From: Rhodoferax ferrireducens T118
Lineage (GTDB): Bacteria > Pseudomonadota > Gammaproteobacteria > Burkholderiales > Burkholderiaceae_C
DNA: 64,000 nt
NCBI RefSeq assembly: GCF_000013605.1
Contig: NC_007908.1
Coordinates: forward strand, 682,001-746,000
Reading direction: 5' to 3'
The position numbers and the translations under genes are program-made. The notes under the pieces were generated by a model. The model ran no database searches, was not told the origin of the DNA, and saw only the letters and a program-made list of their open reading frames with translations. Below, piece after piece: positions 1 to 64,000 of this stretch (position 1 is the first letter of the stretch; each line of letters begins with the position of its first letter).

Positions 1-444
1 GAGCTTTCCATGTCGGTGCCGGTTCGTCCGGATGGCAAGGTGTCAACACCACTGGTGGATGAGTTGGTGGCCCAGGGCAAGACTTCGGTCGAGATTGCTC
101 GTGATGTGGAGAAGGCCTTGAGCAAGTTGGTGCGTGACCCGGTCGTGACGATCATTGTGACCAGCTTTGTCGGACCCTACAGCGAGCAAATTCGGGTTGT
201 TGGCGAGGCCGCCCGACCTCAGGCCCTGCCGTACAAACAAAAAATGACGGTGCTCGATGTGATGATTGCCGTGGGTGGCCTGACCGATTTTGCCGATGGC
301 AACGCGGCTTCCATCACACGTGCTTCAGAGGGCGACAAGCGCTATTCGGTGCGACTCAAAGACCTGGTCAAGCGCGGCGATATCTCTGCCAATGTCGAGA
401 TGAAACCTGGCGATGTTCTGATTATTCCGCAAGGCTGGTTTTAA
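1..444 (+). CDS. XrtA-type polysaccharide export protein (Wza/EpsE-like), 5' partial
   Basis: This is the C-terminal 147 residues of an outer-membrane polysaccharide export protein; the reading frame is open at the left edge, so the start, signal peptide and lipobox lie outside the window. The visible part begins in the export domain (MSVPVRPDGKVS) and continues into a SLBB-like domain (IRVVGEAARPQALPYK, then MTVLDVMIAVGGLTDFADGN). Proteins of this family form the periplasmic and outer-membrane channel through which EPS leaves the cell. It is followed after 83 bases by the chain-length protein, the usual order in XrtA loci. The product ends with a short aromatic tail (IIPQGWF), common in this family. 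Family assignment is firm; completeness cannot be judged. Confidence 0.9.
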   Translation, partial: ELSMSVPVRPDGKVSTPLVDELVAQGKTSVEIARDVEKALSKLVRDPVVTIIVTSFVGPYSEQIRVVGEAARPQALPYKQKMTVLDVMIAVGGLTDFADGNAASITRASEGDKRYSVRLKDLVKRGDISANVEMKPGDVLIIPQGWF

Positions 445-527
445 AGCCGTCTCTTCCTGGCTACCGGTTTGTGTCGCGTGACGACGGCTTGGTAGCGTTT
501 CAACCCTGACCACAAAGATTAAATCCG

Positions 528-2102
528 ATGGATGAGCTCATTAGCCAATTAGCCACCGCTGCCCGAGGCATGTGGAAGCATCGCTGGTTGGGCCTGTTGG
601 TGGCCTGGGCGGTTACCGCAATCGGCTTGTTCGTGGTGCTTTCGGTTCCCGACAAGTACGAAGCAACCGCCCGTATTTTTGTGGACACACAGTCGATTTT
701 GAAGCCATTGATGTCGGGCTTGGCGGTGCAGCCCAATGTCGATCAGCAGGTGGGGATGTTGAGTCGCACGCTGATCAGTCGCCCCAATGTTGAAAAACTT
801 GTTCGCATGGCCGACCTTGACCTGAAAACCCAATCCAAGAGCGAACACGAGGCCTTGATTGATCGTTTGATGAAAACGCTTGAAATCAAGAATGTGGGCC
901 GGGACAACCTTTACGTGCTGTCCTACCGCGACACGAGCCCTGACAAGGCCAAGCGGGTGGTTCAGTCCCTGGTGTCAATTTTTGTTGAGTCCAGTCTGGG
1001 CGATAGCCGCAAAGACTCCAAGACCGCGCGCAGATTTATTGACGAGCAGATTCAGACCTATGTGACGAAGCTTGAGGAAGCAGAGGCACGGCTGAAGCAA
1101 TTCAGGCTTCGCAACATCGAGCTTCAGAATGCGGACGGGAAAGACATGGCCGGACAGATTGGTGCTGTCAGCAGCCAACTGAGTCAAGCCCGTCTGGACT
1201 TGCGCGAGGCAGAGAACGCGCGGGATTCGGCAAAACGTCAGCTCGATGCCGAAAAAGATCAGAACGCCAACATCACCTCTCGCAGTCTGCTCCAGGAGTC
1301 TGCCATGCAGAGTTCAACGCCCGAGATTGATGCGCGTATTGACGCCCAAAAGCGGCAGCTTGATGGGCTGCTGCAGCGTTTTACCGAGCAACATCCCGAT
1401 GTGGTTGGAACCCGGCGACTGATCCAGGAACTTGAGAGCACCAAAGCCAAGGAATTGCAGGAACTGCGCAAGACTGCGCTGGCGAATCCGGCAGCAGCGT
1501 CTGCCAACAGCATGGCTTACCAGGAGCTCCACCGCCTGCTGGCCTCCTCCGAGGTGCAGGTGGCTGCGTTGCGGGCCAGGGTGGGCGAGTACGAGACCCG
1601 TTACGCACGGGCGCGCGAGTTGATGAAAACCGCCCCTCAAATTGAAGCAGAACTTGCGCAATTGAATCGGGACTACGACATCAACAAGAAGAACTACAAC
1701 GACCTGGTTTCCAGACGAGAGTCAGCCGCCATGTCCGGCGACCTGGACAGTGCAGCAGGCATGGCCGATTTTCGTTTGATTGATCCGCCGCGTGCATCCC
1801 CCCAACCGGTGGCGCCCAACCGTCTGTTGCTGATGCCGCTTGCCCTGTTGGCCGGCTTGGGTGTCGGACTGGTCGCGGCCTTTGCTGCCAGTCAATTGCG
1901 TGCTGTTTTTCACGATGGACGCTCCCTGAAAGAGACCCTTGGGTTGCCACTGCTGGGTGTGGTGACCTTGGTGCTGGACGATGGGGCGGTACTGAGAGAG
2001 AAATTGGAATTGAAAAAGTTTTGGGCCGCGTCTGGTGGCTTGATTGGCGTTTTTTTAACCGGGATGATCATTTTTTCCGTGATGTCCGGACGGCTAGGAT
2101 GA
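528..2102 (+). CDS. XrtA system polysaccharide chain-length determinant (Wzz/GumC family)
   Basis: This 524-residue inner-membrane protein should set EPS chain length and couple polymerisation to export. Residues about 19-40 form the first membrane helix, followed by the Wzz signature (PDKYEATARIFVDTQS). A long periplasmic charged region, about 160-400, is rich in heptad-like Glu/Gln/Leu stretches and is probably coiled coil. A proline-rich segment (PPRASPQPVAPN) comes just before a membrane helix at about 430-452. A further hydrophobic helix lies at the C-terminus (about 499-520), so it lacks the fused cytoplasmic kinase of Wzc; the kinase is the separate next gene, 7 bases downstream. This split arrangement is the norm in exosortase A loci. 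Confidence 0.92.
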   Translation: MDELISQLATAARGMWKHRWLGLLVAWAVTAIGLFVVLSVPDKYEATARIFVDTQSILKPLMSGLAVQPNVDQQVGMLSRTLISRPNVEKLVRMADLDLKTQSKSEHEALIDRLMKTLEIKNVGRDNLYVLSYRDTSPDKAKRVVQSLVSIFVESSLGDSRKDSKTARRFIDEQIQTYVTKLEEAEARLKQFRLRNIELQNADGKDMAGQIGAVSSQLSQARLDLREAENARDSAKRQLDAEKDQNANITSRSLLQESAMQSSTPEIDARIDAQKRQLDGLLQRFTEQHPDVVGTRRLIQELESTKAKELQELRKTALANPAAASANSMAYQELHRLLASSEVQVAALRARVGEYETRYARARELMKTAPQIEAELAQLNRDYDINKKNYNDLVSRRESAAMSGDLDSAAGMADFRLIDPPRASPQPVAPNRLLLMPLALLAGLGVGLVAAFAASQLRAVFHDGRSLKETLGLPLLGVVTLVLDDGAVLREKLELKKFWAASGGLIGVFLTGMIIFSVMSGRLG

Positions 2103-2109
2103 ACCAACT

Positions 2110-3081
2110 ATGAGTAGCCTAATCGAGCAGGCGGCAGTGCGCCTGGAGCAACTTCGTCAAGCCGGTGCCGAGATGCCCGTCGTGACACCCGTGGCTCACG
2201 CATCTGACGAAAATTGGAAACCGGTGACCGAGACCGCCCGAGTTGCAGAGGCCGCAACGGCGCCTGGTGTTCACTCAGGCGCAACGTCACGACGCATTGA
2301 AATTGATCTGGAGGCACTCGCAAAAGCTGGCATTGTCAGCCCGAATGCACCACGCTCCCAGATCGCGGATCAATACCGGGTCGTCAAGCGGCCCCTGATC
2401 AGCAACGCCATGGGCAAAGGGGCCTCGACTGTCACGAGCGGCAACCTGATCATGGTGACCAGTGCACTCCCAGGCGAAGGCAAGACTTTTACCGCCATCA
2501 ATTTGGCGATGAGCATGGCCACTGAACTTGATTACACGGTCATGTTGGTGGATGCCGACGTCTTGCGCCCCTCGGTGATGGCTGTGATGGGCTTGGATGA
2601 AGGCGCCGGTCTGCTCGATCTGGTGCTCGACGAATCGAAGGACTTGTCCAGCGTGTTGCTGAAAACGAATATTGACAAGCTGTCCTTGCTGCCCAGCGGC
2701 ACGCCGCATCCGCGCGCGACCGAATTGCTGGCCAGTGACGCGATGACTCGATTGCTCACGGATTTGGCCACCCGCTATGCAGATCGGATCATTATTTTTG
2801 ATTCTCCGCCGCTGCTTCTTGCCACCGAGGCGCGTGTGCTGGCCTCCCACATGGGTCAGGTGGTGGTGGTGGTTCAGGCGGAAAAGACTTTGAAGTCAGA
2901 TGTTGTGCAGGCGCTTGCCACGATTGAGGCCTGCCCGGTCAAGCTGATGTTGTTGAATCAGGCGAAAACCGCTTCAAAAGGGGGATACGGCTACGGCTAT
3001 GGCTACGGTTATGGGTATGGCTACGGCCACGGCTATGAGCAGGCGCGGTCGGGCTTGTCTTCCTTGTCCACGCAGCCATGA
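2110..3081 (+). CDS. XrtA-associated tyrosine autokinase (BY-kinase)
   Basis: This 323-residue cytoplasmic bacterial tyrosine kinase is the partner of the preceding chain-length protein. Walker A (SALPGEGKT, residues 118-126), Walker A' (VMLVDADVLRP, about 144-154) and Walker B (IIIFDSPPLL) are all present. The first 100 residues are a poorly conserved linker. The C-terminus carries the tyrosine cluster that these kinases autophosphorylate, here an unusually regular alternation of Tyr and Gly (residues about 291-309) encoded by a 6-base near-repeat. Cycles of autophosphorylation are thought to gate the Wzz/Wza machinery. The stop codon overlaps the next start by four bases. Confidence 0.93.
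   Translation: MSSLIEQAAVRLEQLRQAGAEMPVVTPVAHASDENWKPVTETARVAEAATAPGVHSGATSRRIEIDLEALAKAGIVSPNAPRSQIADQYRVVKRPLISNAMGKGASTVTSGNLIMVTSALPGEGKTFTAINLAMSMATELDYTVMLVDADVLRPSVMAVMGLDEGAGLLDLVLDESKDLSSVLLKTNIDKLSLLPSGTPHPRATELLASDAMTRLLTDLATRYADRIIIFDSPPLLLATEARVLASHMGQVVVVVQAEKTLKSDVVQALATIEACPVKLMLLNQAKTASKGGYGYGYGYGYGYGYGHGYEQARSGLSSLSTQP
2980..3036 (+). repeat. In-gene hexanucleotide near-repeat encoding the Tyr-Gly tail of the BY-kinase
   Basis: About nine imperfect copies of a GGCTAC/GGCTAT hexamer run in frame and encode alternating Gly and Tyr with one His substitution. Third-position variation (TAC/TAT, GGC/GGT/GGG) keeps the repeat from being perfect, which suggests selection at the protein level but still leaves it open to slippage in multiples of six bases. 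Confidence 0.85.
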
Positions 3082-4637
3082 TGCGTAGCCCCCTCGCACT
3101 GAGAAGGTTGCGGTTTCGGGTTGCTGGCGCCCCAACGGCTGGACTGCTCATGATGGCGTCGGTGGGTGCCTATGCGCAGGCAACAGTTGAGGACGCAGGG
3201 TCACGACGCCTGGTATCCGTTGTGCCGCGCATCTCGATCTCCGAAGTCCTGACGAACAACGTGGGTCTGAGTTCAACCAACCCCCAGGCAGATCAAATTA
3301 CCCAGATCAGCCCAGGCATTCTCGTCAATGTAGCGGGCGCTCGAGTTCATGCATATTTTGACTACTCACGCAATGAATTGTTCTACGCGCAAGATTCATC
3401 GTCCCAAAAATCGCAAAACGCCCTCAACACATTTGGCACGCTGGAGGTGATTGACAACTGGGCTTTTCTGGATTTCAGCGGCAACATTTCACAACAGTCG
3501 ATTTCGGCGTTTGGCGCGCAGTCCGTTGACAACACGTCTATCAATCCCAATCGGACCGAGGTTTCAACGTATCGTCTCTCACCCTATGTGCGTGGCCTCC
3601 TGGGGAGTGTTGCCAACTACGAGGCGCGTTACAGCCGGACCGTTACCAGCAGCGATGCGGCCATTGGCCGTGGTGTGACAACGGTCGATGCTGTCGCCAA
3701 AGTGGGTGCAGACCGGGCCTTCGGCAATCTTGGCTGGTCGGCTGATGCCAGTCAGCAAACTGCTGATTACAGCGCCGGTCGCCCAACCGAATCCGAGCGA
3801 CTGAACCTTGGCTTGTCGTATGCTGTCACGCCTCAGCTCAGCGTGTCGGCCAGGGCTGGGCGCGAGACCAATAACTACACCAGTCTTGACAAGCAAAATT
3901 ACGACACCAGCGGTGTCGGAGTGAACTGGGCGCCATCGGAGAGGAGCAAGTTGTCAGCGTCGCTGGATCATCGCCCGTTCGGCGATGCGCACAGCGTCAG
4001 CTTTGAGCACCGAACGGCCCGCACTGCCTGGAGATTTTCTGACTCAAAAGATGTTTCAACCACGCCCGGACAAACCGGTCTCTCCAGCCTGGGTTCCGTC
4101 TACGATCTCTTGTTCAGCCAGTTCGCCTCCCTGGAGCCTGACGAGACCAAACGCGCCCAGTTGATCAATGCCTATTTGCAGACCAACGGCATCAGCCCCA
4201 ATACCCCGGTCATCAGCAGCTTTTTGACCTCGTCCGTGTCCTTGCAACGGCGGCAGGACCTGTCGTTTGTATTGTTAGGGGTGCGTGACACCGTGACTTT
4301 TGCTGTCACCCGAAGCGAGAACCGTCGGCTTGACACGGTGACGACCGGTGTTGACGATTTCACGACTGCTCCCCTGGTTCACCAACGCGGTTTCAGTTTC
4401 AATTATGCGCATCGCCTGACGCCCGGCTATTCGTTGGGTGTTCTGGCATCACAGCAAGATACCACCGGGGAATTGAGCCTTCAGGATTCACGCTTGCGCT
4501 TGCTGAGTATTCAACTCACGGGCAAAGTTGGGAAAAACGCCGCGGCGTCTGTCGGTGTTCGGCGTGTCGTTTACAGCAGCTTCACTGCGCCATATGGCGA
4601 AACCGCCATTACCGTTAGTTTGAACGTGCAGTTCTGA
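3078..4637 (+). CDS. XrtA-associated outer-membrane beta-barrel protein (TIGR03016-like)
   Basis: This 519-residue protein has an N-terminal signal peptide ending near residues 32-36 (MMASVGAYAQA). The body is made of alternating hydrophobic and polar strands, with many Tyr/Arg/Ser-rich segments (YDTSGVGVNWAPSERSKLSASLD, in part) and the terminal aromatic strand expected of a porin-like barrel (TAITVSLNVQF, ending in Phe). Position between the BY-kinase and the ExeA-like ATPase matches the PEP-CTERM-system outer-membrane protein family that is found only in exosortase A loci. Its exact function is not known; a role in passage of the EPS or of sorted proteins across the outer membrane is inferred. 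It overlaps the kinase gene by four bases and lies 3 bases before the next gene. Confidence 0.88.
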   Translation: MMRSPLALRRLRFRVAGAPTAGLLMMASVGAYAQATVEDAGSRRLVSVVPRISISEVLTNNVGLSSTNPQADQITQISPGILVNVAGARVHAYFDYSRNELFYAQDSSSQKSQNALNTFGTLEVIDNWAFLDFSGNISQQSISAFGAQSVDNTSINPNRTEVSTYRLSPYVRGLLGSVANYEARYSRTVTSSDAAIGRGVTTVDAVAKVGADRAFGNLGWSADASQQTADYSAGRPTESERLNLGLSYAVTPQLSVSARAGRETNNYTSLDKQNYDTSGVGVNWAPSERSKLSASLDHRPFGDAHSVSFEHRTARTAWRFSDSKDVSTTPGQTGLSSLGSVYDLLFSQFASLEPDETKRAQLINAYLQTNGISPNTPVISSFLTSSVSLQRRQDLSFVLLGVRDTVTFAVTRSENRRLDTVTTGVDDFTTAPLVHQRGFSFNYAHRLTPGYSLGVLASQQDTTGELSLQDSRLRLLSIQLTGKVGKNAAASVGVRRVVYSSFTAPYGETAITVSLNVQF

Positions 4638-4640
4638 TCC

Positions 4641-5747
4641 ATGTATGAAACATATTACGGGTTGAATAGCAAGCCTTTTCAGCTCAATCCTGACCCAAGC
4701 TTCTATTTTGGCAGCAAGCAGCACCGCCGAGCCAAGGCTTACCTTGAGTATGGTGTGCAACGAAACGAAGGTTTCATCGTGATCACGGGTGAAGTGGGGG
4801 CGGGCAAGACGACCATTGTGCGCGGCCTGCTCGCCAGTCTTGACCCCGACAAGGTCGTGGCTGCCAACCTTGTCACCACGCAGCTCGACGCGGAAGACAC
4901 CTTGCGCCTGGTGGGCGCGGCGTTTGGGGTACGGGTCAAAGATGTTTCCAAGGCCGATGTGTTGATGGCGCTGGAGGCCTACCTGGTCAACCAGACCAGC
5001 CAGGGCAGACGCTGTCTGTTGATTGTTGATGAAGCGCAAAACCTCACAGCCAAGGCGGTAGAAGAATTGCGCATGCTGTCCAACTTCCAGTTCGGCCAAC
5101 AAGCGTTGTTGCAGACATTTCTGGTGGGGCAGCCCGAGTTCCGCACGATTTTGCAGAGTCCGACCATGCAGCAACTCAGGCAACGCGTGACGGCTACTTG
5201 CCATATTGGGCCGATGGACAAGGACGAGACACGCGGCTATGTTGAGCATCGTTTGAAGTGTGCTGGCGCCAAGGGTCGGCCAAGCTTCGACGACTTTGCA
5301 TTCGAGGCCATTTTCAAGGCCTCTGGGGGCATTCCCCGTCGCATCAACCTCACCTGTGACCGCTTGCTGCTGTTTGGCTTCCTGGGCAACAAAGACGCCT
5401 TTGGTGTGGAGGATGTCAACGAGGTGGTGAACGAAATTAACGATGAGTCGGCAGTCCCGGTCAAGCCGAGTGCGTCGGCTGGATCTACCCCTGACGACGC
5501 GCCCGTGCAAAGCCTGAGCGGCTTTGAAGCCGGCGATATCGATTCAACCAAATTGCAAGCGGGGTCGGCATTGGCCGGTGCCCTTTGCAGTCAAATCGAT
5601 GGCTTGAGCGCCGAGCAATACGATGGCCGTTTGCGTCGTCTCGAACTAAGCATGCTTCGGATCGAGCGCATTAATCTCGAAGTTCTCGCCATGTTGCAAA
5701 AAATGGTGATGGCGGCGAGAAAACCGAGTCAGGAGAGTCACTCATGA
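4641..5747 (+). CDS. XrtA/PEP-CTERM-associated ExeA-like ATPase
   Basis: This 368-residue AAA ATPase resembles the ExeA/GspA type (TIGR03015-like). It opens with the typical YYGLNSKPFQLNPDPSFYF segment. Walker A is GEVGAGKTT (residues 50-58) and Walker B is CLLIVDEAQNL (about 125-135). A sensor-like stretch (GIPRRINLTCDRLLL) follows at about 233-247. The last 100 residues are less conserved and acidic, with a helical C-terminus. Members are found next to the outer-membrane barrel in exosortase A loci and probably energise assembly of an envelope component; the true substrate is unknown. It overlaps wecB by four bases (ATGA). Confidence 0.9.
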   Translation: MYETYYGLNSKPFQLNPDPSFYFGSKQHRRAKAYLEYGVQRNEGFIVITGEVGAGKTTIVRGLLASLDPDKVVAANLVTTQLDAEDTLRLVGAAFGVRVKDVSKADVLMALEAYLVNQTSQGRRCLLIVDEAQNLTAKAVEELRMLSNFQFGQQALLQTFLVGQPEFRTILQSPTMQQLRQRVTATCHIGPMDKDETRGYVEHRLKCAGAKGRPSFDDFAFEAIFKASGGIPRRINLTCDRLLLFGFLGNKDAFGVEDVNEVVNEINDESAVPVKPSASAGSTPDDAPVQSLSGFEAGDIDSTKLQAGSALAGALCSQIDGLSAEQYDGRLRRLELSMLRIERINLEVLAMLQKMVMAARKPSQESHS

Positions 5748-6940
5748 ATGATCAGTTGCTTGGGCGAGTAACGGATGCTGATCTTGGGCCTGTCATTTGC
5801 GTGGTGGGTGCGCGACCGAACTTCATGAAGATGGCACCTATTCTCAGGGCCATGGCGGCGCATGTGCCGGCGCTGCCGGTGCTACTGGTGCACACGGGCC
5901 AGCATTACGACAAAGACATGAGTGAGCGCTTGTTTGAAGATTTGCGCTTGCCAACCCCGGATGTCAATCTTGAAGTTGGTTCAGGCACGCACGCGGTGCA
6001 GACAGCGGAGGTCATGCGCCGGTTTGAGCCGGTTGTTGATACCTACCAGCCGTCCTGTGTGGCGGTCGTTGGAGACGTGAACTCAACGCTGGCCTGCGCA
6101 TTGGTGGCGGTTAAAAAAAACGTGCCGGTGGTGCATATCGAGGCCGGACTGCGTAGCTATGACCGTGCCATGCCGGAAGAAATCAACCGCATACTGACAG
6201 ACCAGATCGCCGACCGGCTCTACACCACGGAGCGCACGGCGCAAGACAATCTGGCGCGCGAGGGTATCGCGTCACACCAGGTGTGCTTTGCCGGTAATGT
6301 CATGATTGACTCGGTTGTTTTTGGTCGTGCGAACGCCCGCAGCGTGAGCCACACCTTGCAAGCCTGCCACGTCGATCCCGGCGTCATTCGTCACCCGCTT
6401 GGGATGGGCTTGGTGACCTTGCATCGCCCGTCCAACGTGGATCATCCCGACTCATTGCGCGCCTTGCTGGGTGTGTTGGGGGAGGTTGCGACCAGTTTGC
6501 CCTTGGTGTTTGTGCTGCATCCGCGAACCCGCGGCAACATTGAGCGCTTTGGTCTGATGGACTTGATTGACCCCGCGCGCATGGTGCTGTTGCCACCGCA
6601 GGGCTACCTAGAAATGCTGGGCCTGATGGCCGAAGCCACCTTGGTGCTGACTGACTCAGGCGGGCTACAGGAAGAAACCACGGCGTTGGGGGTGCCTTGC
6701 CTGACGCTGCGGGAAAACACAGAGCGCCCGATCACGGTGGAGCAGGGGACCAACACGCTGGTGGGGAGCAATCGGGAGGCCATTCTGGGGGCGGTCAAAG
6801 ACATCCTGGCGGGCAAAGGAAAGCGTGGTCGTCTGCCCGAGCTTTGGGATGGCCATGCCGCGCAGCGGATCGCCGCCGACATGTACCCGTGGTTAAAGCA
6901 ACGGCAAGCAGACATGGCGTCGAGGTTGAGAGTGTTATGA
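5744..6940 (+). CDS. wecB: UDP-N-acetylglucosamine 2-epimerase (non-hydrolysing)
   Basis: This 398-residue cytosolic enzyme interconverts UDP-GlcNAc and UDP-ManNAc. Family motifs are all visible: GARPNFMKMAPI near the N-terminus, HTGQHYDKDMS, VVHIEAGLRS, PEEINRILTDQIAD, LHPRTRGNI and the UDP-binding TDSGGLQEET. It supplies ManNAc precursors; with a dehydrogenase such as the TviB-like protein at 10624 it could lead to a ManNAc-uronate, which is inference. It is translationally coupled to both neighbours by ATGA overlaps. A few N-terminal residues are extra relative to Escherichia coli WecB, but the ATG at 5744 is the one that overlaps the upstream stop. Confidence 0.95.
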   Translation: MNDQLLGRVTDADLGPVICVVGARPNFMKMAPILRAMAAHVPALPVLLVHTGQHYDKDMSERLFEDLRLPTPDVNLEVGSGTHAVQTAEVMRRFEPVVDTYQPSCVAVVGDVNSTLACALVAVKKNVPVVHIEAGLRSYDRAMPEEINRILTDQIADRLYTTERTAQDNLAREGIASHQVCFAGNVMIDSVVFGRANARSVSHTLQACHVDPGVIRHPLGMGLVTLHRPSNVDHPDSLRALLGVLGEVATSLPLVFVLHPRTRGNIERFGLMDLIDPARMVLLPPQGYLEMLGLMAEATLVLTDSGGLQEETTALGVPCLTLRENTERPITVEQGTNTLVGSNREAILGAVKDILAGKGKRGRLPELWDGHAAQRIAADMYPWLKQRQADMASRLRVL

Positions 6941-7812
6941 AAGACGCCCCGCCAGTCGAGCCCGTCACCAATGCGTTGACCATTGATGTGGAAGATTATT
7001 TCCAGGTCTCGGCATTTGCGCCGCATATTGCCCGCTCCGAGTGGAATCTGCGTGAGTGCCGAGTCGAACGCAATGTTGACTGCATCCTCGAAATGCTCGC
7101 TAACAGCGATACCAAGGCAACATTTTTTACGCTCGGCTGGATCGCAGAGCGATATCCTGAGCTGGTGCGACACATCGTGCGCGAAGGGCATGAGCTGGCC
7201 AGCCATGGCTACGGCCACGAGCGCGCCAGCGATCAAACCGAAGCGGCATTTTTTGCCGATATTCAGCTAGCCAAGATCGTCCTGGAAGATCTGTCGGGCA
7301 GTGAAGTGAATGGGTATCGCGCGCCGAGTTTTTCCATTGGTAGTGGCAATCTCTGGGCCTTTGACTGCCTGGCTCGGGCCGGCTACCGCTACAGCTCCAG
7401 CGTCTACCCGATCCGGCATGACCACTACGGCATGCCAGAGTCGCCGCGTTTTGCCTATGAAGTGCGTCCGGGGTTGATGGAAATCCCGATTACCACGTTG
7501 CGGGTATTCAACCGCAACTTGCCATCCAGTGGCGGAGGCTACTTCAGATTGCTGCCCTATGCCTGGTCACGCTGGATGCTCAGCCGGGTGAACGGCCATG
7601 AGCATGAGTCAGGTGTCTTCTATTTCCATCCCTGGGAGATCGACCCCGGACAGCCGCGCATTGATGGCATCAGCAGCAAGACGCGCTTTCGTCATTACTT
7701 CAATATCGACCGGATGGAAGGACGTTTGAATCAACTGCTGGGGGACTTCAAGTGGGGTCGCATGGATCAGATTTTTCTGGACCGATTCAGTCAACCTGTG
7801 AGCGTCGCTTGA
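6937..7812 (+). CDS. XrtA system polysaccharide deacetylase
   Basis: This 291-residue NodB-type carbohydrate esterase should remove N- or O-acetyl groups from EPS or its lipid-linked precursor. The start (NALTIDVEDYFQVSAF) is diagnostic of the exosortase A-associated deacetylase family. The catalytic Asp of the TIDVED motif, the TFFTLGW strand and the metal-binding ELASHGYGH motif are present, and so are the later YRAPSFSI and FYFHPWEID motifs. The ATG at 6937 is chosen because it overlaps the wecB stop (ATGA) and matches the family N-terminus; the same frame is open further upstream but that part is a shadow of wecB. It is followed 7 bases later by the FemAB-like gene. Confidence 0.93.
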   Translation: MKDAPPVEPVTNALTIDVEDYFQVSAFAPHIARSEWNLRECRVERNVDCILEMLANSDTKATFFTLGWIAERYPELVRHIVREGHELASHGYGHERASDQTEAAFFADIQLAKIVLEDLSGSEVNGYRAPSFSIGSGNLWAFDCLARAGYRYSSSVYPIRHDHYGMPESPRFAYEVRPGLMEIPITTLRVFNRNLPSSGGGYFRLLPYAWSRWMLSRVNGHEHESGVFYFHPWEIDPGQPRIDGISSKTRFRHYFNIDRMEGRLNQLLGDFKWGRMDQIFLDRFSQPVSVA

Positions 7813-7819
7813 GCAGCCC

Positions 7820-8857
7820 ATGTTAAACATCAAGCGTCTCATGCCTGCGGACATTGCCACGACCAAGCGGTGGGACGCGTTTGTCATGGCGTGCCCGGAG
7901 GCGACTTTTTTTCATCGCGCCGGCTGGCAGAAAATTGTGCAAGATATTTTTCATCATGACACCTACTTTCTGTATGCCGAGTCCGATGAAGGCGTTCAGG
8001 GTGTACTGCCGCTGGGTCATGTCAACAGTTGGTTTTTTGGCAACTCGCTGGCAGGTTTGCCGTTTGCTGTGTATGGCGGCATCGCCGCTGCCAATGAGCA
8101 GGTGGCGCAAGCCCTGGAGCATGAAGCACAACAGATTGCCAGGCGACTGGGGGTGGCGCATCTTGAATGGCGCAACATCAATCCGCGCCATGCAGACTGG
8201 CCCAGGCAAGACCTGTATGTCACGTTTCGCAAGGAAATTCTGGCTGACGACGACGCCAATTTGTTGGCCATTCCGCGCAAGCAGCGGGCCATGGTACGCA
8301 AAGGTATCAAGAATAGACTGGTAAGCACGATTGACCCTGACGTGGAGCGCTTTTTTGCCCTTTATGCCGACAACGTTCGCCGTCATGGCACGCCCGCTTT
8401 GCCCAAGCGTTACTTTCAGGCCTTACAGGCCGAATTTGGTGCAGATTGCGAGGTGCTGACGGTTAGTGCCCCCGATGGCAGGGCATTGAGCAGTGTGTTG
8501 AGTTTTTACTTTCGGGGCGAGGTCTTGCCCTACTATGCGGGCGACTTTGAGCCCGCGCGCGACCTCGCTGCCAACGATTTCAAATACTGGGAGTTGATGC
8601 GCCGCGCCTGTGCGCGCGGACTCAAAGTGTTTGACTATGGACGCAGCAAGCTGGGGACCGGCTCCTACGCCTTCAAAAGAAACTGGGGTTTTGAGCCCAC
8701 GCCGCTGCACTATGAATATTGTCTTTACAAGCGCGATGACGTGCCACAAAACAACCCGTCCAATGCCAGATACAAGCTGTTGATCGCCACGTGGCGGCGT
8801 TTGCCCCTGGCGGTTGCAAACTGGTTGGGCCCTTTCGTTGTGCGCAACCTGGGCTGA
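7820..8857 (+). CDS. FemAB-family XrtA/PEP-CTERM-associated protein
   Basis: This 345-residue protein belongs to the FemAB/GNAT-fold group found in exosortase A loci (TIGR03019-like). Visible features are an N-terminal GNAT-like half (FHRAGWQKIVQDIF, LPLGHVNSWFFGNSL, PFAVYGG) and a C-terminal half with the characteristic VFDYGRSKLGTGSYAFKRNWGFEP segment, which in FemAB-like proteins shapes the acyl pocket. FemAB enzymes transfer amino acids from aminoacyl-tRNA to a peptide or sugar acceptor; the acceptor for this branch is not known. It is preceded by the deacetylase and followed by a deletion remnant and xrtA. Confidence 0.92.
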   Translation: MLNIKRLMPADIATTKRWDAFVMACPEATFFHRAGWQKIVQDIFHHDTYFLYAESDEGVQGVLPLGHVNSWFFGNSLAGLPFAVYGGIAAANEQVAQALEHEAQQIARRLGVAHLEWRNINPRHADWPRQDLYVTFRKEILADDDANLLAIPRKQRAMVRKGIKNRLVSTIDPDVERFFALYADNVRRHGTPALPKRYFQALQAEFGADCEVLTVSAPDGRALSSVLSFYFRGEVLPYYAGDFEPARDLAANDFKYWELMRRACARGLKVFDYGRSKLGTGSYAFKRNWGFEPTPLHYEYCLYKRDDVPQNNPSNARYKLLIATWRRLPLAVANWLGPFVVRNLG

Positions 8858-8864
8858 ATTCATC

Positions 8865-8987
8865 ATGGCCAACTTGCTTTACCTGGTACATCGGTTGAGG
8901 GTGCATGAAAGCTACAGCCGGACCGCGCATTTGGGTTGCATGGCCCTCCATCTCAATGCCCGTCAGCCAGCACGAGAGGCGCCATGA
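8865..8987 (+). pseudogene. Internal-deletion remnant of a TIGR03087-type glycosyltransferase, or a 40-residue leader ORF
   Basis: This short frame of 40 codons starts 7 bases after the FemAB-like stop and ends on a TGA that overlaps the xrtA start (ATGA). Its first 11 residues (MANLLYLVHRL) match the conserved N-terminus of the XrtA-associated sugar transferase that normally lies between FemAB and xrtA. The remaining 29 residues (to ARQPAREAP) do not look like the body of that enzyme. The simplest reading is that an internal deletion fused the first codons of the glycosyltransferase to its last ones, keeping translational coupling to xrtA. A full-length family member occurs at 18160-19374. 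It could instead be a functional small upstream ORF. Confidence 0.6.
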
Positions 8988-10570
8988 ACGCCGTCGTTAC
9001 TCCTTACGCTGCCGTGATCCGATCGGAGCTGAGTCAGCCCTGGCGGCAGGCGCTTGTCGCGCTGGTACTGCTTTTGCTCTGGACGTTTGTGCTCTACCGC
9101 GAAACTGGCGCCGCCATGGTGACTATCTGGGCCCGGTCCGATACGTTTGCCCATGCCTTCCTTGTTCCGCCGATCGCCCTATGGCTGGTTTGGCGGCAAC
9201 GTCAGCTGATCGCAGTGCAGGTTCCCCGGTCAACGCCCGCGGTGCTTGTGTTGATCGCGGCCGCTTCACTGGTGTGGCTTCTGGGCGAGTTGGCGGCTGT
9301 TAATGCGGTGACCCAGTTGGCCTTTGTGGCGTTGCTGGTCTTGACGGTGCCGGCCGTGTTGGGTTGGTCGGTCGCACGTTTGATCATTTTCCCGCTGGGA
9401 TTCCTTTTTTTTGCTGTGCCTGTTGGTGAATTTCTCTTGCCCCAGCTGATGGAGTGGACCGCAAATTTCACAGTGCTGGCCCTGCGCCTCAGCGGCGTTC
9501 CTGTCTATCGTGAGGGGCTTCAGTTTGTCATTCCCTCCGGCAATTGGTCGGTGGTGGAGGCGTGCAGTGGCGTGCGCTACCTGATCGCTTCGTTGACCGT
9601 CGGTACCCTCTTTGCCTACCTGAACTACCATTCGACCAAGCGTCGTGTCCTGTTCGTGATCGCCTCTCTGTTGGTTCCAGTTGTTGCCAACTGGGTGCGT
9701 GCCTACATGATTGTCATGCTGGGGCACCTGTCAGGCAACAAGCTTGCAGTCGGGGTCGATCATCTGATTTATGGTTGGCTCTTTTTTGGCGTCGTGATGA
9801 TGCTGATGTTCATCATTGGCACCCGCTGGACGGAGTCCGGGCAAGCGGTGAGTGCGCACGGTTCAGTTCCTGCTGAGAGTGCGCCCGCAATGACTGCGTC
9901 AAGGCTGTGGACGGCGACGGCTGGTTTCGCGGCACTGCTGGCGGCGCCGCATCTCGCCCTGTGGGCGCTCGAGTCCGGCACCGTGGGTGATTCGGTGCAA
10001 CTGACGGCCCCTGCGGCGCTGGCGTCGGACTGGCAAGTCAGGAGTCCGGATGTGGCGCATTTCAAACCTGCTTTTCAGAACCCGTCCGGTGAAATGGCGG
10101 CAAGCTATGCCAGTCAGGGTCGTGTGGTGGGCCTGTATCTGGCTTATTACCGTCATCAGAACTACAGTCAAAAATTGGTTAGCTCCAACAATGTGCTGGT
10201 GCGCAGCAACGACCCGCAATGGGCTCAGGTGGCAAGCGCGAGCCGCTCAGTCGAATTGGCGGGTAAGCAGATCTGTGTATTGCGTACCGCAGAGTTACGT
10301 AGCGCCTCCCTGGATCAATCAGGCTATCAGGGCCGACTGATGGTTTGGCACATTTACTGGGTCAATGGAATCTTGACCGCTAACGACTACTTGGCTAAAG
10401 CTTACAGCGTGTTCTATCGGCTAACCGGACGTGGTGATGACAGCGCTGTCATTGTTGTCTACACCCCAAAAGATCGAACCGGGGGTGCAGGTTCAGTGCT
10501 GGAATCCTTTTTGATGGACAACTACCCGAGCATCAATGCCTTGTTGCGCGCAGCGCAACAAAATAATTGA
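8984..10570 (+). CDS. xrtA: Exosortase A fused to EpsI domain
   Basis: This 528-residue inner-membrane protein is the sorting protease/transpeptidase for PEP-CTERM proteins. The first about 280 residues are a polytopic exosortase with at least seven hydrophobic helices and the three catalytic residues in context: Cys194 in VVEACSGVRY, Arg239 in VVANWVRAY and His260 in GVDHLIYGW. A further membrane helix at about 310-330 leads to a periplasmic EpsI-type domain (TAPAALASDWQV, VGLYLAYYRHQNYSQKLV), the usual fusion in XrtA. The ATG at 8984 is chosen over an upstream in-frame start because it overlaps the stop of the remnant frame and gives the family-like N-terminus. Its likely substrate in this window is the PEP-CTERM protein at 49710-50471. 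Confidence 0.96.
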   Translation: MNAVVTPYAAVIRSELSQPWRQALVALVLLLLWTFVLYRETGAAMVTIWARSDTFAHAFLVPPIALWLVWRQRQLIAVQVPRSTPAVLVLIAAASLVWLLGELAAVNAVTQLAFVALLVLTVPAVLGWSVARLIIFPLGFLFFAVPVGEFLLPQLMEWTANFTVLALRLSGVPVYREGLQFVIPSGNWSVVEACSGVRYLIASLTVGTLFAYLNYHSTKRRVLFVIASLLVPVVANWVRAYMIVMLGHLSGNKLAVGVDHLIYGWLFFGVVMMLMFIIGTRWTESGQAVSAHGSVPAESAPAMTASRLWTATAGFAALLAAPHLALWALESGTVGDSVQLTAPAALASDWQVRSPDVAHFKPAFQNPSGEMAASYASQGRVVGLYLAYYRHQNYSQKLVSSNNVLVRSNDPQWAQVASASRSVELAGKQICVLRTAELRSASLDQSGYQGRLMVWHIYWVNGILTANDYLAKAYSVFYRLTGRGDDSAVIVVYTPKDRTGGAGSVLESFLMDNYPSINALLRAAQQNN

Positions 10571-10611
10571 CGGACAAAAAAATTTGGTTTTCTTTAATAA
10601 ATGAATGTCAT

Positions 10612-10616
10612 GGAGG
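10612..10616 (+). promoter_or_regulatory. Shine-Dalgarno that fixes the start of the TviB-like gene
   Basis: A perfect GGAGG lies 7 bases before the ATG at 10624. It supports that start over the in-frame TTG at 10567, which overlaps the xrtA stop. The surrounding 50 bases are AT-rich compared with the neighbours. Confidence 0.8.
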
Positions 10617-10623
10617 TTTCAAA

Positions 10624-11904
10624 ATGAGTGTGGTTGCTGTGATCGGTTTGGGTTATGTGGGTTTGCCTTTGGTGGTGGAGTTTGGCAAACACTTTCGCAC
10701 GATCGGGTTTGACATTTCAATGTCCAAAGTTGAGTCCTGTCTCAAGGGAGTGGATCCCTCGCGAGAATTGTCGGATGAGGAAATGCGAGCGTCGCCACAG
10801 GCCGTGTACACCGCTGATCCCACCCTGCTGGCCGAGGCAGACATCATCGTCGTGGCCGTGCCAACACCCGTAGACAACGCGCACATACCAGATTTTCGCC
10901 CGCTCATCGGTGCCAGCGCCAGTGCCGGTCGCAACATGAAAAAAGGCGCTATCGTCGTTTACGAGTCAACGGTCTACCCAGGCGCCACTGAAGAAGTATG
11001 TATTCCCGTGCTGGAGCGCGAGTCTGGCTTGAAGTGGAAACAGGATTTTTTTGTGGGCTATTCTCCTGAGCGAATCAACCCCGGTGACAAAGAACACACC
11101 CTTACCAAAATCCTCAAAGTTGTCTCGGGCGACAGTCCCGACACGCTGGATCAGGTGGCCAGGCTGTATGAGACCATCATCCTGCCCGGCGTTCATCGCG
11201 CATCCAGTATCAAGGCCGCAGAAGCTGCCAAAGTGATCGAGAACACCCAGCGGGATCTGAATATCTCCCTGATGAACGAGCTGTCCATCATCTTCGACAA
11301 GCTCGGTATCGACACCACTGAGGTGCTCGCAGCCGCCGCTACCAAATGGAATTTTCTTAACTTCAAGCCGGGCCTGGTGGGTGGCCACTGCATTGGCGTG
11401 GATCCGTATTACCTGACCCACAAGGCCGAGATGTTGGGCTATACCCCACAAGTTATTTTGGCTGGCCGGCGTATCAATGACGGCATGGGCAAGTTCATTG
11501 CCGAACAGACCATCAAGCAAATGATTGCCGCCGGCAGTTACGTCAAGGGCGCCAAGGTCAACGTCCTCGGGCTTACCTTCAAGGAAAACTGCGGTGACCT
11601 GCGCAACTCCAAAGTGATCGACATCATCAATGAGCTCAAGTCATACGGCGTCGAGGTGTTTGTGACCGACCCACGGGCCAAGTCGGATGAAGCCATGCAT
11701 GAATACGGTGTGTCGTTGCTACCTTGGGCCGACCTGCCCCGGGCCGACGCCATTGTCGCCGCTGTTGCGCACCGTGAATTTGCAGAGTTGACGGCGGAGG
11801 ATTTCGGCAAAAAACTCATCCGGGGTGGCGCATTTATTGACGTCAAAGCCGCTTTCGACAGCGGCGCTATCGAAGGCGCAGGTTACAAACTCTGGCGCTT
11901 GTAA
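10624..11904 (+). CDS. Nucleotide-sugar dehydrogenase, TviB/WbpA-like (UDP-HexNAc to uronate)
   Basis: This 426-residue cytosolic NAD-dependent enzyme should oxidise C6 of a UDP-N-acetylhexosamine to the uronic acid. The Rossmann motif is VIGLGYVGLPL at the N-terminus. The family strand VVAVPTPVD, the ESTVYPGATEE segment and the catalytic Cys256 in GGHCIGVDPYY are present, along with the C-terminal FKENCGDLRNSK segment. Sequence features resemble the Vi-antigen type TviB more than UDP-glucose dehydrogenase. Together with WecB upstream it could give a HexNAc-uronate precursor; exact sugar stereochemistry cannot be read from sequence. The next gene starts directly after its TAA. Confidence 0.9.
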   Translation: MSVVAVIGLGYVGLPLVVEFGKHFRTIGFDISMSKVESCLKGVDPSRELSDEEMRASPQAVYTADPTLLAEADIIVVAVPTPVDNAHIPDFRPLIGASASAGRNMKKGAIVVYESTVYPGATEEVCIPVLERESGLKWKQDFFVGYSPERINPGDKEHTLTKILKVVSGDSPDTLDQVARLYETIILPGVHRASSIKAAEAAKVIENTQRDLNISLMNELSIIFDKLGIDTTEVLAAAATKWNFLNFKPGLVGGHCIGVDPYYLTHKAEMLGYTPQVILAGRRINDGMGKFIAEQTIKQMIAAGSYVKGAKVNVLGLTFKENCGDLRNSKVIDIINELKSYGVEVFVTDPRAKSDEAMHEYGVSLLPWADLPRADAIVAAVAHREFAELTAEDFGKKLIRGGAFIDVKAAFDSGAIEGAGYKLWRL

Positions 11905-13083
11905 ATGACAGACCGTCGCCCCCTCGTGCTGCATGTGATGCACCGCTTTGACACCGGCGGGCTGGAGAACGGTATTGTCAATCTCATTAACCACATGCCA
12001 CCGTACGCCTACCGTCACGCTGTGCTGGCCCTGACCGAGGTAACGGAGTTCTGCCAGCGCATCCAGCGTGGCGACGTGGAGTTCATTTCACTGCACAAAC
12101 CGCCAGGCCACGGTGTCTGGCAATTCCCTAAACTGTTCAAGTTGTTCCGTCAGCTGCGCCCCACGATTGTCCACAGCCGCAACCTCGCGGCGCTGGAGGC
12201 GCAGGCCCCAGCCTGGGCGGCCGGTGTGCCAGTTCGCATTCATGGTGAGCACGGCCGCGACGTGGGAGACCTGGATGGCAGCAACGTCACCTACCAGCGC
12301 GTGCGCCGTTTCTACAAGCCCTTCGTTCACCAGTACACGGCGCTGTCGCGTGATCTGGCTGACTATTTGGTAGACAAGGTGCACGTGTCACCGGACGCTA
12401 TCACTCAGGCCTGCAACGGGGTCGATACCGAACGCTTCCACCCGTCTCCCGGTGGCGTGCAGCCCATCGCCGGTTGCCCTTTTGATCCGGCGCAGCACTG
12501 CCTGGTGGGTACCGTCGGCCGTATGCAGACCGTCAAGGACCAGCTCACGCTGGCGCATGCTTTCGTGCAAGCTCTGACCCTGGCTCCTGAACTCCGGCAA
12601 CGCATGCGATTAATCATGGTGGGGGAGGGGCCGTTGCGCGCGCAGGTCCAGGATGTGCTGGACACAGCAGGCTTGGGAGCGCTGGCTTGGCTGCCCGGTG
12701 AGCGCAACGACGTGCCAGACATCATGCGTGGCCTTCATGTTTTTGCCTTGCCGTCACTGGCCGAGGGCATCTCGAACACGATACTGGAGGCCATGGCCAG
12801 TGGCTTGGTTGTCGTTGCGACGGCAGTGGGCGGCAATGCCGACCTGGTGCTGCAGGGACAGACCGGCTACCTTGTTGCTTCTTCTGATCCGCAGGCCATG
12901 GCCCTGCGCCTGGTGGCACTGGCCTTAAATCCGCAGCGGGTCCACAGCATGGGGCAGGCTGGTCGTCAACGGGCGCAGACCACCTTCAGCCTGCAGGCCA
13001 TGGTCAGTACCTACCAGTCGGTGTACGACCAGCAGTTGCGCCGCCTGCGCCCTGTGCCGTTTGCCCAGCAGCAACACCCATAG
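11905..13083 (+). CDS. XrtA-associated glycosyltransferase, GT4 type (TIGR03088-like)
   Basis: This 392-residue GT-B fold glycosyltransferase starts at the ATG immediately after the preceding stop. It opens with LHVMHRFDTGGLENGIVNLI, the diagnostic N-terminus of the exosortase A glycosyltransferase family TIGR03088. The donor-binding half contains GTVGRMQTVKDQ, GEGPLRAQVQ, LPGERNDVPDIM and the E-x7-E region (PSLAEGISNTILEAMA). It acts at the cytoplasmic face of the membrane on the lipid-linked EPS repeat unit; the sugar is not predictable. Confidence 0.9.
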   Translation: MTDRRPLVLHVMHRFDTGGLENGIVNLINHMPPYAYRHAVLALTEVTEFCQRIQRGDVEFISLHKPPGHGVWQFPKLFKLFRQLRPTIVHSRNLAALEAQAPAWAAGVPVRIHGEHGRDVGDLDGSNVTYQRVRRFYKPFVHQYTALSRDLADYLVDKVHVSPDAITQACNGVDTERFHPSPGGVQPIAGCPFDPAQHCLVGTVGRMQTVKDQLTLAHAFVQALTLAPELRQRMRLIMVGEGPLRAQVQDVLDTAGLGALAWLPGERNDVPDIMRGLHVFALPSLAEGISNTILEAMASGLVVVATAVGGNADLVLQGQTGYLVASSDPQAMALRLVALALNPQRVHSMGQAGRQRAQTTFSLQAMVSTYQSVYDQQLRRLRPVPFAQQQHP

Positions 13084-13088
13084 ACATC

Positions 13089-15014
13089 ATGTGTGGCATT
13101 ACCGGAATTTTTGACACCCGCGGCGGCAGTGCCATCAGCCAGGCCGTGCTTCAGCGTATGAACGACTCACAGTTGCACCGTGGCCCGGACGAGGGCAGCC
13201 TGCACATCGAGCCTGGTGTGGGCCTGGGCCATCGGCGCCTGTCCATCATCGACATTGCCACTGGCCAGCAGCCGCTGTTCAACGAAGATGGTTCGGTGGT
13301 GGTGGTTTTCAACGGAGAAATTTACAACTACCAGCAACTCATTCCTGAGCTGCAGGCGCTGGGCCATGTGTTTCACACCAAGAGTGACACTGAAGTCATC
13401 GTTCACGCGTGGGAGTCCTGGGGTGCCGACTGTGTCAAGCGCTTCCGCGGCATGTTTGCCTTTGCCCTGTGGGACCGCAATCAGCAAACTTTCTTCATGG
13501 CGCGTGACCGGCTGGGCGTCAAGCCCATGCACTACGCGTTGCTCGACGACGGCACACTGCTGTTTGGCTCTGAACTCAAGTCCATTTTGGCCCACGGTGG
13601 CCTGTGTCGCGACATGGATCCGCTGGCAGTGGAGGAATACTTCGCGCTGGGTTACGTGGCCGAGCCGCGCACCATTTTCAAGCAATCCAAAAAGCTGCCG
13701 CCCGGCCACACCCTGGCCATCAAGCGCGGCCAGCCGCTGGGCGAGCCAGTGGCCTACTGGGATGTCCAGTTCAGTCTGGACAACCCGATCTCCGAAGGCG
13801 ATGCCCAGGCCGAGCTGGTGCAGCGCCTGCAAGAGTCCGTGCGCCTGCGCATGATTTCCGAAGTGCCACTCGGCGCGTTTCTGTCCGGTGGTGTAGACAG
13901 CAGTGCTGTCGTCGCCGTCATGGCTGGTTTGTCGCAAGAGCCCGTCAACACGTGCTCCATCGGATTTGACGATCCGGCTTTTAATGAGTCTGCCTTTGCG
14001 CAACAGGTGGCTGACCGCTATCACACCAACCACCGTCTTGAGGTCGTCAAGAGCGACGACTTTGACCTCATCGATACGCTGGCGCGCCTGTACGACGAGC
14101 CCTATGCCGACAGTTCCGCCATCCCCACCTACCGGGTTTGCCAGCTAGCGCGCAAGCATGTGACTGTTGCGTTGTCTGGCGATGGTGGCGATGAATCGTT
14201 TGGCGGCTACCGGCGCTATCGCCTGCACCTGATGGAAGAGCGCATGCGCGCCGCGTTGCCGCTGGGCGTGCGGCGCCCCCTGTTTGGTGCGCTAGGCAGG
14301 CTTTACCCCAAGGCTGACTGGGCGCCACGCATGTTTCGCGCCAAGACCACGTTCGAGGGACTGTCTCGCAGTTCGGTGGAAGCCTATTTCCACTCGGTCT
14401 CCATCCTGCGCGGCCCCATGCGTGAGGCACTGTTCAGTCAGAGTTTTAAAACCGAGCTGGCCGGTTACAACGCGCTTGAGGTCTTTCGCCGCCATGCGGC
14501 CCAGGCTGGCACCGACGATCCGCTGGCGCTCATCCAGTACCTGGACCTTAAGACCTATCTGGTCGGCGATATCAACACCAAGGTTGACCGCGCCAGCATG
14601 GCCCACTCGCTCGAAGTGCGTGAGCCTTTGATGGACCACGAACTGGTCGAGTGGCTGGCCACGCTGCCATCAAGCCAAAAAATCAGAGGCCAGGAAGGAA
14701 AGTACATTTTCAAAAAATCGATGGAGTCTTACCTGCCGCAAGATGTGTTGTACCGGCCAAAAATGGGGTTTGCTGTGCCGCTGGCGCGCTGGTTCCGTGG
14801 CCCCCTGAAGCAGCGTGTGCGCGATGCGGTGCTGGGCGACCGGCTGCTGGCGACCGGCTGGTTTAACCCGGTCTACCTGCAGCATTTGGTGGAAGCCCAT
14901 CAGTCGGGTGCGCGCGACTACAGCGCACCGTTGTGGACGCTGCTGATGTTTGACGCCTTTTTGCGTCAGGTGGTTGATGGCCGCGTCACTGAACCGGCGG
15001 CGGTGGCTGTATGA
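13089..15014 (+). CDS. XrtA system amidotransferase (asparagine synthase-like, Cys2 present)
   Basis: This 641-residue, two-domain glutamine-dependent amidotransferase begins with MCGITGIFDT, so after Met removal the Cys serves as glutaminase nucleophile. The N-terminal Ntn domain also shows RRLSIID and VFNGEIYNY. The synthase domain has the PP-loop FLSGGVDSSA (about residues 260-269) and the SGDGGDESFGGY motif. This is the amidotransferase conserved in exosortase A loci (TIGR03108-like). The substrate is not asparagine but probably a carboxylated sugar or other acid in EPS synthesis, which is inference. It overlaps the following glycosyltransferase by four bases. Confidence 0.92.
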   Translation: MCGITGIFDTRGGSAISQAVLQRMNDSQLHRGPDEGSLHIEPGVGLGHRRLSIIDIATGQQPLFNEDGSVVVVFNGEIYNYQQLIPELQALGHVFHTKSDTEVIVHAWESWGADCVKRFRGMFAFALWDRNQQTFFMARDRLGVKPMHYALLDDGTLLFGSELKSILAHGGLCRDMDPLAVEEYFALGYVAEPRTIFKQSKKLPPGHTLAIKRGQPLGEPVAYWDVQFSLDNPISEGDAQAELVQRLQESVRLRMISEVPLGAFLSGGVDSSAVVAVMAGLSQEPVNTCSIGFDDPAFNESAFAQQVADRYHTNHRLEVVKSDDFDLIDTLARLYDEPYADSSAIPTYRVCQLARKHVTVALSGDGGDESFGGYRRYRLHLMEERMRAALPLGVRRPLFGALGRLYPKADWAPRMFRAKTTFEGLSRSSVEAYFHSVSILRGPMREALFSQSFKTELAGYNALEVFRRHAAQAGTDDPLALIQYLDLKTYLVGDINTKVDRASMAHSLEVREPLMDHELVEWLATLPSSQKIRGQEGKYIFKKSMESYLPQDVLYRPKMGFAVPLARWFRGPLKQRVRDAVLGDRLLATGWFNPVYLQHLVEAHQSGARDYSAPLWTLLMFDAFLRQVVDGRVTEPAAVAV

Positions 15015-16228
15015 GCCTGCGTATCCTGCACGTGCTCGATCACTCCATTCCGCTGCACAGTGGCTACACTTTTCGCACGCTCTCCATCCTGCGTGAGCAG
15101 CGCCAGCTGGGCTGGGACACTGTTCACCTGACAACGCCCAAACAAGGCTCCACTGGGTCCCTCCAGGAAACTGTTGATGGCTTGACTTTTTACCGTACGC
15201 CGAGTGTCAAGGGCGCGGGCTTGTTGGCTCAAATGCGACTCACCGCCCATCGGCTGGGTGAAGTCATCCGCACGACGAAACCGGATGTTATTCATGCCCA
15301 TTCGCCGGTTCTCAATGCGCTGCCCAGTTTGTGGGTGGGGCGGCGTCAGCGCGTGCCGGTGGTCTATGAAGTTCGGGCATCCTGGGAAGACGCGGCCGTT
15401 GACCACGGCACCACCGTCGAAGGCAGTCTGCGTTATCGGCTGTCGCGCGCGCTGGAGACTTTTGCACTTCGCCAGGCGGACCAGATCACCACGATTTGTG
15501 AGGGGCTGCGTAGCGACATTGCCATGCGTGGCATTCCGGATGAGCGCATCACCGTCATTCCGAACGCGGTCGATGCCAGTGTGTTCCAGTTTGGCGTCGA
15601 GGCAGATCCGAACCTGCGTCGCTCGTTGGGGCTTGATGGCGCGACGGTGATCGGTTTTGCTGGCTCCTTCTACGCGTATGAGGGGCTTGATCTGCTAATT
15701 GAGGCTGCGCGCGCAATGCTGCCGCGACATCCTGATTTGCGTGTACTCCTGGTCGGGGGCGGGCCGCAAGAGAGCCGACTGAAGGCGCAAGCGGCTGCCG
15801 CCGGTCTGCAGGATCGCGTCATTTTTGCGGGTCGTGTGGCGCACGCCGAGGTACAGCGTTATTATGAATTGATCGATGTATTGGCCTACCCCCGATGGCC
15901 CATCCGGCTGACCGAGCTGGTCACACCACTGAAGCCGCTTGAGGCGATGGCGCAAGGGCGCATGTTGGTTGCCTCTGACGTGGGCGGGCATCGTGAGTTG
16001 GTGCGCCACGGGGAAACAGGTTTTCTGTTTCGGGCTGGCGATGCTGGCGCGCTTGAGATAGCGCTGGAAGACATGCTGGCGCAGCGCGAAATGTGGCCGC
16101 AGATTCGCCTGCAGGCGCGTCGCTTCGTGGAGTTGGAGCGGACCTGGAGTGGCAGCGTCGCACGTTACCGTGAGGTCTATCAACGAGCGTTGAGCCGTTA
16201 CGACCGCACGCAACTCATTCGAGCCTGA
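15011..16228 (+). CDS. Exosortase A-associated glycosyltransferase (TIGR04063-like)
   Basis: This 405-residue GT4-type enzyme opens with LRILHVLDHSIPLHSGYTFR, the hallmark of the exosortase A-associated Daro_2409-type glycosyltransferases. The linker region has VVYEVRASWEDAAVDHG, and the C-terminal donor domain has FAGSFYAYEGLDLL, LLVGGGPQ and the acceptor-side VTPLKPLEAMAQG motif. It is translationally coupled to the amidotransferase before it. Expected to work on the inner face of the cytoplasmic membrane; linkage and sugar unknown. Confidence 0.9.
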   Translation: MSLRILHVLDHSIPLHSGYTFRTLSILREQRQLGWDTVHLTTPKQGSTGSLQETVDGLTFYRTPSVKGAGLLAQMRLTAHRLGEVIRTTKPDVIHAHSPVLNALPSLWVGRRQRVPVVYEVRASWEDAAVDHGTTVEGSLRYRLSRALETFALRQADQITTICEGLRSDIAMRGIPDERITVIPNAVDASVFQFGVEADPNLRRSLGLDGATVIGFAGSFYAYEGLDLLIEAARAMLPRHPDLRVLLVGGGPQESRLKAQAAAAGLQDRVIFAGRVAHAEVQRYYELIDVLAYPRWPIRLTELVTPLKPLEAMAQGRMLVASDVGGHRELVRHGETGFLFRAGDAGALEIALEDMLAQREMWPQIRLQARRFVELERTWSGSVARYREVYQRALSRYDRTQLIRA

Positions 16229-16237
16229 GGTCTTATC

Positions 16238-18163
16238 GTGTGCGGCATCCACGGAATTTATCGTTTTGATGGGCACGGTGTGGCTCCTGAGCTGTTGTCG
16301 GCCATGGGCAACGTGACCCGACATCGGGGGCCTGACGACGAGGGTATGCACATCGACGGTCCCTGCGGCATTGCCATGCGCCGACTGTCAATCATTGATC
16401 TGGCGGGGGGGCATCAACCCCTGTCCAACGTTGACGAAACACTCTGGGTGGTCTGCAACGGCGAGATTTATAACTACCGGGAGTTGCGCTCTGAACTCCA
16501 GGCCAAAGGCTATCACTTCAAGACCGGGTCTGACAGTGAAGTGCTGTTGCACCTCTATGAGGCCGAAGGTGACGACTTTGTGCTGCGCCTCAATGGCATG
16601 TTCGATTTTGCGCTATGGGATGTTCGTCGTCATCGTCTGTTGATTGGCCGTGACCGGCTCGGGGTCAAGCCGCTTTATGTGATGCAGGACGGCCAGCGAT
16701 TGGCGTTTGCGACCGAGGCCAAGGCGCTGCTCACATTGCCCGGCGTCAGCGCCGAGTTGAATCGCAGTGCTGTCGCCAGCTACTTGCACCTGGGCTATGT
16801 CGCTGCGCCCGACTGCATCTTCAAGGGTATTCGCAAATTGCCGCCCGCCACGCTTCTCGCCGTTGAAAACGGCCAAGTGCGCGAGTGGCGTTATTGGCGA
16901 CTTTCCCCGCGCATGAATCAGGATCTGTCAGAGCGTGAGTGGATCGAGCGGGTTCGGGCGCAGCTAGACGCGTCAGTGCGCATGCAGATGGTGAGTGACG
17001 TGCCAATTGGTGCCTTCCTGTCCGGGGGGGTCGATTCCAGCGCCGTGGTCGGATTCATGGCGAAGCATTCCCAGCAGCCGATACGCACTTACGCCATTGG
17101 CTTTAGCGGCGGCGAAGCAGAGGCGCTCTATAACGAGTTACCTTATGCCCGTCGTGTGGCTGAGCTTTTTGGCACGCAGCATCGTGAGATTGTGGTTCGT
17201 CCCGACGTCGTTTCCCTGCTGCCCAAACTGCTGTGGCACATGGATGAGCCGTTGTCAGACACCGCATTCATCACCACTTTTCTGGTGTCCGAGTTCGCCC
17301 GGCAGGATGTCAAAGTGATTCTCTCAGGTGTCGGCGGGGATGAACTCTTTGGTGGCTATCGCCGTTATCTGGGCGACCACTATGCGCAGCAATACCGCCG
17401 ACTGCCGGGCTGGTTGCGGCGCTCTGCTGCGTCTGTCGCCGGGTGCTTGCCGGTTGACCGTCACTCCGGCTTGCTTAATACCTTGCGCCTGGCCAAAGGA
17501 TTTCTCTCTTCGGCAGAAATGGGTGCCGATGACCGCTATCGCAGCTACCTTCAGGTGCTGGATCGGGAAGCCGTCTCCGCGCTATTGATGCAACCCGATG
17601 CCGCTCAAACTGATCCGCTGGAGCTGGCCTTTGCCGGGGCGGGCCATGAAGATCCCCTCAATCGCATGTTTGCCGTGGATGCGCAAACACAGTTGCCCGA
17701 TGACTTGCTGATGTTGACCGACAAAATGAGCATGGCCGTCTCTCTTGAATGCCGTGTGCCGCTGCTGGACCATCAACTGGTGGAACTGGCCGCCTCCATG
17801 CCTGCTGCGATCAAAGTGCGCGGTGGTCACCTCAAGTATGTCCTGAAGGAAGCCTTGAGTGACCTTCTCCCTGCGGACATTCTGGAGCGAAAAAAGCGCG
17901 GCTTCGGAACCCCCATGGGGGCATGGCTCAAGAACGAACTCGCTCCCTTGCTGGGGCGCCTGCTGGCGTCTGATGTGATCCAGCGGCGCGGACTCTTTCG
18001 CCAGCCCGTGATTGACCGGCTCGTCGCCGATCACCAGGCCAATCGCTTCGACGGCACCGATGTCTTGCTGGCCCTGCTCAATTTGGAAATCTGGAGCCGG
18101 ATTTATCTGGATCATCGCGATCCGACTGACGTTGCGGCCGAACTCAAAGGCTACGCCTCATGA
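16238..18163 (+). CDS. Second asparagine synthase-like amidotransferase (Cys2 present)
   Basis: This 641-residue amidotransferase begins at a GTG that gives MCGIHGIYRF, with the catalytic Cys2 next to the start; no other start would keep that Cys at position 2. The Ntn half has RRLSIIDLAGG and VVCNGEIYNYRE. The synthase half has AFLSGGVDSSAVV and SGVGGDELFGGYRRY. It is related to, but clearly different from, the protein at 13089, so this is old paralogy and not a recent tandem copy. It overlaps the next glycosyltransferase by four bases. Likely substrate is a carboxyl group of an EPS precursor (inference). Confidence 0.9.
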   Translation: MCGIHGIYRFDGHGVAPELLSAMGNVTRHRGPDDEGMHIDGPCGIAMRRLSIIDLAGGHQPLSNVDETLWVVCNGEIYNYRELRSELQAKGYHFKTGSDSEVLLHLYEAEGDDFVLRLNGMFDFALWDVRRHRLLIGRDRLGVKPLYVMQDGQRLAFATEAKALLTLPGVSAELNRSAVASYLHLGYVAAPDCIFKGIRKLPPATLLAVENGQVREWRYWRLSPRMNQDLSEREWIERVRAQLDASVRMQMVSDVPIGAFLSGGVDSSAVVGFMAKHSQQPIRTYAIGFSGGEAEALYNELPYARRVAELFGTQHREIVVRPDVVSLLPKLLWHMDEPLSDTAFITTFLVSEFARQDVKVILSGVGGDELFGGYRRYLGDHYAQQYRRLPGWLRRSAASVAGCLPVDRHSGLLNTLRLAKGFLSSAEMGADDRYRSYLQVLDREAVSALLMQPDAAQTDPLELAFAGAGHEDPLNRMFAVDAQTQLPDDLLMLTDKMSMAVSLECRVPLLDHQLVELAASMPAAIKVRGGHLKYVLKEALSDLLPADILERKKRGFGTPMGAWLKNELAPLLGRLLASDVIQRRGLFRQPVIDRLVADHQANRFDGTDVLLALLNLEIWSRIYLDHRDPTDVAAELKGYAS

Positions 18164-19374
18164 ACATCCTGTATCTCTGCCACCGGTTTCCATTTCCACC
18201 CAAGCGCGGGGGCAAAATCCGACCGTTCAATATGATCCGCCACTTGTCGGCGATTGGCCATCAGGTGACTGTTGGCTCATTGGCCCGGTCGCCTGAAGAG
18301 GCTGAGGAGAGCAAGGGGATTGCGCCTTATTGCGACAGCTTCGAGATGGGGCACGTTACCGAGTGGGTTCAGGTGGCGCGCATGCTCGTGCGACTGCCGG
18401 TGGCGACGCCGTCGTCGATGGGGTTCTTCTATTCGCCCGAGTTGGCAAAACATGTGCGCGGCTTATTGAGCTCAAAGCCGTGGGACCTTATTTTTGTTCA
18501 TTGCTCCTCGGTCGCGCAATACGTTGAGCATGTTCAAGATGTCCCCAAGATTCTGGACTTTGGCGACATGGATTCCCAAAAATGGTTTGAGTACGCCAAC
18601 TACAAGCCGTTTCCCCTGTCGCTTGGGTACCGGTTTGAGGGCGCCAAGATGCGGGCTGCCGAAAAGCGTTTGGCCCGGCGCTTTGACCTGTGTACCGCCA
18701 CCACCCGGGCTGAGTGGGAGACCCTCAATGCCTACGCCACTGGCGCAGATACCGACTGGTTTCCCAATGGTGTGGATGCAGATTTTTTCTGCCCTGCGGA
18801 TGAGCCCTATGACGCTGACACCATCAGCTTTATTGGGCGCATGGACTACTACCCCAATCAGGAGTGTATGGCGCGCTTCTGTGAAGAGACCTGGCCCTTG
18901 CTCAAGAGCGCCCGTCCGGGCATGAAACTCTTGATTGTTGGGGCCGACCCGACGCCGGCGATGCGCAAACTGGGCGATTTGCCAGGGGTCACGGTGACCG
19001 GCTCAGTGCCGGATGTTCGCCCCTTTGTGCGCAAGTCAGCCTTGATGGTGGCACCGCTCAATATTGCGCGCGGTACGCAGAACAAGATTCTGGAGGCCAT
19101 GGCGATGGGCGTGCCGGTGGTGACCAGCAGCATCGCCGCTGGCGGCGTCGATGCCGAGTCCGAGACGCATTTTCTTGTGGCTGACACGCCAGCGGCCTGC
19201 GCGCAGGCCATCATGAAGATTGTCGACAGTCCGGCCGAGCGCAATCGCCTAGCCGTGGCTGGTCGGCTGCGCATGCTCAGCCACCACGCCTGGCCCCGTT
19301 CAATGGCGCGCCTGGACGGCGTCATTGACCGCGCCATCAAGAATTTTTCAAACAGCAAGGGAGTAGTTGCATGA
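18160..19374 (+). CDS. XrtA-associated sugar transferase (TIGR03087-like glycosyltransferase)
   Basis: This 404-residue GT4-type enzyme opens with MNILYLCHRFPFPPKRGGKI, the diagnostic N-terminus of the XrtA family TIGR03087. Other family features are DFGDMDSQKWFEYA, NGVDADFFCP, SFIGRMDYYPNQE, VTGSVPDVRPFV and RGTQNKILEAMAMGVP. In many XrtA loci this gene lies between femAB and xrtA; here that site carries only a short remnant, and this gene sits 9 kb away. It overlaps the upstream amidotransferase and the downstream AlgD-like gene by four bases each. Confidence 0.92.
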   Translation: MNILYLCHRFPFPPKRGGKIRPFNMIRHLSAIGHQVTVGSLARSPEEAEESKGIAPYCDSFEMGHVTEWVQVARMLVRLPVATPSSMGFFYSPELAKHVRGLLSSKPWDLIFVHCSSVAQYVEHVQDVPKILDFGDMDSQKWFEYANYKPFPLSLGYRFEGAKMRAAEKRLARRFDLCTATTRAEWETLNAYATGADTDWFPNGVDADFFCPADEPYDADTISFIGRMDYYPNQECMARFCEETWPLLKSARPGMKLLIVGADPTPAMRKLGDLPGVTVTGSVPDVRPFVRKSALMVAPLNIARGTQNKILEAMAMGVPVVTSSIAAGGVDAESETHFLVADTPAACAQAIMKIVDSPAERNRLAVAGRLRMLSHHAWPRSMARLDGVIDRAIKNFSNSKGVVA

Positions 19375-20687
19375 AGATCAGCATTTTTGGACTGGGCTAT
19401 GTGGGGGCGGTGTCGCTGGCCTGTTTGTCACGCGACGGCCACGACGTGATTGGGGTTGACATCGACCGCACAAAACTTGACTTGATCATGGCGGGCAAGA
19501 CACCGGTGGTGGAAGAGGGCATGGTCGATCTCATGGCGCGTGTGGCGGCCAGTGGCAAGGTCACAGTGACCACCGATGCGCAAGCCGCGGTGCTTGACAG
19601 CGAAATATCTCTGGTCTGCGTTGGCACGCCATCGGCGGCCAATGGCAGTCAGGATCAGGGCGCCATTCTTCGCCTGGCTGAAGAAATTGGCCGGGCCATT
19701 GCTGAAAAGCAGGAGCCGCATGTGGTCGTTTTTCGTTCAACACTGGTACCGGGTACGGTGGAGGATGTCTTGCGCCCGATCATTGAAGCGCAGTCCGGCA
19801 AGAAAGAGGGAGCAGATTTTTTTCTTTGTTTTCAGCCCGAATTCTTGCGGGAGGGCTCCTCCATTCGTGATTACGACAAGCCTCCGTTTACCGTCGTAGG
19901 CGCCAACCACGCCTATCCGGTCGAGCGTCTACGAGAGCTGTTTGGCCAGTTGCCGTGTAAATTTCTAGAAACCACGGTGCGCTCCGCCGAGATGATGAAG
20001 TACTGCTGCAACAACTTCCACGCCCTCAAGATCACCTTTGCCAACGAAACCGCCCGCCTTTGCGATGCCCTTGGTGTGGACGCGTTCGAGGTGATGGATC
20101 TGATGTGCCAGGACACCCATCTGAATATTTCGCGCGCTTACCTGAAACCTGGTTTTGCCTTCGGTGGTTCCTGCCTGCCCAAGGATTTGCGGGCCACCAC
20201 CTATCTCGCCAAGATACATGACGTCGAGATTCCCATGCTGGCGGGCATCATGCCGTCTAACCGCGATCATCTTGACCTGGCACTGCAAAAACTGTTGGCC
20301 ACTGGCAAGCGCAAGATCGGATTTGTCGGTCTTTCATTCAAGACCGGGACCGACGACCTGCGCGAGAGCCCGCTGGTCAGCCTGGCCGAACAATTGATTG
20401 GCAAGGGCATGCAGCTTTCCATTTATGACCCCGAGGTTCGTCTGGCCCAACTGCTGGGTGCCAATCGCAGTTTTATTGAGAAACATCTCCCCCATATTGG
20501 GCAGATGTTGCGCGGCGAAATAGAGGGCGTTATTGACGAGTCCGAGGTGTTGGTGGTTGGGCTCGCTGATCAGGCGGTTTTCGACACCCTGGCAAGTCGC
20601 TGTCGGCCCGACCAGGTCGTGCTTGACCTGGTTAACCTGCCCAACCGTGCAGTCATTCGGGCCAAGGTGGAAGGCCTATGCTGGTAG
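19371..20687 (+). CDS. GDP-mannose/UDP-glucose-type dehydrogenase (AlgD-like)
   Basis: This 438-residue enzyme is closest in layout to AlgD, which oxidises GDP-mannose to GDP-mannuronate. The Rossmann motif is IFGLGYVGAVSLACL, followed by GVDIDRTKLD. Other motifs are RSTLVPGTVED, FQPEFLREGSSI and the catalytic Cys268 in FGGSCLPKDLRA, the same residue number as the nucleophile of Pseudomonas AlgD. The C-terminal domain has GLSFKTGTDDLRESPLV. This is the second uronate-forming dehydrogenase in the locus, of a different class from that at 10624, so the polymer probably holds two kinds of uronic acid. GDP-mannose as substrate is likely but not proven from sequence. Confidence 0.88.
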   Translation: MKISIFGLGYVGAVSLACLSRDGHDVIGVDIDRTKLDLIMAGKTPVVEEGMVDLMARVAASGKVTVTTDAQAAVLDSEISLVCVGTPSAANGSQDQGAILRLAEEIGRAIAEKQEPHVVVFRSTLVPGTVEDVLRPIIEAQSGKKEGADFFLCFQPEFLREGSSIRDYDKPPFTVVGANHAYPVERLRELFGQLPCKFLETTVRSAEMMKYCCNNFHALKITFANETARLCDALGVDAFEVMDLMCQDTHLNISRAYLKPGFAFGGSCLPKDLRATTYLAKIHDVEIPMLAGIMPSNRDHLDLALQKLLATGKRKIGFVGLSFKTGTDDLRESPLVSLAEQLIGKGMQLSIYDPEVRLAQLLGANRSFIEKHLPHIGQMLRGEIEGVIDESEVLVVGLADQAVFDTLASRCRPDQVVLDLVNLPNRAVIRAKVEGLCW

Positions 20688-21745
20688 ACGGGAACCAGTC
20701 GTCGGGACTTGCATTGCGGTGGCGCCGTGGCGCCTGGCTCAGCCTCGCGGTGCTTGTTCTTTGCGTGTTGTCGCTTGCGCCGTACCTGACCAGTTCGACC
20801 GAGCTTGTGCGTATGCGCAACGCGCTGGTTTTGATCGACGAAAGCAGCACCGGGTTCGATTGGACCCCTCTCAATGTACCACCCAGCTACGTGCAAGAGC
20901 GCGGGCCTGTTGACCCGTTTTTTGTTGACGTGGCGGCTCGCCTTGGGTTGGCTGCGCTGCCTGACGACTGGGCGCGCGCCTTGGCCATCAGTCGTCATCT
21001 GTTGGGCAGCAGTCCGGTGTTGCAGGGGGGTGCAATCAAGTTAGACCTGCGCGGCACTTACCGGCGCATTGTTAGAAGCGGGCAAGGCTATTGTGGCGAT
21101 TTTGTGGATGTGTTCATGGCCATCGCCCTAGCCGCGGGCATGCCCGTGCGGTCCTGGGCATTCTCTTTTGACGGGTTTGGAGGTGATGGGCATATTTGGC
21201 CCGAAATATGGAATCGGCAACTGGGGCGATGGCAATTGGTCGGTATTTTCAATAATTACTACTTTTTCGAAACTCCCGGGGTGCCTCTGTCCGCTCTGGA
21301 ATTCCGTCAGGCAATGCTTAGCGATTCACCGCGACTCAAGCTGGCGCCGCTTGATCCGGGTGCCAGGGTTGGCTGGTCTATTGAAGAAGAAGCTTGGCGC
21401 TATTACCGTCGCGGGTTACCCGAGTGGTACATGTGGTGGGGCAATAATGTGTTTACCTACGACCGGGCCTTGTTGGTTCGCACCTTCTCCGGCGTCTCGC
21501 GCTCACTCGAGCAGTTGGGGGGCATTGCGCAAGGGGTATTCCCGCCGGTGAAACTGATGGTCACCGAGGCCAACCGCCACCAGGCCAATGCGATGTGGCG
21601 TCTGCGCATGCATCTTTTCGTTGTTGTGTGGGTGGCATCTCTGGCGACGCTCGCAGCCTTATTTTGTTCGATTGCGGCGGTGCGAGTCCGGCGTCGCCAG
21701 CACTTTGTTTTGTCCAGGCCCAGCGCGGTACAAGATGGTCAATAG
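20678..21745 (+). CDS. Membrane transglutaminase-like protein of unknown role
   Basis: This 355-residue protein has an N-terminal membrane anchor (about 18-36) and a second hydrophobic helix near 306-330, so the central domain should lie in the periplasm. The centre has a transglutaminase/papain-like core: GQGYCGDFVDVFMAIA with candidate nucleophile Cys139, then GGDGHIWPEIW with candidate His172. The third position, where relatives usually have Asp after the next strand, reads WQLVGIFNNYYF, so the Asp appears to be Gly189. It may be a peptidase, amidase or acyl-transfer enzyme, or a catalytically altered relative. It overlaps the AlgD-like gene by 10 bases and the next glycosyltransferase by 11, so it is tightly built into the EPS operon. 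Confidence 0.75.
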   Translation: MLVDGNQSSGLALRWRRGAWLSLAVLVLCVLSLAPYLTSSTELVRMRNALVLIDESSTGFDWTPLNVPPSYVQERGPVDPFFVDVAARLGLAALPDDWARALAISRHLLGSSPVLQGGAIKLDLRGTYRRIVRSGQGYCGDFVDVFMAIALAAGMPVRSWAFSFDGFGGDGHIWPEIWNRQLGRWQLVGIFNNYYFFETPGVPLSALEFRQAMLSDSPRLKLAPLDPGARVGWSIEEEAWRYYRRGLPEWYMWWGNNVFTYDRALLVRTFSGVSRSLEQLGGIAQGVFPPVKLMVTEANRHQANAMWRLRMHLFVVVWVASLATLAALFCSIAAVRVRRRQHFVLSRPSAVQDGQ

Positions 21746-22865
21746 CGCAACATGCAAATTGGAAGCTTTTGCAGCGAACCGGTTGCCGCGTGTTGGCCTG
21801 GTCGGTCCTTTGCCGCCACCTTCGGGCGGCATGGCCAATCAATGCCAGCAACTTATCCTGTTGCTCCAGTCGGAAGGTGTGGACGTTGAATTCGTACGAA
21901 CGAACAGTCCGTATCAACCGTATTGGGTGGGTCGCATTCCCATGGTGCGCGCTGTCTTTCGCCTGGTTCCGTATCTGGCGCATTTGTGGCGGACTGCCGG
22001 GCGGGTGAATGTGATGCACATCCTGGCCAACTCCGGGTGGGCCTGGCATCTCTTTGCGGCGCCGGCGATGATTGTTGCGCGCCTGCGGGCGACGCCGGTT
22101 ATCGTCAATTACCGGGGTGGGAATGCGGATCCCTTTTTTGCAAAGGCCCCCAAGTATGTCCTGAGAATGCTTGCGAAGGCATCCATGCGCGTGACACCTT
22201 CGGTATTTCTGCAGAGAGTTTTTGCCAATCACCGCTTGAGTGCCGATGTCATCTCAAACATTATTGACCTGTCACGTTTTACGCCGACGCGGCCCAGAGC
22301 ATTTGGCAATTCGCCGCATATTGTTGTCACCCGAAATCTGGAGCCCATCTACGACATCCCGACCGCAGTCCGTGCCTTTGCGGTCGTTAAAAAATCGTTC
22401 TCGGGGGCTACATTGACGATTGCTGGCAGTGGTCCCGAGCTTGCCAACCTGAAGGCGTTGGTGTTGAAACTTCAGCTGGCGGATGACGTGCAATTTTCAG
22501 GTCGCATTGACAACGCCTGCATTCCAGCCTTGTATGCGTCGGCTGACTGCATGATCAATTCAAGTACGGTCGACAACATGCCCATCTCGATCCTTGAAGC
22601 CTTCGCCAGTGGTGTGCCAGTGGTTAGTACCTGTGCCGGCGGCATTCCGGATCTGGTCGAGCACGGTGTCTCCGGCTTATTGGTGCCAATCGGCGACGAT
22701 CAAGCCATGGCCCGGGAAGTGCTCCGTGTCTTTCTGAACCCCACTATGGCCGCGAGTCTGCGGCAGGCTGGTTTGGTCGAGGCAGAGAAGTATGCTTGGC
22801 CGCAGGTACGCGCCAAGTGGCTGGATGCCTATATCCGGTCTGCTACGCCAGGGAGGGCGCCATGA
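21735..22865 (+). CDS. Glycosyltransferase, GT4 type
   Basis: This 376-residue enzyme has an N-terminal acceptor half (VGLVGPLPPPSGGMANQC) and a C-terminal donor half with VVTRNLEPIYDIPTAV, IAGSGPEL, VQFSGRID and INSSTVDNMPISILEAFASG, the standard GT4 E-x7-E region. The ATG at 21735 lies inside the end of the previous gene (ATGGTCAATAG arrangement); the frame is open further upstream but that part is antisense-like noise inside the transglutaminase gene. It overlaps the following adenylating enzyme by four bases. Donor and acceptor are unknown. Confidence 0.87.
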   Translation: MVNSATCKLEAFAANRLPRVGLVGPLPPPSGGMANQCQQLILLLQSEGVDVEFVRTNSPYQPYWVGRIPMVRAVFRLVPYLAHLWRTAGRVNVMHILANSGWAWHLFAAPAMIVARLRATPVIVNYRGGNADPFFAKAPKYVLRMLAKASMRVTPSVFLQRVFANHRLSADVISNIIDLSRFTPTRPRAFGNSPHIVVTRNLEPIYDIPTAVRAFAVVKKSFSGATLTIAGSGPELANLKALVLKLQLADDVQFSGRIDNACIPALYASADCMINSSTVDNMPISILEAFASGVPVVSTCAGGIPDLVEHGVSGLLVPIGDDQAMAREVLRVFLNPTMAASLRQAGLVEAEKYAWPQVRAKWLDAYIRSATPGRAP

Positions 22866-24241
22866 GTCTCTATACCGCACTGTGTTCGAACTTTTTTTTC
22901 CCGCTCCACGAACGCCTCAAAGGCCATGACTCCGTGGCACTGCGAAAACACCTGGAAGAAAGTCAGTGGTGGCCCGCTGAACAACTCGAGACTTACCGTG
23001 CCAAGAGATTGCAGCAGTTCCTGGTCGATATCGGACAGCGTGTGCCCTACTACCAACAGTTGTTCAAACAACTCAATTTCGTCCCGAACACGGTCCGCTC
23101 GACCGCCGCATTGCAACTGTTGCCATTGCTCGCCAAATCAGACATCCGGAAAAACGTCGACAAGCTGAAGGCCGAAGGCCATGGCCCATTGACACGTTAC
23201 AACACCGGTGGCTCTTCCGGAGAACCCCTCATCTTTTACATGGGCAAGGGACGCAAAAGCCACGACGTTGCTGCCAAATGGCGCGCCACCCGCTGGTGGG
23301 GCGTTGATATTGGCGACCCTGAACTGGTCGTGTGGGGTAGCCCGATGGAGATTGGTGCACAAGACCGCGTCAGGCGCCTGCGTGATGCGCTGCTGCGAAG
23401 TCGCTTGTTGCCGGCTTTCGAAATGTCGCCTCAAAATTTGGACCGGTTTGTGGAGACGATCCGCGTTACTCGTCCTACTATGCTGTTTGGCTATCCATCG
23501 AGTCTTTCTCTCATTGCACAGCACGCGCGGCACAAAAGCGTTGCCATGAATAGTCTGGGGATCAAGGTTGCATTCGTCACCTCCGAGAAGCTCTATGAAG
23601 AGCAACGAGCCATCATCAGTGAGGTATTTGCTTGCCCGGTGGCTAACGGCTATGGCGCGCGCGACGCAGGGTTCATCGCACACCAGTGCCCTGAGGGTAG
23701 TTTGCATATCAGCGCCGAAGACATCATTGTGGAAACAGTGCGCCCAGACGGCTCTCCTGCGGCCGCAGGCGAGGCTGGCGAAATTGTCGTCACACACATG
23801 GCAACGGTGGACTTTCCTTTCGTGCGCTATCGCACCGGTGATATTGGGGTCTTGGACGATAAGCCATGCGCGTGTGGCCGTGGCTTGCCCGTGCTGAAAG
23901 AAGTGCAGGGGCGCACGACCGACTTCGTCGTCGCGCGAGACGGTACGATCATGCACGGTCTGGCATTGATCTACACAGTGCGGGATCTGCCGGGCGTTGA
24001 ACGTTTCAAAATTGAGCAGTTGTCGCTGGATCAAACAATCGTCAAGGTCGTGGCTGGGCCAGCCTTTGGCGCAGCAGCAGAAGCGCGCATCATCCGCGAC
24101 TTCAAAGCCCGGCTGGGTGAAGCCGTTGATATCCGCGTCGAAAGGGTGCGTGATATTGCCAATGAATCCTCAGGCAAGTTTCGCTATGTTGTGAGTCAGG
24201 TCAGGGTTTTTGGGAATGGCAAGGAGGTCAAAAGTGCGTGA
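22862..24241 (+). CDS. Phenylacetate-CoA ligase-like (PaaK/CapK) adenylating enzyme
   Basis: This 459-residue protein belongs to the PaaK/CapK branch of adenylate-forming enzymes that is frequent in capsule and EPS loci. The phosphate-binding motif is YNTGGSSGEPL (about 113-123). The nucleotide motif appears as NGYGARDAGFIAHQC, and FVRYRTGDIG contains the adenine-contact Asp. A CACGRGLP segment with two Cys lies just before the C-terminal subdomain, as in PaaK relatives. It should activate a carboxylic acid as an adenylate or CoA ester; in EPS loci the acid is generally unknown. It starts with the ATGA overlap and its end overlaps the next gene by 8 bases. Confidence 0.85.
   Translation: MSLYTALCSNFFFPLHERLKGHDSVALRKHLEESQWWPAEQLETYRAKRLQQFLVDIGQRVPYYQQLFKQLNFVPNTVRSTAALQLLPLLAKSDIRKNVDKLKAEGHGPLTRYNTGGSSGEPLIFYMGKGRKSHDVAAKWRATRWWGVDIGDPELVVWGSPMEIGAQDRVRRLRDALLRSRLLPAFEMSPQNLDRFVETIRVTRPTMLFGYPSSLSLIAQHARHKSVAMNSLGIKVAFVTSEKLYEEQRAIISEVFACPVANGYGARDAGFIAHQCPEGSLHISAEDIIVETVRPDGSPAAAGEAGEIVVTHMATVDFPFVRYRTGDIGVLDDKPCACGRGLPVLKEVQGRTTDFVVARDGTIMHGLALIYTVRDLPGVERFKIEQLSLDQTIVKVVAGPAFGAAAEARIIRDFKARLGEAVDIRVERVRDIANESSGKFRYVVSQVRVFGNGKEVKSA
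24221..24227 (+). promoter_or_regulatory. Shine-Dalgarno that fixes the GTG start of the O-ligase-like gene
   Basis: AAGGAGG lies 6 bases before the GTG at 24234, inside the end of the PaaK-like gene. It supports GTG 24234, which also gives the family-typical N-terminus (RDLLMLGIVLGALPFALR). Confidence 0.8.
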
Positions 24242-25544
24242 TTTACTGATGCTCGGTATCGTTCTTGGTGCTTTGCCATTTGCGCTGCGGCACACCTGGA
24301 TCGGCATTTTGTTGTGGACCTGGATCAGCATCATGAATCCCCACAAGCTGACGTGGGGACTTGCCTACGACGCGCCTTGGGCGGCGATTGCGGCTGGTGT
24401 CACGATTCTTTCGTTGCTCATCACACGCGACAAACTGAGTATGCCTTGGGAGCCGCCAGTTAAGGTCTTGTTTGCGTTTGTCATCTGGATGTGCGTGACA
24501 ACAGCATTCGCCTTCTACCCCTTGATCTCATGGGAGCAGCTCAACAAGGTCTTGAAGATACAGTTGATGACGGCCATTGCATTTGCGGCTTTGCGCGAGC
24601 GAAAGCACATCGAACTTTTTCTTTGGGTGAACGTTCTTTCAATTGGTTTCTATGGTCTCAAAGGTGGTCTTTTCACCCTCAGGGGTGGTGGCGTGGAACG
24701 GGTATGGGGGCCGCCGGGTGGTTTTATTGAAGGGAACAACGAACTCGCCGTGGCGCTTGTGATGGCGATCCCACTGATGAATTATTTGAGGATAGTTGCA
24801 ACGCGTCCATGGATTCGCCACGGGTTGCTGACGCTGATGCTCCTGTCCGCCGTTTCGGTCTTGGGATCACAGTCAAGGGGCGCGCTGCTGGCTGTTTCCG
24901 CGATGGGCCTGGTTTTATGGGTGCGATCCGAACGAAAGGTGGTGACTGGCTTCTGGTTTGGCGTCATTGCTCTGGGCTTGCTTGCCTTGATGCCCGGCTC
25001 GTGGGAACAACGCATGAACACGATTGGAAGCTATGAGCAGGACCACTCCGCGATGGGGCGAATTGAGGCCTGGAAGATGACAATCAACTTGGCCAATCGT
25101 CATGTTTTCGGTGGAGGTTTCGAAATTTACAGGCCTGACATCTACGCCATATTCGCGCCCGATTCTCAGCAGCAGCAAGGGGCCCACAGTATTTACTTTT
25201 CGGTGCTTGGCGAGCATGGCTATGTTGGCTTGCTTCTGTTTTTCGTGATATGGGTGCTGGCATTTCGAACGGCCTGGAAAATCAGGCAGGACGCGAAACA
25301 GCGGGCAGAGACACTATGGCTGCATCACCTGGCCGGTATGTGCCAAGTGTCACTCGTTGGCTATTTGGTTGGGGGCGCATTTTTGGCGCTGGCCTACTTT
25401 GACCTTCCCTACAACATTCTCGTCGTGCTGGTAGTTTCTTTGCGCTGGCTACAGGAAAAAAGATGGGAGAGCGAACCACAAGGTGCTTTTGGTGCCGCAA
25501 CGACGTCGAGTCCCATTCCGATGATCATCCCGAAAAGGGCATGA
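24234..25544 (+). CDS. Putative O-glycosylation ligase / Wzy-like protein, exosortase A-associated
   Basis: This 436-residue polytopic membrane protein of the O-antigen ligase/polymerase superfamily matches the exosortase A-associated ligase family (TIGR03097-like). It starts RDLLMLGIVLGALPF and soon shows WTWISIMNPHKLTWG, both diagnostic. About ten hydrophobic helices are visible. The large periplasmic loop follows the GSQSRGALLA helix end and contains AHSIYFSVLGEHGYVGLLLF, a Wzy_C-like signature. It is expected to polymerise EPS repeat units or transfer glycan to PEP-CTERM proteins; which of these cannot be told here. A second ligase-like gene lies at 55931. It overlaps the next gene by four bases. 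Confidence 0.9.
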   Translation: MRDLLMLGIVLGALPFALRHTWIGILLWTWISIMNPHKLTWGLAYDAPWAAIAAGVTILSLLITRDKLSMPWEPPVKVLFAFVIWMCVTTAFAFYPLISWEQLNKVLKIQLMTAIAFAALRERKHIELFLWVNVLSIGFYGLKGGLFTLRGGGVERVWGPPGGFIEGNNELAVALVMAIPLMNYLRIVATRPWIRHGLLTLMLLSAVSVLGSQSRGALLAVSAMGLVLWVRSERKVVTGFWFGVIALGLLALMPGSWEQRMNTIGSYEQDHSAMGRIEAWKMTINLANRHVFGGGFEIYRPDIYAIFAPDSQQQQGAHSIYFSVLGEHGYVGLLLFFVIWVLAFRTAWKIRQDAKQRAETLWLHHLAGMCQVSLVGYLVGGAFLALAYFDLPYNILVVLVVSLRWLQEKRWESEPQGAFGAATTSSPIPMIIPKRA

Positions 25545-26509
25545 CAATGGCTTTGAAAGGTGCGTTTGGCATGTTATCTCCCGGCGGACCGCGAGGCCGC
25601 CTGTCCATTTTTATTTTTCATCGGGTGCTGTCGCAAAAAGACCCGCTGTTTCCCGATGAGCCTGATGCCCGTCGCTTCGACGAAATTCTGGGTTGGCTGA
25701 GCAAATGGTTCCAAGTCCTTCCGCTTGACAAGGCGGTCATGCAGCTTCGCGCCGGTACGCTGCCCGCGCGTTCTGCCGCCATCACCTTTGATGATGGTTA
25801 TGCAGATAACGCCACCAACGCAATGCCGATACTGAAGCGACATGGTCTGTCGGCCACCTTCTTTGTGGCCACCTCCTTCATGGATGGCGGACGGATGTGG
25901 AATGACACGCTCATAGAGGCGATACGAAAATGTCAAAACGACTCGCTTGATTTGAGCGACGCCGGCTTCGGGCACTTCAAGCTGACGTCTGTCGCAGACA
26001 GACGCCTTGCCATTGAGTCCTTGCTGGGGCGCATCAAGTACCTCGCGCACGACCAGCGCAGTCAGGCGGTAGCGCAGGTGCAGCGAGCCGTGCCGATTGC
26101 TTTGCCTGACGACTTGATGATGACATCCGGACAAGTCATTCAGTTGCGCGACGCAGGTATGCAAGTGGGTGCGCACACTTGCTCCCATCCCATTCTGGCG
26201 AACTTGACAGACAGTGAGGCCATGGCAGAGATAACGGACAGCAAGATGGCGCTTGAATCATTGTTAAATGAGCCGGTTTCCTTGTTCGCTTACCCCAACG
26301 GCAAACCGGGCACGGACTACTGTGGAAAACACGCTGCAATGGTTCGCCAAGCCGGGTTTGCCGCAGCGGTATCGACTGCGTCGGGCGTGTCATCAGCGGT
26401 GACTGATCCCTTTCAGTTGCCACGCTTCACGCCGTGGGACCGTACGCAGCTGCGGTATGGCATCCGGTTGATGCTCAACCTGCGTGCAGCCGCGCCGCAG
26501 GTGGCGTAG
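25541..26509 (+). CDS. Polysaccharide deacetylase family protein (second)
   Basis: This 322-residue NodB-fold protein is distinct from the XrtA deacetylase at 6937. It contains IFIFHRVLSQKDPLFPDEPD near the N-terminus, the metal and base motif AAITFDDGYADNATNA, then HGLSATFFVATSFMDGG and GAHTCSHPILANL. The C-terminal PYPNGKP-type motif reads FAYPNGKPG. The N-terminus lacks a clear signal peptide, so a cytoplasmic or membrane-associated action is possible. The ATG at 25541 overlaps the upstream stop (ATGA); an in-frame ATG two codons later is an alternative. Relatives occur in many EPS loci; substrate unknown. Confidence 0.88.
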   Translation: MTMALKGAFGMLSPGGPRGRLSIFIFHRVLSQKDPLFPDEPDARRFDEILGWLSKWFQVLPLDKAVMQLRAGTLPARSAAITFDDGYADNATNAMPILKRHGLSATFFVATSFMDGGRMWNDTLIEAIRKCQNDSLDLSDAGFGHFKLTSVADRRLAIESLLGRIKYLAHDQRSQAVAQVQRAVPIALPDDLMMTSGQVIQLRDAGMQVGAHTCSHPILANLTDSEAMAEITDSKMALESLLNEPVSLFAYPNGKPGTDYCGKHAAMVRQAGFAAAVSTASGVSSAVTDPFQLPRFTPWDRTQLRYGIRLMLNLRAAAPQVA

Positions 26510-26552
26510 CCGATCGGCCAACTTTACTGGCGCAGACAATGGTTCATAGTGC

Positions 26553-26560
26553 AAAGGAGG
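26553..26560 (+). promoter_or_regulatory. Strong Shine-Dalgarno for the lyase gene
   Basis: AAAGGAGG lies 8 bases before the GTG at 26569 and supports that start over the in-frame ATG at 26539. The preceding gap after the deacetylase gene is only 59 bases, so read-through is likely. Confidence 0.75.
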
Positions 26561-26568
26561 AATCCAAA

Positions 26569-28053
26569 GTGTTGAATAAACCAGGTTACGCGCTGGTCTT
26601 GGCCGGCTGTCTTGCGTGTGCTTCAGTGGTTGTCGCGATGCCCGACTCGTTTCTTCTCGGTGACGGAGCGGCCGGGCCGACCTGTGCGAACTACGTGACC
26701 ATGGGAGGTATGGCATGGAGTCGTGCTGGCGGTGACTGGGTTGATGCAGCGGGGACTTTGTACGGCGACCAAGCTTTTTCCACTCACTCGGTGCCGCTGG
26801 GCAAAGGGCGGCAGATCGAAGACTGGGATGTGACCGAACTGGTACGGGCTTGGCTTGACGGGCGCTATCCCAACGCCGGTATGTTGTTGCGGGTCAAGCC
26901 GGGAGTCAAGAACGGCGTGGTGGATTTCCACAGCCGAGAGTCGCCAGATGCAAGCGCTCGTCCCGTTCTCAAGCTGCAATGGTCGGACGGCTCGCAGACC
27001 AGACTGTCACCGGCTGCAGATACCTATCTTGACTGCACCTCGCTGTCCAGTTTGGGTGAAAAGCCCAGTATAAAAATCAGTGGCTTGCAAAGTGCGCTGT
27101 TGCGATTTGACCTGAAGAAAACAAATGCACGCTTGCAGCAGGCTGTTCTCACCCTTGTCTCTGACATGCAGTACGCGAGTGGCACCGACATTGGGGTCTA
27201 CCGCGCAGCCCCGCCCTATACGCGGATGCCAGCCAATACTTTGACGGGCCTGGCGAAGGACTACGCTCGAGATATGGGCATTGAAAAGAACCCTGATGTC
27301 GTGTTTGCAACCGGCTTCGAAAGCCCGGTCTGGCTCACCGAGTGGGGTTATTTCGGTCCGCGAAGTACAGCCGAGGCGATTGCCGAAGACGCTGCCAGAC
27401 GATTCGAGCCGTTTTCTGGGCGGGCATTGCGCGTTCGACTGGTTAAAGGTCAGAACCTCGGCCTCGATTTGCGCTACCTGTTTGCCAAAGGAGGCAAGCC
27501 TGAACCAGAGGAAATCTATTTCCGCTACTACCTGCGGTTCGCCGATGACTGGAACCCGTACGCTGACGGTGGCAAGATGCCTGGCATTGCCGGAACCTAT
27601 GACCGCGCCGGCTGGGGCATGCGCAAGTCGGACGGTTACAACGGTTGGTCGGTTCGTGGCGGTTTTGCGCCCCGACCACCTGTGGACAAGTCTGTAGCTC
27701 GCCTGACTGCCATGGGTTCGTACTCGTATCACGCCGATACGGGTGAGTCCGGAGACTACTGGGGCTGGAATGAAGGTCCGTCAGGCCTGCTGGAAAACAA
27801 TCGCTGGTATTCCGTGGAGCAGTACGTCAAGCTCAATACGCCCGGCGTGCGCGACGGTGTATTTCGGGCCTGGATTGACGGTCGGCAGGTGCTGGAAAAA
27901 ACAACAATTCTGTTTCGCCATACGCGCGACTTGAAGATTGAGAATGTCTGGATGAATATCTACCATGGAGGTACGACGCCCGCGCCACAGGATATGACGC
28001 TGTACATTGACAACGTGGTGATTGCCCGACGCTACATTGGCCCGGTCAAATGA
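26569..28053 (+). CDS. Exported DNRLRE/CBM96-type and PL14-like polysaccharide lyase
   Basis: This 494-residue protein has a signal sequence of about 23 residues. It contains LAGC at residues 12-15, which could be a lipobox, or it may be cut after VVA. Residues about 25-170 resemble a DNRLRE/CBM96 module (DWDVTELVRAWLDGRYPNAG, then FHSRESPDASARPVLKL), followed by a shorter second module starting SPAADTYLD. The C-terminal half, about 255-494, resembles polysaccharide lyase family 14 alginate-lyase-like proteins (EIYFRYYLRFADDW, GGKMPGIAGT, NGWSVRGG, YSVEQYVKLNTPGVRDG). It may cut the uronate-containing EPS made by this locus, for release or trimming. Family call rests on motif memory, not on a search. 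Confidence 0.75.
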   Translation: MLNKPGYALVLAGCLACASVVVAMPDSFLLGDGAAGPTCANYVTMGGMAWSRAGGDWVDAAGTLYGDQAFSTHSVPLGKGRQIEDWDVTELVRAWLDGRYPNAGMLLRVKPGVKNGVVDFHSRESPDASARPVLKLQWSDGSQTRLSPAADTYLDCTSLSSLGEKPSIKISGLQSALLRFDLKKTNARLQQAVLTLVSDMQYASGTDIGVYRAAPPYTRMPANTLTGLAKDYARDMGIEKNPDVVFATGFESPVWLTEWGYFGPRSTAEAIAEDAARRFEPFSGRALRVRLVKGQNLGLDLRYLFAKGGKPEPEEIYFRYYLRFADDWNPYADGGKMPGIAGTYDRAGWGMRKSDGYNGWSVRGGFAPRPPVDKSVARLTAMGSYSYHADTGESGDYWGWNEGPSGLLENNRWYSVEQYVKLNTPGVRDGVFRAWIDGRQVLEKTTILFRHTRDLKIENVWMNIYHGGTTPAPQDMTLYIDNVVIARRYIGPVK

Positions 28054-28083
28054 TGGGCGGTACGTCCGTAAGAGATCGTTTGC

Positions 28084-30351
28084 GTGGAAATTATTCATAG
28101 CCCGCGCAAGGCGCCCGACGTTACAGCAGTCCTTATGCGCGACAGAATTCTCTATTACTGCTGGAGATTGGCACTCCCCTTCGCTGTCGTTGCTGCCGTG
28201 TGGATACCTCATTTCTCGCACTATCGGATTGATCGCAGTCCAGTTTCTTGGGAGGCGGCACAAGCCTCCGCACAAGCACCAACTCCAGCTGTTTTGGACG
28301 AGATATCCGGCCAGGCACTGGGTGCGCGGTTCGGCATACCAGACGAAAAAATCCTCGGGATCGCCGAGCAGATATTGGTGGGCACCCTCGCCGTACCCAG
28401 CTTCCTGGAAGCGCCCATGGCCCTGCAAGGGTATCCAATAGACTATCAACGTGGGTCATCATCCCTCCAACTTGTCATGGCCAGCCTGGAGGTTGAACGC
28501 GTCTTGCTCAGCGCCTTCGAGCAAACGCATGACCGGCGCTTTCTGGATTTGGCAACCCGTCGCGTCCTTGATTTCGCAGCGCATGAAGCAGGGCAAAGAC
28601 AGGGGGATGGGTTTCTGTGGAACGATCATGCGGTGGCCGGCAGAATCTCCGTTTTGGCGAAGCTGTGGCGCCTCGTGCGCGAGAGTCCTGAGCTCCCCAT
28701 TGCGTCGTCCCGTCAGATTCTTTCACTGGTTGAACGCAGCGGTCGTCTGCTGGCAAAGCCAACCCAATTCACCGTCAGAACCAATCATGGCGTGGCCCAA
28801 AATCTTGCACTTTTGCAGATTGCTGCTGCCTTCCCGGCACTGCCCGAATCCGGCGCGTGGCGCAGGCTCGCGGTACAAAGGCTGAATGTTCAACTGCCCT
28901 TTTATGTCTCGCGGGAAGGTGTCATTCTGGAACATTCCGCCAACTATCATTTGTTTGGAACTGAATTGCTGACCATGGCGGTCCGACTCAGTGTTCTCAA
29001 CGGCCTGAAGCCCGAGCCAGCGCTTGTTGATGCGGCCCGTACTTCGCGTCAGGTGCTTGCCCGCCTGATGCGACCGGATGGAACCTTGCCAGTTCTCGGC
29101 AATACCGTTGCCGGAGGTGGTAGCGCAATTCCGATAGCCGACAGCGGCGGAACCGGTCCCATTCAACATCAGTGGCCACCGCATCCCAACCCCGTGACTG
29201 GAAGCAACTTGTTTCCGGTGGCAGGTTATGCGATCTGGTGGCAAGCCAATGAATCGAAGCAGCTTTCCCAGACCCTCATTGCCTGGGCCAAACACGATGG
29301 GCACGGTCACAAGCACGCCGATGAAGGATCGGTGCTTTTCTGGTCTGGCGGTGTCGACTGGCTCACCAATACGGGCTACTGGCCCTATGGTGCGCGCAAT
29401 GAGGAAGCGGCCTACTCCTGGACCGGCTCCAATGCGCCCCATCAGCCAGGTGAAGAATTTCTTGTTCCTCGTTCTGTTCAACTCCTGAAAACCGGCGAGG
29501 CGTCCGGCGTTAGCTTCATTGAAGTTGAGCGGCGCAATACGGATGGTGCGCAGTTTCGACGTCAGGTTTTACAAATTGATGCGCAGACCTTGTTGGTGCT
29601 GGATTTCGCCCAGGGGGTTCCAAAGGGCATTGAAACAATCTGGACAGTTGACCCCACACTTCGCTTGTCACCTGGTGCAACAGCCAGCAATTTCATCAGT
29701 ACCCCCGTGCCTGATGGTCGGCATCTGATGATCAGCTACACCAACCACACCGCGGTCAGGGTTCAAATTCGTCGTGGTTCTGAGCGTCCATTTGCGGGCT
29801 GGGTGGTTGTTGATGGCAGGCCAACGCAGGCCGATGCTCTGCAAATTGTTGACCCCGCAAGCAATTCGGCGAGTGCCATTCTGTTTCGGGTTGCGTCAGG
29901 CTCAATGGACGCCGCACAAAAAATCTCGATTGAAACGGGGGCGACGGCAGATCACTGGGCCGTCTTGGTGGAGGGTGCTGGGGAACTCAAACGTGTAAGC
30001 CGACAAGACACGACTATCACGATGGGTCATGTGGCAAATTCAACGAATCCGGCCGATTCACTGCTTGTGCCTTTGCGGCCTGCGCCAGACGTTGCTGTCG
30101 AGCGTGCAGCGCTGACGCGCGCCTATGCGAACGCCGTCAAAACCTATCCCCCTTGGCGGGAGCTGACGCGCTACAGGTTGCGCTTGTCTTATGCGCTGGC
30201 TATCCTTGCCCTTCTTGTGGAGTTGGGGTGTTTTGCCATTTCAAAACTGGCAGGCGTCGTAACCAGGCGGCAATTTTTCTACGCCCACCTGGGTATGACC
30301 TTGTGCTGGGCGGCTATTGCGGTGTGGATAGTCCAGTTCTATTTGCGGTGA
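28084..30351 (+). CDS. Membrane-anchored heparinase II/III-like protein
   Basis: This 755-residue protein has an N-terminal membrane helix and two hydrophobic helices near the C-terminus (about 692-715 and 728-750), so the large central part should face the periplasm. The alpha/alpha toroid region shows NHGVAQNLALLQIA and ILEHSANYHLFGTELL. The beta-sandwich part begins at HGHKHADEGSVLFWSGG, the His-rich motif of heparinase II/III and alginate-lyase relatives, and continues with WLTNTGYW. It could be a lyase acting on nascent EPS in the periplasm, like AlgL in alginate loci (inference). Start uncertain: GTG 28084 has a weak AAGAGA upstream, while ATG 28135 would put the membrane helix at the very N-terminus; neither has a good ribosome site. 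Confidence 0.8.
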   Translation: MEIIHSPRKAPDVTAVLMRDRILYYCWRLALPFAVVAAVWIPHFSHYRIDRSPVSWEAAQASAQAPTPAVLDEISGQALGARFGIPDEKILGIAEQILVGTLAVPSFLEAPMALQGYPIDYQRGSSSLQLVMASLEVERVLLSAFEQTHDRRFLDLATRRVLDFAAHEAGQRQGDGFLWNDHAVAGRISVLAKLWRLVRESPELPIASSRQILSLVERSGRLLAKPTQFTVRTNHGVAQNLALLQIAAAFPALPESGAWRRLAVQRLNVQLPFYVSREGVILEHSANYHLFGTELLTMAVRLSVLNGLKPEPALVDAARTSRQVLARLMRPDGTLPVLGNTVAGGGSAIPIADSGGTGPIQHQWPPHPNPVTGSNLFPVAGYAIWWQANESKQLSQTLIAWAKHDGHGHKHADEGSVLFWSGGVDWLTNTGYWPYGARNEEAAYSWTGSNAPHQPGEEFLVPRSVQLLKTGEASGVSFIEVERRNTDGAQFRRQVLQIDAQTLLVLDFAQGVPKGIETIWTVDPTLRLSPGATASNFISTPVPDGRHLMISYTNHTAVRVQIRRGSERPFAGWVVVDGRPTQADALQIVDPASNSASAILFRVASGSMDAAQKISIETGATADHWAVLVEGAGELKRVSRQDTTITMGHVANSTNPADSLLVPLRPAPDVAVERAALTRAYANAVKTYPPWRELTRYRLRLSYALAILALLVELGCFAISKLAGVVTRRQFFYAHLGMTLCWAAIAVWIVQFYLR

Positions 30352-30411
30352 CAGTTGTCTTCGGTTTGTCGCCTGCGTTGGCCCTAAATGCTACTAACCA
30401 GGAACTCTAAA

Positions 30412-31737
30412 ATGCGCGAAGTCACAGAGTGTTGCCACCAACCTGAACCGTCAACCACGAACCGGACATTGCCCAACCGGAGGCGGTTCCTGCAGTCTGC
30501 CGCGACGGGTGCAGGTTCCATGGCACTGTGGGCCGGTGTTGGCAGCGCTTCTGATGCCGCCGTGGCCGCGCCGCCGCAGCCTCCTGGCTGGGTGCCCGCC
30601 AGCGGTGGCGCCGCCAAGGCAGTTGCAACCACGAATACCTTTCTTTCGCAGAATGGAAAACTCGTTGGCTGGGAGTACGCGTTCGGCAAGATCGTTGACG
30701 ACTACTCTGGTGGAGTCTTCAATCCGTACTGGGGGCCTTTGGGGGCGATGGTGTTCCATGGCGGGGGGCATGCGGCCACGTTTGACAACAGTGTTGTGAT
30801 TCTTGACTTCAACGACTTGACGTTCAAGCGCTTGTCGAACCCGACACCAAGTAACAAGGGTGCCAACTGGATTTCCACTGCCGGACTGTCTCAGAATGTC
30901 GACCCTGCGTTCAATTCGTATTGTGAGTATGGCGATGGCCAGCCAGGTGCGGGTCACACCTATGACACACTTGCCATATTGCCCCCCGCCGATGGCGGGG
31001 CTCCTTTTGGATCATTAATCCGTGTTTCCAGCTTTGCCGTTCATGTCAATTTGTCGCGCAGCACGGGCTGGGCCCATCGATTTGATTTCCAATCCATGGC
31101 GATGCGCAATGGCAAGTGGGTGCGCTGGTCGGTGAATGGGCCGACCAATTATTTGTTTCCGGGGGCCTGCTCCGCCTACGATTCGCGCCGCAAGCGGTTT
31201 TGGTGGATGGCTGCTCTGTCGTACCTCCCGCCGATGATCCGTTACCTTGACGTCGCAACACAACAGCAACTGGAAGCACCCTATGCGCGTACGGCACGAT
31301 TGGCCCCTGCGGCGGACTCAGGCAGCATGACCCTGCGTTACGACCCGGCGCGCGACATTCTTGTTCTGACATGCACCTTGGGCGGCAAACTGGTGCTCGC
31401 CTTTCTTCGTTGTGCATCACCTGAAATGGGTTGGGTGGTGCCTCCCTTGTCGGCGAGCATTCCAGCGCAACCCGGCGCATCACACCCGTTCGACTTTGTA
31501 CCCGAAGCAGACAAGTTTGTGTTGCTCACGGGTGCCGACAACTCGGCGCTCTATGACATCAAGGCGCCGCAGGATCCAACGCTCGTATGGACCGTGACAC
31601 GCCGACCACTGGTCGGTGTTGCTGTTCCGACCGCCCACATTGCCGGAAAGCGATGGAGCTACGCGCCGGCGGTCAAGTCGTTTGTCTGGATGGCGAGTAG
31701 TTCGTCCGGTGTCATCGCGTACCGTCCGTTCGTGTGA
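30412..31737 (+). CDS. Tat-exported kelch/propeller-like protein of unknown function
   Basis: This 441-residue protein has a twin-arginine signal: NRRRFLQSAATGAG at residues 22-35, followed by a hydrophobic stretch ending near AAPPQP. I do not recognise a named family. The mature part is rich in Gly, aromatic residues and short strands, and has propeller-like features (AMVFHGGGHAATFDNSVVILDF, then KRFWWMAALSYLPP). It looks homologous to the middle of the giant lipoprotein at 31954, with shared GGGHA and HTYD motifs. GGAA at 30401-30404 supports the ATG at 30412. Tat export suggests that it folds, perhaps with a cofactor, before secretion. A role in EPS binding is inferred from context only. 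Confidence 0.7.
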   Translation: MREVTECCHQPEPSTTNRTLPNRRRFLQSAATGAGSMALWAGVGSASDAAVAAPPQPPGWVPASGGAAKAVATTNTFLSQNGKLVGWEYAFGKIVDDYSGGVFNPYWGPLGAMVFHGGGHAATFDNSVVILDFNDLTFKRLSNPTPSNKGANWISTAGLSQNVDPAFNSYCEYGDGQPGAGHTYDTLAILPPADGGAPFGSLIRVSSFAVHVNLSRSTGWAHRFDFQSMAMRNGKWVRWSVNGPTNYLFPGACSAYDSRRKRFWWMAALSYLPPMIRYLDVATQQQLEAPYARTARLAPAADSGSMTLRYDPARDILVLTCTLGGKLVLAFLRCASPEMGWVVPPLSASIPAQPGASHPFDFVPEADKFVLLTGADNSALYDIKAPQDPTLVWTVTRRPLVGVAVPTAHIAGKRWSYAPAVKSFVWMASSSSGVIAYRPFV

Positions 31738-31953
31738 ACGTCCACCGGCGCAAATTTTCCGCGTCGCCCCGTCGGAAAAATTGACAGATCAGCTGCAGCG
31801 CGCAGGTCCAACATCGCTAACCCATTGTTTCAATTGGCTCCGGGATAGTGCGCACGAAAATTGCGTACTGCGTGATGGTCCACCACAAAACGACCATCGC
31901 TCATGAATCAGTCCTCCCCAATGTCTTCGTGTTGTCAGGCTGCATTTCAAAAA

Positions 31954-34900
31954 ATGAGGTGCATAGGCTATTGGCTTACGCTTGCAGCGTTGGCTGGTTT
32001 GCCGGCCTGCGGTGGAGGCACCGATACCCCAGATAAGTCTTCATCGGCTCCGTCCAGCCTGCAGCAGACTCTGGTCAATTTGGTGATTGACACGACAAGC
32101 CCGGGACTCGTGACCGAGGGCAGTTTTGATCAGGTGCCCGGCTACTTGGCAAAGAGCCCGCAGGTCTTGCGCAGCAATGGTGCAGCGGGCGCGCGCTTTG
32201 CGTTGCAGGTGCCGCAGGCAGGTCAGTATGAAGTGTTCGTCTGGTGGCCGCAGAATCTGGCGGATGCCGGTATTGCAGATATCACGGTCGAATACCACGG
32301 CGGCAAAAACACAATTTCCCGGAGCCAGCGCAGCGGTGGCGGCTCATGGCAATCGGTTGGCACATATCCGTTTGATCCGTCGATTCCCGGGGCTGTGGTG
32401 CTGCGGAACGCAAGCGGTGCGCCCTTGTACGTGGATGCAACGCGCCTGCAATACGTCGGGCGACTGGCCCCCGTTATGGTGTTTGCGTTCGACAAGTTGC
32501 CGGTCGGCCTGAAGGATGAGCCGTATACCGCGCAACTCGGTATGGCGGGTGGTATGCCGCCTTACAGCTATGCGATTGTGGATGGCGACTTACCTCCGGG
32601 TTTGGCACTGGATGGGGCCACTGGCGACATCACCGGCCGCCCGGCGCAGGCGGGCGAGTTCACCTTCACCGTGCGCTCGCAGGATGCCACGCGTCAGTTG
32701 GCGTCACAGACGATGACCCTCTACATCGGAGAGTCGGCGGGCACCGCCAGTACTGTGCAGGGTTTGTTCCCACGTCCGCTTGAGGTCCCCAGTGCGCGCC
32801 GCCAATCGGCTGTCACGCCGTCCGGCGCGCCGGACGTTTCCAACTTGCTCGCCATTGTGGCCGGCATGGCCGAAGGGGAATGGCGTCGGGTCAACCTGAA
32901 CGCTTTCTCATCCGTCTGGACCCCCGCCGACCTGCGCCCTTTGTTGTCCAAAAGCAACCCTGATCCCTCCCGCCTGATTCTCGCGTGGAGCAGTTTTGCC
33001 TGGGATTCCAACCGTGCTGCGCTGCTACTTTATGGTGGCGGCCATGCCAATTACCGTGGCAACGATGTCTACTTGTGGCGCGCCAGCACACAGAGGTGGG
33101 AGCGTGCATCGCTCCCAAGCGAGATGGTCCAAACCCCTCTGGGCTACTGGAATGCGATTGACGGTGTCGACAAAGCGCCGGCGTCCGCTCACACTTATGA
33201 CAACACCATCTTCCTTCCGATTCTGGATCGCATGCTGGTGCTGGGCGGCGCCGCCGACCCCAATGGCGGACCTTACATTACCCAGGACACCGCAACAACA
33301 GCGCGCATCACCGGGCCCTACCTTTTTGACCCAAGCCGCGCGAACGCCGACAGGGTAGGCGGCAGCACCGGGTCGCATGTGAAACGCGTGGCACCGTACC
33401 CCGAAATTGTGGGCGGCAATATGTGGTCAAACCGCGAGTCGTGGCTGAATGCGTCGGCGTCATCAGCACCTCCTGTCGAAACCCTGTCCGACGGGTGCAC
33501 AGGCTATGCCGTGGAGGACGGCCGTGATGTGGTCTATTTGCGCACGGCCAGCCGCCTGTACCGCTATGAAATAAACGACTTGGCCAATCCCGCCGCCGAT
33601 GTCTGGAAGCAGGTCAATAGGTATTACTACGGCGGCTCCGGTGGACAGAGCACCTGCGGCTACGACCCGCTGCGCAAGATATTCCTGTCGACGCATCTGA
33701 AGACGCCATTCATCTTTTGGGACCTGTCAAATTCCAATCCGGGCAACCTGGACAAAATGATCACACCTGTCGACCCAACTGGCGAATTTCCGACACTGCT
33801 GTCAAGCGGTGAGATCCAGATGCGCAATTGTGGTCTGGAGTTTGACCCCGTTCGCAAAGATTTCAAGCTCTGGTGTGGTGATGGTCGCGTCTGGGCCGTG
33901 ACGCCACCGCCAACGCCGGTTGCCACGGGCTGGACTATTGTCAAGGCTTCATTGCCGCCAAGCGCAGTGCCGACCGAAAGTCTTGGCACCGGCATTTTGG
34001 GCAAATGGAAGTACGTGCCAAACCTGGATGTCTTCATGGGCCTGGCCGATGCGGTGCAGGGCAATATCTGGGTTTATAAGCCGCACGGCTGGGTGAACCC
34101 CGCCGGAGGCAGCAACCTGCCACCGTCAGTGTCGATCACCGCACCCGTTAATGGCGCAAGCGTCACAGTGGGGGCGAGCATCGCGGTGTCGGCCACTGCG
34201 ACTGACGTCGACGGCAGTGTTGCCAAGGTCGAGTTCTTCGCCGACAGCTACAAGATCGGTGAAAGTCTGGCCGCGCCCTACGGCATGGTGTGGTCTGGCG
34301 CCACAGTGGGCGCGCATACGCTCACGGCAGTGGCCACCGACGATGCGGGGGGCACCAAGACCTCGGCCGAGGTTACAGTCACGGTGACTCCGGTGGCCCC
34401 GCTCAACAATCCTCCTACCGTCAACCTTGTACGCCCCACCCCTGGCGCCATCTTTCCTTTTGGCACGCCGGTCACCCTTGAAGCTTCGGCCGCAGACAGC
34501 GACGGCGCCGTGATACGCGTCGAGTTTTACGCCAACGCCATCAAACTGGGTGAATCTACCGTCGCGCCGTTCACGCTGGTGTGGGCCTCGCCCCCCTTGG
34601 GCACCAGTGCACTCTACGCAGTTGCCACCGACGATCAAGGCGCCAGCGCCACCTCGGTGGTGGTGTCCATGACCGTCTCGCCTGCCTCGGGCGGCGCTGG
34701 GTCGATCACCCTGCAACGCGGCGCGAGTCCGTTCACCGTCGCCGACACCTATCTGTCTGCGTATCACTCGACGTTGAACTTCGGAGCAGCGAGCAATCTC
34801 CGGGATCAGTTCAGCAACTACTCGTCGCTGATGCGCTTTGCGATCTTCCAGTCTGAAGGCGGCCCTGTTCCGAACGGCACGAACATTACCTCAGCGACCT

Positions 34901-35274
34901 TGTCGTTGTACAAGTACTCGTCTTACAACATGGTTTATTCCGTGCACCGCGTGTTGTTGGACTGGTCGGAGAGCAGCGCCACCTGGAATCTGCGCCAGCC
35001 GGGGCTGGCCTGGTCCACAGTAGGTGCCAACGGTCTGGGTACGGATATTTCTGCTACGCCGGATGCTTCTGCATCTACAGACTTCAACCCGGGTTGGATC
35101 AACTTCGACGTGACTGCAAGCGTGCAGGCAATGAGCCTGGCCCCGACGCTTGCCAACTACGGCTGGCGTCTCAAGGGCGTGAGTGGCTACACCAGCGGGC
35201 TCAAGTGGATCTACTCAAGTGAATTCTCTGGCACGCCGACACTGCGCCCGAAACTGGTAATCACCTACAACTGA
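31954..35274 (+). CDS. Giant multidomain surface lipoprotein (golvesin-like, Ig, propeller, DNRLRE)
   Basis: This 1106-residue protein has a lipoprotein signal (LAALAGLPAC, lipid-bearing Cys at 19, then GGG). Domains in order: a golvesin/xyloglucanase-like beta domain (about 43-170, VFVWWPQN, WQSVGTYPFD); a putative Ig domain (about 175-260, LPPGLALDGATGDITGRP); a long propeller-like region (about 265-715) resembling the preceding gene product (LLLYGGGHANYRGNDVYLW); two Ig-like repeats (starting about 722 and 819, both with VEFFAD/VEFYAN and IGES/LGES motifs); and a DNRLRE/CBM96-type C-terminal module (about 917-1106, ADTYLSAYHSTLNFG). It is probably a surface-anchored EPS-binding or matrix protein. 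ATG 31954 is chosen for its compact signal peptide; in-frame ATGs at 31903 and 31921 are alternatives and none has a clear ribosome site. Confidence 0.75.
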   Translation: MRCIGYWLTLAALAGLPACGGGTDTPDKSSSAPSSLQQTLVNLVIDTTSPGLVTEGSFDQVPGYLAKSPQVLRSNGAAGARFALQVPQAGQYEVFVWWPQNLADAGIADITVEYHGGKNTISRSQRSGGGSWQSVGTYPFDPSIPGAVVLRNASGAPLYVDATRLQYVGRLAPVMVFAFDKLPVGLKDEPYTAQLGMAGGMPPYSYAIVDGDLPPGLALDGATGDITGRPAQAGEFTFTVRSQDATRQLASQTMTLYIGESAGTASTVQGLFPRPLEVPSARRQSAVTPSGAPDVSNLLAIVAGMAEGEWRRVNLNAFSSVWTPADLRPLLSKSNPDPSRLILAWSSFAWDSNRAALLLYGGGHANYRGNDVYLWRASTQRWERASLPSEMVQTPLGYWNAIDGVDKAPASAHTYDNTIFLPILDRMLVLGGAADPNGGPYITQDTATTARITGPYLFDPSRANADRVGGSTGSHVKRVAPYPEIVGGNMWSNRESWLNASASSAPPVETLSDGCTGYAVEDGRDVVYLRTASRLYRYEINDLANPAADVWKQVNRYYYGGSGGQSTCGYDPLRKIFLSTHLKTPFIFWDLSNSNPGNLDKMITPVDPTGEFPTLLSSGEIQMRNCGLEFDPVRKDFKLWCGDGRVWAVTPPPTPVATGWTIVKASLPPSAVPTESLGTGILGKWKYVPNLDVFMGLADAVQGNIWVYKPHGWVNPAGGSNLPPSVSITAPVNGASVTVGASIAVSATATDVDGSVAKVEFFADSYKIGESLAAPYGMVWSGATVGAHTLTAVATDDAGGTKTSAEVTVTVTPVAPLNNPPTVNLVRPTPGAIFPFGTPVTLEASAADSDGAVIRVEFYANAIKLGESTVAPFTLVWASPPLGTSALYAVATDDQGASATSVVVSMTVSPASGGAGSITLQRGASPFTVADTYLSAYHSTLNFGAASNLRDQFSNYSSLMRFAIFQSEGGPVPNGTNITSATLSLYKYSSYNMVYSVHRVLLDWSESSATWNLRQPGLAWSTVGANGLGTDISATPDASASTDFNPGWINFDVTASVQAMSLAPTLANYGWRLKGVSGYTSGLKWIYSSEFSGTPTLRPKLVITYN

Positions 35275-35338
35275 TGGGAGAGTCGCGTGCGGGCGAACCG
35301 CACGCAAGTCCGGGATCACGGGTAAAGTCAGACTCCCA
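35275..35338 (+). terminator. Nested inverted repeat after the giant lipoprotein gene (possible terminator)
   Basis: Directly after the stop lies a perfect 8-bp stem (GCGTGCGG at 35285-35292 with CCGCACGC at 35298-35305, 5-base loop), enclosed by an outer TGGGAG/CTCCCA pair (35275-35280 and 35333-35338). There is no T-tract, so it may act as a 3'-end stabiliser or Rho-linked terminator and not as a classic intrinsic terminator. It sits between convergent genes. Confidence 0.5.
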
Positions 35339-35340
35339 AG

Positions 35341-35400
35341 CATTTTAGCCACTCAGCCCCCGTCTTATCTGCATAGTATGCTATCTAAATAATAGCAATT
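35341..35400 (-). repeat. Comamonadaceae-type short palindromic repeat, intergenic copy
   Basis: Read on the minus strand this stretch has TTGCTAT, a 7-base spacer and ATAGCA, followed by a GGGGGCTGAGTGGCT tail. It aligns along its length with the stretch at 54456-54513 (GCTAT-7 bases-ATAGC, then CGGGGGCTAGAGGCCT). I recall elements of this form as common intergenic repeats in Rhodoferax/Polaromonas/Acidovorax genomes; the copy number in this genome cannot be seen here. Confidence 0.65.
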
Positions 35401-37074
35401 TCAATCGGCAAGGCTGAACTGCGGCGCCTTGGTCGCAAGCCACTGCTCCAGCATCATCAGGATCCACACCATCTCGCCAAAGTAGCCCGGGTGCTCGGGC
35501 AGGTGTTGCGTCAGCAGGGTCTGGACAAAATCGGCGCGCACCACGCCGCGGCGCGCCAAGCTGTGCAGCGAGTCGGTAGCCAGCGCCTTGAGGGCCGGGT
35601 CGGTGTTGGCCCATACGCCAAACGGCAAGCCGAAGCCCTGCTTCTTCTTGGTGATGATCTCGTCGGGCAGAAAGCCGCGCAGCGCCTCCTTGAAGAACCA
35701 GCGCAGTTGCAGGCCCTTGAGCTTGTACGCGGTTGGCAGCCTGAGCGAAAACGCCAGCAGCCGCTCGTCGAGCATAGGAAAACCTACGCCCACCCCGGCA
35801 CAGCCGGTAGCGCCCAGCACTTTGGGCAAGTCACTCTCGGCGAGGGTAAAGCGCCAGTCATAGGCCAGCTCTCTATTCAAATGGCTGCAGTTCTGTGGCA
35901 TCTGCCATACCGCGCGCTCCAGTTGCAGCGGCGCTACGGTGTCAATTTGTGCCATGAGTTGTGGCGTTAGCACGTCGTCGGCACCCAGTCGCATGATCAG
36001 GTTGTACATCTGCAGTCGGTCGGGCATGGGCGCGCGAGCCTGCTCCACGTAGCTGCCAGCCTTGCGGGTCAGGGCGAAGGTCGCCGCGGCACGGGTGCCC
36101 AGCAGCGGTTCCATCAGACCTCTTTGAAGGAAGCCTGGAACATGGTTGTACCAGCCAAACACCCGCTGCTTGGCATAGCGGGAGTTGCCGCCAAACAGTT
36201 CATCGCCGCCATCGCCAGCCAGCAACTTGGTCACGCCGTCTTCACGCGCCATCCTGGCGCAGTAGTAGGCGGGCAGGGCAGACGAATTGCCAAAGGGCTG
36301 GTCGTAATGGGCTGCCACCGCCGGGATGCTGCGCACCAGGTCATCGGGCGTGACATAGTACTCATGGTGCTCGGTCTTGAAGTGTCTGGACGCGAGACGG
36401 GCATATTCCATCTCGTCATAGCCCTGCGCGTCAAAGCCAATCGAATAAGTGGCCGCCACCCTGCCGCTGGCCAGGGCAATCATGCCGGCCACCGTGGAGC
36501 TGTCGGTGCCACCGCTCAAAAAGCAGGCTGGTTTGCTGCCGTCGAGCTGGGTCGCGACCGAGTCCTGCAGCAGCTGCCTGAACTCGTCCTTGAGCGCGTC
36601 AAACGAGGGGCTGCGTTGCTCTGCAAAGCTGGGCACCCAATACGGTGCGACCTTGAGCTGGCCGTTTTCAAACAGCGCATAGTGCGCCGGCGGTAACCTG
36701 TAAATGCCTTTGTAGATCGTGCGTGGCGACGGGATGACGTGAAAGTAAAGGTAATCAAAAATCGCCTGCGGGTCAATCTCGGCACTGGCGTCAGCCAATT
36801 CATCGGCGCGCGCGGCAAAGCGCAGTTGCCCGTTGTCCACCCTGTAGCACAGGGTGCAGATGGAAAAGCGGTCCACCGCCAGAAAGGTGCCGCCATCGGG
36901 CAAACGTAGCCCCACGGCAAATTCGCCAGAAGTCCCCAGAGCGGCGTCAGGGCCATTTTTAGCAATTGCCTCGCGCCAGGCCGCTACGGCGCCGGCGGTC
37001 CGCGCCAATTCGGTCAAGCGTGTATCTGCGAATTTGGGGGAGCCGGAGGCAAATGAAATATCGGTTGCAGCCAT
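35401..37074 (-). CDS. Third asparagine synthase-like protein, lacking the N-terminal Cys
   Basis: This 557-residue protein has a complete synthase domain with the PP-loop CFLSGGTDSSTVAGM and LAGDGGDELFGGNSRYAKQ, but the N-terminal Ntn domain does not begin with MCG. From the chosen start it reads MAATDISFASGSPKF, and no Cys lies near the N-terminus. It therefore probably cannot hydrolyse glutamine and would use ammonia, a partner glutaminase or another nucleophile. The DRFSICTLCYRV and IFDYLYFHVIPSPRTIYKGI segments mark it as a separate branch seen in EPS loci. The frame is open to 37149, but the ATG at 37074 fits the family N-terminus better. It is the last gene of the minus-strand side here, convergent with the giant lipoprotein gene. 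Confidence 0.82.
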   Translation of the reverse strand: MAATDISFASGSPKFADTRLTELARTAGAVAAWREAIAKNGPDAALGTSGEFAVGLRLPDGGTFLAVDRFSICTLCYRVDNGQLRFAARADELADASAEIDPQAIFDYLYFHVIPSPRTIYKGIYRLPPAHYALFENGQLKVAPYWVPSFAEQRSPSFDALKDEFRQLLQDSVATQLDGSKPACFLSGGTDSSTVAGMIALASGRVAATYSIGFDAQGYDEMEYARLASRHFKTEHHEYYVTPDDLVRSIPAVAAHYDQPFGNSSALPAYYCARMAREDGVTKLLAGDGGDELFGGNSRYAKQRVFGWYNHVPGFLQRGLMEPLLGTRAAATFALTRKAGSYVEQARAPMPDRLQMYNLIMRLGADDVLTPQLMAQIDTVAPLQLERAVWQMPQNCSHLNRELAYDWRFTLAESDLPKVLGATGCAGVGVGFPMLDERLLAFSLRLPTAYKLKGLQLRWFFKEALRGFLPDEIITKKKQGFGLPFGVWANTDPALKALATDSLHSLARRGVVRADFVQTLLTQHLPEHPGYFGEMVWILMMLEQWLATKAPQFSLAD

Positions 37075-37325
37075 TTGAGGGTGACAGTTGATCGTGGTCA
37101 GCGAGATTCGCTGTTCTTTGTGTTGTCTATCGATTATGCGCAACTGCATCCGGTTTCACGGTGCGCCGAATATGAGAATCATCAAGAACAGGCGAACAAA
37201 TTGTCAACTTGCGCAATCAGTCGCCTCGGTTGTCTCGAATTCGCTGGGCACTTGATCTTTCGCATTTATGATTGCGATCACATCCAAGCGGGCGAGCCAG
37301 CACCGCAACAACGACCGGAATCCAC
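37075..37325. promoter_or_regulatory. Divergent intergenic region, probable promoters
   Basis: This 251-base stretch separates the divergent third amidotransferase and a glycosyltransferase, so it should hold promoters for both. It is less GC-rich than its surroundings. A TTGACA occurs on the minus strand at 37207-37202, but no convincing -10 box lies at the right distance, and no good -24/-12 match was found. No gene is supported here. Confidence 0.45.
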
Positions 37326-38585
37326 TTGAAGCGAATCCTGATGATTGCCTACCACTTCCCGCCGCTGGCGGGCAGTAGTGGCATACAACGAACGTTGCGG
37401 TTTGTACAGCATTTGCCGTCACTGGGATGGCAACCGCTGGTGCTTAGCGCCCACCCCAGCGCTTATGAAAAAACAAGTGACGATCTGCTGGCCGACGTGC
37501 CCGCCGGCACCGTCGTGCGCCGGGCCTTTGCACTGGACACCGCCCGTCACCTGCAAATTGCGGGACGCTATCTGGGCTGGATGGCGCGACCCGACCGCTG
37601 GATCAGCTGGAAGTTTGACGCCATCCGCCAGGGGCTCAAGCTGATTGAAGAGTTCAAGCCGGATGTGATCTGGTCCACCTACCCCATCGCCACAGCACAT
37701 GTGATTGCCTCGGCACTGCACCGTAAGACAGGTATTCCGTGGGTTGCGGATTTCCGCGATCCCATGGCGCAAGAAGGCTACCCGGCCGACCCGCGCACTT
37801 GGCAGCGCTACTTGGCGATAGAGGCTGACGCAGCAGCGCTGGCGCGCTACTGCGTGTTCACCACGCCTGGTGCGGCACGGGTCTACCAGCAGCGCTACCC
37901 GGCCGCGGCCGGCCGCATGATGGTGCTGGAAAACGGCTATGACGAAGAAAGCTTTGCGTCTGCTGCGCTGCAGCCCCAGGTATCGTCAAGCGAAGGCAGT
38001 ACAACGTCGTCTACCCCACGCCCGCTGGTCATGCTGCACAGCGGCATTGTTTACCCGTCCGAGCGCGATCCAACCCAATTGTTTGTGGCGCTTGGCCGCT
38101 TGCAAAAAGCGGGTGCGCTGGGCCCGAATGAGTTGCATATCCGCTTTCGCGCATCAGTGCACGATGACTTGTTGCACAGTCTGGCACTGGCTTATGGTGC
38201 GCAGGACTACATCGAGCTGTGCCCAGCAACTCCATACCGCGAGGCGCTGGCAGAAATGATGGCCGTCGATGCCCTGCTGGTCATGCAGGCCAGCAACTGC
38301 AATGCGCAGATTCCGGCCAAGATATACGAGTACCTGCGTGCTGGGAAACCCATTCTGGGGCTGACTGACCCCGACGGTGACACGGCTGGTGTGCTACGCG
38401 GAGCGGGGCTCAATGACATGGCGCGCCTTGATTCGGCCGATGAGATTGCCAGGGTGCTGCCGGTGTTTGCGGCTGCAGTGCGGGCAGATAAAGCTAAATT
38501 ACCGGACCCTGCCGCCGTGCAACTCGCGTCGCGCCGAGGGCGTTCTGAATTACTGGTGCGATTTTTGAACGATGTAGACAAGTAG
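37326..38585 (+). CDS. Glycosyltransferase, GT4 type
   Basis: This 419-residue enzyme starts most likely at TTG 37326 (LKRILMIAYHFPPLAGSSG), preceded by CGGAA; an in-frame ATG at 37341 would cut into the conserved first strand. The N-terminal half has VIWSTYPIATAHVIA and WVADFRDPMAQEGYPAD, typical of EPS-locus GT4 enzymes, and the C-terminal half has MLHSGIVYPSERDP and NAQIPAKIYEYLRAGKPILGL. It is on the plus strand between two minus-strand genes, divergent from the amidotransferase with a 251-base intergenic region and convergent with the acyltransferase. The sugar is unknown. Confidence 0.87.
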   Translation: MKRILMIAYHFPPLAGSSGIQRTLRFVQHLPSLGWQPLVLSAHPSAYEKTSDDLLADVPAGTVVRRAFALDTARHLQIAGRYLGWMARPDRWISWKFDAIRQGLKLIEEFKPDVIWSTYPIATAHVIASALHRKTGIPWVADFRDPMAQEGYPADPRTWQRYLAIEADAAALARYCVFTTPGAARVYQQRYPAAAGRMMVLENGYDEESFASAALQPQVSSSEGSTTSSTPRPLVMLHSGIVYPSERDPTQLFVALGRLQKAGALGPNELHIRFRASVHDDLLHSLALAYGAQDYIELCPATPYREALAEMMAVDALLVMQASNCNAQIPAKIYEYLRAGKPILGLTDPDGDTAGVLRGAGLNDMARLDSADEIARVLPVFAAAVRADKAKLPDPAAVQLASRRGRSELLVRFLNDVDK

Positions 38586-38614
38586 TCGTATTGCCAGCCA
38601 CGAGAAACAAAGGT

Positions 38615-40591
38615 TCATTTCGCTTGCTCGCGAATTAGTTTGCCCAACTGCATGCGATCAGCCAGCATTTTCGATCCCGCTACTGACAGATGTCCTGCGT
38701 CGCGATAAATCATCGTGCCGTCCAGCAGTGTGTCGCAGGTGCGTTCTTTGCATAGCCATGGATCAAAGCGAATTACTGACAGGTCAGCGGCAGACGTTAT
38801 TGCGTTCAAAAAAATAAGCACGTCAGCGCGCTTGAATTGATATTCGGCTTTGTCTATCACGCAACCATTGAGTCTGCCAAGAATCACTTTTCCGCTCAGC
38901 TGCCGCTCCAAGCAGGCGCCAATGTCGAATCCCGATGAGGGCGGCGGGGCTATCAGCACCACTTTCTTCCCAATCACCCGCAAATTTTCGACCGTGGCGC
39001 GTAGACCTGCTATTGCCGAAGAGGTGTCAACAGGTCGCGAAACAAATGACTTTCCATCCAGAAAAACATGTTCATAAGCTGTATCAAAGTAGGCGGCAAA
39101 TGGACTTGACAGAACTACGGTTGTAATAGAAGGAGACGTGCGCAGAAAATCAATAACTGATTGGTTAAAACCAATGCATCGCTCTGCCCATGCTTGATCT
39201 CGACTATCAAGTTCCCCATTGATTTTTCTGCGTGGCGCTAGCCCAAGAAAGGGTCCACAGCCACTCATGGTGGCCTGCATCACTCCATTGCTCCATTGTT
39301 GAACCAAGCCAGGTATCAAGTGCATTGCGTAGGAGTCCCCCCAAACAAGTAAGCCCGGATTTTTTTTGTTTTTGCATTCGCTTTTCGGGGTAAAAGTGGC
39401 TTCGTAATCACAGCTCACTGAGAACCCCGGGTTAATTGCACGGGCATCACCCAAGGTGATCTGCTCAGACTTGGTTTGGAGGATATAGAACGGCGTCATT
39501 GCAATGAGCAGTGCGGATGAAAGAGTTACCCCCGCGATGAGTGGCGCTGAGAATTCGAAATTTTGCTTTCTAATGGGGTCTTCCACCAGACGATAGAGTG
39601 TGTAGGCAAGACCAAATGACAGCACCAGGGTCAACAACCGCAGTTGAAGTGGCAGCTCGGGGTTGTTGCCAAGCCAGGCATTTTTCATGAAGGCAATGAT
39701 GGGCCAATGCACCAGGTACAGTGAATACGAAAAGTCGCCGATGCGCGCCATTAAGCGGGTGGGCCATGCCGTATTGAGTTCTTGGCTATTTCGCAAAATA
39801 ACAACAAGCGTTGCCACGCAGACGAGCAATGCATTAAGACCAGGATGCACGCCCACAGAGGGTAGAAAAGGCAGGACCAGCAGGCACAGCACCGATGGCA
39901 CAAATAGCAAACGCACCAGCCTGTTGATGATTCGATGTTGGTCATCTTGCGGGCGTAGCAACCACAATGCTCCAACTGAGCCAATCAACAGTTCCCAGGC
40001 GCGTGTTGGTAGCAAATAGAAGGTTGCAATGGGCTTAAAAATACCTCCTACAACGCATAGGCCAAGGCTGATTAGCACGATGGCTATCGCCCCCCAGAGC
40101 CAGCGCTTTGGCCGCGTGAGCAACAACGTGGCAGGGAGCAAAAAATAGTATTGTTCTTCAATTGAGAGCGACCAAACATGCAGCAGTGGCTTTAAATCAC
40201 CAGCCCCTTCGAAGTAGCCGGTTTGCTGCCAGAGCACGATGTTGCCTGTGAATGTCATAGCACCCGCTACTTGGGTTGCAAAATCTCGCAACTCCTGCTG
40301 GTTAAGAAACCAGGGCGCACAGAGCGCCGTAACAAGAAAGGCGACGTAGGCCGCAGGCAATAGACGCTTGGCTCGCCTGAAATAGAACTCAGACAAGCGA
40401 AACGTCTTGCGATGAATCCCGTTGGCAACCAGCGTTGTGATGAGGAAGCCAGATATGACAAAGAAAACGTCAACACCCAGGTAGCCCGATTCCAGCATGC
40501 CAATCTTTGTGTGATACAGCACCACCATCAGCACCGCGAGCCCGCGAAGGGCCTGGATGTCAAGGCGGGGAAGTTTCAACGTGTCACTCAT
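38615..40591 (-). CDS. Membrane O-acyltransferase with SGNH domain (OafA/YrhL type)
   Basis: This 658-residue protein has an N-terminal acyltransferase-3 domain with about ten membrane helices (RLDIQALRGLAVLMVVLYH, then GYLGVDVFFVISGFLIT with its conserved Arg and His). It is followed by a periplasmic SGNH-like domain from about residue 415 (LLVWGDSYAMHL carrying the GDS nucleophile, and a C-terminal DAGHLS with the catalytic Asp/His). Such fusions move acyl groups, usually acetyl, across the membrane and onto sugars of O-antigen or EPS. It overlaps the upstream glycosyltransferase gene by 8 bases. Base composition is somewhat lower in GC than the core locus, in keeping with a variable cassette. 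Confidence 0.92.
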   Translation of the reverse strand: MSDTLKLPRLDIQALRGLAVLMVVLYHTKIGMLESGYLGVDVFFVISGFLITTLVANGIHRKTFRLSEFYFRRAKRLLPAAYVAFLVTALCAPWFLNQQELRDFATQVAGAMTFTGNIVLWQQTGYFEGAGDLKPLLHVWSLSIEEQYYFLLPATLLLTRPKRWLWGAIAIVLISLGLCVVGGIFKPIATFYLLPTRAWELLIGSVGALWLLRPQDDQHRIINRLVRLLFVPSVLCLLVLPFLPSVGVHPGLNALLVCVATLVVILRNSQELNTAWPTRLMARIGDFSYSLYLVHWPIIAFMKNAWLGNNPELPLQLRLLTLVLSFGLAYTLYRLVEDPIRKQNFEFSAPLIAGVTLSSALLIAMTPFYILQTKSEQITLGDARAINPGFSVSCDYEATFTPKSECKNKKNPGLLVWGDSYAMHLIPGLVQQWSNGVMQATMSGCGPFLGLAPRRKINGELDSRDQAWAERCIGFNQSVIDFLRTSPSITTVVLSSPFAAYFDTAYEHVFLDGKSFVSRPVDTSSAIAGLRATVENLRVIGKKVVLIAPPPSSGFDIGACLERQLSGKVILGRLNGCVIDKAEYQFKRADVLIFLNAITSAADLSVIRFDPWLCKERTCDTLLDGTMIYRDAGHLSVAGSKMLADRMQLGKLIREQAK

Positions 40592-41699
40592 CGATGGTGT
40601 TGCCGCGTGGCGGGGCTAGCGGATTTGGCCGTCCGATCAGGCCGCGCAGCACGGCGATTAGCTTCTCTGCCTGGCGCTCCATTGAATATGCGGCCAGTGC
40701 AGTCTGTCGGGCTTGTTGGCCGACGCTACGGCGCAGGGAGGGGTCGCGCAACGCCGAAAGATAGCTCAGCCACTCGGGCTTGTTGTGTGCCAGAAAGCCA
40801 TTTTCTCCTTGGCGAATGACCGGCTCGTACGCGGGAATTGGCGTGGCGATGACGGGCAGACCCATGGCCATCTTTAGAGTCAGCCGATTCTCGGACTTCA
40901 CTTGCCAACTCGCCAGCGCGCCTTGGGCGGTATCGGTTTCTATGGGGATGATGCCAATATCGGCCTGCTGCATGGCAGCGTAAACACCTGTGGCATCCCA
41001 CGCCACGCGTTTGATGCCGGGGGTTGTCAAAAAACGCAAATAGCGTATCTTTTCATGCCAGCCCGCTTGGTCTGCGAGTTGCCAGTGCGCCTGGCGCAAG
41101 CGCTGCAGCAGATGGTCCGCGGCCGGGTAGCGGCCAACAATAGTGAGCTGAAGCCAGCTTGGCGGGCTTATTAGCACCGGCAGCCGGTCAAGCCCCACCG
41201 AGGTGACCAGCACCGCCCGCAATGGGTGCGCGTGCGATCCACTGTGCGATCCCCAGTCGGTCTTATGCAGTGCGGGTCGCTCAATGCCGTCGTGAACGAC
41301 AACTATCTTGGCGTGAAGCGGGGTGGGATAAAGACTTTTCAAATAGTCGGTGACGGTGACGGTGACGTCGGTCGCATCGACCATGTCAGGTTCAACAACA
41401 TCACAGATGCCAAACACCGTCTTGATCCCTTTCGCATGTAACTCATGTGCAAGCGCCACGACGCTGTCGCCGTGCACTTTTTGAAAATAGACGATTTGGA
41501 AGCCGTCAGCCTGCAGTCTTGCTGCCAGACCGGATACTTCTGGTGTCTCAGTATTCTGTATAGGCTCAAAGACGATGTGGGGATCAAACTCCGCCGCGCG
41601 CAGAAACGGGAACATATTCAGCACGGCGATACGCGTGCTGGGGATCGGGTTTTGTGCGCTGGAGAGCAGCACGAAACCGATCTTGACCCGCATGGTCAT
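40584..41699 (-). CDS. Glycosyltransferase family protein
   Basis: This 371-residue protein has the C-terminal donor domain of GT-B enzymes: IGIIPIETDTAQGALASWQVKSENRL-type region (seen as DIGIIPIETDTA), then LKMAMGLPVIATPIPAYEPVI and GENGFLA. The N-terminal half is atypical (IPSTRIAVLNMFPFLRAAEF) and resembles glycosyltransferases that are often annotated only as hypothetical or glycosyltransferase family 1. A GAGG upstream supports ATG 41699, with an in-frame ATG two codons later. It lies between a GT2 gene and the acyltransferase in the same transcription direction. Confidence 0.8.
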   Translation of the reverse strand: MTMRVKIGFVLLSSAQNPIPSTRIAVLNMFPFLRAAEFDPHIVFEPIQNTETPEVSGLAARLQADGFQIVYFQKVHGDSVVALAHELHAKGIKTVFGICDVVEPDMVDATDVTVTVTDYLKSLYPTPLHAKIVVVHDGIERPALHKTDWGSHSGSHAHPLRAVLVTSVGLDRLPVLISPPSWLQLTIVGRYPAADHLLQRLRQAHWQLADQAGWHEKIRYLRFLTTPGIKRVAWDATGVYAAMQQADIGIIPIETDTAQGALASWQVKSENRLTLKMAMGLPVIATPIPAYEPVIRQGENGFLAHNKPEWLSYLSALRDPSLRRSVGQQARQTALAAYSMERQAEKLIAVLRGLIGRPNPLAPPRGNTIDE

Positions 41700-41712
41700 T
41701 TGTGACGCTGCC

Positions 41713-42690
41713 TCATTCGGCCGTGCCCGTCAGACGCTTGGCCAATTGTCTTGAAACACCCAGCGAACACGCCAGAGCCAGCAATAGCGTTCGTGGCCTT
41801 CGGGTATAGCGCACTGCCTGCCACAGCCAGACTTTGCTGCGGGCATCGCCCAGTTGATAGAGTCCGTAAGCCGAACTCCACAGGCGCTCGGTCCAGGCCT
41901 TGTGTTGAACAGTGCTCAACAGCCCGCTGTCCAGCCATTTCTGGCAAATCAGGCACAACGTGAGGTGGTGCTGAGCCGTCGGTTTGAAGAACACAGTGCG
42001 CACCAGTGACGTGGCCACGATTCGGTAGCGTGCAAGGGTTGCAGGGCAGTAGACAAATTCATACCGGGCTGCCAAGCGCAGCCACATATCGTAATCTTCG
42101 TAAGTGAGTCGTTCGTCGTAGCCACCAACGTCAATTAGCGCCTGGCGCCGGATCAGTGTGGCCATCGCGGGTATGAAGTTGCGATTGGCAAGCTCTGCGA
42201 ACACGCGACCCGAAGGGCGAGTGCAGTCTGGCGTGTGCGCTTCGATGAAGTCCTTCTCCTGCCGCTGGCCTGCCTCGTCCATGCATGAAGCATCGGCATA
42301 AATGACCGCCACATTGGCGCTTTGTCGGCGCATCAGTTCCAGTTGACGTTCAATTTTGTTGGACTCCCACATGTCGTCGGTGGCAATCATGCTGATGAAC
42401 TCGCCGCGGGCGTGCAACAGCGCCTCATTGAGTGTCTTGCAAAGCCCCGCGTTCTGAGTATGACGGATGAAGATGGCATCCGGCCTGTGCGTCGATAGCC
42501 AGGCTTGTATGAGGTCAGCCGAGTTGTCCTTGGAACAATCGTCTGTGACGATCAATTGAAAGTCCTGCAGCGTTTGTGCTGCGATGCTGTTCAGGCATTC
42601 ATGAAGAAATCGCGCATGGGTGAAACACAGTGCAATGACGGTGACTGCGGGATTGGGGATGTGTGCTAAGTTGGCGTGATCGACGGGCAT
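41713..42690 (-). CDS. Glycosyltransferase family 2
   Basis: This 325-residue GT-A enzyme has the GT2 nucleotide-binding opening (VTVIALCFTHARFLHECLNSI), the DDCSKDNSADLI motif with the first Asp pair, the metal-binding region (ISMIATDDMWESNKIERQ) and GGYDERLTYEDYDMWLR, where the acidic ED is the likely base region. GAGG 7 bases upstream supports the ATG at 42690. It should add one sugar to the lipid-linked unit on the cytoplasmic side. It is 12 bases before the next gene on the same strand. Confidence 0.9.
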   Translation of the reverse strand: MPVDHANLAHIPNPAVTVIALCFTHARFLHECLNSIAAQTLQDFQLIVTDDCSKDNSADLIQAWLSTHRPDAIFIRHTQNAGLCKTLNEALLHARGEFISMIATDDMWESNKIERQLELMRRQSANVAVIYADASCMDEAGQRQEKDFIEAHTPDCTRPSGRVFAELANRNFIPAMATLIRRQALIDVGGYDERLTYEDYDMWLRLAARYEFVYCPATLARYRIVATSLVRTVFFKPTAQHHLTLCLICQKWLDSGLLSTVQHKAWTERLWSSAYGLYQLGDARSKVWLWQAVRYTRRPRTLLLALACSLGVSRQLAKRLTGTAE

Positions 42691-42758
42691 AACCGTGCCT
42701 CTGTTTGTTTGAACAACATTCCCCTACCTGTATGTGGAGCCTGAAGTGCACCAGCGCC

Positions 42759-43346
42759 TCAAGCCGAAGTTGAAATGGCTTTCAGCACTCTTGCGGGATT
42801 ACCGCCAGCAATCACTCCGGGCGGTATTTCACCAACAACAATGGAGCCGTTTGCAACTACCGATCCAACACCTATTTTCACGCCTTTCATAATTTTTACA
42901 TTTGAGCCAATAAACACGTCATCACCAATGACAACCGGTCTGGCCCTGTCAGGATTTGATGTCCGTCTGTCTGATATTTTGATGCCATGAAAATCCGAAT
43001 CATAGATTTCAACATTCGTACCGATAAAACATCTTTTTCCAATTGTTATGGATGAGTGGTCAGCAATCGCCACAAAATTGTTGTTTACATGAGTGGCTTC
43101 TCCGAAGCGGATAGATGAAATCTTGCCTCTGGCTTCAATATGGATATAGCCATTGAAGAAAAATGGTGACGGAAAATAACCAAGTTTCACATTTTTCTCA
43201 AATTCTATATTCCCGTCTCCTAATATGAGAACAGGCTGAATTTTCGTAACACGCCCTTTCGAATGACCGGTTGATAATGCATCATAGAATTTTGTGCGAA
43301 TCCGCTGCAATATTATGAACACAAGACTGCTTATTCTATTTTTCAT
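42759..43346 (-). CDS. Hexapeptide-repeat acyltransferase (LbH/WbbJ type), low GC
   Basis: This 195-residue left-handed beta-helix acetyltransferase has repeated hexapeptide turns ([23 protein letters not shown], then [31 protein letters not shown]) and the family ending [14 protein letters not shown]. The His of the DSDFHGI motif is the likely catalytic base. Acceptor is probably a sugar of the repeat unit. Its DNA is clearly richer in A+T than the genes around it, which points to recent acquisition. It overlaps the aminotransferase stop by four bases. Confidence 0.9.
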
Positions 43347-44452
43347 TGCTCAATCTTGCAAAAGGTAGAAATTACTTTTTCTACATCCTCTGGTTCGAGG
43401 TGCGGCCCCATGGGGATGCTTAGCAATTGATTAGCCATCTGTTCCGCAATCGGGAATTGACCTTTAGCATAACCAGCTGCTGCATATGCGCGCTGCAGAT
43501 GAGGGGGAATGGGGTAATGGATCAACGTTCCAATGCCTATTTCACCCAATTTCTTTTGCAGGGCATCGCGTTGCGGGTGCTGCACGACATACAAGTGCCA
43601 TGCCGGTTCCGACCATTCAGGCACGAAAGGCAAAGTGAGTCCGATATTGGCCAGCCCTTTCTGATAGCGGCTCGCAATCTCTGCCCGTCTAGCATTCCAT
43701 GTGTCCAGCACGGTGAGTTTGACGCGCAAGACAGCGGCTTGCATGGGATCGAGACGACTATTGAAGCCGCGCACTTCATTGACGTATTTCACCCGCGAAC
43801 CATAGTTACGCAATACACGGATTCGCTCGGCGATTTCCTCATCGTTGGTAGTGATCGCGCCACCATCACCAAATGCACCGAGATTCTTGCCGGGGTAAAA
43901 ACTCCACGTCACCACGTCGCCATGCGCACCCAGTCGTTTGCCTTTGTAGCGTGCGCCGTGCCCCTGAGCGCCATCTTCGAGCACTTTTAAACCATGCTTG
44001 CGCGCAATCGCCAAAATTGGCGTCATATCCGCTGGTTGGCCATACAGATGAACAGGCAATATGACCTTGGTGCGCGGCGTAATCGCTGCTTCTATGCGCA
44101 TTGGATCAAGATTGTAGGTTGCGGGATCCGGCTCAACCGGGATCGGTGTCGCACCGCAGTGGCTTACCGCGAGCCAAGTGGCGATATAGGTGTTGCTTGG
44201 CACGATAACTTCATCACCAGAACCCACTCCCAGGGCTGAGAGTGCCAAATGCAGGGCATCCAGACCGTTCGCCAACCCAACACAATGCTTCGCTTCACAG
44301 TAGGCCGCATACTCCTGCTCGAAGGCATTCACTTCTTCGCCCAGGATGTACCAACCTGAGTCAAGAACGCGCTTGATCGCAGCGTCAATTTCGGGTTTAA
44401 GTTCGAGGTAGGTCGCTTTCAAATCGAGGAAAGGAATATTCATCTTGTGCAT
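43343..44452 (-). CDS. Sugar aminotransferase, DegT/DnrJ/EryC1 family (FdtB/QdtB-like)
   Basis: This 369-residue PLP enzyme should aminate a dTDP-3-keto-6-deoxyhexose at C3. It opens [19 protein letters not shown]. The PLP region shows [45 protein letters not shown] and [14 protein letters not shown], and the Schiff-base Lys is in [16 protein letters not shown]. The neighbour makes the 3-keto substrate and acetylates the product, which is why FdtB/QdtB is the favoured role. Two in-frame ATGs (44452 and 44443) are possible starts; the second gives the usual family N-terminus. Confidence 0.92.
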
Positions 44453-44456
44453 TGCT

Positions 44457-45398
44457 CTATTGGTTTACTTCTTCAAGGAACTCCGAATAACTTCGAATGT
44501 AGTCGGCTGCATCGTAATTATGCGAGGCAAACACCAGCAGTACAGCGTCTTCTGAGTATTTGTATTGCACGCCCCATATCATTGGCGGCAAGTAAATGCC
44601 TTTGTCGGGTGAATCCAAATGCACTTCAGTGCGATTTAAACCATCATCTGCCAGTACCGAGCAACTACCTCGGATGCAAATCAGGAATTGATGGCAAGTG
44701 CGATGCGCATGCTCGCCGCGCGTTTCTTTGCTTGGCACATCAAACACCAGGAAGTAGCGCTTTGGCACGAAAGGTATATGCTGACCAAATTCTCCCACCG
44801 TGAGGCTGCCACGTATATCGGGAATCAGAGGGAATTTGTGAACCGTTACTCCCCGCGCTGCGGTCCTGTCGGAATACGGTGGTTTGCGTTCATCTTTGAA
44901 TAGTTGCGGCTCAGTACTTCCTTGCGCCTTGGTATTGGTGTAACCAACAATTCGCGCAGGGTTACCTTGCACAATTGCATTCGGCGGCACGGAGCGTGTC
45001 ACCACTGAACCAGCGCCGATCATCGCGCCTGGCGCCACTGTTACACCCGGCAAGATCGTTGCATTGGCGCCAATCGAGGAGTGGGCCTGTACCAAAGTGC
45101 GTTCTGGTGCTTTCAGGTATTGCTTGCTACGCGGGAAATTGTCATTGGTGAAGGTGACATTGGGGCCGATGAAAACGCCACTTTCAATGGTGATCCCGTC
45201 CCACAACTGCACACCGCACTTGATAGTGACATCATCGCCAACGACAACGTCGTTTTCTATAAAAACACCGTCACAAATATTGCAGCCCGAGCCGATCCGA
45301 GCGCCCGGTAAAATATGTGCAAAAGCCCAAATCCTGGTGCCGGCGCCGATATTATCAGTCTCTACCAAGGCATGGGAGTGTTTGAAGTAAGCAGACAT
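44457..45398 (-). CDS. Bifunctional hexapeptide acetyltransferase and sugar 3,4-ketoisomerase (WxcM-like)
   Basis: This 313-residue protein is a fusion. Residues about 1-150 form a left-handed beta-helix N-acetyltransferase ([41 protein letters not shown], ending [14 protein letters not shown]). Residues about 178-313 form a cupin of the FdtA/QdtA type ([37 protein letters not shown] with the active-site His pair, ISLPPMIWG-like [15 protein letters not shown]). The two ends of dTDP-3-acetamido-3,6-dideoxyhexose synthesis are thus in one chain, with the aminotransferase 4 bases downstream. The product would be dTDP-Fuc3NAc or dTDP-Qui3NAc. The enzymes that make the starting dTDP-4-keto-6-deoxyglucose (RmlA, RmlB) are not in this window. 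Confidence 0.9.
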
Positions 45399-45401
45399 AG
45401 T

Positions 45402-46910
45402 CTAAAGGGAGTTGAGTTGAGGGTGGAGGATGGTCAAAATTTTCCCGCGCAGGACTTTCAGCAACATTTGCTCGGCACTGGCCGGTCGTCGGGCCAGAAT
45501 CCATGTCGTCAAAACAGCGACAACATAGCTGAATGCACCAACGGGCAGCAGCGCGAATAGCTGCATGATTGGCTGAACGTCTGGCCACTTGGCGTGCTGC
45601 AGTGCGACCGCACCGCGCAAGGCTAATGCCATTGCGCCGGATGCCAATAAGGGCCGCCACATCACCTCAAACAATTTTCGTTTGGGTAGACCTGTGACCC
45701 GGGCGAAGACCATCACGATGCCGACAAAGCCCAGCAACGCGGTCGCAAAATGTGCATAGGCTGCGCCAAGCGCTCCGTATTGCAGGCTGGCATAAACCAC
45801 AGCTGGCAAAGACACCAGCAGCAGGCTTGCCGACAGCAGCGTGTTGGCCTTGGGCTGACCCATGGCAAGAATGACCAGGTACATATTGCTCTGCAGCGCG
45901 CCGATCAAGCCGCACAATCCGATGATTTGCATGATGGGCACTGCCTCGCGCCACTGCGTGCCTAGCAACAGGCTGACCACCAGATCGGACAAGCAATACA
46001 GACCCACCGCAACCGGAAACGCTAGCAAGCTGATAATGCCAAACACCTCCAGAAAGCGCTCCCACAGCTCGTTGCGTGCCCCAGCAAGCCGCGCGTAGGC
46101 AGGGTAGACCGCACGGTTCAGCGGCGCAATCAGTTCGGTGGAGGGCATGGCCGCAATTTCGCTGGCGATGTTGTAAACCCCTAGGCCATGGCTGCCCACC
46201 GTGCGGCCCAAAACGAAGTCGGTCGAACGGCTGTGCAAGAACTGAATCAGGTTTGAGATGAAAATCCACTTGGAGAAGTGCAGTAGATCGCCATGCGCCG
46301 CCAGACTAAGTCGCGGCCGGTAGGGGTGCAGCCGGTAGCTGATGAAAACTGCCATCAGTTTGCCGCATACCATGCCACCAATTAGCGCCCAAAAACTCCG
46401 TAAGGTCAGGGCCAGGGTGATGGTGACGGCAGAGGCTGCCAGTCGCTTGGCCAGCAAGAATTTGAACTCCTTTCGAAAGTCAAGCTCCTTGCGGAATGCG
46501 ACCGTGCCGATGTTCTCAAAGCCGCCGACCAAGGCGCCGATGGCCAACGCTGGCAGCATCAGTTCAAGCCGGGGCTCCCGGTAAAAACCCGCCGCTGGCA
46601 CCGCCATGACCAGCAGCATGATTGATATGGCAACGCCGAATATCACATTGAAGGTCCATGCGGTGTCAAAATGGCTGCGTTCAGTGTTCTGGCGCTGGAT
46701 GAGTGCAGATTCAAACCCGAACGCGCCCATCAACTCCAGCATCGCCACTACAGCCGTGGCCATGGCAACCAGCCCGAAGTCCGCCGGTGTGAGTACCCGT
46801 GCCAGCACCAGCGTGCTGATCAGGCCAACGCTCTTGTCGAGCAGCTTGAAGCTCATCATCCAGGCTGCGCCCTTGGCAATCTGGCGGCCGGTGGCGTGGT
46901 TAGTGGTCAT
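45402..46910 (-). CDS. Lipopolysaccharide/EPS flippase (Wzx/WzxC family)
   Basis: This 502-residue polytopic protein of the MATE-like oligosaccharide flippase group has about 12-14 hydrophobic helices. It starts with the family opening GAAWMMSFKLLDKSVGLISTLVLARVLTPADFGLVAMA, given here only by its last part (VLTPADFGLVAMA), and has FGFESALIQRQNTERSHFDTAWTFN (in part). It should flip undecaprenyl-linked repeat units to the periplasm for the ligase/Wzy-like proteins. It lies 3 bases before the bifunctional sugar enzyme. No other Wzx-like protein is visible in the window, so it probably serves the XrtA EPS as well as this cassette. Confidence 0.93.
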   Translation of the reverse strand: MTTNHATGRQIAKGAAWMMSFKLLDKSVGLISTLVLARVLTPADFGLVAMATAVVAMLELMGAFGFESALIQRQNTERSHFDTAWTFNVIFGVAISIMLLVMAVPAAGFYREPRLELMLPALAIGALVGGFENIGTVAFRKELDFRKEFKFLLAKRLAASAVTITLALTLRSFWALIGGMVCGKLMAVFISYRLHPYRPRLSLAAHGDLLHFSKWIFISNLIQFLHSRSTDFVLGRTVGSHGLGVYNIASEIAAMPSTELIAPLNRAVYPAYARLAGARNELWERFLEVFGIISLLAFPVAVGLYCLSDLVVSLLLGTQWREAVPIMQIIGLCGLIGALQSNMYLVILAMGQPKANTLLSASLLLVSLPAVVYASLQYGALGAAYAHFATALLGFVGIVMVFARVTGLPKRKLFEVMWRPLLASGAMALALRGAVALQHAKWPDVQPIMQLFALLPVGAFSYVVAVLTTWILARRPASAEQMLLKVLRGKILTILHPQLNSL

Positions 46911-46991
46911 GGAACGCGAGCCAGAGGTTTGATTCTGGAAAGTCTGTCGAAGACATCATCCATGGATCTGAGATGACTTGAAGGATGTTCT

Positions 46992-47708
46992 TTATTGTTG
47001 GCTTGCCTCGGGTGTGGGGCCATTTGCGGTCGGGTTTGCGCTATCAGTTGATTCATTGCTTGGTTCCGCCCATTTGCCAACGTGCTGCAATTGGTCACGC
47101 AAATCCGTTTTGGGAAATCCAAGCGAAATGGCTTTGTGAGCCTGAAGCAGGGCTTTGTCGTACTTCTTAAGGTCAAAATAGACCAAGCCTATGTTGTAGT
47201 GCGAAAAACCATTGTCTGCGGCCGCCACAGTGGCCAACTCGAGTTGCCGAATGGCTTCTGGCGTGCGTGCGTTTTTGGAGAGAAACGTGGCGTAGAGCAT
47301 TCTTGCAATCGTGTCATCGGGGCGAAACCGCACGGCGCGTTCAAAATAACACTCCACCGAGTAGCCAGTGCCTTGCGGTTGCGGAGATTTCATTTTTTCA
47401 CCGTAACGCATCATGGACATCAACGCTCGATGGTGATTGGGAGAGGCCCGCAGGGTGTAGTCAAGGTCGGGTCCCGGAAGGACGTTGGTACTGCCCCGGA
47501 TCAGTGTTTCGACCTCAGGCGTGAAGTGATAGCGCTCAACGATACCCAATTTGGGCTTGTCGGTACGGTAATCGTAGGGACCATACCCGTTGGCGAGAGA
47601 GCCGCAAGCCGAATCGCCTGTTTGGGCGTGCCCCGGCACAGTGGCAAAGAGCGATATCAACAAGCCGACCAACTGGCAGACGAATCTATGACTGGAATTG
47701 AAGTGCAT
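46992..47708 (-). CDS. Exported TPR-like protein of unknown function
   Basis: This 238-residue protein has a signal peptide (FVCQLVGLLISLFATVPGHAQ) with a cleavage site after HAQ. The first half of the mature part is specific (GYGPYDYRTDKPKLGIVERYHF), and the second half has two TPR-like helices (NGFSHYNIGLVYFDLKKYDKALLQ). A Gly/Ser/Thr/Pro-rich tail follows. GGGGAG upstream favours the ATG at 47708 over one at 47735. I do not recognise a named family; similar proteins occur near EPS loci. It is the first gene of the minus block, with an 81-base gap to the flippase gene. Confidence 0.7.
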   Translation of the reverse strand: MHFNSSHRFVCQLVGLLISLFATVPGHAQTGDSACGSLANGYGPYDYRTDKPKLGIVERYHFTPEVETLIRGSTNVLPGPDLDYTLRASPNHHRALMSMMRYGEKMKSPQPQGTGYSVECYFERAVRFRPDDTIARMLYATFLSKNARTPEAIRQLELATVAAADNGFSHYNIGLVYFDLKKYDKALLQAHKAISLGFPKTDLRDQLQHVGKWAEPSNESTDSANPTANGPTPEASQQ

Positions 47709-47884
47709 CAGAGATGGCTCCCCTTGGTTGAACAATATAACCGCCTCACAAATTTATAGCGGCCAGTTGACCGCCGCTCAAAAGGCAGCGCCCTGAACCC
47801 TGGATATACAAGCTTTCAAGCTACCATAGCCTACTGATGTAAGCAAACTGCCAAAGTGATAATCGTCAAGGAACTCGTTAAACA

Positions 47885-48583
47885 ATGATGCTCTCCGTTT
47901 GGCAACGCTTGCATTTTTTGGTTCGCGAATTGGGCGCCTCAACCGCATTTTTGTATTTGTTGGATCGGCTTTTGCGTCGAATCAGCAGCACATGCGGTCT
48001 TTACTATTACCTCTTCGTCGCTCAACCTTTGGCCGCTCAGCCGCGCCTGCCGCCGACGCGCGGCAAGTCATTCACATTTCGGCTGCTACAAGCCCCAGAT
48101 CCTGTTTTGAATCGCTTGGATCGTCCAAGGGCGGTGATAAACCAACGCTTTGTCCAGGGCGCCCAGTGCCTGGTTGCGACCAAAAATGACGTGCTGGTTG
48201 GCTGCATCTGGTTCATTCGCGGTGCTTACGTTGAAGATGAAGTACGTGTCGATTATTTGCTGCCGCCGGACGGGCGCTGTGTCTGGGATTTTGATGTTTT
48301 TGTGGCCGAGTCGGAGCGTCTGGGTTTCCTCTTTGCCAAGCAATGGGATGCTTTTGATGCGTTGCTCAAGCCGCAAGGCATACGTTATACCGTGAGCCGA
48401 ATCAATGCGTTTAATCAGCGCTCTATTGCATCGCACCGGAGTTTGGGGGCGCAAGACTGTGGGCGCGCACTGTTTTTGCGGCTGGGGCAGTTTCAATGGA
48501 TGTTGTCCAGCCAACGCCCCTTCATGGCTTTCGGGGGACGTCCAAAATTGCACATAGGCCCGAAAGGGGCACCAGAGTCTTGA
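47885..48583 (+). CDS. GNAT-like acetyltransferase domain protein
   Basis: This 232-residue protein has a GNAT-like central strand and helix pattern (LVGCIWFIRGAYVEDEVRVDYL, then VWDFDVFVAESERLGFLFAKQWDAF) and the C-terminal NAFNQRSIASHRSLGA segment that is common where GNAT proteins contact acetyl-CoA and substrate. The N-terminal 50 residues are hydrophobic and basic and may associate with the membrane. AAGGAA about 10 bases upstream supports ATG 47885. It is divergent from the TPR-like gene and convergent with hydrolase 1, whose stop is only 3 bases away. Family call moderate; substrate unknown. Confidence 0.65.
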   Translation: MMLSVWQRLHFLVRELGASTAFLYLLDRLLRRISSTCGLYYYLFVAQPLAAQPRLPPTRGKSFTFRLLQAPDPVLNRLDRPRAVINQRFVQGAQCLVATKNDVLVGCIWFIRGAYVEDEVRVDYLLPPDGRCVWDFDVFVAESERLGFLFAKQWDAFDALLKPQGIRYTVSRINAFNQRSIASHRSLGAQDCGRALFLRLGQFQWMLSSQRPFMAFGGRPKLHIGPKGAPES

Positions 48584-48586
48584 GGT

Positions 48587-49453
48587 TCAGGCTCTCTGGC
48601 CGGGTTGTTGCAGACCTTTTTCAAGTGTTAATTCTTCTGCCTTGGTGCGAGAGGTCAGGCTGGAAAATGTGTGGTCCGCATCCTGCAACTCGTGACGAAC
48701 CAAACGCGGATGCGTTAACGTGTTTGTCCAGGCGGCGTCCGTGCTCGCGTGCTCCAGAAATTCTTTGGCCGTGTAGTCGTCGCCACTCAGCAGTAAAAAA
48801 ATACTGCCATTGAAGGCATCCCAAGCGGCAGCCATGCGATGCTGAAAGGGCAATAGAGATGTCGTTGCCCCAGAACGCCGCGCACCCGTAAAAGCGATTC
48901 GAATATTTTGCACCAGACCAGGCAGGGCTTTCAATGCCACCCGCCCGCGAAGCAGCTTGGTCCAAAACTCTTTTTGCCTCAATCTCTGGGTGTAGTAGTG
49001 CTTGACCTGGGTGCGCGCCAGGCTGGTCTCGGAGCGCACCCACGGGTTCAGCAGGCACAGGCCACTGACGCGTGGGTCACGGGTTTCATGGCAGTAGAGC
49101 AGGGCGGCCGAGGCGCCGTCGCACAGGCCCCAAAGCACCACTTGTTTGATGGAGGGCAGTCGTTGTTGCAGCGCGTCAATGGCGGCGGCAATATCGGCGC
49201 TCACCGCTTCAAAATTTCGCGGCTGACCTTCGCTGTCACCCATACCCCGGTAGTCAAAGCGCAGCACCGCGTAGCCAGCCGCGGCCAGCGCGCGCGACAA
49301 CAGCACAAACTGCCGGTGGCTGCCGACCCGGTACTGCGGGCCGCCCACAATCACAACCACACCGGTCTGAGCCGGGATTTCTGGTTTGGCCAGAATGCCC
49401 AGCAAGGTGTCGCCTTGGCAGGCGAAGAGGGCGGTCTCTTCGGTGTATGTCAT
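48587..49453 (-). CDS. Hydrolase 1, exosortase A system-associated (alpha/beta fold)
   Basis: This 288-residue alpha/beta hydrolase matches the XrtA-associated hydrolase 1 family (TIGR03100-like). Landmarks are VVIVGGPQYRVGSHRQFVLL, the oxyanion/strand region AVLRFDYRGMGDSEG and the nucleophile elbow WGLCDGASAALLY, where Cys stands in the place of the usual Ser. A late Asp (SGDDYTAKEF) and a near-terminal His (DADHTFSS) complete a possible triad. It belongs to the auxiliary set with hydrolase 2, the acyl carrier protein and acyl-CoA ligase, a conserved but functionally unresolved part of exosortase A loci. It is separated from hydrolase 2 by two inserted genes here. Confidence 0.92.
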   Translation of the reverse strand: MTYTEETALFACQGDTLLGILAKPEIPAQTGVVVIVGGPQYRVGSHRQFVLLSRALAAAGYAVLRFDYRGMGDSEGQPRNFEAVSADIAAAIDALQQRLPSIKQVVLWGLCDGASAALLYCHETRDPRVSGLCLLNPWVRSETSLARTQVKHYYTQRLRQKEFWTKLLRGRVALKALPGLVQNIRIAFTGARRSGATTSLLPFQHRMAAAWDAFNGSIFLLLSGDDYTAKEFLEHASTDAAWTNTLTHPRLVRHELQDADHTFSSLTSRTKAEELTLEKGLQQPGQRA

Positions 49454-49664
49454 GTCGGAAAATTTAGGGCGCGGCCTTATAGAGATTGATGTCGAATGTT
49501 AGAACCAATTCGGGTTTTGGCTATTTGTGCACCAAATTCGATAACTGCAGATTGTCAGGCAGCCGTACTTGACGCATCAAACGTCCTTTTCTTTTTTTGC
49601 ACGGCGAACCGGGAACCGATTGGGCCCCGCAGAGAGGACTTGCGCCGCCGCAGGGAGCACTTTG

Positions 49665-49688
49665 AAAAAAGCCCCGCAATGGCGGGGC
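49665..49688 (-). terminator. Intrinsic terminator of the PEP-CTERM substrate gene
   Basis: A 7-bp GC stem (GCCCCGC at 49671-49677 with GCGGGGC at 49682-49688, 4-base loop) is followed on the minus strand by a T-run (A-run at 49665-49670). It lies about 20 bases after the PEP-CTERM gene stop and is the clearest rho-independent terminator in the window, isolating that gene from hydrolase 1. Confidence 0.9.
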
Positions 49689-49709
49689 TTTTCACGGCGA
49701 GACCGAAGC

Positions 49710-50471
49710 TCAGACCTTGCGGCGACGCGATACGGCCAGACCGGCAAGGGCCAGGCCGAAGAGGGCGAGGGAGGCGGGCTCGGGGATGGCGTTGCCGAAG
49801 ACCTGCACGTTCACGTCGGAGGACTTGTCCCACCCCCAGCCTGGCGCGGCTGAATTCCATGTCCCTATGCTTAGCGGGTCGACGACCCCGCCCGGAACAT
49901 CCAGGTAAAGCATCGAGCCATCCGCCCCGTCTTGGGTGGAACCACTTAATGCCGCGTTGGACGCGTGAGCGAACGGAGTGGTCGTGCCTTGACCCGCAGC
50001 GGCAGCGCCAGTCCCATCGAGGAAGAAGTCATAGGTCTGTCCGGCTAGCAATGTGATATTGACCGTGAAGTCAACCTGGAACATGTCCCGGAATGCGCCT
50101 GAGTAGCCTTGGTAGGTGGTTGTGCCTACACCATCCGCGTAAAAGACCGGTGTCGATATCACACCTGCGCCTGCGGCCACGCCGATCGTTGATCCGTTAA
50201 CTCCACCCAGAAGAACAGTCGAATCGGTTTGACCTACCGTCCACAGCCGAATACTGCTAATTGACCAAGTCTGCGAGCTTGTGTTGGTAAACGTGTCACC
50301 AACGACATAGGTGGGAGCAAATGCCCAAGCAACATTGGAGCGGTTGGAGCCGGCGGTGTTGTTCAGGTTGGCCGTCGGCAAACCCCGATCCACGAGCATC
50401 GGCGCAGCGATGACGGTGCCGGAGAGCGCGGCGGTCAGCAGCGCGACAGTAATACATGAGGATCGAAACAT
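49710..50471 (-). CDS. PEP-CTERM sorting substrate protein
   Basis: This 253-residue exported protein has an N-terminal signal peptide (ITVALLTAALSGTVIAAP, cut near residue 23) and a C-terminal PEP-CTERM tag: PEP at residues 230-232 (NAIPEPASLALFG), a hydrophobic helix and a basic tail (SRRRKV). The body is Gly/Ser/Thr/Asn-rich and beta-strand-like (FTNTSSQTWSISSIRLW, then GQTYDFFLDGTG), as in many extracellular PEP-CTERM proteins with no named domain. It should be processed by XrtA and released to the cell surface or matrix. GGAGA upstream fixes ATG 50471. It is a single transcription unit: own terminator, and a -24/-12 promoter 55-69 bases before the start. Confidence 0.93.
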   Translation of the reverse strand: MFRSSCITVALLTAALSGTVIAAPMLVDRGLPTANLNNTAGSNRSNVAWAFAPTYVVGDTFTNTSSQTWSISSIRLWTVGQTDSTVLLGGVNGSTIGVAAGAGVISTPVFYADGVGTTTYQGYSGAFRDMFQVDFTVNITLLAGQTYDFFLDGTGAAAAGQGTTTPFAHASNAALSGSTQDGADGSMLYLDVPGGVVDPLSIGTWNSAAPGWGWDKSSDVNVQVFGNAIPEPASLALFGLALAGLAVSRRRKV

Positions 50472-50864
50472 TGAGGTCTCCTGGTATGGGTTACCCAAAA
50501 AATATGGGTACCGTAACAAAATGTTGCACGATGTGTGCCACATATTCAGGAAAATCTGCAAGTCATTGTTTTTATTGAATTAACTTGTGAAAATCACCCA
50601 TTTTTTAGTCACCAACCCTCGCCCTCGGTATGCACCTGTCAGCCCTGCAATCCCCACACATTGGCGGGTGACAGATTCCAGTAATCCGTCAATCGGCAGT
50701 CCAAGAAACGCATGATCTCCAATGCAGGCAACTTCAGCGGTGTTTTTGAAGTGATTCCAGCCGAGACACCCGACACAATGCGGGGGTGACGTTTCCCAAC
50801 CTTCGGCGCGCAAGTGTAAAAAATCCCGACAGTTTGGCCGAAATGGGCCTGCTGGGACGCGCCC
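50472..50864. other. Intergenic region before the PEP-CTERM gene
   Basis: This gap of 393 bases holds the sigma-54 promoter at 50526-50540, a GTGA-AAA-TCAC palindrome at 50587-50597 and the imperfect inverted repeat at 50636-50674. Short minus-strand reading frames are open in 50580-51028 but have no start context or recognised domain. The stretch around 50690-50790 has codon-like composition and might be a decayed gene or insertion remnant, but I could not identify it. Confidence 0.5.
50526..50540 (-). promoter_or_regulatory. Sigma-54 (-24/-12) promoter of the PEP-CTERM gene
   Basis: On the minus strand this reads TGGCACACATCGTGC (then AA), against the sigma-54 consensus TGGCAC-N5-TTGC. The -24 hexamer is perfect, the GG-to-GC spacing is exact and only the first T of TTGC differs. 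Transcription would start near 50514, giving a leader of about 43 bases. The sigma-54 activator PrsR is encoded at 61644, so PrsK/PrsR control is a natural inference. An imperfect inverted repeat (CTGTCAGCCC at 50636 with GGGTGACAG ending at 50674), 120-160 bases upstream, is a candidate activator site. Confidence 0.8.
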
Positions 50865-51749
50865 TTAGCGCTGCGCGATGCGGCGCAGGACGACCAGCAA
50901 GCCTCTGCGATCGGGTACGCCGGTGCGCTGTTCCAGCGCTGCCAGATGCTCATTGGCCGTGTGGCGCGAGATGCCCATCGCTCGTGCGGCACCTGCCAGC
51001 GTCTGGTCCGCCAGCAAATGGGCGGCAAGTTCGCTTTGGCGTGGCGTCAATCGCAGTTGTTCGGCCAACGCCAAGGCGAGCTCCATCGGGTCCGGCGCGT
51101 CCAGCAGCGCGGTGACGGCGACGTGCGTGGCATCTGGCAGCGCCCGCAACATAAAGCTCACGCGCTTGCCGTTGCCGTCGGTCCAGGGAAGTCGCGTGCG
51201 TGCACCCGTTTTGGCCAGAGCCTTGAGCAGCGCGCGGGCCCCACCCGCGCCTGCCAGCTCCAGCCGCGTACCCACCAGGCTGACGCGCTCGCCAGACTGG
51301 GTTAGCGCCTTGGCCGCCGGGTTGGCCTCGCGCACCTGGGCATTGCGGTCAACGATCCAGGTGGGCGGCAGCTGATCAAACAGCCCGGCCTGCAGCGTCT
51401 TGTGGGCCGCCGCCGCCGCAGTGTGCATGTGCACCGCGAATGCCGCGCAGACGGCGCGATTGAGCGACGCGTCGCCGTCACATTCATCACCGTAGGTGGC
51501 GCAGTGTGTCAGGCGCCCCGCCAGCGCCGACAGATCGTCCGGGCCCAGCGGTGGTGCGTCGCTCGCCAGATCGAGCACGCCATGGCACGGCGTGAAATCC
51601 CGAAAGGCCAGCAGGGTTTCGCGCCAGACATCCGGATTGGCGCGCGCTGTGTGCAGGCGCGCCGCCAATTGCAGCAACATCGGCACCTTGTCGAGTGAAT
51701 GGCGATCAGGCTGATGCGATTTCATTGGCACTTTTCTTTGCTCCCTCAT
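50865..51749 (-). CDS. LuxR-family transcriptional regulator with PAS-like sensor
   Basis: This 294-residue regulator ends in a LuxR/GerE helix-turn-helix (LRLTPRQSELAAHLLADQTLAGAARAMGISRHTANEHLAAL, seen as AARAMGISRHTANEHL). The middle contains a PAS-like segment (PTWIVDRNAQVREANPAAKAL), and the N-terminal 100 residues are helical with no receiver domain. Orphan LuxR proteins of this layout often sense a small molecule or redox cue. It lies between hydrolase 2 and the PEP-CTERM gene and interrupts an otherwise conserved gene order. The start is uncertain: ATG 51749, GTG 51731 or ATG 51725 are in frame, and none has a well-placed ribosome site. Confidence 0.85.
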   Translation of the reverse strand: MREQRKVPMKSHQPDRHSLDKVPMLLQLAARLHTARANPDVWRETLLAFRDFTPCHGVLDLASDAPPLGPDDLSALAGRLTHCATYGDECDGDASLNRAVCAAFAVHMHTAAAAAHKTLQAGLFDQLPPTWIVDRNAQVREANPAAKALTQSGERVSLVGTRLELAGAGGARALLKALAKTGARTRLPWTDGNGKRVSFMLRALPDATHVAVTALLDAPDPMELALALAEQLRLTPRQSELAAHLLADQTLAGAARAMGISRHTANEHLAALEQRTGVPDRRGLLVVLRRIAQR

Positions 51750-51780
51750 TAGGCATCACAGTGAGTGTGTGCCAATTTTT

Positions 51781-52653
51781 TCAATCGTTGTTGACGGCGG
51801 CCGTGGTCGCTGTAATCAAGGCCGGAGCATCTTCTATTTCGGTGGTTTGCCAGAACGCTGGGCCATGCACGATGTGGCTGCCTACCCTGTAACCCGCTTG
51901 CTGCCACTGGGTGATGGTTTTGGTCGAGATCGGGCTCAAGCCGGCATCCTCGCGCGTGGACAGTTCGAACCATTCCAGTCGCTGTGTCGGCCCTGGGCCG
52001 GCAGGTGGCGCCAGGGCCGCTTGCTCCAGGCCAGATGCCAGTCCAGGCGACAGCAGGTAGCCCGCAATCTCGACCGGTGAGCCATTGGCCAAGTGCTGGC
52101 GCATGCTTTCCATGACGCCTTTGGCCTGGCCGCCCAGCAGGTCGCCCGCCACTTTGAGGCGCAAGAATTGTTGCAGCAGCGGCCTGCCGGCGGCGGGCGG
52201 CTGCCAGAACAGAAAGTTGCAGGGCGCGCCAAGCTGCCTGGCCGCCTCCACCGCCAGCAGGCAGCCCGCGCGCAGGCCCCACAGCCACAGCGGCAGTTGG
52301 GCCGAATCCGCGCCAGGTGTGTTGCTTTGCTTGCGCAGCCAATGGCAGCCTTGCAGCACGTCGCTCACCCAGCTTTGCCAGCTGGCGTCGCCAAAATCGC
52401 CCGAACTGTCGCCACAACCGAGCAGGTCCATCTGCAGCACCGCGTAACCCGCCCGGGCCAGCGCACGCGCCTGCAAGGCCGCCATGTGGCGGGCCTTGTT
52501 CATCTCTTCGGCAAAGGGGTGGATGTACAGCACCAGGCCGCGGGCTGCACCGCCACTCGCGGCACAGTCAGCCGGGTAAAACAGGCAGAAGCGTTGGTCG
52601 CTTTGGCTGGTCTGCGCCGCCAAGGCCGGCAGAAAAAAAGCTTCCGGCTGCAC
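51781..52653 (-). CDS. Hydrolase 2, exosortase A system-associated
   Basis: This 290-residue alpha/beta-hydrolase-fold protein is the XrtA hydrolase 2 type (TIGR03101-like): LVLYIHPFAEEMNKARHMAA, then GYAVLQMDLLGCGDSSGDF and LWGLRAGCLLAVEAA. At the nucleophile elbow the GxSxG motif is GLRAG, so the usual Ser is Arg and a classic hydrolase mechanism is doubtful; as far as I recall this is the norm in the family. It is 12 bases from the acyl carrier protein gene upstream, in the same direction, fitting an acyl-handling role. The substrate is unknown. Confidence 0.9.
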   Translation of the reverse strand: MQPEAFFLPALAAQTSQSDQRFCLFYPADCAASGGAARGLVLYIHPFAEEMNKARHMAALQARALARAGYAVLQMDLLGCGDSSGDFGDASWQSWVSDVLQGCHWLRKQSNTPGADSAQLPLWLWGLRAGCLLAVEAARQLGAPCNFLFWQPPAAGRPLLQQFLRLKVAGDLLGGQAKGVMESMRQHLANGSPVEIAGYLLSPGLASGLEQAALAPPAGPGPTQRLEWFELSTREDAGLSPISTKTITQWQQAGYRVGSHIVHGPAFWQTTEIEDAPALITATTAAVNND

Positions 52654-52665
52654 AGACGGGCCGCG

Positions 52666-52917
52666 TTAAGTCGCCAGTTTGCTGCTGACAAAGTCAGTCA
52701 GCGAGCCCACCGTGGCAAAGGTTGAGCCATCGATGTCGTCATCGTCCACCACCAGGCCAAACTGTTCTTCAAGGGTGGTGATGAGCGTCACGACCGCCAT
52801 GGAATCCAGCTCGGGGATGGCGCCCAGCAAGGGGGTGTCGCGTGTGAAGGTGGCGGAGCGTCCATTCAGACTTAGAACTTCGTCAACAACACGAAGTACT
52901 TCTTGTGATATGTTCAA
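52666..52917 (-). CDS. Acyl carrier protein, exosortase A-associated
   Basis: This 83-residue acidic protein is an acyl or aminoacyl carrier. The phosphopantetheine attachment site is Ser39 in IPELDSMAVVTLI, a DS motif one helix in from the N-terminus as in all ACPs. The acidic helix III region (VDDDDIDGS) follows. Together with the divergent acyl-CoA ligase-like gene it suggests that an acid is activated and carried as a thioester. It heads the minus-strand operon with hydrolase 2; 127 bases separate it from the ligase gene. Confidence 0.93.
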   Translation of the reverse strand: MNISQEVLRVVDEVLSLNGRSATFTRDTPLLGAIPELDSMAVVTLITTLEEQFGLVVDDDDIDGSTFATVGSLTDFVSSKLAT

Positions 52918-53044
52918 TTAAATCTCCCTGGGAAGCGATTTCGCCGATCAGGATTATTCTAGGGTTCAAAAGCGCGTGCGGGTTGTGTGATGTCTTGTGT
53001 CTGCATGGTTTTTCTCAATTGGCATGATTTTTTCTCTAATTTCT

Positions 53045-54661
53045 ATGACCGAATCCACACTCCTACCCGAACTGATAACCCTCGCGGCCCAGCGCACGCC
53101 GCAGGCGATTGCACTGACCAGTGGCACCTCACATTTAAGTTACGCAGAGCTCAGCACCAGCGTCAGCCAGTTTGCCGCTGGCTTGTTGGGCCTGGGACTG
53201 GATCGTGGTGAGCGGGTCGCCATTTATCTTGAAAAACGTTTCGAAACTGTCATCGCCAGTTTTGGCGCACCAGCGGCCGGGGCGGTGTTTGTGCCGGTCA
53301 ACCCGCTGCTGAAACCGGAGCAGGTGGCATTTATTTTGCGCGACTGCAATGTGCGCGTGCTGGTGACGTCGCCGGAGCGTCTGGCCTTGATGAAGGAGAT
53401 GCTGGCTGAGTGCCATGACCTGCGCCATGTGGTGGTGACCGATGCTGTGGTCCCTTCAACCCCAGTCGACTTCACCCTGCCAGGCCCGTTGGCCTTGGTC
53501 TCCTGGCGTGACTTGCTCAGCAGCCCGGCCCGGCCCGGGCACCGTGTGATTGACGTCGACATGGTGGCCATTCTTTACACCTCGGGCAGCACTGGCAGGC
53601 CTAAAGGCGTGGTGCTGTCGCACCGCAACATGGTGGCGGGTGCCAAGAGCGTGGCGTCGTACCTGGAGAACAGGCCCGAAGACGTGCTGCTGGCGGCGCT
53701 GCCTTTGTCGTTTGATGCGGGCTTCAGCCAGCTCACCACGGCGTTTCACGCCGGTGCGCGCGTGGTGCTGCTCAATTACCTGATGCCGCGCGATGTGCTC
53801 AAGGCGATGGAGCGGGAAAAAGTGACCGGGCTGACTGCCGTGCCGCCGCTGTACATCCAGCTGGCGCAACTGGATTGGCCTGCGGCCATCAATGAGAATT
53901 TGCGCTATTTCGCCAACACCGGCGGACGCATGCCACGTGAAACACTGAATCTGTTGCGCCAGCGCGTGCCCCAAGCCAAACCGTTCTTGATGTATGGACT
54001 GACCGAAGCATTCCGTTCCACCTACCTGCCGCCGGATGAGGTAGACCGCCGCCCGGACTCGATTGGCAAGGCCATTCCGAATGCTGAAATTCTGGTGCTG
54101 CGTGAAGACGGGTCTGCCTGCAGCCCGGAGGAGCCTGGCGAGCTGGTGCACCGCGGTGCGCTGGTGGGCATGGGTTACTGGAATGACACTGAAAAGACGG
54201 CGGAGCGCTACAAGTTGCTGGCCTCTGACGCACCCGGACGGCAACCGGGCCTGCAGTTGCCTGAATACGCGGTTTTTTCGGGGGACACGGTGCGCAAAGA
54301 CGCCGAGGGTTTTTTGTATTTCATTGGTCGACGCGATGAGATGATGAAAACATCGGGTTACCGGGTGAGTCCCACCGAGGTGGAAGAAATTTTGTACGCG
54401 ACCCAAATGGTGGGCGAGTGCGTGGCCTTCGGCGTCGATCACCCCAGCTTGGGCCAAGCTATACAAGTAATAGCTACTAATGCCGTAGGCACGGGGGCTA
54501 GAGGCCTCAATGACCTGATGAGTGAATGCCGTGCCCGCATGCCCGCCTACATGGTGCCGGCAGGCATCGAGATCGTCGCCGGGCCGCTGCCGCGCAATCC
54601 CAATGGCAAGATCGACCGCAAATTACTGGCAACCGAGTGGCTTGAGCGGCATGCCGCCTGA
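53045..54661 (+). CDS. Acyl-CoA ligase (AMP-forming), exosortase A system-associated
   Basis: This 538-residue adenylate-forming enzyme shows the AMP-binding signature ILYTSGSTGRPKGVVLSH (about residues 177-194), YGLTEAFRSTYLP and FSGDTVRKDAEGFLYFIGRRDEMMKTSG with the hinge residues, and ends with NPNGKIDRKLLA, the C-terminal Lys. It matches the XrtA-linked ligase family (TIGR03098-like) and probably loads an acid onto the neighbouring carrier protein. ATG 53045 gives the family N-terminus (TESTLLPELI); in-frame upstream codons lack conservation. Residues about 471-489 of the C-terminal subdomain are encoded by a genomic short repeat in frame (see repeat entry), which is unusual. Confidence 0.92.
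   Translation: MTESTLLPELITLAAQRTPQAIALTSGTSHLSYAELSTSVSQFAAGLLGLGLDRGERVAIYLEKRFETVIASFGAPAAGAVFVPVNPLLKPEQVAFILRDCNVRVLVTSPERLALMKEMLAECHDLRHVVVTDAVVPSTPVDFTLPGPLALVSWRDLLSSPARPGHRVIDVDMVAILYTSGSTGRPKGVVLSHRNMVAGAKSVASYLENRPEDVLLAALPLSFDAGFSQLTTAFHAGARVVLLNYLMPRDVLKAMEREKVTGLTAVPPLYIQLAQLDWPAAINENLRYFANTGGRMPRETLNLLRQRVPQAKPFLMYGLTEAFRSTYLPPDEVDRRPDSIGKAIPNAEILVLREDGSACSPEEPGELVHRGALVGMGYWNDTEKTAERYKLLASDAPGRQPGLQLPEYAVFSGDTVRKDAEGFLYFIGRRDEMMKTSGYRVSPTEVEEILYATQMVGECVAFGVDHPSLGQAIQVIATNAVGTGARGLNDLMSECRARMPAYMVPAGIEIVAGPLPRNPNGKIDRKLLATEWLERHAA
54456..54513 (+). repeat. Comamonadaceae-type short repeat inside the acyl-CoA ligase gene
   Basis: The stretch GCTAT, 7 bases, ATAGC, then CGGGGGCTAGAGGCCT matches the minus-strand repeat at 35341-35400 along its length. 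Here it lies in frame in a coding region and supplies about 19 residues (AIQVIATNAVGTGARGLND) of the adenylating enzyme's C-terminal subdomain, without breaking the frame or adding a stop. Confidence 0.7.
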
Positions 54662-54702
54662 GTGCACCGCTCCGTCCTGAAATTGAAAGCGGAACCCAAT
54701 TT

Positions 54703-55947
54703 ATGACTCTCACTGAACGCCAACTGCCCGTGCATGCCCCCATGAACCAGTTCTCCGTGCGCGAGGGCGAATTGACCGTGGGTGGCGAGCGTTTGTCATT
54801 GCTTGCCGCGCGGGTGGGGCAAACGCCTTTTTATGCCTATGACCGTTTGTTGTTGCGCGCCCGGGTGGCAGCGCTGCGCGGCGTGCTGCCCAGGACAGTC
54901 AAGCTGCACTACGCGATGAAGGCCAACCCCATGCCTGCGGTGGTGGGTTTGATGGTCGGTTTGGTGGACGGTATTGACGTGGCTTCTGCGGGCGAGCTTA
55001 AAGTGGCATTGGATGCCGGCGCCAACCCGCTGGAAATCAGCTTTGCCGGACCGGGCAAGCGCGATGCCGAGTTGCGCCAGGCGGTGGCGTCGCGCGTGCT
55101 GATCAACCTTGAATCGTTTCGCGAAGTGGCGGCGCTGGAGGCCATTTGCGGCGAATTGGGCTTGAGCGCGCGCGTGGCGGTGCGGGTCAACCCCGACTTT
55201 GAACTCAAGGGTTCAGGCATGAAAATGGGCGGTGGCCCCAAGCAGTTTGGTGTGGATGTGGAGCAGATTCCCGAGCTGCTGGGCTGCATCGGCCGTGCCG
55301 GTCTGTCCTTTGAAGGTTTTCATTTGTTTGCCGGTTCGCAGAATTTGCGTTCGGAGTCGATTTGCGAAGCGCAGCAAAAGTCTTACGAGCTGGCGCTGCG
55401 GCTGGCACAGCATGCGCCGGCGCCGGTGCGCTTTCTGAATCTGGGTGGCGGCTTTGGTATTCCCTACTTTCCGGGTGAGCAACGGCTTGATCTGGCCCCT
55501 ATTGGCGACAACCTGGCCCAACTGGTCCAGCGGGCGCAGACCGAGTTGCCCGACGCTGCCCTGGTGATTGAACTGGGTCGCTACCTGGTGGGCGAAGCCG
55601 GGGTTTACGTGGCCCGCATTGTGGATCGCAAGGTGTCGCGCGGGCAGGTGTATCTGGTGGCGGACGGCGGGCTGCATCATCATTTGTCCGCGTCCGGCAA
55701 CTTTGGCCAGGTGATACGCAAAAACTACCCGGTGACGATTGGCAACAAGGCCGACTCGCGGGAGACAGAAACAGTGTCGGTGGTCGGACCTTTGTGCACG
55801 CCGCTGGACCTGCTGGCCGAGCGCATGGCTTTGCCGGTGGCACAGGTCGATGATCTGGTGGTGGTATTCCAGTCGGGCGCTTATGGCGCCAGCGCCAGCC
55901 CGCAAGGCTTTTTGGGGCATCCCGCTTGTCTTGAAGTTCTTGTTTAG
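54703..55947 (+). CDS. PLP-dependent decarboxylase, exosortase A system-associated
   Basis: This 414-residue fold-III PLP enzyme of the ornithine/diaminopimelate/arginine decarboxylase group matches the XrtA-linked family (TIGR03099-like). The PLP Lys is Lys73 in KLHYAMKANP. Other landmarks are DVASAGELKVAL, VRVNPDFELKGSGMKMGGG, HLFAGSQNLRSE, the phosphate-binding LGGGFGIPY and IELGRYLVGEAGVYV. The C-terminal part has VVFQSGAYGASASPQGFLGHP. Substrate is unknown; in this context it may produce an amine or amino acid for the carrier protein/ligase. It follows the ligase gene by 41 bases. Confidence 0.92.
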   Translation: MTLTERQLPVHAPMNQFSVREGELTVGGERLSLLAARVGQTPFYAYDRLLLRARVAALRGVLPRTVKLHYAMKANPMPAVVGLMVGLVDGIDVASAGELKVALDAGANPLEISFAGPGKRDAELRQAVASRVLINLESFREVAALEAICGELGLSARVAVRVNPDFELKGSGMKMGGGPKQFGVDVEQIPELLGCIGRAGLSFEGFHLFAGSQNLRSESICEAQQKSYELALRLAQHAPAPVRFLNLGGGFGIPYFPGEQRLDLAPIGDNLAQLVQRAQTELPDAALVIELGRYLVGEAGVYVARIVDRKVSRGQVYLVADGGLHHHLSASGNFGQVIRKNYPVTIGNKADSRETETVSVVGPLCTPLDLLAERMALPVAQVDDLVVVFQSGAYGASASPQGFLGHPACLEVLV

Positions 55948-57898
55948 GGGCAGCCCCCTGAAGCATCCCCTCCGGTTGCTCGTTGCTTTGGGCAGCTTGT
56001 GTGCCGGGGCGGCGCTGGCTTGGCACCACCCTTTGTGGCCGATGGCGGTGTTGACCGTCTTTTCTCTCTGGTGTTTGATCGCGGCGTGGCGGCCGGGCCT
56101 ATGGCTTTTTGTGGTGCCCGCCTTGCTGCCGCTGCTGAATTTTTCAAGCTGGACCGGCTGGCTTGTTTTTGAGGAATTCGACATCCTGCTGCTGGGCGCC
56201 CTGGCGGGCGCTTATGGGCCTCTAGCCTGGTCGCCGCCGCGGGGCCGCGAGACAAAAATGCCTTTTTCGACGTGGCGGTCGACGGCCCTGCTGGGTCTGT
56301 TCGGTCTCGCCGGTCTGCTGGCCTTGCTGCGCGGCTTCGTCGATGCCGGTGGTTTTGCCTTTGACTGGTTCGCCGGGTACACCGATGCGCTGAACAGCTT
56401 GCGCGTGTTCAAGAGCCTGGGTTTTGCGTTGCTTTTTGTTCCCCTGCTGCAGCGTGAACTCAAGCAGTCAGGACAACTGGCCCGTCAGCGGTTCGCGGGC
56501 GGCATGGTGGCGGGGTTGACGGTGGTCACACTGGCAGTACTGTGGGAGCGTGCAGCGTTTCCCGGCTGGCTGGATTTTTCAGTGCCCTATCGCACCGTTG
56601 CCCTGTTTTGGGAAATGCATGTAGGCGGCGCTGCGATAGACGGTTACCTGGCGTTGGCGACGCCGTTTCTTGTGTGGGCCTTGCTCGCTGCCCGGCGTCC
56701 CCTGTTTTGGGTCGCAGCTGCCGTGCTCACCTTGCTGACGGCCTATGCTTGCCTGACCACATTTTCCCGCGGCGTCTACCTGGCTGTTGCGGGCCCATTG
56801 CTGTTGCTGGGCTTGTTGCTGCGGGCGCAGAAGACCAACTTCAATGCGCGGGACTTTTTTGGCCCCGTGTGGCGACGCTACCGGCCCGAGGGCTGGCGGG
56901 CGAGGGCCAGTCTGGCGCTGATGTTGGCTTTGGCTGCAGAGGTGGCGGCGGTACTGGGGGCCGGTTCATTCATGATGGATCGCCTGGCCAGCGCGGATCG
57001 GGACTTCGGTAGCCGTGTTGAACATTGGCGCCGTGGCCTTGATTTGCTGGATGGCCCGACCGACTGGCTGCTGGGCAAGGGACTTGGACGTTTGCCAGCA
57101 GACTATGCGGCTCATGTGCCTCAAGGCGAGTTCTCGGGTGAGGTGAAGTGGCGAGAGGAGCAAAAGCCGGGCCAGGCAGCCAACGCTTTTGTGACGGTGC
57201 GCGGTCCCCCTACTTTGAAAAGATTGGGCGGCCAGTATGCTTTGACGCAGCGTGTGGTCAACGTGTCCCAAGCAGGCCATCGCGTCAGTCTGGATGTTCG
57301 GGTTCAGCACACAGCCGACGTTTACGTGGAGTTGTGTGAACGGCATCTGCTCTATGACGGACCTTGTCAGCTGGCGTCTATTCGGGTTTTACCAGGCAAA
57401 AATGACTGGCAAAACATGGTGCTGCCACTCAAAGGGCAGACCTTGGCGGGCGGGCCCTGGTATGCACCCCGTTTGTCCATGTTGTCCTTGTCGGTTGTGA
57501 ACGCGGGTGGGGCTGCCGATTTTGACAATGTGAGCCTGATGGGGGCGTATCCGGCGCAGCCACTTGAAAATGGCGACTTCTCCGGCGGCATGGCGCACTG
57601 GTTCCCGCTAGCACAGTCCTACTTTGTGCCCTGGCACATCGACAACCTGTTTCTGGAACTGCTGATCGAGCGCGGGCTTGTGGGTTTGCTGCTTTTTGCC
57701 GCTTTGATGGCATATGCCCTTTGGCATCTGGTCTTCGGGCGCGCCCGGGCCAGCGCGTTGGCCCCCTATCTGGCGGCGTCATTGTGTGGGGCACTGCTGG
57801 TGGGCCTAGTCAGCAGCCTGATGGACGTGCCCAGAGTCGCATTCCTGTTTTGCCTTCTTGCGCTTGTCTCAGCTCAAGCCGCCAGGGAAGTTGACTAA
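55931..57898 (+). CDS. O-antigen ligase-like membrane protein with periplasmic beta domain
   Basis: This about 655-residue polytopic protein belongs to the O-antigen ligase/polymerase superfamily by topology and local motifs (LTTFSRGVYLAVAGPLLLL, DSRVEHWRRGLDLL-type VEHWRRGLDLLDGPTDWLLGKGLG, and NLFLELLIERGLVGLLLF near the end). About ten hydrophobic helices come before residue 370. A long periplasmic segment (about 400-575) resembles a carbohydrate-binding beta sandwich (SVVNAGGAADFDNVSLMG, then PLENGDFSGGMAHWF) and is followed by the last helices. Start uncertain: the decarboxylase stop at 55947 lies inside this frame, with TTG codons at 55931 and 55940 and no ATG nearby. It may polymerise or attach EPS; it is the second such protein here. 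Confidence 0.75.
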   Translation: MKFLFRGSPLKHPLRLLVALGSLCAGAALAWHHPLWPMAVLTVFSLWCLIAAWRPGLWLFVVPALLPLLNFSSWTGWLVFEEFDILLLGALAGAYGPLAWSPPRGRETKMPFSTWRSTALLGLFGLAGLLALLRGFVDAGGFAFDWFAGYTDALNSLRVFKSLGFALLFVPLLQRELKQSGQLARQRFAGGMVAGLTVVTLAVLWERAAFPGWLDFSVPYRTVALFWEMHVGGAAIDGYLALATPFLVWALLAARRPLFWVAAAVLTLLTAYACLTTFSRGVYLAVAGPLLLLGLLLRAQKTNFNARDFFGPVWRRYRPEGWRARASLALMLALAAEVAAVLGAGSFMMDRLASADRDFGSRVEHWRRGLDLLDGPTDWLLGKGLGRLPADYAAHVPQGEFSGEVKWREEQKPGQAANAFVTVRGPPTLKRLGGQYALTQRVVNVSQAGHRVSLDVRVQHTADVYVELCERHLLYDGPCQLASIRVLPGKNDWQNMVLPLKGQTLAGGPWYAPRLSMLSLSVVNAGGAADFDNVSLMGAYPAQPLENGDFSGGMAHWFPLAQSYFVPWHIDNLFLELLIERGLVGLLLFAALMAYALWHLVFGRARASALAPYLAASLCGALLVGLVSSLMDVPRVAFLFCLLALVSAQAAREVD

Positions 57899-58100
57899 CG
57901 GCCAACCCCGACGGCTTCATTTCTCGGCTGGATCGCCGATGTCCATGGTATTCCCCGAGCTTGCAGGTGATCAAAGTTGTAAAGACGAAAACTTGATCCA
58001 AGTCAGGACCATGTTTCTCTTGGTCGGTTGCGAAAAATCAAACGCTTCTGGGCTTTGCAGGGCAGACTCAATTCAGAGCAAGGGACTGTGGAGCTTGAAC
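57899..58100. other. Intergenic region before the initiating transferase gene
   Basis: This gap of 202 bases precedes the TIGR03013-like gene. A loosely fitting -24/-12 stretch occurs (TGGTAT at 57947-57952 with GAGC at the right spacing) but has four mismatches to the consensus, so it is not called. No gene is supported. Confidence 0.4.
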
Positions 58101-59483
58101 ATGATAAAAATATTCGATCACTATTTTCACAGACGTACATTTCTGCAAATGTGCTTTGATTTGGGGCTGCTGGTCGTGACTGTGGCGGTGGCGGTTCTGT
58201 GGCGGACGGAGAATCCAGCGTCAGTTTCCTCAGTGGTACTGGCGGTTACTGTCTTGTCGGCCATCGGTATTTTGGTGATCAATATGGGTCTGGGCTTCTA
58301 TCAGCGGGTACACAACCGCACTTTGGGGCAGACGCGCGCTCGCGCCGTTCTGTCTTTGTGTCTTTCGTTGTCGCTGGCCTACATCATTTTCCGTCTGTCA
58401 CCGCTCACCCCACAAGATGAAAAAACATTCTTGCTGGCGCTGATCGCCGCTGTGGCCCTGCTGCTGATACACCGCATCTACATGGCGCACGCCACGCCCC
58501 GCGCCATGATGCGCCAGCGTGTGTTGGTCTTTGGCTCGGGGGAGAGGGCCAAGCTGGTGGGCCGCACCCTGAAAAAGTCGGATCCCAGTGTTGATCTGGT
58601 CGGCTATTACGCCAGCCCCAATGAAGCAGTGGCTGAGATCTCCGCCTGGGCCTTGCTGTCGCCTCAAAAATCACTCACGGACATTGTGATCGACGAGCGG
58701 GTCGATGAGATTGTGGTGGCTTTGAGTGAGCGCCGTGGCGGCAGCATGCCCTTGCGCGAGTTGCTGGACTGCAAGTTGCACGGTGTGCGCGTGGTTGACA
58801 TTGCCACCCACTTTGAAAAGACTTTTGGCCAGATTCGTCGTGACTCAGTGTCCGCGGGGTGGCTCATTTTTGGTGACGGATTCAGACAAGGCTTGGTGCG
58901 CACTGTGGTCAAGCGAATTTTTGATCTGCTGTGTGCGACGCTTTTGATTGTGTTGGCTTCGCCTGTGATGTTGCTGACAGGCGCCTTTATCTTGCTGGAG
59001 AGTGGCGGGCCCGTTTTGTATCGGCAGGAACGCGTCGGCTTGAACGGGCGCCTCTTCAATGTGATCAAGTTTCGCAGCATGCGCCTGGACGCCGAGCCAG
59101 ATGGCAAGCCGCGCTGGGCCCAGGCGGCCGACGACCGGGTGACACGGGTCGGTCGTTTTATCCGCAAGCTGCGTATTGATGAACTGCCGCAATTGTTCAG
59201 CGTCCTCAGTGGGAACATGAGTCTGGTCGGGCCGCGCCCGGAGCGACCTTATTTTGTGGACAAGCTGACACAAGAACTGCCGTACTACGCGGTGCGCCAA
59301 AGTGTGAAGCCGGGGGTCACCGGATGGGCGCAGGTGCGTTACCACTATGGGGCCTCGGTCGAAGACGCGGCGGAAAAATTGCAGTACGACCTTTACTACG
59401 TCAAAAATCATTCCTTGTTTCTTGATCTGGTCGTGCTGTTTGAGACGGTGGGCGTCGTCCTGATGGGCAAGGGTGCGCAGTAA
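58101..59483 (+). CDS. Undecaprenyl-phosphate sugar phosphotransferase, XrtA type (TIGR03013-like)
   Basis: This 460-residue inner-membrane enzyme starts EPS repeat-unit synthesis by moving a sugar-1-phosphate to undecaprenyl phosphate. The first about 120 residues hold four hydrophobic helices, followed by a Rossmann-like CoA-binding type domain (VLVFGSGERAKLVGR). The catalytic C-terminal domain, about residues 270-460, shows VVKRIFDLLCATLLIVLASPVM, YRQERVGLNGRLFNVIKFRSM, KLRIDELPQLFSVLSGNMSLVGPRPERP and KPGVTGWAQVRY, all PglC/WbaP signatures. The N-terminus (IKIFDHYFHRRTFL) matches the XrtA branch. GGAG 7 bases upstream fixes the ATG at 58101. It heads the block with prsK, prsR and prsT. 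Confidence 0.95.
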   Translation: MIKIFDHYFHRRTFLQMCFDLGLLVVTVAVAVLWRTENPASVSSVVLAVTVLSAIGILVINMGLGFYQRVHNRTLGQTRARAVLSLCLSLSLAYIIFRLSPLTPQDEKTFLLALIAAVALLLIHRIYMAHATPRAMMRQRVLVFGSGERAKLVGRTLKKSDPSVDLVGYYASPNEAVAEISAWALLSPQKSLTDIVIDERVDEIVVALSERRGGSMPLRELLDCKLHGVRVVDIATHFEKTFGQIRRDSVSAGWLIFGDGFRQGLVRTVVKRIFDLLCATLLIVLASPVMLLTGAFILLESGGPVLYRQERVGLNGRLFNVIKFRSMRLDAEPDGKPRWAQAADDRVTRVGRFIRKLRIDELPQLFSVLSGNMSLVGPRPERPYFVDKLTQELPYYAVRQSVKPGVTGWAQVRYHYGASVEDAAEKLQYDLYYVKNHSLFLDLVVLFETVGVVLMGKGAQ

Positions 59484-59535
59484 CATGCTTCTTGCTTGTG
59501 CGACGGGGCCGCTGTCATGCGGCAGGGGTTGAGCC

Positions 59536-61647
59536 ATGGACAGAGCCAATCTTGTACTGACGACGTGGAGCTATGGCGCGGTGGGTTTTGCCTATTCGGC
59601 TTTTGCCCTTCGGCTGCTTCAGCTCGGTTACGGGCACTCCAGGCGCGAGTGGTCCGAAGTGGCAGTGCTGGCGGCCGTTTCATGGAGCGCTTTGTGGGGT
59701 TGGTTTGGGTTGGCGCTGCTATTGACCGGCTCGCCCGCGTTTTTGCTGTTGAGCACCTTGGCTGACCTGCTGCGCTATGCCTGTTGGTACGCCTTTTTCC
59801 TGATTCTGCTGCAACCCAGTCGAGCATCCGGCGCCGCGATTGGCACGGCCTGGATGGTCCCGCTGGCCGCAGTCGTGGTGGGCTTTGGACTGTTGGCACT
59901 CGCTTTCGCTGCCATGCGTATCAACGCGCTGGGCGACGCTTCAAAATTGATCTTGTTGAGCTCCATGGTGTCGTCCGTATTGGCCATGATTTTGTTGGAG
60001 CAGATATTTAGAAACGTGGCGGAAGAGGCACGCTGGAACATCAAGCCCTTGTGCCTGGGTTTGGCGGGTGCATTCTTATTCGACTTGTATTTATTTTCAG
60101 AGGCCACTTTGTTCAACCGTCTCGACGCCGATGCGCTCAGCATCCGTGGCGCCGTGCACACGCTGGTGGTGCCGCTGCTGTTGCTGTCCACCACGCGGCG
60201 AAGCGATTGGATCGCAAGTATCCGCCTGTCACCCAAGGCCGCTTTCCATTCGGCCACGTTGCTGATGGCCGGAATCTATTTGCTGTTTATATCCAGTGTC
60301 GGCTACTACGTGCGCTACTTTGGTGGCGAGTGGGGGCGGGCGCTCCAGTTGGCATTGATATTTACGGCCTTGGTGCTCCTTCTTGTGCTGGTGCTGTCGG
60401 GCTCGGTGCGTGCGCGGCTTCGGGTATTTCTGGGCAAACATTTCTTTCGTTACCGTTTTGACTACCGCGAGGAATGGCTCAAATTTACCCGTACCCTGGC
60501 GGCCAAAGACTCGCCGCAGGAGATGGGGCAGCAGGTGATCCGGGGTTTGGCAGACATGCTGGAGAGTCCAGCCGGCGGTTTGTGGATGAGGGTCAAGGGC
60601 GAAGCTGCTTTCAGCCAGACGGCGCGCTGGAATCTGGCGCAGACGCTGGAGAAAGAAGACATTAACTCGCCCCTTTGTCAGTTCTTGACGAGCAGTGGCT
60701 GGGTGGTGAATCTGGAGGAATACCGTTCCTACTCCCGGCGCTACGGCGCGCTGAAATTGCCGCGCTGGCTGCAGGACTTGGCGCAGGCTTGGCTGGTGGT
60801 GCCGCTGATGGTCGGACCGGAGTTGATCGGTTTTGTCGTGCTGGCCAGCGCGCGCACGCGGGTCGATGTGAATTGGGAGGTGATTGATCTGCTGAAAACA
60901 GCGGGTCAGCAGGCGGCCAGCTTTCTGGCCCAGATGCAGGCGACGGAAGCCCTGCTGGAAGTGCGCAAGTTTGATGCGTTTAATCGCATGTCGGCCTTTG
61001 TGGTGCATGATTTGAAAAACATTGTCACGCAGCTTTCTCTGATGCTCAAAAACGCCAAGCGCCTGGGCGATAACCCGGAATTTCAGCAAGATATGCTGTT
61101 GACCGTTGAAAACTCACTTGACCGAATGCGCCAGTTGATGCTGCAGTTGCGCGAAGGCGCGACGCCGCCAGGGACGGCATTCGGGGTCAACCTGGGTGGC
61201 ATCATTCAGCGCATTGAGGCGCAGGCGGCCGGGCAGGGTAGAACGCTGGAGGTCAATCTGTCAGAGCCCGTCGTGACACGCGGTCATGAGGAGCGCCTGG
61301 AGCGGATCATCGGCCATGTGGTGCAGAACGCATTTGATGCCACCGACCCGTCCGGGCGGGTCTGGGTCAATCTGGATCGCGCGCGCGGTCAGGCCAGGAT
61401 TGTGGTGGGTGATACCGGGCAGGGCATGTCGCAGGACTTCATCCGGGAGCGACTGTTCAAGCCGTTTCAGAGTACCAAGGCCTCCGGCATGGGCATTGGT
61501 GCCTATGAAAGTTTTCAGTATGTCAAAGAGCTGGGCGGCCAGATCGAGGTCGACAGCTCGCCCAATCAAGGAACGACGGTCAAGATGCTCTTACCCCTGT
61601 TTGAGGCGCAAATGACCTCCGACTTGCACGCGCTGGAGGCTGCATGA
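59536..61647 (+). CDS. prsK: PEP-CTERM system sensor histidine kinase
   Basis: This 703-residue sensor kinase has eight or so N-terminal membrane helices (about 8-290), a GAF-like domain (about 310-470) and a histidine-kinase core. The phospho-acceptor is His491 in FVVHDLKNIVTQLSLMLKN. The ATP-binding domain has HVVQNAFDATDP (N-box), VGDTGQGMSQ (G1) and SGMGIGAYESFQYVKELGG (G2). This layout and the position before prsR identify PrsK, the exosortase A-associated kinase. Its signal is unknown; the membrane part suggests envelope or EPS sensing. The stop overlaps the prsR start by four bases. Confidence 0.95.
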   Translation: MDRANLVLTTWSYGAVGFAYSAFALRLLQLGYGHSRREWSEVAVLAAVSWSALWGWFGLALLLTGSPAFLLLSTLADLLRYACWYAFFLILLQPSRASGAAIGTAWMVPLAAVVVGFGLLALAFAAMRINALGDASKLILLSSMVSSVLAMILLEQIFRNVAEEARWNIKPLCLGLAGAFLFDLYLFSEATLFNRLDADALSIRGAVHTLVVPLLLLSTTRRSDWIASIRLSPKAAFHSATLLMAGIYLLFISSVGYYVRYFGGEWGRALQLALIFTALVLLLVLVLSGSVRARLRVFLGKHFFRYRFDYREEWLKFTRTLAAKDSPQEMGQQVIRGLADMLESPAGGLWMRVKGEAAFSQTARWNLAQTLEKEDINSPLCQFLTSSGWVVNLEEYRSYSRRYGALKLPRWLQDLAQAWLVVPLMVGPELIGFVVLASARTRVDVNWEVIDLLKTAGQQAASFLAQMQATEALLEVRKFDAFNRMSAFVVHDLKNIVTQLSLMLKNAKRLGDNPEFQQDMLLTVENSLDRMRQLMLQLREGATPPGTAFGVNLGGIIQRIEAQAAGQGRTLEVNLSEPVVTRGHEERLERIIGHVVQNAFDATDPSGRVWVNLDRARGQARIVVGDTGQGMSQDFIRERLFKPFQSTKASGMGIGAYESFQYVKELGGQIEVDSSPNQGTTVKMLLPLFEAQMTSDLHALEAA

Positions 61648-63005
61648 CGCCGGAGACCGTACGCTCGTTGTTGATCGTCGAGGACGATCTGGCACTGCAA
61701 AAACAAATCAAGTGGTCGCTCGACCGCTTTGAATCAGTGACTGCCCATGATCGCAGTAGCGCCTTGCTGCAATTGCGCAAATGCTTGCCGGCGGTGGTCA
61801 CGATGGACCTGGGGCTGCCGCCCGATGCCGACTCGGTGTCCGAAGGGCTCAAGTTGCTGGAGCAGGTGATGGCGTTTGATCCCGATATCAAGGTGATTGT
61901 CCTGACCGGACAGAACGATCAGGCCAATGCCCTGCGTGCGGTGGCCATGGGCGCCTATGATTTTTTCGCCAAACCGTTCGAGCCCGAGCTGCTCAACTTG
62001 ACGGTGGAGCGCGCTTTCAGGATGTTTGAGCTGCAAAGGGAAAACCGGCGGCTGCAGGCGCTGCAGCAACCCGATGCCATGGCAGGCCTGATCACGCGTG
62101 ACCCCGAAATGCTGCGCATCTGCCGCACGATTGAGAAAGTGGCAAGCAGCAATGCCACTGTCATGTTGCTGGGTGAAAGTGGCACAGGCAAAGAGGTGCT
62201 GGCGCGCGGCTTGCACCAGGCGTCACCCCGGCGGGCGGAGAAATTTGTGGCCATCAACTGTGCCGCCATTCCCGAGAACCTGCTGGAAAGCGAATTGTTT
62301 GGCTATGAAAAAGGTGCGTTCACAGGTGCCGCCAAGATGACTTTGGGCAAGATCGAAATGGCCCACGGCGGTACCTTGATGCTCGATGAGATAGGCGATT
62401 TGCCGCTGTCATTGCAGGCCAAGCTGCTGCGATTTTTGCAGGAAAGAGTGATCGAACGCGTCGGCGGCCGGCAGGAAATAGCGGTTGATGTACGCATTGT
62501 CTGTGCGACCCATCAGGACCTGGCTGCGTTGAGCAAGGACGGACGGTTTCGCGAGGACTTGTATTACCGCCTGGCTGAGATTGTGGTCAACATTCCGCCC
62601 CTGCGCGAGCGTGTGGGCGACGCCGCCTTGCTGGCACACGCTTTTGTGCGACGCTTTGCCCAAGAGCAGAACCGCTCTGCCATGACGCTGACCGAAGACG
62701 CGGTGCAGGCAGTTGAAAACCATCTGTGGCCGGGCAACATCCGTGAGCTTGAGAATTGCATCAGACGCGCCGCCATCATGGCCGATGGCAGCCAAATCGG
62801 CTGCGACGACCTGGGTCTGAAAAGTCTCCAGAACGATGAAACCGACACCTCCCTGGATTTGCGTGTGATCCGTGACGACGCCGAGAAGCGGGCGATTGTG
62901 GCGGCGCTGGGTCGCGTCAACGGCAACATGGTCAGGGCAGCTGATTTGCTTGGGGTGAGTCGCCCCACGTTGTATGACTTGATGCACCGACTTGCGTTGA
63001 AATGA
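61644..63005 (+). CDS. prsR: PEP-CTERM system sigma-54 response regulator
   Basis: This 453-residue NtrC-type activator has a receiver domain (about 8-125, phospho-acceptor Asp55 in VVTMDLGLPP), an AAA domain with Walker A GESGTGKE (177-184), the sigma-54 contact loop GAFTGA (224-229) and an intact Walker B (LMLDEIGD), and a Fis-type helix-turn-helix at the end (MVRAADLLGVSRPTLYDLMHRL). It should be phosphorylated by PrsK and activate RpoN promoters. The -24/-12 promoter at 50526-50540 is the clearest candidate target in this window. It is coupled to prsK by an ATGA overlap and precedes prsT by 37 bases. Confidence 0.96.
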   Translation: MTPETVRSLLIVEDDLALQKQIKWSLDRFESVTAHDRSSALLQLRKCLPAVVTMDLGLPPDADSVSEGLKLLEQVMAFDPDIKVIVLTGQNDQANALRAVAMGAYDFFAKPFEPELLNLTVERAFRMFELQRENRRLQALQQPDAMAGLITRDPEMLRICRTIEKVASSNATVMLLGESGTGKEVLARGLHQASPRRAEKFVAINCAAIPENLLESELFGYEKGAFTGAAKMTLGKIEMAHGGTLMLDEIGDLPLSLQAKLLRFLQERVIERVGGRQEIAVDVRIVCATHQDLAALSKDGRFREDLYYRLAEIVVNIPPLRERVGDAALLAHAFVRRFAQEQNRSAMTLTEDAVQAVENHLWPGNIRELENCIRRAAIMADGSQIGCDDLGLKSLQNDETDTSLDLRVIRDDAEKRAIVAALGRVNGNMVRAADLLGVSRPTLYDLMHRLALK

Positions 63006-63042
63006 GTTTTTTCTTCTTCCACTGCCTTATCAGGGTGACAAA

Positions 63043-64000
63043 ATGAACGTCAAGAAAATACAGCCTCGGATCGCGTTGTCGGCGCTGCTGGTGTCGATGT
63101 TGCTGGCAGCTTGCAACGACAAGCCGGAGGCCATGCTCAGCTCGGCCAAAGACTACATGGCCAAGAATGACAACAAGGCGGCGGTCATTCAGATCAAGAA
63201 TGCGCTGCAGAGCAACCCCGACTTGCCTGAGGCGCGCTACTTGTTGGGTAGCGCACTGCTCGACACGGGAGACCCGGCTGGCGCCGAACTGGAACTGCGC
63301 AAAGCGCTCGACCTGAAGCATCCGCAAGATGCGGTGGTGCCGCAACTGGCCAAGGCTCTGCTGGCGCAAGGGAAGGCTCGCAAAGTGACTGAGGAGTTCG
63401 CCAAGACAGAGCTCGGCGCAGCGTCGGCCAAGGCCAGTCTACAGATTTCGCTCACTTCGGCCTATGCGATGCAGGGAGAGCGCGAGCAGGCCCAGGCGAG
63501 CCTGCAGGCCGCCCTGCTGGCGGACCCGGGTTTTGCGCCGGCTTTGCTGGTGCAAGCCCGGCAAAAGGCGGGGCAGCGCGAGTTTGACCAGGCGCTTGCC
63601 TTAACCGAGGAGGTGCTTGCCAAGTCGCCTCGCAGCACGGAGGCCTGGGTATTCAAAGGCGACTTGCTGCTGCATGTCAAAAATCAGCCTGACGAGGCCT
63701 TGGCCGCTTACCGCAAAGCGCTTGAGATCAAACCCGATTTCATGCCCGCTCAGGTGTCTGTGATCACGCTGTTGCTGCAGCAAGGCAAGCTTGTCGAGAC
63801 CCAACAACAAATTGAACACTTGAAAAAAACAGCGGCCCGGCATCCGCAAACCCAATTTCTGGAAGCGCAGTGGGCCTATCAAAAGAAAGATTTCAAATTG
63901 GCCCGGCAACTCCTGCAGCAGGTTTTACAGCTGGTTCCCAAGAGTGCTCAGGGCTTGCAGCTGGCGGGCCTGGTCGAACTGCAACTCAATGCCTTGCCGG
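63043..64000 (+). CDS. prsT: PEP-CTERM system TPR lipoprotein, 3' partial
   Basis: The first about 319 codons of a long TPR-repeat lipoprotein are present; the frame is still open at the right edge. The N-terminus is a lipoprotein signal (LSALLVSMLLAAC, lipid-bearing Cys after LAA). The mature part begins NDKPEAMLSSAKDYMAKNDN and continues as a series of TPR motifs (AVIQIKNALQSNPDLPEARYLLG, in part; PDEALAAYRKALEIKPDFMPA). PrsT is expected in the periplasm or at the outer membrane, as a scaffold for EPS or PEP-CTERM protein assembly. AGGGTG upstream supports ATG 63043. It directly follows prsR, the canonical order. Confidence 0.93.
   Translation, partial: MNVKKIQPRIALSALLVSMLLAACNDKPEAMLSSAKDYMAKNDNKAAVIQIKNALQSNPDLPEARYLLGSALLDTGDPAGAELELRKALDLKHPQDAVVPQLAKALLAQGKARKVTEEFAKTELGAASAKASLQISLTSAYAMQGEREQAQASLQAALLADPGFAPALLVQARQKAGQREFDQALALTEEVLAKSPRSTEAWVFKGDLLLHVKNQPDEALAAYRKALEIKPDFMPAQVSVITLLLQQGKLVETQQQIEHLKKTAARHPQTQFLEAQWAYQKKDFKLARQLLQQVLQLVPKSAQGLQLAGLVELQLNALP

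Follow-up and report, generated by a model that had tools for sequence, protein, structure and literature searches.

The four consecutive genes P1 to P4, found where an XrtA/PEP-CTERM exopolysaccharide (EPS) locus ends, are accessory genes and not part of the conserved XrtA core. They occupy a variable slot between the genes for a polysaccharide deacetylase and a convergently encoded amidotransferase, a new point of this analysis. With moderate confidence, we read the set as an optional cassette for processing and retaining the polymer made by the locus itself. XrtA/PEP-CTERM systems occur in floc-forming and other environmental bacteria, and to our knowledge neither their polymer nor its processing is understood. 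Lyases of the slot with intact active-site residues are potential tools to open this polymer. Positions below refer to the window, the whole 64,000-nucleotide stretch of DNA that was analyzed.

528..25544, plus strand: XrtA/PEP-CTERM exopolysaccharide locus, by profile matches
8936-10570, plus strand: XrtA gene (349 bits against a cut-off of 208)
25463..26509, plus strand: Deac25, polysaccharide deacetylase (PF01522), left border of the variable slot
26569..28053, plus strand: P1, 494 aa, predicted exported DNRLRE/Disaggr_repeat protein with a PL14-type polysaccharide lyase domain
28084..30351, plus strand: P2, heparinase II/III-like (PL12-type) lyase with membrane-anchor-like stretches
30388..31737, plus strand: P3, 449 aa, kelch-like beta-propeller with a twin-arginine motif
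31903..35274, plus strand: P4, 1123 aa (or 1106 from 31954), lipoprotein-like and multidomain
35401..37149, minus strand: AsnS35, asparagine-synthase-like amidotransferase (PF00733), convergent, right border of the variable slot

Genomic setting of the four genes

The first 26.5 kb of the window hold the XrtA/PEP-CTERM locus, and P1 to P4 come next in order. The locus encodes a chain-length protein, a tyrosine kinase, a TIGR03016 protein, an ATPase, WecB, a deacetylase, FemAB and XrtA, together with two nucleotide-sugar dehydrogenases, TIGR03088, TIGR04063 and TIGR03087 glycosyltransferases, amidotransferases, an acyl ligase-like protein and a TIGR03097 ligase/polymerase; the Deac25 gene sits after the TIGR03097 gene. 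TIGR03007, TIGR03018, TIGR03016, TIGR03015, TIGR03006, TIGR03019, TIGR03088, TIGR03108, TIGR04063, TIGR03087 and TIGR03097 all scored over their own cut-offs. We assigned the locus type on the joint presence of XrtA, TIGR03007, TIGR03015, TIGR03019, TIGR03097, TIGR03108 and PEP-CTERM proteins in the genome, which measures 4.97 Mb and has 14 PEP-CTERM matches over cut-off.

The original prediction described four consecutive co-directional ORFs at 26569-35274, and this layout holds: all four are open and lie on the same strand as the upstream XrtA genes. In the coordinates that we queried, the gaps Deac25-P1, P1-P2, P2-P3 and P3-P4 are 59, 69, 36 and 165 bases; the 30- and 216-base gaps and the 1106 residues given originally match starts at 28084 and 31954, and differ by start choice only. 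The gene 3' of P4, AsnS35, is on the opposite strand and convergent. Promoter-like sites (8, against 4.2 in shuffles, sd 2.1) and terminator-like sites (16, against 14.8, sd 3.6) were not counted as evidence. A recent foreign origin of the cassette was considered and rejected: there is no break in base composition (G+C of 0.569-0.606 for P1 to P4, 0.578 for the window), and the direct repeats within the region amount to one 16-nt pair at 94%.

Three asparagine-synthase-like amidotransferases lie in or beside this one EPS locus (13089-15014, 16238-18163 and 35401-37149). The two nucleotide-sugar dehydrogenase genes are our sole indication that the polymer may contain uronates; taken with the three amidotransferases, they suggest amidated uronates, which, if present, could alter the susceptibility of the polymer to lyases. 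Beyond the cassette, a minus-strand polysaccharide block at 38615-46910 encodes an acyltransferase-SGNH protein, glycosyltransferases, DegT, FdtA/WxcM and a flippase. A minus-strand ORF at 49710-50561, about 14 kb from the cassette, is likely an exosortase substrate, as a PEP-CTERM match (C2:731722-731790, one of 14 genome-wide) lies in it.

Slot content and linkage to XrtA

We sampled the slot by its Deac25 anchor, which is blind to P1 to P4. Deac25 had matches at 1e-30 in 45 of 170 genomes of the family and 20 of 89 genomes of the genus, and slots were read in the 46 genomes whose match exceeded about 290 bits (the slot of G475 was read from locus L002, whose Deac25 coordinates match). AsnS35 closes the slot in 36 of the 46, convergently in 34 and in the same direction in G377 and G393. 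The other 10, at contig or stretch ends or unreadable, stand outside the count (G444, G433, G291, G318, G288, G406, G387, G287, G300 and G254). Eleven of the 36 slots hold no ORF of 150 aa, with borders 3-421 bases apart (G448, G449, G468, G500, G438, G314, G262, G388, G269, G284 and G332), and eight hold a relative of P1, P2 or P4. All four genes are present in the window genome (G000) and in G475; a single relative is found in G325 (P1) and G393 (P2), P2 with two distant P1 relatives in G377, distant P1 relatives in G459 and G260 (230 and 107 bits), and an ORF related to P4 chiefly via Ig domains in G357. The remaining 17 slots contain other ORFs, some perhaps spurious.

The four genes had been proposed to form a module, and a search for their order in other genomes had been suggested. 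We found the full set outside the window in one genome only, a Rhodoferax MAG (L002/G475), with partial sets or none elsewhere in the 36 slots read. What stands of the module is that P1, P2 and the P4 propeller are XrtA-linked in part of the genomes; its composition is not fixed. Among named genomes, L003 (Aquabacterium MAG) carries P1 and P2, L010 (Paucibacter) P1 and P4, and L007 and L016 P1. In 16 XrtA stretches of the same genus, selected by position and several of them shortened by contig ends, no homologue of P1 to P4 was found. We also assigned Pfam families to 78 slot ORFs that window proteins did not recognize at 150 bits, from 26 loci, three of which lie outside the 36-slot sample. 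Among the families listed (25 of 58) were at least eight acyltransferases, at least five flippases and at least three DegT aminotransferases, a content that suggests a general role of the slot as carrier of polysaccharide-tailoring genes. Natural variants permit comparison: within one genus the slot can be empty or full, and related genera have P1 alone, P1+P2 or P1+P4. In two loci (L011:9794-18022 and L013:4677-13056), a TIGR03097-like gene is inverted in the slot beside P1, and beyond AsnS35 lies another P1 relative, a distant one, accompanied by a propeller.

To place the set relative to XrtA, we used 250 genomes of the same order, the window's genome included and kinship uncorrected, 60 of which have XrtA over cut-off. 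The P1 profile matches in nine, over 250 bits and near full length in four (G000, G112, G021 and G016); all four have XrtA over cut-off, on the same contig and within 21 kb in two. P2 matches in seven genomes and at full length in three, each with XrtA within 25 kb. For P3, with matches in 3 of the 250 order genomes and 7 of 170 family genomes, we claim no linkage. The P4 propeller matches in nine genomes, five of them weakly (E 1e-16 to 4e-4), all nine among the 60 with XrtA; the distance is within 25 kb in five and 244 kb in G015, and in three the two are on other contigs. This leaves two of the four P1 genomes and four of the nine P4-propeller genomes unlinked to XrtA on the contig. Because near full-length P1 and full-length P2 occur in so few genomes (4 and 3 of 250, against 60 with XrtA), the set lies outside the conserved XrtA core, as originally predicted. 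In the literature within reach, which left out most subscription journals, we found no description of polysaccharide lyases as parts of XrtA loci. The gene set, its slot and the lyase-propeller pairing described below are novel as far as our searches show.

Relatives of P1 occur across several phyla. We analyzed the loci of the best 80 of 141 relatives in named genomes, and XrtA-locus proteins lie near the P1 relative in 27. The other 53 lack an XrtA marker within the retrieved DNA, which in 14 of the 80 loci spans less than 12 kb. Loci counted as marked if they had a 100-bit match to XrtA or to a TIGR03097-type protein, or three or more of a set of 16 proteins from the window locus, a set that includes widespread families. 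Both the 53 unmarked loci and the spread over phyla favor scavenging, in which P1 and P2 would degrade foreign uronate polymers, algal or bacterial, for food and would sit beside an EPS locus by chance or through shared regulation. TonB receptors, which match 5 of 105 P1-neighbor ORFs, suggest scavenging in some lineages, and hence a lyase family not limited to self-processing. The window itself argues otherwise: among the ORFs scanned in its first 55 kb, none encodes a transporter, a TonB receptor or an enzyme of unsaturated-uronate catabolism. So does the linkage of P2 to XrtA in all three genomes with a full-length match. We therefore regard scavenging as unlikely for this set and prefer processing of the locus's own polymer. 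Because of the 53 unmarked loci, we infer that substrate and do not count it as observed; the compartments and the division of labor are inferred too. Two loci (L042:6944-10274 and L054:8026-11383) have a P1 relative in the vicinity of EPS-locus genes and, upstream, an ORF that may be a TonB receptor.

Two predicted lyases with retained active-site residues

The original prediction characterized P1 as a DNRLRE protein with a PL14-like lyase domain, P2 as a heparinase II/III-like membrane protein, P3 as a Tat propeller and P4 as a multidomain lipoprotein, and called for a Pfam search. That search returned lyase-family matches over cut-off for P1 and P2, and the four descriptions agree with our analysis. 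All four were called "exported"; P2 is probably anchored in the membrane on its periplasmic side instead of released.

P1 starts at a GTG with AGGAGG 8 nt upstream, and a hydrophobic stretch at residues 5-23 predicts an N-terminal signal, either type I or lipoprotein. Its lyase domain matches PF21294 at 58.1 bits (cut-off 27), and Disaggr_repeat and DNRLRE are also over cut-off. Among solved structures, the P1 profile found the alginate lyases 6kzk, 6kcw, 6kcv and 5gmt (41.5 to 31.7 bits). K336 and Y385 align with Lys 91 and Tyr 133 of the 6kcw chain (positions counted by hand); the distance of 42 equals that between K143 and Y185 of Aly36B, so that K336/Y385 correspond to the active-site Lys/Tyr of PL14/PL36-type lyases. 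The 6kcv chain shows Ala where Tyr pairs with Y385. In the text available to us, K143 and Y185 are named as the mutant residues of 6kcv (PMC8145301), and a title cited in another paper gives Lys as both base and acid in Aly36B (PMC8618178). K336, S361, R363, Y385 and Y387 are invariant in all 29 aligned sequences (P1 and 28 homologues of 46-88% identity). P1 is thus predicted to be a lyase with retained active-site residues. Its catalytic domain matches those of Aly36B (PL36) and the PL14 alginate lyases, but P1 differs from them in its N-terminal DNRLRE domain, its place in an EPS locus and a top profile score of 41.5 bits to a solved relative.

For P2, which ends at 30351, the start is either GTG 28084 or ATG 28135; our query began at 28123, a position without a start codon, and P2 residues are numbered from there. 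Both Hepar_II_III domains are over cut-off (71.3 and 44.6 bits, against 24 and 22). N221, Y275 and H396 pair with 4mmi chain positions 216, 270 and 400 (counted by hand), which an offset of 24 converts to N240/Y294/H424 of heparinase III, the Asn-Tyr-His residues listed for 4MMH in the available text of PMC12088678. The triad is invariant in 29 of 29 aligned rows, and we predict P2 to be a lyase as well. While it shares the aligned triad with heparinase III (PL12; 4MMH, 5JMD), P2 has membrane-anchor-like stretches, and its best score to that enzyme is 56.3 bits, which places it in a separate subfamily; against the heparan sulfate lyase HepC (NF045573), it scores 36.8 bits where the equivalog cut-off is 700. 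Transmembrane-like stretches at 686-704 and 723-741, a third at 77-95, N-terminal to a Hepar_II_III_N match that begins at residue 131, and an N-terminus that is hydrophobic by eye make P2 probably membrane-anchored.

We propose the following scheme for processing and retention. P2, as a membrane-anchored periplasmic lyase, would cut chains that contain uronates while they are being made and so clear or size them, the role that AlgL has for alginate. P1 would be exported and, with its PL14-type lyase and DNRLRE domains, trim the polymer once it is complete. The propeller proteins would bind the polymer or the ends left by cleavage, P4 as a surface lipoprotein with domains of sugar-binding type and P3 after export by the Tat pathway. 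Domains of the DNRLRE, Golvesin_C and Ig types are binding or spacer kinds, and their presence in the set could also mean that the lyases have lost catalysis and serve as binding proteins for EPS retention; the invariance of the active-site-aligned residues in both lyases makes this very unlikely. That the cassette attacks the capsules of neighboring cells, as the varying slot content might suggest by its likeness to fast-changing surface loci, we find hardly credible, since the inferred anchoring of P2 better fits self-processing.

Lyases acting on a bacterium's own polysaccharide are already known in AlgL and RbmB. P2 is like AlgL in that its gene lies among the synthesis genes of a polymer, here a putative uronate polymer, and in its fold class, heparinase II/III lyases being of the alpha/alpha toroid class; it differs as a heparinase II/III (PL12-type) protein with membrane-anchor-like stretches, in an XrtA locus and with a different polymer. 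The role proposed for P1 resembles that of RbmB, which is of another lyase family and, unlike P1, not in an XrtA locus. In the portions of the sources available to us, AlgL is a periplasmic alginate lyase of alpha/alpha toroid fold encoded in the alginate operon (PMC8829089), RbmB of Vibrio cholerae cleaves the species' own matrix polysaccharide (PMC11637428), and EPS clusters often include a degrading enzyme, as stated for glycosyl hydrolases (PMC9075953). Two floc-formers offer a parallel as far as their available texts go, an Aquincola with a large EPS cluster and PEP-CTERM proteins (PMC9850573) and a Thauera whose EPS cluster has asparagine synthase and polysaccharide deacetylase genes (PMC4784049). 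The word lyase is absent from both main texts on these clusters, and the Thauera text mentions neither PEP-CTERM nor exosortase.

Kelch propellers and their pairing with P1-type lyases

P3 matched no Pfam family, yet by sequence comparison it is homologous to the middle of P4, and a kelch fold is predicted for both; some propeller relatives match the Kelch_3/Kelch_4 profiles. The twin-arginine motif in P3 and the P4 lipobox come from visual inspection, not from prediction software. P4 further contains Golvesin_C, He_PIG, Big_7 (two stretches) and CBM96/DNRLRE, all over cut-off. A propeller profile iterated within the ORFs of fetched loci gave 31 hits, two of which (L167 and L169) lack a His pair, and L014, a P1 locus with a propeller hit, was left out of the His-pair alignment. 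In the 28 aligned propellers, the invariant columns are two His and one Pro. The two His, H128 and H190 in P3 and H381 and H430 in P4 (numbered from the 31903 start), fall in GGGH and HTYD in both proteins, spaced 62 residues apart in P3 and 49 in P4, and because of their invariance they may be catalytic. The Kelch_3/Kelch_4 matches raised the question of a copper site in P3 like that of galactose oxidase; the latter is a Tyr/Cys/His set, and the invariant columns do not support such a site. The available text of PMC8377490 describes PL24/PL25 and FoRham1 as seven-bladed propellers with an Arg neutralizer and two His separated by about 20 residues; the P3/P4 spacing is wider, and those families are not among the 50 matches listed.

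A propeller ORF is present in 15 of the 80 P1 loci and adjoins the P1 relative in 11, where 3.1 are expected from random placement among the genes of the stretch, a crude expectation that counts related genomes apart. L014 is outside this count as its ORFs overlap, and the argument does not apply directly to the window and L002, where P2 lies between P1 and P3. Kelch was the commonest Pfam family among the 105 P1-neighbor ORFs (six), with TonB receptors a close second; this set omits 2 of 107 ORFs, and ORFs recognized by window proteins at 150 bits had been excluded earlier. This pairing is seen both at XrtA loci (L010, L017 and L020) and where the stretch has no XrtA marker (L031, L040 and L044).

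The pairing, together with two invariant His in an otherwise diverged fold, makes these propellers a candidate new carbohydrate-active family. We think it possible, if doubtful, that the P3/P4 propellers are enzymes beyond mere binding proteins, forming a two-gene unit with the PL14-type lyase in several phyla. Some XrtA loci would have taken up this unit in their slot, where genes for polysaccharide processing are exchanged, and would use it to cleave or modify the polymer they make. In one genome (G256, L117:10164-13894), a distant P1 relative adjoins a P3 relative about 1.4 Mb from the Deac25 match, apart from the EPS locus.
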